This document shows positions 1 through 34,106 of a DNA stretch of 34,106 nt, piece after piece. The stretch spans positions 1-34,106 of the forward strand of contig JADDOW010000116.1 of the NCBI GenBank assembly GCA_016782225.1. Reading direction: 5' to 3'. This stretch comes from Nitrososphaeraceae archaeon. GTDB taxonomy: Archaea > Thermoproteota > Nitrososphaeria > Nitrososphaerales > Nitrososphaeraceae. The notes under the pieces were generated by a model. The model was given only the letters and a program-made list of their open reading frames with translations, was not told where the DNA came from and made no database searches. Made by a program: the position numbers and the translations under genes. The first letter of the stretch is position 1; each line of letters begins with the position of its first letter.

Positions 1-272
1 TGCTGTGGCAATATTGTTTGCCCTTGCCCCTGAGCCTGTGGCAGTATTGTTTGCCCTCGTTCTGAATTACTTGGAAATTGTATTGGTGTGTTTTGTGGTC
101 TTATGATATTATCGTTACCCTCTTGGATAAATGCCTTGTTTGCACCGTCATTGATATGGTTACTGGCAAAAGTTAATGATGAGGTTGATGGTCCTGATAC
201 TAATAGCAATGATGCTAAAGCCGATACTGTAACCATCAATGTTATTTTAGATGGGGAGCTTTGTTTTCTCAA
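1..272 (-). CDS. Secreted repeat protein, 5' part only (runs off the window)
   Basis: Reverse-strand open frame that leaves the window at base 1. I chose the TTG at 270-272 because it gives a complete signal peptide: a basic start (MRKQSSPSK), a hydrophobic core (TLMVTVSALASLLLVSG) and an SLTFA cleavage region. The ATG at 234-236 would remove the positive charges. The mature part begins SNHINDGANKAFIQ and then enters a repeat built on GQTILPQAQGQ / GQTILPQ, so a Gln-rich repetitive exported protein is likely. A TATA-like stretch on the reverse strand near 293-308 lies about 25 nt upstream of the TTG, supporting a leaderless start. Family not recognised; possibly a cell-surface protein. The plus-strand frame over the same bases is its shadow. 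Confidence 0.55.
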   Translation of the reverse strand, partial: MRKQSSPSKITLMVTVSALASLLLVSGPSTSSLTFASNHINDGANKAFIQEGNDNIIRPQNTPIQFPSNSERGQTILPQAQGQGQTILPQ

Positions 273-360
273 TAAAAGTTTATGTAACAATATAACATAA
301 ATATGTTAAATACAAATATTTGGAATTTATTTATTGCTTCCATATTTGATCCCAATCAAC

Positions 361-456
361 ATGGGAGGAAAAAACCCTTTCCCGCCTTTTGGTTTTGATG
401 AAGACCACAAAGTTACTCTCATGTGCAGAAAGTGTGATTATAAAGGGCGGAATTAG
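361..456 (+). CDS. Putative 31-residue zinc-binding microprotein
   Basis: ATG at 361 opens a 31-codon frame, MGGKNPFPPFGFDEDHK..., ending in MCRKCDYKGRN and TAG. The only motif is one CxxC (CRKC) followed by an aromatic and basic tail, like half a zinc ribbon. An AT-rich box around 325-337 lies about 27 nt upstream, the spacing of the leaderless promoters elsewhere in this window. The TM2 gene starts 36 nt downstream on the same strand. It may be a free-standing micro zinc finger that dimerises, or the front of a truncated zinc ribbon. Existence inferred from promoter spacing and composition only. Confidence 0.4.
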   Translation: MGGKNPFPPFGFDEDHKVTLMCRKCDYKGRN

Positions 457-463
457 GAAGAAC

Positions 464-475
464 TTTATAATAAAA
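464..475 (+). promoter_or_regulatory. TATA box of the TM2 gene
   Basis: The motif TTTATAATAAAA is centred about 25 nt upstream of the ATG at 493, so the transcript would be nearly leaderless. Confidence 0.5.
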
Positions 476-492
476 GATGTGTATAAAGATTA

Positions 493-879
493 ATGGTGTT
501 TTGCAGACACTGCGAAAGAGACTTTTCGTTTGGAGATGTATATTATTGTCCTACTTGCGGAAAGCCCAGGCAAGACGTTTCTACCGTTATTAGTCCACCA
601 CCGCAAACGCATTCCAAAAAGCCCGAAAACACTCTTGCAATATCTATATTGGTAGGCGCCATTGCATTTAACGGAGTTGGGCATCTTTACGTTGGAAAGA
701 TAACAAAGGGCATTAAATTGCTGATTGTTGGATGGATTCTGGCTGCGCTAACAATCTTGTTTCCACCATTAGGTATAATCTATTTTGTGTTTTGGATATG
801 GCAGGCATATGACGCATACAGAATATCTAAACATCGCAATGAATACCATGCTAAAAAAGGCAATAATGTGTTTTGGTGA
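493..879 (+). CDS. Zinc-ribbon + TM2-domain membrane protein
   Basis: A 128-residue protein. The N-terminus holds a zinc ribbon (C4xxC7 and C19xxC22, in CRHC and CPTC), then a Pro/Lys-rich linker (residues 33-45) and two or three hydrophobic segments (about 47-60, 73-90 and 93-104). The stretch GVGHLYVGKITKG (61-73) matches the glycine/His-Leu-Tyr-x-Gly signature of TM2 domains, and the protein ends in a basic tail. TM2 proteins are small membrane proteins of poorly defined function; the fused zinc ribbon is a common archaeal and bacterial arrangement. The start follows a well-placed TATA box. No operon partner is evident: the next frame (927) is a decayed gene. Confidence 0.8.
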   Translation: MVFCRHCERDFSFGDVYYCPTCGKPRQDVSTVISPPPQTHSKKPENTLAISILVGAIAFNGVGHLYVGKITKGIKLLIVGWILAALTILFPPLGIIYFVFWIWQAYDAYRISKHRNEYHAKKGNNVFW

Positions 880-926
880 GCAATACTACAAAACTTCACT
901 GCATGCCACAATAAATTTTTCTCTAA

Positions 927-1385
927 ATGTTTTCCGTTATAAATAACCCCAGCAAGTTAAGCAAACTATTTGCATATGCCATAAGACACGTGCCCTCAAA
1001 GTTTAACTTAAATTTGGATAAATGGGGCTTTGGGGACTTTGATCATATTGTCCAATTCATCAATAATCAAAAAAATCTCTATTATGGATTTAAGGAACGA
1101 GACTATTGAGAATTTAGTTTCGACAAACAAAAAAAGGATAGATAAGGGATAAAAAATTAAAGGCGCGCATGGGCATGCCGCCAAGATAATGAAAAAACCC
1201 AGTGAAGCCCACCCATATGTTCTTTATCAAGGAACTTCATAGAAGAACCCTGACCCAAAAGGAAACAGCGGTTAAGTGGAATGGGGATGGGGTTCCCAAT
1301 AAGTTTGCCTTTCGTTTGATGCCAACATGGCAATGGTGTCTGGAAAAAAAGGGTGAGACAAATCACCAAAATGGCTTTTTCAACA
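927..1385 (+). pseudogene. kptA: Decayed RNA 2'-phosphotransferase (KptA/Tpt1 family)
   Basis: Tpt1/KptA enzymes remove the splice-junction 2'-phosphate from RNA using NAD+. From 927 the frame reads NNPSKLSKLFAYAIRHVPSK and then FNLNLDKWGFGDFDHIVQFI, matching the family's N-terminal winged helix (SKxLSYxLRHxP...LDxxGW). It stops at 1107. The +1 frame then continues the family order: IENLVSTNKKKRIDKG, KIKGAHGH (family KIRAxxGHS), PYVLYQGTS (family VLYHGTS, part of the NAD+ site) at about 1195-1230, and VCLSFDANMAMVSGKKG (family VHLSxDxxxAxxVGxRHG) at about 1303-1353. One frameshift and at least five in-frame stops separate these pieces, so no full-length product can form. The segment order and spacing make chance resemblance unlikely. 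The 3' limit is approximate. Confidence 0.78.
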
Positions 1386-1613
1386 AACGCAAAGTTACCT
1401 AAAATAAACGGGGTATTGTTTTATATGTATCTGAACCATTAGTATGGTTTTTGGTAACAATTCCACAAAACATTTGAAAATTGAAAGGTGGTTTGGCGTA
1501 TGATAAAAGCAACAGAGGATCACTGCTTTGCGAATTGATGCTGCCTGCACTCTCGCATGAAACTTCAGCCTGTGGGATTTCCTTGAGGGGACAGAGCCAC
1601 TTACATTATTGAA

Positions 1614-2735
1614 ATGCACATATATAGGGTATTATTGCAATTAAATAACAAATTCTTGGGAAAAGAAGCGGAATTATTTAAAAAACTACCAAACGGTAGG
1701 ATAGAATGCACCGCATGTGCAAGATACTGCGAAATACCTGAAGGCAAATATGGTCTCTGCGGCATTAGGGGTGTCACAAATGGAAGACTGCAATTACACT
1801 CCTATGGTAGGGTAATTGCGGGTCATATAGACCCAATAGAAAAGAAACCAGTTACGCACTATATGCCTGGAAGCAGTATCTATTCAATTGCGACTACTGG
1901 ATGCAATTGGCTATGCAAATACTGCCAGAATTATGATATTTCTCAAAGAAGAAAGATTGAGGGTTCAGAAATGACTCCTAGACAAGTCGTTGAGTCTGCC
2001 ATAAGATATGGGGCCGCAGGCATAGCGTATACATATAACGAGCCTTCAATATTTATTGAATTTGCAAAAGACTGTGGAATTGAGGCCCATAGAAAGGACC
2101 TGTTCAATATATTTGTCTCAAATGGGTACGACACACCTGAATCTGTAGAAATGATGAGCAAATTTCTTGATTGCATTACGGTTGACTTTAAGGGAAGCGG
2201 GGATGAAAAATTTGTCCGACACTACATTGGTATTCCTAATTCGGATCCTGTTTTTGAGTCAATCAAGCAAATTAGAGAAAGGACAAATATCCATATTGAA
2301 ATAACTGATCTTGTTGTTCCTCAAGTAGGGGATAGCATGGAGGCGGCTAGAAACCTGTGCAAATTCATTTATGATGAATTGGGTCCAGAAACCCCAATAC
2401 ATTTTCTGCGCTTTCATCCCGACTATAAAATGATGGAATTTGAATACACTCCCATTGATACGTTGGAAAAACACCATGCAATAGCAAAGGAGGAGGGTTT
2501 GAGGTTTGCCTATTTGGGAAACGTTCCTGGTCACCCTATGGAAAATACATTTTGCCCGGAATGTAACAATGTTGTTGTAAAACGCTACGGATTTGATATA
2601 TTGTCTTGGAACCTTGATGGCAATAATTGTTGTAATTGGTGTAAATCCGCTATTCCTATAAAGGGCAGGCCTGTAGAACATGCTGATAACCGTCAAAATA
2701 AAAGGAAACGGTATTTCCAGCTCATGGGCTTTTAG
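1614..2735 (+). CDS. AmmeMemoRadiSam-type radical SAM enzyme
   Basis: A 373-residue radical SAM protein of the PflA-like group that co-occurs with MEMO and AMMECR1 proteins in other genomes. Landmarks in order: an N-terminal cysteine cluster (C32, C35, C39, C49: CTACARYC and GLCGIR), the DPIEKKPVTHYMPGS motif (73-87), and the [4Fe-4S]/SAM motif CNWLCKYC (C97, C101, C104) followed by QNYDISQ. YNEPSIF and the GSGDEKFVRHYIG segment (radical SAM barrel) come next, then a C-terminal zinc-ribbon-like tail (CPEC and CCNWC). Length is normal for the family. Neither MEMO nor AMMECR1 is visible here, so it acts alone in this window and its substrate is unknown. No clear TATA box precedes the ATG at 1614, so the exact start is less sure than the identity. 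Confidence 0.88.
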   Translation: MHIYRVLLQLNNKFLGKEAELFKKLPNGRIECTACARYCEIPEGKYGLCGIRGVTNGRLQLHSYGRVIAGHIDPIEKKPVTHYMPGSSIYSIATTGCNWLCKYCQNYDISQRRKIEGSEMTPRQVVESAIRYGAAGIAYTYNEPSIFIEFAKDCGIEAHRKDLFNIFVSNGYDTPESVEMMSKFLDCITVDFKGSGDEKFVRHYIGIPNSDPVFESIKQIRERTNIHIEITDLVVPQVGDSMEAARNLCKFIYDELGPETPIHFLRFHPDYKMMEFEYTPIDTLEKHHAIAKEEGLRFAYLGNVPGHPMENTFCPECNNVVVKRYGFDILSWNLDGNNCCNWCKSAIPIKGRPVEHADNRQNKRKRYFQLMGF

Positions 2736-3068
2736 TTTAGGATTTGCTTTATATTCGATTTAGTCCAGAAAATACCTGACTCAACAAACAATATGTAGAT
2801 GCTTTGTCTGTGTGCCAAAACAAGAATTGGTGTCATTGTGATGGGTATGCACGTTCTTTATCATATCATGACCAACCCAAAACATATCTTTGACTCTCAT
2901 CGTTTAAGGAGAACCACCAATGCGCTAACACATGTTAATTCTAGCGTAATGTAATTAGAAAAAAAACATTTGCAACAAATAATATAATCTGGCATGGGAT
3001 AACTGTTACTATGATATTTGATAAAGGATTCGAAAGGGATGATTAAATAATTAATGCAAAAGAAAAAA
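2736..3068. other. Intergenic; one weak 39-codon reverse ORF
   Basis: No recognised gene. On the reverse strand an ATG at 2900 opens 39 codons to 2781 (MRVKDMFWVGHDMIKNVHT..., His/Met-rich) without a convincing promoter; I do not call it. The stretch ends where the large duplication begins (3069). Confidence 0.4.
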
Positions 3069-3076
3069 TTTTGGGT

Positions 3077-3970
3077 TTATCTGCCGATACACAGGCCGTC
3101 AGGCACTGATGTGTGACAGAGGTTGTCGGAGAACCCGTTTGCGTTGATGTTGGTTGGGAGACCGTTGCCGTTGTTGATGTCAACACCGCTGTTTTGGACT
3201 ATGGTGTTTGTGTTTACGTTGTTGTTTGCGCTCTGGCCATCCAAGAACACACCGTTGACTGAGCCTGTTATTGTGTTAAAGTCAAGGACGTTTGTTGCGG
3301 AGTTTACCAATGTCACACCTGCCAATTGGTTGTCGGTGAGCATGTTCTGGTGAAGTTGTGTTCCGGTGGATGAGTGGGATGCGACGCCTATGCTGTTTGA
3401 GAACATGTTGTTTGTCTCGATGTTGGTGTTTTTTGCACCGGTGTTGAATATTGCGATTTGGTTTTCAGTGAAGGTTACCTTTGATATTGTGTTGCCTGAA
3501 CCACCGGTGTTTAGTACACCTGCCTGGAAGCCCTTTACTGTGCCGCCTGTGACCTGAACGTTGTCGTTGTTTGCAAGCATTATGCCCACCTTGGAGCTTT
3601 CGCCCCCGGGTCCTGCAATGGTAAACCCGTTTAGGTTGATGGTAATGCCATCGGCACCCGCAATTAGCCCATCGGTGCTGCACTCAAGGTTTGCTGAGAG
3701 TGTCACACTCTCCCTGACAACTTGACCGCAAGACAAGCTAGTGCTGGTAGGGACACCATTTGCGAATTCCGCAGAGGTTGCGGAATTTGTACCCGAGCTT
3801 GATGCTGTTGGATTATTGTTATCATTATCATTATTATTAGTTGGAAGAGCGTTATCCAAAACATTCTCAATCATGCTGCCGTTTTCGGATGCCAAAATTG
3901 GTTGTGTAAACAAAGCACCAACAGATGCAAATGCCAAAATTGCTGCCATGAGGCATATCTTATTATTCAT
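3077..3970 (-). CDS. Secreted right-handed parallel beta-helix protein
   Basis: A 297-residue exported protein. Residues 1-28 form a signal peptide (MNNKICLMAAILAFASVG...PILAS). Residues 30-75 are a low-complexity Asn/Asp/Ser linker with runs of NNNDNDNNN, and the rest is a beta-helix of the NosD/pectate-lyase-like kind with stacked turns such as DGITINLNGFTIAGPGG, NNDNVQVTGGTVKGF, SGNTISKVTFTENQ and ANNNVNTNTIVQNSG. Cysteines near SLSCGQ, LECSTDG and the C-terminal DNLCHTSVPDGLCIGR could form disulfides capping the solenoid. Such folds usually bind or process polysaccharide, but no catalytic signature is recognisable. A TATA box at 3991-4000 sits 21-30 nt upstream of the ATG. A second identical copy lies at 26576-27469. 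Confidence 0.8.
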   Translation of the reverse strand: MNNKICLMAAILAFASVGALFTQPILASENGSMIENVLDNALPTNNNDNDNNNPTASSSGTNSATSAEFANGVPTSTSLSCGQVVRESVTLSANLECSTDGLIAGADGITINLNGFTIAGPGGESSKVGIMLANNDNVQVTGGTVKGFQAGVLNTGGSGNTISKVTFTENQIAIFNTGAKNTNIETNNMFSNSIGVASHSSTGTQLHQNMLTDNQLAGVTLVNSATNVLDFNTITGSVNGVFLDGQSANNNVNTNTIVQNSGVDINNGNGLPTNINANGFSDNLCHTSVPDGLCIGR

Positions 3971-4334
3971 TCAATCAAACTAACCACTTTTTAATATATA
4001 TGGGAAGATGCTCTATGTAATAGATTTAAGATTAAAGCTTATCAAATATAACTTACTAATGACTAAATCAATTATAACATTTTTAGATGGTTGTTCTATA
4101 TAGTTACATTTTGTAGCAATAACTTTACTCAATATGATGCGGCAATTCTCTTAAAATGATCCATTACCAAAGATAATGACAGTATTAGTATTAGTATTAT
4201 CAAGCATTCGAGAGCAAGTTGGATGTTACCGTAGATATAAATCGGGCAATGTGGTATACGAGAGATCAAGGGTTGGCGAATCTTGATACAATACTCTAAT
4301 CATATAATTGAAAAAAAAAATATAACAATTGTTG
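3971..4334. other. Intergenic with divergent promoters
   Basis: AT-rich stretch between two divergent genes. It holds the reverse-strand TATA box (3991-4000) of the beta-helix gene and, near 4302-4309 (TATAATTG), the likely plus-strand TATA box for the gene at 4335. A short TAGTATTAGTATTAGTATTA microrepeat lies near 4180-4199. No further gene seen. Confidence 0.4.
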
Positions 4335-4574
4335 ATGCCAAAAAACCGATTAAACTTGTTGGGCAGGACAGATAAAATGAAAACAGATTTTGAAGGATTA
4401 AAAAAATTGGGGGTAATAATGGAAAAGAAGGCGATAAAAACAAAAAATAACCATTTTACGATATTGTGGGGAGGATTCGGCTTTGACAAGCAAAGGCCGA
4501 TAATTTGGAGGTTATTTGGTATTGGTAAAAAAAAGAGATTTGATGAACCCGGAAAGCAGGTTGCAAAAAAATAA
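4335..4574 (+). CDS. Lys-rich basic small protein, unknown function
   Basis: A 79-residue frame starting MPKNRLNLLGRTDKMK and ending GIGKKKRFDEPGKQVAKK. It is strongly basic, has no cysteines, signal peptide or membrane segment, and could bind nucleic acid (inference from charge only). A TATA-like box at 4302-4309 lies about 26-33 nt before the ATG. The ATG at 4378 (MKTDFEGLKKLG...) is an alternative start. Its stop is 37 nt from the stop of the convergent PRC-like gene. The long reverse frame over the same bases is Phe/Pro-rich and looks like a shadow. Identical copy at 27834-28073. Confidence 0.45.
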   Translation: MPKNRLNLLGRTDKMKTDFEGLKKLGVIMEKKAIKTKNNHFTILWGGFGFDKQRPIIWRLFGIGKKKRFDEPGKQVAKK

Positions 4575-4611
4575 ACCACAAACTTTTCATATCGCGATAA
4601 ACCTAGAAGAT

Positions 4612-4848
4612 TTACTCTTCGATTTTGTATTGGCTTTCTGCTTCTTCTTTTGTTATGCTGAACCTTACCTTACGGCCATCAAATTTGTCAACAAGACTTT
4701 TCGGAATAGAGTAAGTCTTCTTACTAACCCTACCAACTTTTGTTATTACGTTGGTATCTGTAATTCCTTGAATCTCGCCAAGATCATCGTCACCTATTCC
4801 TCTTGCCTCTTTTTTTATAGTGGCATTCCATTCAATACCCGAACTCAT
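4612..4848 (-). CDS. PRC-barrel-like small protein
   Basis: A 78-residue soluble protein. The start is MSSGIEWNATIKKEARG at 4846-4848 because a TATA box (4869-4878) lies 21-30 nt upstream; an in-frame ATG 36 nt further up would overlap that box. The sequence DLGEIQGITDTNVITKVGRV followed by KKTYSIPKSLVDKFDGRKVRF alternates short beta strands and turns, as in PRC-barrel or DUF2171-like domains, which are small beta-barrels that bind RNA or proteins. The C-terminus (SITKEEAESQYKIEE) is acidic. Assignment is by pattern, not a specific family signature. Identical copy at 28111-28347. Confidence 0.65.
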   Translation of the reverse strand: MSSGIEWNATIKKEARGIGDDDLGEIQGITDTNVITKVGRVSKKTYSIPKSLVDKFDGRKVRFSITKEEAESQYKIEE

Positions 4849-4868
4849 ATCAATACATGAAAAACGCA

Positions 4869-4878
4869 ATATATAAAT
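4869..4878 (-). promoter_or_regulatory. TATA box of the PRC-like gene
   Basis: The reverse-strand motif ATTTATATAT lies 21-30 nt upstream of the ATG at 4848. It decides the shorter start and implies a leaderless transcript. Confidence 0.5.
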
Positions 4879-4879
4879 A

Positions 4880-5357
4880 ATCATCGATAAACAAAATTAA
4901 GTCATCATTTTTTTTTGCTGGTTTAGTTAAACTTGTGGTGTAACTGGTATTTACAAAATCAATTTAAAATTACATAATTTGAGATGACTTTTTTTGCATT
5001 TCTGGGTTATTGCAGAGTGAAAATTGAGTCTTGTATCTGATGCGTCAAGAGGGCTAATTCAGATAACTTCTATATATAAGAGATCCTAATTTTTTGTGGT
5101 TATTATGGACTATGGAATTTTGATGCCAAATCAACTTATGCAGTTGATTGATTGTTTTCAATTAGCCTTTTCTTTGATTACGAAAAAAACTATAGGCAGT
5201 TGATGGAATAGATGTTAATCTCAAAACAGACTTTACTGTATTCCTGCAAACCCTAAGAAAAGATGAAATTGTTTTTCAAAGAAATTGCGAAGATCATCCT
5301 TTAGATTTAGACAATTGTAGACAATTAGTTATTATCGCTTGTAGTGTTTTCGCTTGT
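4880..5357. other. Intergenic, possible gene remnants on the plus strand
   Basis: No intact gene. A TATA-like TATATATAAG near 5072-5081 is followed by ATG at 5105 (MDYGILMPNQLMQLIDCF...) that breaks within about 33 codons. A second open stretch in another frame (about 5199-5403, VDGIDVNLKTDFTVFLQTLR...) has gene-like composition but no start codon. This could be a frameshifted small gene or chance frames in AT-rich DNA. I cannot assign a family. Confidence 0.3.
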
Positions 5358-6871
5358 TCAAGGAATTTCCTGAAGTTCAGTGTCAAAACTATTTCCACGG
5401 GCTGAATCTTTATTTCCATTAACAGTCATTCTGACATGCGCCGTGTTGCTGTCTGCAGTTCCGTCGCTGACCCTGAAGGTAAAGCTGTTCTTTCCTTTAA
5501 AGCCCTCAGCTGGCGTGTAGGCAAGCGCGCCTGTTGCCTCGTCAAACCCCGAAATCTCGCCTCACTTTGGCCCCGATGCTATTGCGTATGTGAGCGCATT
5601 GCCGTCGGGGTCGCTGGCCCTGAGTGTAATGTCCGCTGGTGTGTTTGCTGTTGTCGTTACGCTCTGGCTTTCAGCCACGGGCGGTGCATTCACTTTGTTA
5701 ACTATTACTCGAACCGTTTTGTCAGATGACAATTCGTTTCTATCAGTTACTGTTAGCCTAAAAGTCATTGTCTGCTGGTTATCTGTTCCATCCCATAAAG
5801 GGGCATCAAAGCTTGCCTTTGGCTTATTGCCGTCTTTAATGTTTACAGGCAGACCAAAAGTCTGAGTCATTGATATGTTACACTTTTGTCATCCTTTGAA
5901 TCAAAACTATCGGAGCCATCAAGGACAATGTCGCTTGTTCCTTCCATTACCGTCTGTTCATTGACCAGGTCAACTACAGGGGAATTGCATCCGGTCCTGT
6001 CCCATATTGCCGCACTTGACGTGATTATTGTGTTTATAACACCTTCTGTGATCAAGTCCGATACCATAACCATTGAAAATCTGTAATTGAATGAGTCTAT
6101 ATAATCACAAATCCGGCTATCGTAGGAGTTATCGTCTTTTATGTTGCCAATGGAATTTTCCAATGAGTTCATTAACCCTTGTTGAACGCTTGAAGGCAAA
6201 TCTAAAAGGAGAACAATATCCCTTAGTTCCGCAATGGAATCCCTCAGTGATACAATAGTCAAAGAGAACGTTACGGATGTTTGATCTTTGTTGCCTGATG
6301 TATCTACCGCCCTAACCTGAATTGTGTGCAATCCCTGTTCCAAGTTGAGATAATAGCAACCAGCCTCATTTGGTTGGTATTTTACTGTACTTGCTTGCCA
6401 ATTTTTGTCATCCAATTTGCATTCAAAACCCATTATCCCCACCTTGTCAACTCCATTGAACCTAAAGCCTATGTCGTCTGAGATTGTACTTTCGTTGTTC
6501 TCAATTTGGCCCAACCAACTAACCTTGGCTGTTTCAGAAGATGTGATTTTTCTTCCAAATTATCTGAGCCGTCTATAGCGGTACAGTTTACTGTCGTCTC
6601 GCCCATCCTAAAAGTACTTCCTGATGACGGTATGCATTGTGGGACTATGTTGCCACCTACATCATCTGACGCAGAAACATCAAAACTAACAATAGCCCCC
6701 TGCGGTCCTGTTGACTCAGCTATCACTGGGTCATTGGGTGTAGTTATTGTTGGGACACGGTATCTGCTGATTGTTGCATTCCAGGGTTTGTGCATAGGCA
6801 GCAGGTTGGCAGACATAAACAAATGATGCAATTGTTATTAGCAAAATCAATGGCATGAAATATTTATCCAA
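5358..6871 (-). pseudogene. Multi-lesion secreted adhesin (HYR + PKD/cadherin-like domains)
   Basis: Read across three frames, one large exported protein can be rebuilt. It starts at TTG 6871 or ATG 6856 (MPLILLITIASFVYVCQPAA signal peptide) and breaks after PCPNNNYTQ. Frame 2 carries a HYR domain (TTPNDPVIAESTG ... CTAIDGSDN). A lost A in the A-run near 6545-6550 then moves it to the frame ITSSETAKVSWLGQIENNES, with GLHTIQVRAVDTSGNKD. That frame ends at DKSVTYQ, where TGG appears to have become TG (about 5868), and TQTFGLPVNIKDG continues in the third frame. A nonsense TGA follows ASGPK (5562-5564), after which GALAYTPAEGFKGKNSFTF (cadherin-like) runs in frame to 5358. Three frameshifts and one nonsense codon are shared exactly with the copy at 28857-30370. 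Confidence 0.83.
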
Positions 6872-7508
6872 TTCATAAAGACAAAAAAACCTGAATATTT
6901 AAGTGCTGTTTCTTTAGGGTTAGTTCTGTTTGGTTTATCCAAATATCGAAAAGTGTTCCCTGTATGTGATTATATGTGATTATAACACGTTATTGTATCG
7001 CAAACCTAACCTAAAGGTTAAGAATTAACAATTCTGCTTTTTTTATCTTGGATTGTTTCAACCATCACTTATGTGGATGGTTTAATGTAAATTTTTTGGG
7101 ATATCCGGATAATGGCGGAATCTTAAAAACCTATACCTTAGGGTTGACATCCTGCCTAATTTTAGATAACTTTGCATGTTGGTTTTTGTTATGGTCTATG
7201 CAATTATGGGTGAGTTTTAATACCATATTAGTTAACAATTTTGGGTTCCAAATCTGGATCCGCCTAGACCTCAGAATCATTGTCGATGGGCTGAGCGGGC
7301 ATTCTCAAATAATTTTATTTCTGATGTGCTTAACTTTGGCATGATTGTGAATAGGGTATGGGTATCTGGTTATTGTTGGGGCGACTTGCAACATAACATA
7401 ATATCTTTGAAACATTTTCCAGAGCAATTGCCATACAGTACATATGGATGGATATATTGCCATGGAAAGCACAAAACATAGATACTATGAAAATCCTTTA
7501 TTGTTATA
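6872..7508. other. Intergenic, no convincing gene
   Basis: The adhesin's reverse-strand TATA-like box (around 6893-6903) lies at the left. A 98-codon plus frame at 7048-7344 is Trp/Leu/Phe-rich, has no family resemblance and no promoter, and I regard it as noise. The right end contains the ferritin promoter region. Confidence 0.4.
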
Positions 7509-8021
7509 ATGCGAATATCATCAAATATGGCAAAAGCAATCAATGACCAAATATCTTTTGAGGCATCATCTGCCAATGCTTATACCGCAATCGGATCATG
7601 GTGCGAGAGAACAGGATATGATGGAAGTGCCGCTTTCTTTTTTGAGCAGGCTAACGAAGAAAACGGGCATATGCTAAAGTTCCTCCATTACCTTAATGGC
7701 ACTGGGGCGGAGGCAGTAATCCCAGCAATTGATAAACCACCTGGTAATTTTGAATCCCTGGAAGCTACTTTCCAATTTGGCCTAAAGAGCGAGCAGGCTG
7801 TAACCAGGTCGATATACGATCTGGTCGACATGACTGAACAGGAAAAGGACCGCTCCACATACTCATTCTTACAGTGGTTTATTATTGAACAAATAGAAGA
7901 GGAGACATTGTTCCAAACAATTCTCCAAAAGTTTGATTTGCTTGGTAGGGACAAACTGGCAGTATATAAAATTGACCAGACCCTGTCATCTATCAGGTCA
8001 CAGGTAGGGGTAAGCAAGTAA
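7509..8021 (+). CDS. ftn: Ferritin (FtnA-like, non-haem)
   Basis: A 170-residue ferritin, normal family length. It stores iron by oxidising Fe2+ at a di-iron centre inside a four-helix bundle that assembles into a 24-mer cage. Residues matching the E. coli FtnA ferroxidase centre are all present: E18 (QISFEASSANAY), E51 and H54 (EQANEENGHM), E95 (LKSEQAVTR), Q128 and E131 (FLQWFIIEQIEEE). The FLQW...EQ.EEE...IL..L block is typical of FtnA rather than bacterioferritin, and no haem-ligand Met is obvious. No operon partner. An identical second gene lies at 31008-31520, so gene dosage may be doubled if the duplication is real. Confidence 0.93.
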   Translation: MRISSNMAKAINDQISFEASSANAYTAIGSWCERTGYDGSAAFFFEQANEENGHMLKFLHYLNGTGAEAVIPAIDKPPGNFESLEATFQFGLKSEQAVTRSIYDLVDMTEQEKDRSTYSFLQWFIIEQIEEETLFQTILQKFDLLGRDKLAVYKIDQTLSSIRSQVGVSK

Positions 8022-8623
8022 ACCAAGGATTACCCCTGCTATTTGGTGGAAATTCTCCTTTTCATATTTTTTAGAAGTAGCAATTCAAATACGGTAAAAA
8101 GGGCATTCCATTAATTCTTTAAAGTTTGGCGACATTTGTCTCGTACCATACTCTGTTATATTGAGTCTAACCCTAACAATTTATTGATGATGAAAAGATG
8201 CTTTTTTGTAAACCCTGAAACACATTAACATAAAAATACTGCAAAAACTTTCAAATAACACATAGTAGACTGCGGAATTAACTTCCTTGTGATGAAGGGT
8301 TTAATGCTGTTAGAATGATTCAACCAGTTTTATCCTATTTTACCCTATTCGGTTTGAATTAGTTGTTGGGCTACACTAATGTTGAATTATTTTTAATGTT
8401 TGGTTACTAAAGTCAAAATCATCATTTATAGCAATGAAGAGCCTTTCAAATGCCTGCATGCATTAAACTTCGTTACCCTTGTTCCCTTTTTATCAACACA
8501 TAGTGATGGATAATGGATAGTGCTGCAGGGCATGATGTTTTTATTCTTATTTTCCCACCCTTGCAAAAGCAATTTCTTTTATTCCTAAACCCCTGTAACT
8601 GTTGCTATGACCACAACCTTTCT
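8022..8623. other. Intergenic with short coding-like fragments
   Basis: No intact gene. On the reverse strand, 8225-8085 reads MCFRVYKKASFHHQ, a TAA, then a coding-like tail (QMSPNFKELMECPFYRI). 8459-8376 is a 27-codon frame (MQAFERLFIAINDDFDFSNQ...). Both are within what AT-rich DNA can produce by chance, so I do not call them genes. The 81-codon plus frame at 8513-8758 is the hydrophobic shadow of the small reverse gene at 8624-8785. Confidence 0.3.
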
Positions 8624-8785
8624 TCAATGAAATGTTTGTTGCTTTTTGGCATTTTCCGAATTGAATTTGTGTTTGTGTTCTTTATCGTCTTCGTATTTTG
8701 GTTTCCAGATGGTTTTTACAGTTATGTAATTATCCTCTGTTTTCTCAAACCCAATTAGTTGGTTGGCGACTCTGAATCTTTTCAT
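8624..8785 (-). CDS. Small charged protein, 53 residues, unknown function
   Basis: The reverse-strand ATG at 8785 opens MKRFRVANQLIGFEKTEDN, continuing with VKTIWKPKYEDDKEHKHKF and ending KKQQTFH with TGA at 8624. The first 30 residues have the strand-like pattern of a small beta domain; the tail is highly charged (Lys/His/Asp/Glu). No cysteines or signal peptide. An AT-rich box (ATACTAAAAAAG) lies 20-30 nt upstream. I do not recognise a family. Protein-like composition is the main evidence. Identical copy at 32123-32284. Confidence 0.4.
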   Translation of the reverse strand: MKRFRVANQLIGFEKTEDNYITVKTIWKPKYEDDKEHKHKFNSENAKKQQTFH

Positions 8786-9153
8786 GAATTACATTCTCGA
8801 ATCTTTTTTAGTATCGAAGTGGATGCCTCCAACAGATTCGTTGTATTGGACACATAAAGGGATGATATGTCGAGTGACAGGCTTGCAAATTACATAAACT
8901 ACAGGTTTTTATTTTAAATGTTACATTGTAGAATAACAAGCCATGGGTACTATAGATCCTGTTCCTAAAAACGCTTTTTACATTGTCATTTAATGGTTAT
9001 CTATAAGAGTAACGTATTTAAAAATGCACAACAACCAATGCATATGGACTTTATGTGATCTCAATTTCATTGATGTGAATTATCGAAAATTATGCATAAT
9101 TGCTTTTGTTGAATTTTTGAAAAATATATAAATTACATAAATAGGTATTAAAG
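8786..9153. other. Intergenic, promoter region of the 9154 gene
   Basis: AT-rich, no gene seen. Its right end contains the TATA box at 9123-9132. Confidence 0.4.
9123..9132 (+). promoter_or_regulatory. TATA box of the 271-residue gene
   Basis: AATATATAAA lies 22-31 nt upstream of ATG 9154, a typical archaeal leaderless arrangement. Confidence 0.55.
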
Positions 9154-9969
9154 ATGGGGAAAATGCGTGAGAAATTGGATAAATTCTGTGTAAAAAAAAT
9201 ATACTCTACAAAACCAGGCACAGCAGAGTTATACATTCCGGACAATATTGCAAGTGATAACTACAATGATGGTGTTTACTATCAGAAACTAAACAGGATA
9301 AGAAACATCGGTGGTGAAAAAACCAGATCAAATGACATATGCTTTAAAAAATCGATGGTAGATCAAGAGGTTACAGGATATTTCAAGTATGTTAATGACT
9401 TGGCCTTTGCTGATGCAAAGTTGAGGGGAGGACACCATTCAAATCGTAGCGATGATTCAGCTAGGTGCTACATATTCGCCATTAAATCATTAAAATTTCA
9501 AAAGGAATACCCTCACGATGGCGGATATAGCTATTCGATGCATAACCTAAAAACCAAAGATAGGGAAACAAAAAGAGAGTATGGGCCAGAAGAAAGGATC
9601 AAGTTTGATCTAAATTTTGATGGCCTAAGAGAAAGGTGGATTGGCTTTAAGGGCGTCACAATAAACGAGGGTTCAGACAAAGTACGTTGCGAGATGCACC
9701 TTGATACAGAAGGAATTGATGCAAATGGCAGCTTTGATCATACCCGACAGAATTGGAGACTGTGGTATAGCGTTTTGGATGAGGACGGTAAATATGGTTT
9801 TGATAAACAAGATGGCAATAAAAAAAGAAAAACAAGTAAAGCTTGGACCACCGCACAAAAAAACAGTACAGTGCAATTTAGAGTGGATGCCGAGAAAGGA
9901 AATACTAGCATGACTTTGAAGAACAAAGATTTCAGGTTCCTGTCTGCAAGGGAGATAACAAGACCATAA
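9154..9969 (+). CDS. Hypothetical beta-rich protein, 271 residues
   Basis: Intact gene with a good TATA box and a hairpin 58 nt after its stop. No signal peptide, membrane helix or P-loop. The N-terminus is basic and cytosolic in type (MGKMREKLDKFCVKKIYSTK). The middle has alternating-strand segments: DQEVTGYFKYVNDLAFADAK, LRGGHHSN, ARCYIFAIKSLKFQKE, YPHDGGYSYSMHNLK, IKFDLNFDGLRERWIGFKG, VRCEMHLDTEGIDANGSFD and NWRLWYSVLDEDGKYG. This resembles concanavalin A-like jelly rolls found in glucanases, alginate-lyase-type enzymes and lectins, with conserved-looking Trp, His and Asp residues on the strands. Carbohydrate binding or cleavage is inference only; I see no recognised catalytic motif. Identical copy at 32653-33468. 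Confidence 0.7.
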   Translation: MGKMREKLDKFCVKKIYSTKPGTAELYIPDNIASDNYNDGVYYQKLNRIRNIGGEKTRSNDICFKKSMVDQEVTGYFKYVNDLAFADAKLRGGHHSNRSDDSARCYIFAIKSLKFQKEYPHDGGYSYSMHNLKTKDRETKREYGPEERIKFDLNFDGLRERWIGFKGVTINEGSDKVRCEMHLDTEGIDANGSFDHTRQNWRLWYSVLDEDGKYGFDKQDGNKKRKTSKAWTTAQKNSTVQFRVDAEKGNTSMTLKNKDFRFLSAREITRP

Positions 9970-10026
9970 TAATCCCTGGCAGAATTTTTCATTTCTTGAC
10001 TTTCTTTGTGTTTACTTTGTTGATTA

Positions 10027-10056
10027 AATTAAAGTGATAGATATATCACTTTAATT
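10027..10056. terminator. Perfect 13-bp inverted repeat downstream of the 9154 gene
   Basis: Arms 10027-10039 and 10044-10056 (AATTAAAGTGATA and its exact complement) flank a GATA loop. It lies 58 nt past the stop codon and is followed by TAAAAATTTTTAAAATTT. It could act as a hairpin terminator or mRNA-stabilising element, or as a palindromic protein-binding site. Repeated at 33526-33555. Confidence 0.45.
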
Positions 10057-10175
10057 CTTCTAAAAATTTTTAAAATTTATCAACGTTATGGTCTATATCC
10101 CATAAACAGAATATAAAAATTATTTGATTAATATGCTTGTTAGAATAATGTAATATCTAAAACGTTAAAATGTAA

Positions 10176-10328
10176 TTATGAGCCTTTGTCAACAACATCC
10201 ATGTATGCCATTTTCCTACTCCTTGCGATATTGGAGTACCCATAAAACTTGTCAATTTCGCTGCCTGATGGTTTTGATGACAACAAGCATCTGGTAGTAT
10301 CTGAATACCATAATGAGGTTGTGATGGA
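10176..10328 (-). pseudogene. Possible remnant or small gene without a start codon
   Basis: The reverse-strand frame between stops at 10331 and 10176 reads SITTSLWYSDTTRCLLSS, KPSGSEIDKFYGYSNIARSR and KMAYMDVVDKGS: 50 residues with very protein-like composition but no ATG, GTG or TTG near its front. It may be the 3' end of a gene truncated upstream, or a chance frame. Family not recognised. Identical copy at 33675-33827. Confidence 0.3.
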
Positions 10329-10437
10329 TTAGATGATAACTAAGGACACTGTATTATGTTATGCCACATGAACACTTATTTTCCATTTAATATGGGATGA
10401 TTAGTATGTTGCATCCAGAACTTCCGGGACAGCGGCT

Positions 10438-10620
10438 TTAACATGGGGCATAATGACAGCTAATGTTCCTTAATTCCATTACAAAATTAAAGAATTGGCA
10501 ATTAAATAAAACATGCCTATGGCTCTCCCTGGCCGATGAATTGTCATCTGCTCTCCATATGCTCAGTATTGGTATTTTCCTGAGTTGTGTGTGTGAAATT
10601 ATCTTTTCAACAAGGGGCAT
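10438..10620 (-). CDS. Small protein beginning MPLVEKIISHT, unknown
   Basis: A 60-codon reverse frame from ATG 10620. Its first codons lie inside the 270-bp exact repeat; downstream it diverges from the paralogous region at 15597-15691. After a frame correction the two still align as RKIPILSIWRADDNSSA versus KPITVVWKADGSPSA, i.e. divergence that keeps amino-acid similarity, which argues for a once-translated sequence. An AT-rich box (10639-10655) lies 19-35 nt upstream. The last 25 residues are less convincing. A (CA)4 tract sits at codons 9-12 and could shift the frame by slippage. Function unknown. Confidence 0.4.
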   Translation of the reverse strand: MPLVEKIISHTQLRKIPILSIWRADDNSSARESHRHVLFNCQFFNFVMELRNISCHYAPC

Positions 10621-10661
10621 TTCTCATTTTCTAATTTAAAAAAATAAAGTAAAGTTAACGA

Positions 10662-10784
10662 TTAGGCAGTTATTGGTCTTTCTTCTGCTCTTTCTAATTC
10701 TGGTTGCTGCAGTTTCTTTTCGTTTCTTTTCTCTAAGGTCTTTTTCTGATCTGCTTTTTCTGGAATTTCATAATCAAAGCACAT
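10662..10784 (-). CDS. 40-residue charged microprotein (MCFDYEIPEK type)
   Basis: ATG at 10782-10784 opens MCFDYEIPEKADQKKTLEK, then a Lys/Glu/Arg/Gln-rich helix (KKLQQPELERAEERPITA) and TAA. It has one cysteine, no membrane segment, and probably forms one amphipathic or coiled helix. ATTTAAAT at 10811-10818 on this strand is placed 27-34 nt upstream, as for other genes here, so I think it is transcribed. The next small ORF on the strand starts 42 nt downstream (10620). An identical copy lies at 15733-15855. Function unknown; being carried whole in a dispersed repeat makes it notable. Confidence 0.6.
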   Translation of the reverse strand: MCFDYEIPEKADQKKTLEKRNEKKLQQPELERAEERPITA

Positions 10785-10810
10785 ATGTAATCATAATATT
10801 AAAAAACATA

Positions 10811-10818
10811 ATTTAAAT
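10811..10818 (-). promoter_or_regulatory. TATA box of the 40-residue microprotein gene
   Basis: ATTTAAAT lies 27-34 nt upstream of the reverse-strand ATG at 10784. The same box recurs at 15882-15889 in the repeat copy. Confidence 0.5.
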
Positions 10819-10844
10819 AGTTATAAAAAAGGAAGAAAGAAAAT

Positions 10845-11382
10845 CAGTTTAGTTTATCCTTTGCATAAAATGAATGATTTGTTTTTTGTCTTGGACAATC
10901 CATTTGTGATTGTCTATAAAAAAAGGTTGATGGTTACACAGCACTACGCCATTTGAGAACGGATGCCTTTCATTAGTTATTGCGTTAATCGTATATGTGT
11001 AGTGAAAATATGGATGAGTTGATTAAACGGGTAAGGAAATGAAAACATAGTTATCTATATGGAATGGAAATCTTAACCGTAGAGACAAAAATAGCAATAG
11101 TGGTTGAAAATGGCAAAATATGCATTAAAAAATCAATATGATAAAAATTAGTTTCCCATACTTTTGATATTTTGGATATTGACTTTATCCAAAAAATAAT
11201 CAATTTTCAATATTGAAATTGAATCCATAGAATGAGAATTCTATTCTTTTTCATAAAATAAAAGATGACTTGATGTAATCAGAGTTCTAGTCCGCCTTGT
11301 TTCATGTGTACCATATTTCAAAAGCATTGTTTGTGATTTTGCCAATACCTTCGGTAAAAAAGAGAGGGGGCATAAGGGGTTG
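10845..11382. other. Intergenic, no convincing gene
   Basis: AT-rich DNA. The only notable frame is a 25-codon plus-strand ORF at 11064-11141 (MEILTVETKIAIVVENGK...), coding-like but too short to support without homologues. Confidence 0.4.
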
Positions 11383-12066
11383 TTATTGTTGTGATTGTGC
11401 GTTGTTGCCCGTGTTTAGTTGATTTTGCAAGTTAATGTTGTTGCCAGAGCCCACGGTGTCTCCGCCTGACACCACTTGACTGTTTTGGATTGATGATTGG
11501 TATTGACCTATTACCTGTGAAGCCTTGTTGCCCCCACTGCTACTGCCACCTTGTTGCCCTAGTGCGTTGTTTCCAGAGTTTTGCTGGTTTTGGGTGCTTA
11601 TGTTATTGCATGAGTCTTCGGTGTTGCCGCCAGAAACACATTGTGCGTTTTGGATTGATGATTGGAATTGTTCTATAACCTGTGAAGCTAAGTTGCCCCC
11701 ACTGCTACTGCCACCTTGTTGCCCTAGTGCGTTGTTTCCAGAGTTTTGCTGGTTTTGGGTGCTTATGTTATTGCATGAGTCTTCGGTGTTGCCGCCAGAA
11801 ACACATTGTGCGTTTTGGATTGATGATTGGACCTGCCCTATAATTTGTGAAGCCCAATTGCCTTCGCCATCATGGTTTTTGCTGTCATGTTCCTTACAAT
11901 AGTCTTTATGTTCATTATAGTAATTTTCGCTGTCACATTTTTCTGATTTGTGGGCAGAGGCAACGTTGTCGCCAGTGCTAGACGCTACCGGACCTAGAAA
12001 CAGAGCTATCGCAAATACTGCTACAGCTAATATTGTAAATTTTTTTGTTTGATTTGACCTTAACAT
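11383..12066 (-). CDS. Secreted N/Q/S-rich protein with three 55-residue repeats
   Basis: A 227-residue exported protein. I start it at ATG 12066 (MLRSNQTKKFTILAVAVFAI, basic and then hydrophobic, signal peptide to about residue 38); the longer upstream frame would bury this signal. After an acidic/His segment (KCDSENYYNEHKDYCKEHD) come three repeats on the pattern SQVIxQxQSSIQNAQCVSGG, then NTEDSCNNISTQNQQNSG, NNALGQQGGSSSGG. The first two carry a Cys pair (QCV and SCN); the third loses both (QVV, SGN). The Q-x-N/N-x-Q periodicity resembles curlin-like beta-solenoid repeats, so an extracellular fibre or matrix role is possible (inference). It ends in NAQSQQ. Stand-alone gene. Confidence 0.72.
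   Translation of the reverse strand: MLRSNQTKKFTILAVAVFAIALFLGPVASSTGDNVASAHKSEKCDSENYYNEHKDYCKEHDSKNHDGEGNWASQIIGQVQSSIQNAQCVSGGNTEDSCNNISTQNQQNSGNNALGQQGGSSSGGNLASQVIEQFQSSIQNAQCVSGGNTEDSCNNISTQNQQNSGNNALGQQGGSSSGGNKASQVIGQYQSSIQNSQVVSGGDTVGSGNNINLQNQLNTGNNAQSQQ
11528..11831 (-). repeat. 165-bp tandem repeat inside the secreted protein gene
   Basis: 11528-11666 and 11693-11831 are essentially identical with a period of 165 bp (55 codons). The outer third unit is diverged. DNA-level identity implies recent duplication or gene conversion of the unit. Confidence 0.8.
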
Positions 12067-12788
12067 TTTATCCTTAATTTCAATAGTAACAATAAAGATA
12101 TAATAATTTTCAAAGATAGTTAGGATAACTAATACTGTCAAATAAACCTGTAATAATACAATAGAAAAGATTTCGAATTTCTTTAAATTCCATCAACAAG
12201 AAATCCTATAGACATTTTAAAAAATATTGGGTAACGGCGCCTAAGGGAGAATACATCATAATCACAAAGAGGAAACATATGATAAAGAGGTTTTTGCACG
12301 ATTGAAATTACCATATTTGATGTTAAACCGATGAAATGCCTTTGTTGTGGCATAAAGAACCAATAAAATTGAAGGTTTAAGAGTATGTGTATTAATGGCA
12401 GAATAATTTCCAAAAGAAAAGATACCTTTCATAATGAGTATAAGCAAATGTAAGAAACAGAAAAGACCAAACTGAAGGATAAAGTCAATCAATCATAAAC
12501 TAAACGATGGTACAAAATCTTTGTCGACTAACTGCTAATGAATAAACATATCATTTAAAATTTGTGAATCTATTGTGTGTTGAGTAATACGCTAAATAAC
12601 ACTAACCTGTGCAAACAAAGACTCTGGGACTTGGTGGGCTGCAACGCAATTGGTGCGGCCTAATTTACAGAAGTAGGAACACAGGCAAAATTGTTTATAC
12701 GGATATCAGGGGTTGGTTTTTCTTGTGGCCTAATGAGGGGTTTGCAATCACAAAGAAGGCTTTTATGCTTTCTTGGCATATACCGGTC
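12067..12788. other. Intergenic, no convincing gene
   Basis: It holds the probable TATA box of the reverse-strand 11383 gene (around 12095-12107) and two overlapping reverse frames (12183-12492) without gene-like features. An in-frame extension of the zinc-ribbon gene runs up to 12609 but has no promoter or family resemblance. A TATA-like TTTATGCTT near 12759-12767 supports the downstream start at 12789. Confidence 0.4.
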
Positions 12789-12926
12789 ATGGATAAAGTT
12801 GTATTTTGCAAAGATTGCAATCACAAAGCAGGCGAGCATGGTGTTTTCGGTGATTCCGATGCTAACGAGCCGCATCCATGCATGAGATCTGATTGCGGTT
12901 GCAATAGGTATGTACCGTCAGAATAG
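12789..12926 (+). CDS. 45-residue zinc-ribbon microprotein
   Basis: Starts MDKVVFCKDCNHKAGEHG and contains C7xxC10, H12, H17, H29, C31, C36 and C38 (HPCM and DCGC), ending NRYVPSE. The spaced Cys/His pairs can bind one or two zinc ions; small proteins of this pattern are common in Nitrososphaeria and unassigned. I chose the ATG at 12789 rather than the in-frame start at 12609 because all conserved-looking residues fall after it and a TATA-like box lies about 25 nt upstream. It probably mediates protein or nucleic-acid contacts (inference). Confidence 0.65.
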   Translation: MDKVVFCKDCNHKAGEHGVFGDSDANEPHPCMRSDCGCNRYVPSE

Positions 12927-13236
12927 TTTTTGGTTCACACCAAACTTATTCTGAGATTAAATCCTCTGTAATGCAACAGAACCCCAATTTCTGAATATTT
13001 TGTCAAGATTATTTTAAATTAACATTTTCCCTTCATGCGTTTAATGGCATACTGTGAATTGTGATAGAAACAGGCTATGTATTTTTACAGTTTGCGCCTT
13101 AAGCATTTATCCTTAACCGAGAGTTTTGATTCGGAAATGCGAAAGCAACGCATGGCCTTTTTCGCTTGTTATTGTTTTCTGATGGGCAAGAAAGCTAATG
13201 CATTGGAAAGGCAAGTGGAAAAAGAGGGCACTTTTC
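12927..13236. other. Intergenic, no gene seen
   Basis: AT-rich spacer between the zinc-ribbon microprotein and the 3' end of the decayed dehydrogenase. The plus frame starting at 13077 overlaps the cupredoxin remnant and looks like a shadow. Confidence 0.4.
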
Positions 13237-14156
13237 CTATTCTACTGTTATTTCTCCAACCATTTCCGGGTGATAAATGCAGTAATAATCAAATTCCCCA
13301 TGCGCATCAAACGTCAAACCATAGTATTGGCTAGGAATGACCGCACCGGAATCAAACATTATGCCCTCGTATGGATCAACGTCCTCTCCTGAAGTCACAG
13401 TATGGGAAATTGTGTCTCCATTTAACCATGCTATTGTTTGTCCCACACCAATTTCAATTGGATTGGGTGTGTAGGAATCATCATCCTCAATGCCGGCAAT
13501 GACTGCAGTGGTGTAGTTGACTATTTGAGTGCCATTTTCAGAAGCAATTATGGGTGTAATGCCGGGCGATTGGTATCCTGGCGTCTTACTTTCAGATGAT
13601 GGCAATATCCTGTGCAAATCTCCTGTGTGGCTTAGCACATACAGGTAACCGTCAGGACCTGCCTGAATATCCGTTATGCCGCCAAAACCCTGCCCAAAGG
13701 TTAAACCCTGTTTTCGGGTGTACCATCAACCTCACCATCAGACAAGGCTTCTACATCACCAACGTAGGTATCGTTTATCATGGAAATCCCATCCCGTTCC
13801 TCGTTGAGGGTGAGCCTATAATTCCCAACAAACCTCGTTCCTTATCTGATGCTACCTGCACATCAAGTGCATGGGGTTTTGGACCTTACCGTTTATGACC
13901 TCCATAACTCTGCCGGTGTTTTTTTCAGTTATGAGGATGTCGTTATGCCTATAAATGCCATGCTGGTTGGAAATTTTAAACCGTCTGCTACCTTTTCAAC
14001 GGTGAGGTTATCGTCGTTCACCGTTGGCCCAAAAACTGAGAATGGGGCTTTGGAATGTGCGCCAAAAGATAAATTAATTATAGGCTGCGGAATTAGTGAA
14101 AAGATTAGCAGAAGGGTAAATACAAAAAAAGAAAAAGTTAGTCTGTATTTTTGCAT
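13237..14156 (-). pseudogene. Decayed PQQ sugar dehydrogenase-cupredoxin fusion
   Basis: The remnant keeps both ends of a two-domain exported redox protein. From ATG 14156: a signal peptide (MQKYRLTFSFFVFTLLLIF), then NLTVEKVADGLKFPTSMAFI, which is the start of soluble glucose/sorbosone dehydrogenases. A frameshift follows and the next frame continues NDILITEKNTGRVMEVINGK. Much of the beta-propeller is missing; GGITDIQAGPDGYLYVLS (about 13630-13690) marks its C-terminal end. It reads directly into an open cupredoxin domain (NPIEIGVGQTIAWLNGD, ISHTVTSG, YYCIYHPEM), where the Cys, His and Met of type 1 copper sites are kept. About 517 nt remain for a domain that normally needs over 1 kb. In the intact family sugar oxidation at PQQ would pass electrons to the copper domain. 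Confidence 0.82.
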
Positions 14157-14230
14157 GTCAGTTATAAAATGACTTGACTGGGTTATCTAATTAAGTTTTG
14201 ATGACATTCTTATATTCAAAGAAATCAAAC

Positions 14231-14701
14231 CTATGCTGGCCGGACGGCATTACAGGAAATATTTCCAGTCCATAAAAAAACACTCCTAGGTCCTTTTTTA
14301 TTCATTATTTGATTGTTTAAAAGTAATTGCGCCAACCTGTTGCAGCAATCCAATCGATCCACCGCATCCCAATGTTCCACAATTTTTTCATTCTCTATTT
14401 TATAGAGTCCTGCTGATCTTGTTTTTACTGTTTTGTTTGTAGGTGGTCTTCCCTGAAATGCCCCTTATGTGTTGCAGTAAAATTAAGAAACACTACCACA
14501 AGGCTATCTTCTTCAACTATGTGCTCTATGTCCGCAGGGATGTCAGGAAACGCCGTGAGGAACGGAGTTAATGGTGATTCTTTGAATTTTTTGAAATTTT
14601 TCATTTCCTGCCAAATATTTTTCATTGGCTGATATGTCGTGATTATTGAAAACTTCTTCTACATATGATTTAACAAGCGCCTTGTTTGTTGATGGAGACA
14701 T
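14231..14701 (-). pseudogene. Frameshifted SnoaL-like ester cyclase
   Basis: Three frames together rebuild a complete SnoaL-like (ester cyclase/NTF2-fold) protein of about 150 residues. ATG 14701: MSPSTNKALVKSYVEEVFNN (family NKxLVRRYxEEVxNxG) to ANEKYLAGN. The second frame gives PLTPFLTAFPDIPADIEHIV and VVVFLNFTATHKG. The third frame gives KTRSAGLYKIENEKIVEHWD and AVDRL (family xIVEHWxVxD), open down to TAG at 14231. Two single-base frameshifts break it. In the family these proteins are small cone-shaped enzymes of polyketide or other secondary metabolism, or of unknown role. A TATA-like GATAAATACC at about 14724-14733 is still present. Confidence 0.82.
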
Positions 14702-15596
14702 GTGAAATACATCTATGGCTATAGGTATTTATCTCTTGTATCGCTTAAGGAGTACATATGGGACTATAATGTTCATTTTAATAGGATGCCTGTATATTAT
14801 TGAAGGAGACGATTTATAGTATTGTTTCCAATAGACTATATAGGGAATGTCATCAATCACAAGATCATTCCTCGAGTTATAACGGTATTTAACATCAAAA
14901 CAATCCCTTCTTTTGATGCAACATTAAGATACCATAATAGGGCAACATATAGTGGCAGGTTGAATCGATTGGAAAATCAATGGGCGTTTGATATCGATAT
15001 TCGATCACATTTACAGGTATGTGCATACATGTCAAGAAGGTGGAGAAATAGTCAACGGGTTCGGGTCAAGCCTCGGGGTTTCCTCGGGGGTTATAACCAA
15101 AATTCAATAACTACGCTAATTAACATTTTACAGCAGGAAAACCTATAACCGTCGTTGTCATGAATGTTGGGTATTCCTGATTCTAAAACATGCATCAAAG
15201 AGCCTGGTTGGACCGACAGATATGATATTGGGAAACAAAAAACAATCGGATCTACTGCAATCATCATCATTGTCACCATCATCAAATAATCAAAAGTCCA
15301 GACCTCCACTGAATTATCCCCAAATTCCCAAGGGGACACCGTAAGTTATTTTTGTTGTATCTTGTTACTTGAATTCATAACATGCATTATCGATATTGGC
15401 TAAAATTCAATTGGCTGTGCATACTGCGAATGATGTGAATACGTGATGAGTTAAGCTTGGGAAATTCTTGCAATTATGTGCTATTGCAGTATATGTCGCT
15501 AGGGCCCATATTGCCTAGTCTGAAGAAAAGCAAGGAGACTCCTATGTGTACAACTATGCAAGATTACTTTGTTGTTGTTTGATCTCATAATGTACG
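14702..15596. other. Gene-poor stretch with possible secreted-protein debris
   Basis: No intact gene. Short plus-strand islands have protein-like composition in different frames: GEIVNGFGSSLGVSSGV near 15045-15095, TAGKPITVVVMNVGY near 15130-15173, and SSSLSPSSNNQKSRPPLN ending IPKGTP and TAA near 15345. They could be debris of one exported protein, but I cannot name it. The 108-codon plus frame at 14822 and the reverse frame at 15091-15339 are probably spurious. Confidence 0.25.
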
Positions 15597-15691
15597 CTAC
15601 ATAGCTGATGGACTGCCATCCGCTTTCCATACAACCGTTATTGGTTTTTCCTGAGTTGTGTGTGTGAAATTATCTTTTCAACAAGGGGCAT
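15597..15691 (-). pseudogene. Frameshifted paralogue of the MPLVEKIISHT small ORF
   Basis: From ATG 15691 the frame matches the small ORF at 10620 (MPLVEKIISHTQLRK) but stops at once (NQ, TAA). Shifting one base restores similarity, KPITVVWKADGSPSAM then TAG at 15597, against IPILSIWRADDNSSA in the paralogue. The two copies differ by one base in the A/T run after the arginine. Either this copy is broken or both descend from a longer intact form. Confidence 0.4.
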
Positions 15692-15915
15692 TTCTCATTT
15701 TCTAATTTAAAAAAATAAAGTAAAGTTAACGATTAGGCAGTTATTGGTCTTTCTTCTGCTCTTTCTAATTCTGGTTGCTGCAGTTTCTTTTCGTTTCTTT
15801 TCTCTAAGGTCTTTTTCTGATCTGCTTTTTCTGGAATTTCATAATCAAAGCACATATGTAATCATAATATTAAAAAACATAATTTAAATAGTTATAAAAA
15901 AGGAAGAAAGAAAAT
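15646..15915 (+). repeat. 270-bp exact dispersed repeat, copy 2
   Basis: Identical to 10575-10844 in the same orientation. The first mismatch on the right is T15916 against C10845. Outside the block similarity decays fast on both sides, so this is a discrete transferred or converted segment. No target-site duplication or terminal inverted repeats seen. Confidence 0.92.
15733..15855 (-). CDS. 40-residue charged microprotein, second copy
   Basis: Identical to the gene at 10662-10784, including its TATA box (15882-15889). Here the downstream companion ORF is frameshifted, so this microprotein is the only intact coding unit shared by both repeat copies. Confidence 0.58.
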   Translation of the reverse strand: MCFDYEIPEKADQKKTLEKRNEKKLQQPELERAEERPITA

Positions 15916-16154
15916 TAGTTTAATTCAACCTTTGATCGTTAAAGAATGATTGTATAACCAAAAGCACACCAAAAGCACTGTCCCATGTTGCGCCTGCCTA
16001 TTGCCTTGAGAATCAAGGGGAAGGACCACATCGCCAGGATATGGACACCCTTAACTTAACGGCGCCCTTTGCAACACTATATCCGTATGCATTTAGAGAA
16101 CTACTCGTGAAGTGCATCCAATCGGTTTTCCTCACTAAAAGAACCAAAAACATA

Positions 16155-16164
16155 GATATATAAA
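16155..16164 (+). promoter_or_regulatory. TATA box of the 16184 gene
   Basis: GATATATAAA lies 20-29 nt upstream of the ATG at 16184. A coding-like 24-codon ORF further left (15985-16059, MLRLPIALRIKGKDHIARIW...) is too short to call. Confidence 0.5.
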
Positions 16165-16183
16165 AAAAATAACATATTGCCTA

Positions 16184-16387
16184 ATGAGTGGTCAGACAAG
16201 AAAACATACTATCAAATGCCTAATGTGCTATGAAAAAATCACAGAGCCTTTAGGTCCTGATTTTGCTGAACCGCACATAACTGCCAACCCTGGTCATCTG
16301 GAATACAGAATAATTGTGGAAATGCCTTATCCAACTGTCCCAGATAACAAACCAACCCTGGTATTTGATGATGCAGAAAAACACTAG
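16184..16387 (+). CDS. 67-residue protein with one CxxC, unknown function
   Basis: MSGQTRKHTIKCLMCYEKI begins with a basic segment and a single CxxC (C12, C15). It continues TEPLGPDFAEPHITANPGH, LEYRIIVEMPYPTVPDNKP and ends LVFDDAEKH. The second half is Pro-rich and acidic, with no membrane segment. A strong TATA box defines the start. Two such monomers might share a zinc ion through the CxxC (inference). No neighbour on the same strand within 1 kb. Family not recognised. Confidence 0.58.
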   Translation: MSGQTRKHTIKCLMCYEKITEPLGPDFAEPHITANPGHLEYRIIVEMPYPTVPDNKPTLVFDDAEKH

Positions 16388-16756
16388 ATTTCAGATTTGC
16401 AATTGGCATTGCATCACTTTTAAATTCATAGATGTGCGTTGCATACATTTTATTGAATGTTGTGTGTGTGATTCTGGAGTATATTTAGCTCAATAGCAAA
16501 TAAAAACAATAGTAACTTGTGTTCAGCATTGAGTTTAAACCAAAGCAACTCCACATTACCATTGTTTTCCATTGCATCTTTTTTCTCTTTTAACTATGTG
16601 TGGTAGCCAAGACCCATACTCTTGACAAATATGTTGTGTTGGTCTTGCAAACTGTGCCTGTCACTGTTACCATTACCTTTGCTATATCAATAACCAATAA
16701 CAACACTAAGAAACGGATATGCCAAATTACCACCAGGTTCAATATGTGAATAGTGG
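16388..16756. other. Intergenic, no convincing gene
   Basis: AT-rich. A reverse frame at 16590-16796 (ending VTVTGTVCKTNTTYLSRVW...) lacks promoter and family support. Confidence 0.35.
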
Positions 16757-17095
16757 GCCATTCATACTGGATTATACAATGATGACAAATCAGCAACTAT
16801 GTTTCCTTGTGGATTTCATTCAAATAAGCATTGGGTTATTCAGAGGACTTTTGCATTTTCCATAATGCACAAAAGGGATTGAGAATATCTTTACCAAAAC
16901 ACAACAATATCACTGTCTTAAGATACCGGTTTAGACTTTATTTTACAATACAAAACGTGGTTTTAAACAATACATATAGGATAAAAAATGAGAAAGTTTA
17001 TTGGCCCGGTATTATCTTTCCCAGCATGTCCATTATGGGGTTTCCACCAGAAGTGTTGTTGTTCTGGCTTGTGGCATTGGAGGCTGATTGCCCTG
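16757..17095 (-). repeat. Paralogous block matching 23599-23946
   Basis: About 340 bp of clear but imperfect similarity to the 3' end and downstream flank of the secreted-protein gene at 23849-24274. Both coding and non-coding parts align, so a whole gene with its 3' flank was duplicated long enough ago to have diverged. Confidence 0.75.
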
Positions 17096-17129
17096 CTTGT
17101 TGTGCTTTTCCCAGTAGGAATTTAATAAT
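16998..17129 (-). pseudogene. Truncated copy of the AGQ-repeat secreted protein
   Basis: The reverse strand reads AQQAGQSASNATSQNNNTSG and GNPIMDMLGKIIPGQ, then TAA, matching the C-terminus of the gene at 23849. Codon differences in KIIPG are synonymous (AAG/AAA, CCG/CCC). Upstream it continues IIKFLLGK without an ATG, as if the signal peptide (MIKYIT... in the intact gene) had been joined to the C-terminus by an internal deletion and the start codon then lost. No functional product expected. Confidence 0.65.
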
Positions 17130-17281
17130 AATATTTATATATTATAATAAATATTAGATATTTGAGGCATATGACATTAAAATGCAAAATATCACATATC
17201 ATCTAGGTATTTGGCACGGTATTCAAACTTGTCAACTAGGATTTGCATTTGTTAAGCTGTATGTACGGGTGTGATTGTTGA

Positions 17282-20200
17282 TTGAATACTTACACCAGTG
17301 AACCCGATACTTTCAACAATGAAAATATCGCGGACACAAGATCCAGTAAAAGAGAATCAGAACCCATTGAAATTTCATACTTAAAGTTTGCCAATGTCTT
17401 TAAAGAAGATCCATCAATAATGTCTCAAAAAATCGCAGCGGCAATCAATGTGCAGTTAACTTTGCCTGATGGCAGTGAAATCCCATTTGTTGCATTCAAT
17501 GGATTTAGCAATGCGTTAAATGAAGATAAGGTATACATTTATGGGCCTAGTGGTTCGGGAAAGTCTCGAACCATCTATGAGCTAATTAAACCCAAAGTCA
17601 CTAATCTAAACAACATATTCATAATAAACCCCCGAAATACCGTGACAGATGCGTCTGCAGAATTGGGAAGAATGGATCTATATGACTTGGTTGGTCTATT
17701 TTCAGACAATGACGCAGTAGTGTGGGATAACTTTCCTGATGACATGGTAAAAAAAGACTTTGATAGCGGAAGGAAAGCTCTTGAGATAATCATCTCCAAA
17801 AACATAAAAAACATTCTGATTGCCCTGAAACCAAAATACCTGGAGGCGTATCGGGACATAGCAACAAGCGTATTGGATTTATACCAACATTTTATGAAAT
17901 ATGATGGCGAAAACATCAAAGGAATTGTAAAACTGTATGGCACGAAAACAAGATTCAGTGAATTGTATCGGAAATATATTACAATGGACCTGGATAAAAT
18001 ATCCAATATACTTTGGGAAAAAGATCCCAATCCTTTAACTGTTCTTGACTATTATAATGACCTTTCCAACAAAGCAAGCCAAATGCGCTATAAAGAAGAA
18101 ACAAAGGACAAAAAATCATTAGACGCAGTTTTAGAGGCTGAAAACCTGCTGCATTCCACCGAATACTATGATCAACAATTTAGGTACATCAGCAACCTTG
18201 AAGAGCGCCGCAACGATTACGAATTTTTGTATACTCTGAGGTTATGCTACGAAATAGGATATAATCGAACCATCCCTAGTGTTGAAGAGCTGCAGAAAGG
18301 GATCTTTAACAGTGTATCCCCTAAAGAAGCAGCCAGAAAGCTAAACACCTGGGTTTATTTGTCAGGTCCATATTATTCCATGCATGATGCTGCAAGACAA
18401 TCCATAGAGTTCGATAGCCACATCAAAGTTAAAGTCATGAATTATCTTGCAGACAACTTTTCAAAAGTAGTTCCAAAAGAGAAAAACCAAATCTATGCGT
18501 TTAGTGTGTTCTTTGGCAAAAACATCCAGTATTTGCCACGCAAAGACCCAAAACAGTTTTTACCAAACCATGTCTATGAACACATGAAAAGCAGCAGGTA
18601 TTTTGAAAAGTGCATAGGCCAGGGAATAGGCGAAACTTTTTACTTACTAAATGAGGATATCAAAGAAACTGTTTTAGGGAGATTGGATGTTGATATTGAA
18701 TTTGCAGAGGGGTTTGGCTTTAGCCTTGGATCCAACTTCTCCTCATTGGATGAGACCCACAGGCAAAAAGTTTTTGAGAGAATCTACAGTGGTATGCCTT
18801 TCGCATCTTATTTTGGGGAAAGCCTGGGTCAAATATTCAAATACCTGCCAAAAAACGTACAAAAGGAGGTCTTTGACCAAATAAAAAAGAATGTTTTGTT
18901 TGCCAACGGCGTAGGCAGGGGTTTTGGTTACTCCTACAGCCTAATGGATACCGATCTTCAACATGAAATATTAGAGTACGCCAAAACAAACAGTGAGCTC
19001 ACCATAGGCCTTGGGTTGGGGCTTGGCAAAAATTTTTCATCATTAGGCAAGCAACTACAAATGGAGATATTGCATAGAGCCGAAAATAACCACATATTTG
19101 ATCAAGGTTTAGGCCATGGCATTGGCTATGTGTTTGAGCAATTTGACAAAACATTCCGGGAAAAAATGCTAACCCGTGCCGAAAAGGGTGTCCAGTCGGA
19201 TTTTGGCATAGGATTTGGTGTTGGTATCACTTTCACATACCTAACCAAAGAGTTTCAGAAAGAGATGGTTGAAAAAGCAAAGGAAGACGGTGAGTATGCA
19301 TATGGGCTGGGCATGGGTGCAGGCTATGGTTTTGGATATCTGTCCAAAGAATACCAGAATGAAATGATTTGGCTTTCGGAAAATAGCAAAAAATTTGCAT
19401 ATGGGCTTGGCTGTGGATTTGGCCTTGTGTTTAACTATCTGTCGAGGGGGATTAAAGACGATGCCTTTGCAAGGGCTGACAAAAACATTGATTTTGACCG
19501 TGGCTTGGGCTTTGGAATAGGGATTTCATTTGCTTACCTTGTCAAAAAACTTCAGGAAGAGATGTTCGACAGAGCGCACAAAGACGCTGAATTTGCATAC
19601 GGGCTAGGATACTCCCTCGGATATACATTTACCTACCTGCCAAAAGATTTGCGAAAAACAGTCCAAAAACAGTCTGAGAATAACCCATACATGAGAAGGG
19701 GATTTGGCTGTGGTGCTGCCTATGGGTTCCAATATCAGCACCCCGAAAAAAAGCGTGATTGCCTGAAAAAACTGGATATCGATGGGGAATTTGCAGTGGG
19801 CTTTGGCATTGGTGCAGGACGTCTCTTTAAGTATTTTTCACCAGGCTTTCAGACCAAACTTTTTGAAAAAACGAAAAAAAACCTCGTTTTGCATATGGAC
19901 TTGGCTATGGTTTTGGCTACATCTATACATATCATGGTGAGGATGTTCAAAAAAAAATTTCTGAAAAGACAGAACGCAATCCCGAGTTTGCCTTGGGGCT
20001 GGGCCATGGCCTTGGAGATACCTTTCCTCACCTTGGCAGAAGTTTGCAGCAGGAGATTTTTGAAAAAGCAGAACGCAATCCCGAGTTTGCCCTGGGGCTG
20101 GGCCATGGCCTTGGGGGATCGTTTAAGCATCTGCCTTTGGAGACCAAAAATGAAATAACATCCAGATCTGCCAACAACATCCAACTTGACATTGGCCTTG

Positions 20201-21336
20201 GAATTGGGATTGGAACCATGCTGTTCAGGCACCTGCCAACGGAGGAACAAAAAGAGATCCTTGAAAAAGCATCATTATCCAAAGACACTGGTTTCTCAAG
20301 GGGGCTGGGCATGGGAATAGGCCGCACACTGCAATACCTTGACAGCCAGCCGCATCAGCAGCAGAAGAGGGAAGTGTTTGGCATTGCCCAAAGCAACAGT
20401 CAATTTGCCATTGGCCTTGGCGAAAGTTTGGGCTTTGTGTCTCTTTGCAAAGACAATGGATTATACCAAGATATGGTAAAGAAAATTTATGGAAACCCTA
20501 TGTTAGTGAGGGGATATGGTGAAGGTTTGGGATACGCTTTTGCACTTGTGGACAAACAAGTGCAAAAAAACGCTTTAATGAAACTAGTGGAAAATACCCG
20601 CTTTTCAAGGGGGCTGGGCATGGGAATAGGCCGCACACTGCAATACCTTGACAGCCGGCAGAAGAGGGAAGTGTTTGGCATTGCCCAAAGCAACAGTCAA
20701 TTTGCCATTGGTCTGGGCCTGGGACTTGGGCGCATTTTCAAGTACCTTGACAGCCGGCAGAAGAGGGAAGTGTTTGGCATTGCCCAAAGCAACAGTAATT
20801 TTGGGAAAGGATTGACTTTTGCGTTGTCTGGCATCTTCAAGTTCCTTTCTGAAGATCAACAAACTGAAATAACGGCAAAAATCATGGCTCAGGGAAAACA
20901 AAAACAAAACTTGCTTGTAAAAAGCTTTGGCGAAGGCTTGGGCTGCAATTTTATGTCTTTAAAGGCACTATTGCAGGGAGAGGCATTCAGTATGACACAA
21001 AGTAACGATGACTTTGCAGAAGGGTTTGCAAATGGACTTGGCCAGATTTTCAAACACCTCGATGACCTGCTTCGGATGGAAATACTGGGGTTAATCGGCC
21101 GTAATCACAGGTTTGATGTGAATTTTGGAAAAAAGATTGGCCTGGAATTTCCCTCCTTGCACAGGAAATCTCAAAATGAAATTCTGAAGGCGATAGGAAT
21201 GGATTGCGCACGTCTGTTTGCCAAAGGTTTCACAACCGGTCTTGAATTCAGCTTTAGGTACTTGCATAAAGATTTACAAACCGAAATATTGAGCAAGTTG
21301 CCAAAAGAAAACTGGTCTCAGGGAGAAAAACTCTAA
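17282..21336 (+). CDS. Giant STAND-like P-loop NTPase with about 27 GLG-type repeats (frameshifted)
   Basis: Rebuilt product is about 1351 residues. TTG at 17282 is the first possible start after an in-frame TGA. Walker A is GPSGSGKS (88-95) and a Walker B-like strand is AVVWDNFPDD (145-154). A sensor-1-like NILIALKPKYLEA (177-189) and a winged-helix-like YSMHDAARQSIEF near 365-377 follow. This order is what STAND/AAA-type signalling NTPases show. From about residue 434 to the end, a 33-residue unit recurs about 27 times: [RK]A..N..FA.GLG.GLG..F.YL....Q.EI.. . STAND proteins usually carry ligand-sensing repeats here, so this is likely the sensor. An A8 run (19874-19881) shifts the frame; one extra A would restore it through to 21336. 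No effector domain is fused; the cyclase-receiver gene follows at 21544. I do not know this repeat as a named family. Confidence 0.75.
18581..21294 (+). repeat. 99-bp protein-coding repeat array (about 27 units)
   Basis: Units of 33 codons with conserved G-L-G-x-G-L-G and F-x-Y-L. Early units are diverged at DNA level. Units at about 19960-20120 are nearly identical (offset 99 bp: GAACGCAAT at 19972 and 20071). The sequence at about 20297-20420 recurs at about 20606-20714 with a 12-bp insertion difference and again in part at about 20750-20795. A few units are expanded to 34-39 codons. Confidence 0.85.
19874..19881 (+). other. A8 homopolymer frameshift site
   Basis: Eight adenines between ACG and CCTCG. 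Before the run the frame gives KTKKN and then loses the repeat pattern. One base over, it continues PRFAYGLGYGFGYIYTYHGE, exactly in repeat register. A 9-to-8 contraction explains it. It could be a sequencing error, slippage-mediated on/off switching or a true loss mutation. Confidence 0.8.
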
Positions 21337-21543
21337 CAAATAACATGACATGAATGCTGCGGCAAACAAAAAACAAAAACAAAGGATAGTACATGCAGAG
21401 TATCCATTTGCATAGGTTGTTGCCTTTGAGTGACTAGTCAATGGTGATTGGGTAACATACATAAGTATCATAGCTCATTATGCTAAATATTAGGATTAGA
21501 AGAGAGTGATTCTCTATATGATGACATTCCATCTATAAGCTCA

Positions 21544-22824
21544 GTGGCTAACAAACATGCCCTCAATGGTAGATGGAATGCATCCGATGAGGAAATAACA
21601 TTCTCTGGTAAACTAAAGGATTGCTGCATATGCTTTATAGACATGATAAGCTCAACAAAGGTTACAAGCAATCTAAACCCTGAGCAGATTGGAAAGTATT
21701 ATGCCATATTCCTTAACTCAACTGCGATAATTGCCAAAAACTTTGGGGCGACAATAATCAAAAACGCAGGTGACTCTCTCATTTACTATTTTCCAAATGC
21801 CACAAAGTCTGCTGAAAATACTGATGATGGTGGTGGTGATGAGAAGGGGAAAAACAGCTTGATGGCATTTAAAGATGTAATTGAGTGCAGCATGACAATA
21901 ATAGCTGCCCGTGACATCGTCAACTCAAAGCTATATGAGGAAAAACTCCCATCCTTGAACTATAGAATAAGTGCTGAATACGGCACTGTGGAAATCGCAC
22001 AATCCGTTTCCTCCCAGAACCATGATTTGTTTGGGCCCACAATGAATTTTTGCTCAAAGATAAATTCCCTTGCTCCACAAAATGGTTTGATAATTGGTAA
22101 CTCTTTATACCAGATTGTAAAATCCTTTGATGATTATGCCTTTGAAAAAGTGGGTGAGTATTCGCCATACACTTCGTCGTCTCCGGAGTCGCATGCGAAT
22201 AATTGCATATATGCCGTAACAAGCAACCGGAGAAAAACAATACTAAATCCCTTTTCAAGAACCGCAAAGACAAAGCCCCTGCAAAATGTTTCCCGTCCTT
22301 TGGTTGGTGGCAAACATGGCTCAGCTAAAGCATACCACGCCGGCAGCAGCATCAGCGGAGGTGTCCCAAAGACACAGACAAACAACAAGATCATGCTTGT
22401 GGATGACGATGAGGATGTCCTGTTTACCTTTAAGACACTTTTGCAATCTGAGGGCTGGGGTATAGATGCATTTGCAAATCCGCAGGAAGCTTTACGGCAA
22501 TTTGAAAGGGATGCATCGTATGGTCTTGTAATAACAGACATAAAAATGCCAAACCTCAATGGTCTGGAGCTATACAACAAGATGAAATCGAAAAACAGTG
22601 ATATAAGGGTGCTTTTTATATCTGCTCTGGATGGGGCGGAGATGATCCTGAGTGTCTTTCCGGACCTGACAGAGAAAAACTTGATTAAAAAGCCTGTTGA
22701 AAGGGACGAACTGATAAAAACAATAAAATCGATGCTGCGTTATGGCAATGAAAATGACGATGGTGATGGTTATGTTGGTATTCATGGGGGGAAGACAAAG
22801 GATGCAAAAAAGGGTTATTTTTGA
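21544..22824 (+). CDS. Class III nucleotidyl cyclase fused to a receiver domain
   Basis: 426 residues from GTG 21544. The cyclase domain (about 24-205) carries metal-binding D33 (CFIDMISST) and D77 (IKNAGDSLIYYF), and GPTMNFCSKINSLAP with the catalytic-type Asn (168); the usual transition-state Arg is replaced by Lys172. Residues 230-278 form a basic/Ser-Gly linker. The C-terminal receiver (282-400) is complete: acidic D287-D289 (VDDDED), phospho-acceptor D332 (VITDIKMPNLNG), S360 and K383 (IKKP). It ends in a Gly/Asp/Lys tail. Expected action: cyclic nucleotide synthesis gated by phosphorelay. Codon-like sequence extends in frame up to 21487 (LGLEESDSLYDDIPSISS) without a canonical start, so the N-terminus may be longer or frameshifted. 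It lies 207 nt after the NTPase gene, same strand. Confidence 0.85.
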   Translation: MANKHALNGRWNASDEEITFSGKLKDCCICFIDMISSTKVTSNLNPEQIGKYYAIFLNSTAIIAKNFGATIIKNAGDSLIYYFPNATKSAENTDDGGGDEKGKNSLMAFKDVIECSMTIIAARDIVNSKLYEEKLPSLNYRISAEYGTVEIAQSVSSQNHDLFGPTMNFCSKINSLAPQNGLIIGNSLYQIVKSFDDYAFEKVGEYSPYTSSSPESHANNCIYAVTSNRRKTILNPFSRTAKTKPLQNVSRPLVGGKHGSAKAYHAGSSISGGVPKTQTNNKIMLVDDDEDVLFTFKTLLQSEGWGIDAFANPQEALRQFERDASYGLVITDIKMPNLNGLELYNKMKSKNSDIRVLFISALDGAEMILSVFPDLTEKNLIKKPVERDELIKTIKSMLRYGNENDDGDGYVGIHGGKTKDAKKGYF

Positions 22825-23054
22825 CCGTAAGCGCCAAAAAACTTTTCGGTATTTTTGTAAAACAACTAGCACGATTTGTTCTAAATGGATCGATTTGGAA
22901 AATCTTGAGACAAAGTTGGTGATAACTTGTTAAGGAAGTACCATTCAATTCAGAGATAAAAAAAATGTAGTATTCAAAAACAGTAAATAGCCCAAACAAA
23001 ACCAATTTTGATCAATAGTTTATTATGGAAAAAGCACGGTAATAATAGACAAAT

Positions 23055-23546
23055 ATGCGAAGAATAAAAAACATAGGCAATAACTACGAGTTTTCAAAGT
23101 TAAAGTATCTCAAAATTGCTTTATCTATAATAGTTTTACTAACACCGGCGTTTACCTTGAACCCTTGGTTGAGTGCGTCTGCTCAACAACAGCAAAACTC
23201 TGGTTCCCTGGTCAACTCCATTTGCCAACTGGTTCAGGATAATAGTTTAATATCTGGATTAGTTGGACTTGATCAGGCGTTAAATATATGCAATAACTTA
23301 AATTCGATTGGATCGAATCAGGCACTAGCTCAACTATGCTCCTCTATTGATGGCTTAAATGTTATAAATATCGATGCCTTCTGTAATCAACAAACACCAA
23401 GTCAAACCCCTTCTCTAAATGGGAATAATGCACCGCCTAATAGCCAAGATAGAACTGAAGGCAACCAAGGCAACACTGAAAATCCCTCTTCAAATTCCAT
23501 TACAGACGGGATTTTAGGGCTGTTGTTTGGCTTTCTTAATTTTTAA
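23055..23546 (+). CDS. Secreted protein with four cysteines, unknown function
   Basis: 163 residues. A basic N-terminus (MRRIKNIGNNYEFSKLKYLK) precedes a hydrophobic core (IALSIIVLLTPAF) and an SASAQ cleavage site. The mature domain (about 45-115) contains four evenly spaced cysteines in SICQLVQ, NICNNLN, QLCSSID and AFCNQQ, probably two disulfides in a small helical domain. A Pro/Ser/Asn/Gln linker (115-150) leads to a hydrophobic C-terminus ending DGILGLLFGFLNF that may contact the membrane. An AT-rich box at about 23018-23028 serves as promoter candidate. No family recognised. Confidence 0.65.
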   Translation: MRRIKNIGNNYEFSKLKYLKIALSIIVLLTPAFTLNPWLSASAQQQQNSGSLVNSICQLVQDNSLISGLVGLDQALNICNNLNSIGSNQALAQLCSSIDGLNVINIDAFCNQQTPSQTPSLNGNNAPPNSQDRTEGNQGNTENPSSNSITDGILGLLFGFLNF

Positions 23547-23598
23547 CCTGTTAACCAAAACAGTACTGAATCATTTACTCGGGAATTAAATAATCCGC

Positions 23599-23946
23599 CA
23601 CCATTCCTACTGGGTTGGACAATGATGACAAATTAGCAACCTCGTTCACACATATAGTCTCATTCAAATAAACACTGGATTATTCAGAGGCCTTTTGGAT
23701 TTTCTATAAGGTACACAAAAGGATTGCGAATGTCCTTTACTTAAAAAACAAAGTGGTGTCACTATTTTAGGGTATATTGGTTTAGATTTTACCTTACAAA
23801 ACAAAATGTGGTCTTTAAACATGCATATATAATAAAAAATAAAAAAATTTATTGGCCGGGTATTATTTTTCCCAGCATGTCCATTATGGGGTTTCCACCA
23901 GAAGTGTTGTTGTTCTGGCTTGTGGCATTGGAGGCTGATTGCCCTG
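23599..23946 (-). repeat. Block paralogous to 16757-17095
   Basis: Contains the 3' end of the 23849 gene and about 250 bp of downstream non-coding DNA that aligns with the region around the truncated copy at 16998-17129. The non-coding part of 23547-23848 holds nothing else I can identify. Confidence 0.75.
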
Positions 23947-24274
23947 TTTGGCCTGTTGTGTTTTGAGCTGCTTGGCCTGCTTGTTGTGAGGTGCTGTTCA
24001 TAGATTGCCCTGCTTGGCCTGCTTGTTGTGAGGTGCTGTTCATAGATTGCCCTGCTTGGCCTGCTGTGCTCTGTGCTGCCTGTCCGGCTTGGCCTGCTGA
24101 TTGCCCTGCTTGGTCTGTTGTATTATTTGCTGTTTGCCCTCCGCCAGATGGAATATTTTTGATACCACCGCCAAGTCCGCCACTTGTTGGACCCAATACG
24201 GACTGTGCATCAACGCTTTGAACAAATGGTATTAAAAATACCGCAAGTAACAGTACAGTAATGTATTTAATCAT
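23849..24274 (-). CDS. Secreted Ala/Gly/Gln repeat protein
   Basis: 141 residues from ATG 24274 (MIKYITVLLLAVFLIPFVQS signal peptide, cleaved near VDAQ). A longer upstream frame adds eight residues but weakens the signal. After a Gly/Pro-rich stretch (GPTSGGLGGGIKNIPSGGG) follows a low-complexity region of AGQAGQS, MNSTSQQ and TTGQTGQ units, then NNNTSGGNPIMDMLGKIIPG at the C-terminus. Likely unstructured or fibrous surface/matrix protein (inference). Two exact 42-bp tandem units (14 residues) lie near 23970-24055. A truncated paralogue sits at 16998-17129. Confidence 0.65.
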   Translation of the reverse strand: MIKYITVLLLAVFLIPFVQSVDAQSVLGPTSGGLGGGIKNIPSGGGQTANNTTDQAGQSAGQAGQAAQSTAGQAGQSMNSTSQQAGQAGQSMNSTSQQAGQAAQNTTGQTGQSASNATSQNNNTSGGNPIMDMLGKIIPGQ

Positions 24275-24417
24275 TATTCTCTTAGTGTAAATAATCATTT
24301 AAGTTTCTTGCGGATAAAAACAGTGTTAGCAAACCACCTGTGGGCTTTATTGACATAATGCTGTGGTGTTTTGTTTCTACAAACGATATGCTTTTAATCA
24401 GATGCCTTGTACAACAA

Positions 24418-24756
24418 ATGATATCGATTAATTTTCAAGATAAAGTCAATCAATCACCTTCAAATGCATCTTCAAGCAACTATCAAACAAAAGGGGAGCT
24501 TAGTGTTGTTGGGGTAAATGTTCTCAATCAGAATGGTGTGAATCCATCACAGATAGCAAACTTGCTGATTTATAACGCATCTGTAGAATTTACCGCATGT
24601 TATTACTTTACGAACTTGCGCATGCATTGCACAGACTCAGATGGGGAAAGCGTAAAAGGGGTAATAGAGGATGCAAGACTGGAGGATCATAGGTGTAAAA
24701 GATGGCGAGAGCGCCTTTATTTTATTGCATTTGTATTCATTAACATGATCCGTTAG
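24418..24756 (+). pseudogene. Truncated Dps-like ferritin
   Basis: From ATG 24418 the frame gives a Ser/Asn-rich tail, then GELSVVGVNVLNQNGVNPSQ and LLIYNASVEFTACYYFTNLR, followed by SVKGVIEDARLEDH. This follows the front half of archaeal Dps-type ferritins (VLxKNGVDV...LLxxNASVEFTTYYYxTxLR...G.KEI.EDARIEDRNHFE). After LEDH the family sequence is lost: CKRWRERLYFIAFVFINMIR ends at 24756, about half the usual length. The region that completes the ferroxidase/cage helices is absent, so this is probably non-functional. An ACYYF substitution replaces the usual TYYYY. Confidence 0.65.
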
Positions 24757-24759
24757 CCA

Positions 24760-24930
24760 TTAGAAATAAGAAGTTTTGATGTTTATGTTGTTGGTAAGAG
24801 ACATTGCAATCTGGCAGTAGGCAAACAAGACCTCTTGTTGCTTTTGATTGCTTGAATCTCTGATTTCTTGTCTTATCCTGTCCAGCTCTTCTGATTGTTC
24901 CTTTAACTTAGGATTGATGCCAACATACAT
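24760..24930 (-). CDS. 56-residue coiled-coil protein or 3' end of a decayed gene
   Basis: ATG 24930 gives MYVGINPKLKEQSEELDRIR then QEIRDSSNQKQQEVLFAYCQ and IAMSLTNNINIKTSYF. Residues 8-33 are a charged heptad-like helix. Immediately upstream in another frame runs coding-like sequence (see 24931-25233), so this may be the tail of a longer broken protein rather than an independent gene. No clear TATA box. Family not recognised. Confidence 0.4.
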   Translation of the reverse strand: MYVGINPKLKEQSEELDRIRQEIRDSSNQKQQEVLFAYCQIAMSLTNNINIKTSYF

Positions 24931-25233
24931 TTTCAGCTAATCCTTTAGCGATCCCAAAATTCTCACCGGGTTCATTGTCTTTACCGTGGTTGTTATCCTT
25001 ACAAGCAGAGTTACCGTAAAAACCAATGGTGTTGTCTTTGTACTCTTTATTTAGTTAGTTGGTCCCATTAATGTCCTGATCCCTTACCCGATTGTGAAAC
25101 AGCTCCTGCAGAAACTTTACTGTAATGGGGTTCAAATGCGGTGTAGTTAGTTTTTTGTTTATTTCGCTATTTATCTATACAATTTCCTTTTCTTTTGAGT
25201 TTACTGTGTCTTTGAACAAGAAATTGCCGTGGT
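24931..25233 (-). pseudogene. Possible decayed gene upstream of the coiled-coil ORF
   Basis: One reverse-strand frame reads YHGNFLFKDTVNSKEKEIV, a TAG, INSEINKKLTTPHLNPITVK, FLQELFHNRVRDQDINGTN, a TAA, LNKEYKDNTIGFYGNSAC and GENFGIAKGLAEN before it frameshifts into the ORF at 24930. Composition is protein-like across two in-frame stops. Chance frames of this length occur in AT-rich DNA, so confidence is low. Confidence 0.3.
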
Positions 25234-25285
25234 ACTGTTTATAAAAACTAAACCCTTGGTAAAGGATACATACAAAGTGAAATTG

Positions 25286-25530
25286 ATGGTTAAAAATATA
25301 CTTACAGAGAGGAAAGCCATAGATTTGGCAGAAGATTCTCTTAAAGAATCAAATTCCTAAATAAAATAATCGGGTTATTTTGAATTGACAGAGAAATCAA
25401 TGAAACGGGCATCTCAAGGTAAAAGATGACAATATTCTGTCGGTTTAAAAACAGATGAAAAAAAATAAAGTGATGCATATGCAGAATATAATGATAAAAT
25501 GGTTAAATAAAAAGTAGATGATGTGTTCTT
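25286..25530 (+). pseudogene. Possible stop-riddled gene remnant
   Basis: A single frame from ATG 25286 reads MVKNILTERKAIDLAEDSLK, a stop, SGYFELTEKSMKRASQGKR, a stop, QYSVGLKTDEKK, a stop and SDAYAEYNDKMVK, with five in-frame stops in total. The helical, charged composition persists through the stops, suggesting a decayed small gene. No family recognised. Confidence 0.28.
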
Positions 25531-25532
25531 TG

Positions 25533-25949
25533 CTATTGCAAATAGTGCCTGTGTTCTACCATCATACACCTATTGAATATCACATCTATACCATTTTCTT
25601 TTGCCTTTTTTTCTGCCTCTTCATTGTAAATCCCTGATTGCATCCAGATTACCTTAATTCCTTTTTTCCTTATTGCATCATCTATTACTGATGGTACATC
25701 TTCTGATCTCCTAAACACATCAACAACATCGACGTCTTCAGGTATTTCAGATACAGCGGGATATGACTTTCGTCCAAGGATTTCATTTACAGTTGGATTG
25801 ACTGGAACAACGTTATATCCATGGTCAATTAGATATTTTGGTACAAAATGTGCAGGTTTTTCTTCATTCTTTGACATTCCGACTACTGCGATATTCTTGA
25901 GCTGTAATACTCTCTGTATTTCTGATGCTGAATGTTTATCCGTATCCAT
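25533..25949 (-). CDS. CoA-binding protein (CoA_binding_2 / YccU-like)
   Basis: 138 residues, full family length. The Rossmann nucleotide-binding start is KNIAVVGMSKNEEKPAHFVP (G24 and S26 in the loop), then YNVVPVNPTVNEILGRKSYP (the NP and GxxxYP signature). VDVVDVFRRSEDVPSVID, KVIWMQSGIYNEEAE and the C-terminal NRCMMVEHRHYL (conserved Cys and His) complete the family pattern. Related proteins bind CoA or acyl-CoA; the precise role is unassigned. I start at ATG 25949, not the TTG three bases upstream, because the TATA box at 25971-25980 is 22-31 nt away. Stand-alone and intact among decayed neighbours. Confidence 0.88.
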   Translation of the reverse strand: MDTDKHSASEIQRVLQLKNIAVVGMSKNEEKPAHFVPKYLIDHGYNVVPVNPTVNEILGRKSYPAVSEIPEDVDVVDVFRRSEDVPSVIDDAIRKKGIKVIWMQSGIYNEEAEKKAKENGIDVIFNRCMMVEHRHYLQ

Positions 25950-25970
25950 CAAGTATTATTTGCTAATTGT

Positions 25971-25980
25971 GTATTTATTT
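25971..25980 (-). promoter_or_regulatory. TATA box of the CoA-binding gene
   Basis: Reverse-strand AAATAAATAC is 22-31 nt upstream of ATG 25949. Confidence 0.5.
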
Positions 25981-26001
25981 TAGGCACTTTACACTTTGAG
26001 T

Positions 26002-26265
26002 TTATTTTTTCATTGCCTTGTTAAACGTATGGAAATGAACGATATCATAATTATTAATTTTAAATTTCTGTAGCAGCAGAATGCCGTCACTTACGATGCT
26101 CTTTAATTTATTAGCATCACTAAATTCCTGAATATGCCATATGGATAACCTTTTCTTAAGTAAATAAAGGCATAAATCTCAAATCGGATTTATCCTTTCA
26201 ATTTTTGAAGGTGCATTGGAAACCCTCTCCATATTATTATTTTCTGCATTGTTTTTATTTGTCAT
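26002..26265 (-). pseudogene. Possible 87-codon gene interrupted by one TGA
   Basis: ATG 26265 opens MTNKNNAENNNMERVSNAPS and KIERINPI, then a TGA (26179-26181). The same frame continues DLCLYLLKKRLSIWHIQEFS, DANKLKSIVSDGILLLQKF and IVHFHTFNKAMKK to TAA at 26002. The part after the stop is a good helical/strand pattern. If the TGA is a nonsense mutation this was an 87-residue protein. Family not recognised. Confidence 0.35.
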
Positions 26266-26275
26266 CTGCTCAATA

Positions 26276-26431
26276 TTATGGCGAAAAGTCTAGATGCACA
26301 TTGGTATGGAAATAGCAGATCTTGACATTTCCTGGGCCTGAATGGGTGGTGTATTTTTTTTTGATGCCGTCACAAAAGATGATGGCTTTTTTTATGCCTT
26401 TTGTTGCCTAATGAAAACTAATTGCGTCCAT
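26276..26431 (-). pseudogene. Possible short gene interrupted by one TAG
   Basis: ATG 26431 reads MDAISFH, TAG, then ATKGIKKAIIFCDGIKKKY, TTHSGPGNVKICYFHTNVHL and DFSP before TAA at 26276. It is coding-like but short; the rest of 25950-26567 holds nothing else I can identify. Confidence 0.25.
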
Positions 26432-26575
26432 CTTATAGATAGGACTGGGTTTGGTGACATTAAGGAAAAAATTCTACACAAAGTTACTATGCCGAGTTAA
26501 ATCCTTTTCTCAGTATTTTGGTTATTATGACTACAATGCAAAGTGAAAGTAATTATAAAGAAAAAGATTTTGGGT

Positions 26576-27469
26576 TTATCTGCCGATACACAGGCCGTCA
26601 GGCACTGATGTGTGACAGAGGTTGTCGGAGAACCCGTTTGCGTTGATGTTGGTTGGGAGACCGTTGCCGTTGTTGATGTCAACACCGCTGTTTTGGACTA
26701 TGGTGTTTGTGTTTACGTTGTTGTTTGCGCTCTGGCCATCCAAGAACACACCGTTGACTGAGCCTGTTATTGTGTTAAAGTCAAGGACGTTTGTTGCGGA
26801 GTTTACCAATGTCACACCTGCCAATTGGTTGTCGGTGAGCATGTTCTGGTGAAGTTGTGTTCCGGTGGATGAGTGGGATGCGACGCCTATGCTGTTTGAG
26901 AACATGTTGTTTGTCTCGATGTTGGTGTTTTTTGCACCGGTGTTGAATATTGCGATTTGGTTTTCAGTGAAGGTTACCTTTGATATTGTGTTGCCTGAAC
27001 CACCGGTGTTTAGTACACCTGCCTGGAAGCCCTTTACTGTGCCGCCTGTGACCTGAACGTTGTCGTTGTTTGCAAGCATTATGCCCACCTTGGAGCTTTC
27101 GCCCCCGGGTCCTGCAATGGTAAACCCGTTTAGGTTGATGGTAATGCCATCGGCACCCGCAATTAGCCCATCGGTGCTGCACTCAAGGTTTGCTGAGAGT
27201 GTCACACTCTCCCTGACAACTTGACCGCAAGACAAGCTAGTGCTGGTAGGGACACCATTTGCGAATTCCGCAGAGGTTGCGGAATTTGTACCCGAGCTTG
27301 ATGCTGTTGGATTATTGTTATCATTATCATTATTATTAGTTGGAAGAGCGTTATCCAAAACATTCTCAATCATGCTGCCGTTTTCGGATGCCAAAATTGG
27401 TTGTGTAAACAAAGCACCAACAGATGCAAATGCCAAAATTGCTGCCATGAGGCATATCTTATTATTCAT
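26576..27469 (-). CDS. Secreted beta-helix protein, second copy
   Basis: Identical 297-residue protein to 3077-3970, with the same TATA box at 27490-27499. Because the duplication edge falls just after its stop codon, the coding region and promoter are complete here, but the downstream flank is different, so any 3'-end signal would differ between copies. Confidence 0.8.
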   Translation of the reverse strand: MNNKICLMAAILAFASVGALFTQPILASENGSMIENVLDNALPTNNNDNDNNNPTASSSGTNSATSAEFANGVPTSTSLSCGQVVRESVTLSANLECSTDGLIAGADGITINLNGFTIAGPGGESSKVGIMLANNDNVQVTGGTVKGFQAGVLNTGGSGNTISKVTFTENQIAIFNTGAKNTNIETNNMFSNSIGVASHSSTGTQLHQNMLTDNQLAGVTLVNSATNVLDFNTITGSVNGVFLDGQSANNNVNTNTIVQNSGVDINNGNGLPTNINANGFSDNLCHTSVPDGLCIGR

Positions 27470-27833
27470 TCAATCAAACTAACCACTTTTTAATATATAT
27501 GGGAAGATGCTCTATGTAATAGATTTAAGATTAAAGCTTATCAAATATAACTTACTAATGACTAAATCAATTATAACATTTTTAGATGGTTGTTCTATAT
27601 AGTTACATTTTGTAGCAATAACTTTACTCAATATGATGCGGCAATTCTCTTAAAATGATCCATTACCAAAGATAATGACAGTATTAGTATTAGTATTATC
27701 AAGCATTCGAGAGCAAGTTGGATGTTACCGTAGATATAAATCGGGCAATGTGGTATACGAGAGATCAAGGGTTGGCGAATCTTGATACAATACTCTAATC
27801 ATATAATTGAAAAAAAAAATATAACAATTGTTG

Positions 27834-28073
27834 ATGCCAAAAAACCGATTAAACTTGTTGGGCAGGACAGATAAAATGAAAACAGATTTTGAAGGATTAA
27901 AAAAATTGGGGGTAATAATGGAAAAGAAGGCGATAAAAACAAAAAATAACCATTTTACGATATTGTGGGGAGGATTCGGCTTTGACAAGCAAAGGCCGAT
28001 AATTTGGAGGTTATTTGGTATTGGTAAAAAAAAGAGATTTGATGAACCCGGAAAGCAGGTTGCAAAAAAATAA
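27834..28073 (+). CDS. Lys-rich basic small protein, second copy
   Basis: Identical to 4335-4574, with its upstream TATA-like box and the convergent PRC-like neighbour 37 nt away. Calling it a gene rests on the same modest evidence. Confidence 0.45.
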   Translation: MPKNRLNLLGRTDKMKTDFEGLKKLGVIMEKKAIKTKNNHFTILWGGFGFDKQRPIIWRLFGIGKKKRFDEPGKQVAKK

Positions 28074-28110
28074 ACCACAAACTTTTCATATCGCGATAAA
28101 CCTAGAAGAT

Positions 28111-28347
28111 TTACTCTTCGATTTTGTATTGGCTTTCTGCTTCTTCTTTTGTTATGCTGAACCTTACCTTACGGCCATCAAATTTGTCAACAAGACTTTT
28201 CGGAATAGAGTAAGTCTTCTTACTAACCCTACCAACTTTTGTTATTACGTTGGTATCTGTAATTCCTTGAATCTCGCCAAGATCATCGTCACCTATTCCT
28301 CTTGCCTCTTTTTTTATAGTGGCATTCCATTCAATACCCGAACTCAT
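28111..28347 (-). CDS. PRC-barrel-like small protein, second copy
   Basis: Identical to 4612-4848. The TATA box at 28368-28377 supports the 78-residue form. Confidence 0.65.
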   Translation of the reverse strand: MSSGIEWNATIKKEARGIGDDDLGEIQGITDTNVITKVGRVSKKTYSIPKSLVDKFDGRKVRFSITKEEAESQYKIEE

Positions 28348-28856
28348 ATCAATACATGAAAAACGCAATATATAAATAATCATCGATAAACAAAATTAAG
28401 TCATCATTTTTTTTTGCTGGTTTAGTTAAACTTGTGGTGTAACTGGTATTTACAAAATCAATTTAAAATTACATAATTTGAGATGACTTTTTTTGCATTT
28501 CTGGGTTATTGCAGAGTGAAAATTGAGTCTTGTATCTGATGCGTCAAGAGGGCTAATTCAGATAACTTCTATATATAAGAGATCCTAATTTTTTGTGGTT
28601 ATTATGGACTATGGAATTTTGATGCCAAATCAACTTATGCAGTTGATTGATTGTTTTCAATTAGCCTTTTCTTTGATTACGAAAAAAACTATAGGCAGTT
28701 GATGGAATAGATGTTAATCTCAAAACAGACTTTACTGTATTCCTGCAAACCCTAAGAAAAGATGAAATTGTTTTTCAAAGAAATTGCGAAGATCATCCTT
28801 TAGATTTAGACAATTGTAGACAATTAGTTATTATCGCTTGTAGTGTTTTCGCTTGT

Positions 28857-30370
28857 TCAAGGAATTTCCTGAAGTTCAGTGTCAAAACTATTTCCACGGG
28901 CTGAATCTTTATTTCCATTAACAGTCATTCTGACATGCGCCGTGTTGCTGTCTGCAGTTCCGTCGCTGACCCTGAAGGTAAAGCTGTTCTTTCCTTTAAA
29001 GCCCTCAGCTGGCGTGTAGGCAAGCGCGCCTGTTGCCTCGTCAAACCCCGAAATCTCGCCTCACTTTGGCCCCGATGCTATTGCGTATGTGAGCGCATTG
29101 CCGTCGGGGTCGCTGGCCCTGAGTGTAATGTCCGCTGGTGTGTTTGCTGTTGTCGTTACGCTCTGGCTTTCAGCCACGGGCGGTGCATTCACTTTGTTAA
29201 CTATTACTCGAACCGTTTTGTCAGATGACAATTCGTTTCTATCAGTTACTGTTAGCCTAAAAGTCATTGTCTGCTGGTTATCTGTTCCATCCCATAAAGG
29301 GGCATCAAAGCTTGCCTTTGGCTTATTGCCGTCTTTAATGTTTACAGGCAGACCAAAAGTCTGAGTCATTGATATGTTACACTTTTGTCATCCTTTGAAT
29401 CAAAACTATCGGAGCCATCAAGGACAATGTCGCTTGTTCCTTCCATTACCGTCTGTTCATTGACCAGGTCAACTACAGGGGAATTGCATCCGGTCCTGTC
29501 CCATATTGCCGCACTTGACGTGATTATTGTGTTTATAACACCTTCTGTGATCAAGTCCGATACCATAACCATTGAAAATCTGTAATTGAATGAGTCTATA
29601 TAATCACAAATCCGGCTATCGTAGGAGTTATCGTCTTTTATGTTGCCAATGGAATTTTCCAATGAGTTCATTAACCCTTGTTGAACGCTTGAAGGCAAAT
29701 CTAAAAGGAGAACAATATCCCTTAGTTCCGCAATGGAATCCCTCAGTGATACAATAGTCAAAGAGAACGTTACGGATGTTTGATCTTTGTTGCCTGATGT
29801 ATCTACCGCCCTAACCTGAATTGTGTGCAATCCCTGTTCCAAGTTGAGATAATAGCAACCAGCCTCATTTGGTTGGTATTTTACTGTACTTGCTTGCCAA
29901 TTTTTGTCATCCAATTTGCATTCAAAACCCATTATCCCCACCTTGTCAACTCCATTGAACCTAAAGCCTATGTCGTCTGAGATTGTACTTTCGTTGTTCT
30001 CAATTTGGCCCAACCAACTAACCTTGGCTGTTTCAGAAGATGTGATTTTTCTTCCAAATTATCTGAGCCGTCTATAGCGGTACAGTTTACTGTCGTCTCG
30101 CCCATCCTAAAAGTACTTCCTGATGACGGTATGCATTGTGGGACTATGTTGCCACCTACATCATCTGACGCAGAAACATCAAAACTAACAATAGCCCCCT
30201 GCGGTCCTGTTGACTCAGCTATCACTGGGTCATTGGGTGTAGTTATTGTTGGGACACGGTATCTGCTGATTGTTGCATTCCAGGGTTTGTGCATAGGCAG
30301 CAGGTTGGCAGACATAAACAAATGATGCAATTGTTATTAGCAAAATCAATGGCATGAAATATTTATCCAA
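28857..30370 (-). pseudogene. HYR/PKD/cadherin-like adhesin pseudogene, second copy
   Basis: Carries the same three frameshifts and the same TGA (29061-29063) as 5358-6871. Identical lesions mean the gene was already dead before duplication or that the copies are kept identical by conversion. No extra lesion has accumulated in either copy. Confidence 0.83.
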
Positions 30371-31007
30371 TTCATAAAGACAAAAAAACCTGAATATTTA
30401 AGTGCTGTTTCTTTAGGGTTAGTTCTGTTTGGTTTATCCAAATATCGAAAAGTGTTCCCTGTATGTGATTATATGTGATTATAACACGTTATTGTATCGC
30501 AAACCTAACCTAAAGGTTAAGAATTAACAATTCTGCTTTTTTTATCTTGGATTGTTTCAACCATCACTTATGTGGATGGTTTAATGTAAATTTTTTGGGA
30601 TATCCGGATAATGGCGGAATCTTAAAAACCTATACCTTAGGGTTGACATCCTGCCTAATTTTAGATAACTTTGCATGTTGGTTTTTGTTATGGTCTATGC
30701 AATTATGGGTGAGTTTTAATACCATATTAGTTAACAATTTTGGGTTCCAAATCTGGATCCGCCTAGACCTCAGAATCATTGTCGATGGGCTGAGCGGGCA
30801 TTCTCAAATAATTTTATTTCTGATGTGCTTAACTTTGGCATGATTGTGAATAGGGTATGGGTATCTGGTTATTGTTGGGGCGACTTGCAACATAACATAA
30901 TATCTTTGAAACATTTTCCAGAGCAATTGCCATACAGTACATATGGATGGATATATTGCCATGGAAAGCACAAAACATAGATACTATGAAAATCCTTTAT
31001 TGTTATA

Positions 31008-31520
31008 ATGCGAATATCATCAAATATGGCAAAAGCAATCAATGACCAAATATCTTTTGAGGCATCATCTGCCAATGCTTATACCGCAATCGGATCATGG
31101 TGCGAGAGAACAGGATATGATGGAAGTGCCGCTTTCTTTTTTGAGCAGGCTAACGAAGAAAACGGGCATATGCTAAAGTTCCTCCATTACCTTAATGGCA
31201 CTGGGGCGGAGGCAGTAATCCCAGCAATTGATAAACCACCTGGTAATTTTGAATCCCTGGAAGCTACTTTCCAATTTGGCCTAAAGAGCGAGCAGGCTGT
31301 AACCAGGTCGATATACGATCTGGTCGACATGACTGAACAGGAAAAGGACCGCTCCACATACTCATTCTTACAGTGGTTTATTATTGAACAAATAGAAGAG
31401 GAGACATTGTTCCAAACAATTCTCCAAAAGTTTGATTTGCTTGGTAGGGACAAACTGGCAGTATATAAAATTGACCAGACCCTGTCATCTATCAGGTCAC
31501 AGGTAGGGGTAAGCAAGTAA
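31008..31520 (+). CDS. ftn: Ferritin (FtnA-like), second copy
   Basis: Identical 170-residue ferritin to 7509-8021, with all ferroxidase ligands present and the same upstream region, so it should be expressed equally. Together they would double iron-storage gene dosage if both copies exist in the chromosome. Confidence 0.92.
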   Translation: MRISSNMAKAINDQISFEASSANAYTAIGSWCERTGYDGSAAFFFEQANEENGHMLKFLHYLNGTGAEAVIPAIDKPPGNFESLEATFQFGLKSEQAVTRSIYDLVDMTEQEKDRSTYSFLQWFIIEQIEEETLFQTILQKFDLLGRDKLAVYKIDQTLSSIRSQVGVSK

Positions 31521-32122
31521 ACCAAGGATTACCCCTGCTATTTGGTGGAAATTCTCCTTTTCATATTTTTTAGAAGTAGCAATTCAAATACGGTAAAAAG
31601 GGCATTCCATTAATTCTTTAAAGTTTGGCGACATTTGTCTCGTACCATACTCTGTTATATTGAGTCTAACCCTAACAATTTATTGATGATGAAAAGATGC
31701 TTTTTTGTAAACCCTGAAACACATTAACATAAAAATACTGCAAAAACTTTCAAATAACACATAGTAGACTGCGGAATTAACTTCCTTGTGATGAAGGGTT
31801 TAATGCTGTTAGAATGATTCAACCAGTTTTATCCTATTTTACCCTATTCGGTTTGAATTAGTTGTTGGGCTACACTAATGTTGAATTATTTTTAATGTTT
31901 GGTTACTAAAGTCAAAATCATCATTTATAGCAATGAAGAGCCTTTCAAATGCCTGCATGCATTAAACTTCGTTACCCTTGTTCCCTTTTTATCAACACAT
32001 AGTGATGGATAATGGATAGTGCTGCAGGGCATGATGTTTTTATTCTTATTTTCCCACCCTTGCAAAAGCAATTTCTTTTATTCCTAAACCCCTGTAACTG
32101 TTGCTATGACCACAACCTTTCT

Positions 32123-32284
32123 TCAATGAAATGTTTGTTGCTTTTTGGCATTTTCCGAATTGAATTTGTGTTTGTGTTCTTTATCGTCTTCGTATTTTGG
32201 TTTCCAGATGGTTTTTACAGTTATGTAATTATCCTCTGTTTTCTCAAACCCAATTAGTTGGTTGGCGACTCTGAATCTTTTCAT
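32123..32284 (-). CDS. Small charged protein, 53 residues, second copy
   Basis: Identical to 8624-8785 (MKRFRVANQLIGFEKTEDN...). No independent evidence from this copy. Confidence 0.4.
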   Translation of the reverse strand: MKRFRVANQLIGFEKTEDNYITVKTIWKPKYEDDKEHKHKFNSENAKKQQTFH

Positions 32285-32652
32285 GAATTACATTCTCGAA
32301 TCTTTTTTAGTATCGAAGTGGATGCCTCCAACAGATTCGTTGTATTGGACACATAAAGGGATGATATGTCGAGTGACAGGCTTGCAAATTACATAAACTA
32401 CAGGTTTTTATTTTAAATGTTACATTGTAGAATAACAAGCCATGGGTACTATAGATCCTGTTCCTAAAAACGCTTTTTACATTGTCATTTAATGGTTATC
32501 TATAAGAGTAACGTATTTAAAAATGCACAACAACCAATGCATATGGACTTTATGTGATCTCAATTTCATTGATGTGAATTATCGAAAATTATGCATAATT
32601 GCTTTTGTTGAATTTTTGAAAAATATATAAATTACATAAATAGGTATTAAAG

Positions 32653-33468
32653 ATGGGGAAAATGCGTGAGAAATTGGATAAATTCTGTGTAAAAAAAATA
32701 TACTCTACAAAACCAGGCACAGCAGAGTTATACATTCCGGACAATATTGCAAGTGATAACTACAATGATGGTGTTTACTATCAGAAACTAAACAGGATAA
32801 GAAACATCGGTGGTGAAAAAACCAGATCAAATGACATATGCTTTAAAAAATCGATGGTAGATCAAGAGGTTACAGGATATTTCAAGTATGTTAATGACTT
32901 GGCCTTTGCTGATGCAAAGTTGAGGGGAGGACACCATTCAAATCGTAGCGATGATTCAGCTAGGTGCTACATATTCGCCATTAAATCATTAAAATTTCAA
33001 AAGGAATACCCTCACGATGGCGGATATAGCTATTCGATGCATAACCTAAAAACCAAAGATAGGGAAACAAAAAGAGAGTATGGGCCAGAAGAAAGGATCA
33101 AGTTTGATCTAAATTTTGATGGCCTAAGAGAAAGGTGGATTGGCTTTAAGGGCGTCACAATAAACGAGGGTTCAGACAAAGTACGTTGCGAGATGCACCT
33201 TGATACAGAAGGAATTGATGCAAATGGCAGCTTTGATCATACCCGACAGAATTGGAGACTGTGGTATAGCGTTTTGGATGAGGACGGTAAATATGGTTTT
33301 GATAAACAAGATGGCAATAAAAAAAGAAAAACAAGTAAAGCTTGGACCACCGCACAAAAAAACAGTACAGTGCAATTTAGAGTGGATGCCGAGAAAGGAA
33401 ATACTAGCATGACTTTGAAGAACAAAGATTTCAGGTTCCTGTCTGCAAGGGAGATAACAAGACCATAA
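32653..33468 (+). CDS. Hypothetical beta-rich protein, 271 residues, second copy
   Basis: Identical to 9154-9969, with its TATA box (32622-32631) and the downstream palindrome at 33526-33555. The whole transcription unit was duplicated. Confidence 0.7.
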   Translation: MGKMREKLDKFCVKKIYSTKPGTAELYIPDNIASDNYNDGVYYQKLNRIRNIGGEKTRSNDICFKKSMVDQEVTGYFKYVNDLAFADAKLRGGHHSNRSDDSARCYIFAIKSLKFQKEYPHDGGYSYSMHNLKTKDRETKREYGPEERIKFDLNFDGLRERWIGFKGVTINEGSDKVRCEMHLDTEGIDANGSFDHTRQNWRLWYSVLDEDGKYGFDKQDGNKKRKTSKAWTTAQKNSTVQFRVDAEKGNTSMTLKNKDFRFLSAREITRP

Positions 33469-33525
33469 TAATCCCTGGCAGAATTTTTCATTTCTTGACT
33501 TTCTTTGTGTTTACTTTGTTGATTA

Positions 33526-33555
33526 AATTAAAGTGATAGATATATCACTTTAATT
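33526..33555. terminator. 13-bp inverted repeat, second copy
   Basis: Same perfect palindrome with GATA loop as 10027-10056, located 58 nt past the stop of the 32653 gene. Confidence 0.45.
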
Positions 33556-33674
33556 CTTCTAAAAATTTTTAAAATTTATCAACGTTATGGTCTATATCCC
33601 ATAAACAGAATATAAAAATTATTTGATTAATATGCTTGTTAGAATAATGTAATATCTAAAACGTTAAAATGTAA

Positions 33675-33827
33675 TTATGAGCCTTTGTCAACAACATCCA
33701 TGTATGCCATTTTCCTACTCCTTGCGATATTGGAGTACCCATAAAACTTGTCAATTTCGCTGCCTGATGGTTTTGATGACAACAAGCATCTGGTAGTATC
33801 TGAATACCATAATGAGGTTGTGATGGA
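33675..33827 (-). pseudogene. Start-less small frame, second copy
   Basis: Identical to 10176-10328 (LWYSDTTRCLLSS...VVDKGS). Same low-confidence status. Confidence 0.3.
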
Positions 33828-33936
33828 TTAGATGATAACTAAGGACACTGTATTATGTTATGCCACATGAACACTTATTTTCCATTTAATATGGGATGAT
33901 TAGTATGTTGCATCCAGAACTTCCGGGACAGCGGCT

Positions 33937-34106
33937 TTAACATGGGGCATAATGACAGCTAATGTTCCTTAATTCCATTACAAAATTAAAGAATTGGCAA
34001 TTAAATAAAACATGCCTATGGCTCTCCCTGGCCGATGAATTGTCATCTGCTCTCCATATGCTCAGTATTGGTATTTTCCTGAGTTGTGTGTGTGAAATTA
34101 TCTTTT
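33937..34106 (-). CDS. MPLVEKIISHT small ORF, second copy, 5' end cut by the window
   Basis: Corresponds to 10438-10607 of copy A; the start codon would lie at 34119, just outside the window. The visible part is identical. Confidence 0.38.
   Translation of the reverse strand, partial: KIISHTQLRKIPILSIWRADDNSSARESHRHVLFNCQFFNFVMELRNISCHYAPC

Follow-up and report, generated by a model that had tools for sequence, protein, structure and literature searches.

Lineage-specific microproteins are a general class in archaea. The microprotein described here resembles them in being short and charged, in having its own promoter and no recognised domain, and in being restricted to one family. It differs by a constant Met-Cys start and an E-E-x-P-I tail, and by its absence from family libraries: the members collected with our widest profile (A5, see below) have no match in Pfam or NCBIfam, and a single one in PHROGs (E 0.044).

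The gene lies in a short dispersed repeat, which invites comparison with two other described systems. Cassettes of the MITE or insertion-sequence type are short dispersed repeats with terminal inverted repeats and common edges; the repeat studied here is also short and dispersed, but it has neither of these features and it contains a conserved cellular gene. The homogenisation of gene families by gene conversion (concerted evolution) is described for prokaryotes (PMC8223754). The likeness to that process is a short identical tract inside diverged paralogues, the difference being that here conversion is deduced from one assembly.

The 270-bp repeat and its gene

The window, i.e. the whole stretch of DNA that was analysed, is a complete contig (C28, 34,106 bp). 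The genome to which it belongs measures 2.62 Mb, is split into 118 contigs and has 3.15% contamination. Comparison of the sequences bears out the original prediction that 10575–10844 and 15646–15915 are identical (270/270); these copies, A and B, are about 5 kb apart (Table 1). At the 87% identity that separates them from the other paralogue, the computed chance of finding no difference in 270 bp is about 5e-17. The flanks had been said to diverge, and they do, but they are not unrelated: homology goes on at 71% (30/42) downstream and at 79% (15/19) just upstream, and a weaker match widens the pair to 10532–10879 and 15604–15951. Elsewhere in the same genome, only contig C79, with a third copy (82%), and the last 33 bp of the window match; the DNA search of this assembly found no further exact copy of the core. 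At a threshold of E 0.001, 15 of 101 genomes (that of the window included) have a match, in many cases a partial one.

Table 1. Features of the repeat and its surroundings in the window (G001, a related genome; C79, the third copy in the same genome).
Feature	Position	Strand	Remark
40-codon microprotein gene, copy A (MCFDYEIPEK...EERPITA)	10662..10784	-	translation; family in 51/70 Nitrososphaeraceae genomes
40-codon microprotein gene, copy B	15733..15855	-	translation; identical to copy A
TATA-like box TTTAAAT, copy A	10811..10817	-	27–33 bases upstream of ATG, then conserved ATGTT
TATA-like box TTTAAAT, copy B	15882..15888	-	same as copy A box
T-run, possible archaeal terminator	10638..10644	-	about 20 bases past the stop codon
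Second ORF, 60 codons, starting inside copy A	10438..10620	-	frame interrupted in copy B, in C79 and in G001
Exact 270-bp core, copy A	10575..10844	-	270/270 vs 15646–15915
Exact 270-bp core, copy B	15646..15915	-	orthologous copy; G001:C75 matches both flanks
Diverged downstream flank, copy A	10532..10574	-	71% (30/42) vs copy B, 76% vs C79
Diverged upstream flank, copy A	10845..10863	-	79% (15/19) vs copy B, 79% vs C79
Downstream flank, copy B	15604..15645	-	88% vs G001 orthologue
Element reduced to its first 33 bp, second copy of the large duplication	34074..34106	-	cut by contig end

A promoter, the complete gene and some 87 bp of 3' sequence make up the core. The predicted protein is MCFDYEIPEKADQKKTLEKRNEKKLQQPELERAEERPITA, in which D, E, K and R make up 47% of the residues. 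The 12 copies of the genus that were aligned have an AT-rich TATA-like box and the motif ATGTT about equally far ahead of the ATG; within the window alone, the ATGTT pattern could be due to chance (2 occurrences against 0.51 expected, and 2 reached in 12 of 100 shuffles). In archaea the spacing between the TATA box and the transcript start is fairly standard, and with this usual spacing the position of the box would place the start no more than about 10 bases from the ATG, so that the mRNA is probably leaderless or nearly so.

The element had been predicted to contain a TATA box, a whole microprotein gene and the start of a second ORF. The first two are indeed present. The second ORF does begin within the element in copy A, but copy B has a frameshift in it. 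It has no Pfam match. Its residues resemble those of shifted frames in copy B, G001 and C79, and it therefore reads as probably decayed coding sequence that travels with the microprotein gene, rather than as the second gene of a cassette.

Origin of the identical copies

Two exact copies dispersed over about 5 kb could in principle result from the recent copy-and-paste of a tiny mobile cassette carrying the microprotein gene, as was initially suggested. We rejected this, and consider it very improbable, on the following grounds. The cassette edges have no terminal inverted repeats: no inverted pair joins the two edges, and the longest pair is 70% complementary and has one arm inside the gene. 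When copies A, B, C79 and that of G001 are aligned, the edges differ from copy to copy, and the homologous unit extends beyond the edges of the exact core. The copy of the relative lies in orthologous flanks. Paralogues in other genomes of the genus have mainly the promoter and the coding sequence in common, a scan of a collection of viral contigs returned no relative of the repeat, and the own assembly lacks another exact copy.

What the comparison reveals instead is an identical core inside homologous flanks that have diverged (100% versus 71% and 79%). Outside the A–B pair, the core distances are close to one another: copy B and G001 share 243/269 positions (90%), copy A and C79 share 218/250 (87%), and G001 and C79 are 87% identical. 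Downstream of the core, A is 76% identical to C79, and B is 88% identical to G001; in the near upstream flank, A–C79 and B–G001 are both at 79%, like A–B. The flanks of A and B are thus as distant from each other as those of A and the third copy. The relative's contig G001:C75 (1–2907) aligns to 14213–17097 at 85%, and since the flanks of copy B match it on both sides, B is the orthologous copy. In copy A, the flanks are those of an older paralogue while the core is identical to that of B, a pattern that a non-reciprocal exchange of about 270 bp, in either direction, explains.

We consider it probable, though not certain, that A and B are stand-alone microprotein genes of a Nitrososphaeraceae family, each with its own archaeal promoter, and that they are older paralogues of which 270 bp were recently made identical. 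Gene conversion, which we infer from the sequences, would be the mechanism of this homogenisation. The repeat would then illustrate how the homogenisation of paralogues can mimic a mobile cassette.

The absence of copy A from G001 does not bear on this interpretation. Contig G001:C225 joins the homologues of positions 9505 and 11300, with 91 bases between them. The gene that spans 9505 (match 9154–9969) is truncated in G001:C225, although the window and another contig of G001 have it at full length. This makes the absence uninformative: the segment 9505–11300 was probably lost by a deletion in G001. With this loss and the homology of the flanks, no empty site is available in which a target-site duplication could be read.

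It may also be that the identity of A and B is an artefact, in that the true paralogues differ and one core was placed at both sites by the assembler or during gap filling. We consider such an assembly chimera, which would yield the same pattern, to be unlikely. In its favour, the genome is fragmented and contaminated to the extent given above, contig C28 contains two copies of a 7.55-kb stretch, and it ends 33 bp inside the element, which suggests that the assembler had trouble there. Against it, C28 runs through both copies into differing flanks, and the flanks of copy B are confirmed by G001. Moreover, paralogues that are 82–90% alike do not usually collapse in assembly.

A microprotein family of the Nitrososphaeraceae

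The family consists of charged proteins of 33–52 residues with the pattern MC...YE...E-E-x-P-I. With a threshold of E 0.1, a protein search matched 23 of 101 genomes. Profile A1 (19 rows, threshold E 0.05), run on a sample of 300 genomes of the order, matches 39 of them, 36 within the Nitrososphaeraceae and 3 weakly outside (E 0.006–0.03). Profile A4 (E 0.05) has matches in 44 of the 70 Nitrososphaeraceae genomes, while A5, the widest (E 0.01), has them in 49 of 400 genomes of the order, i.e. 48 in the family and a weak one outside (G367, E 0.003). Taken together, members occur in 51 of the 70 Nitrososphaeraceae genomes: the 48 reached with A5 plus G005, G024 and G033, which match A1 at E 1.5e-7 or better. 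Copies A and B both match A5 over their full length (E 3e-16), the protein of the window being itself part of the A5 alignment. In a sample of the phylum, 4 of 398 genomes match, all 4 within the Nitrososphaeraceae. With the three profiles, 19 of the 70 genomes of this family have no convincing match, including a complete genome of the same genus (G007). Judged from these searches, the family is specific to the Nitrososphaeraceae lineage and duplicated in the genus of the window.

Two kinds of members can be distinguished, one beginning with MC[FYC][DE]YE or a near variant (the kind found in the window) and the other with MC[DE][FY]; most members have the tail E-E-x-P-I or a similar one. Three close copies in the own genome are of the first kind, the third being that on C79, and one distant paralogue (on C7) is of the second. 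The earlier suggestion of a multicopy microprotein family was correct. Among 35 chosen rows, M1 and C2 are present in all 35, the tail proline in 34, and I, L or M follows this proline in all 35; the middle of the protein varies in sequence and length.

The dN/dS ratio is 0.10–0.63 in 14 of 16 pairs, which indicates purifying selection on the reading frame; the two exceptions, G014–G009 (0.86) and G012–G013a (2.41), rest on few changes. This bears on the idea that a small RNA or a piece of regulatory DNA is what is conserved, the ORF being incidental. The gene is tiny and the promoter-like sequence well conserved, as this idea would have it. However, conservation follows codons in most pairs, and the protein profiles reach many genomes in which the DNA search has no match. 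The repeat has no match in Rfam, and the small RNA was rejected on that account; we see hardly any chance for this explanation as a whole. Members of the family also decay, as is clear from the two G011 copies, both interrupted by a stop, and from one G013 copy that lacks its ATG.

Genes this short are missed by gene callers and by family libraries. The family is uncatalogued: neither Pfam nor NCBIfam has a model for it, and we found no paper about it in the open-licence literature. The value of the locus lies in this family rather than in the repeat. The ammonia-oxidising hosts matter to the nitrogen cycle, and a microprotein that is kept across a family of ammonia oxidisers offers peptide and knockdown studies a concrete target.

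Genomic neighbours and possible function

The neighbours of the gene vary within the genus, where the largest group of loci with a common neighbour is 5 out of 17. Of 23 other loci, 11 have the gene opposite those of endonuclease V and tRNA-guanine transglycosylase (TGT; one example of each annotation was confirmed in Pfam), a sign of vertical descent at a constant position in these genomes. Neither set of loci, 17 in the genus and 23 others, provides a neighbouring partner that would name the function. A toxin–antitoxin pair was rejected, since these loci show no conserved adjacent partner.

The AlphaFold model has low confidence (pLDDT 64, pTM 0.24) and consists of one helix (residues 9–35); a profile search of the PDB gave a single match at chance level (E 0.77). 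Our guess is that the microprotein could be a small soluble adaptor or regulator. It would bind a partner with both ends, the invariant N-terminus (MC...YE) and the conserved tail (E-E-x-P-I), between which lies a variable charged linker or helix. A more daring version, to which we give little credence, is that the N-terminal cysteine, exposed once Met is removed, and the E-E-x-P-I tail might bind a core cellular machine of ammonia-oxidising archaea, the dose of the microprotein being tuned by duplication and concerted evolution.

The large duplication and other features of the window

The alignment of 3059–10607 with 26557–34106 spans 7,550 columns, has a single gap and is free of mismatches. 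As predicted, the second copy of this duplication enters the element, but the 33 bp concerned (34074–34106) reach the last base of the contig, and no other contig of the own assembly continues them. The right end of the duplication is therefore not visible. The element had been proposed to be a recombination hotspot that set this end, with the breakpoint in or next to it; the proposal finds no support and was dropped, the apparent edge being the end of the contig. On the left side, G001:C75 supports the join at 26556/26557, and G001:C164, which matches 1–3047, ends just before 3059. The duplication may be a tandem duplication, a circular element of 23.5 kb or an assembly loop. We note that two contigs of G001 end near its left edge (homologues of 3047 and 26596).

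About 7 kb of the window (17098–24046) are absent from G001:C75. This segment is bounded by direct repeats that are 82% identical (16758–17099 and 23601–23950), of which G001:C75 has one copy, consistent with recombination between them having added or removed the segment. The stretch 19858–20803 contains imperfect 99-bp repeats inside the long ORFs 17282–20158 and 19993–21336, with no significant Pfam match. In the ORF at 21544–22824, an adenylate/guanylate cyclase domain precedes a response-regulator receiver domain, which is an unusual order. Last, three 165-bp direct repeats (11386–11880) lie in a 252-codon ORF on the minus strand, the second and third being 77% and 67% identical to the first; this stretch has many relatives within the genus.
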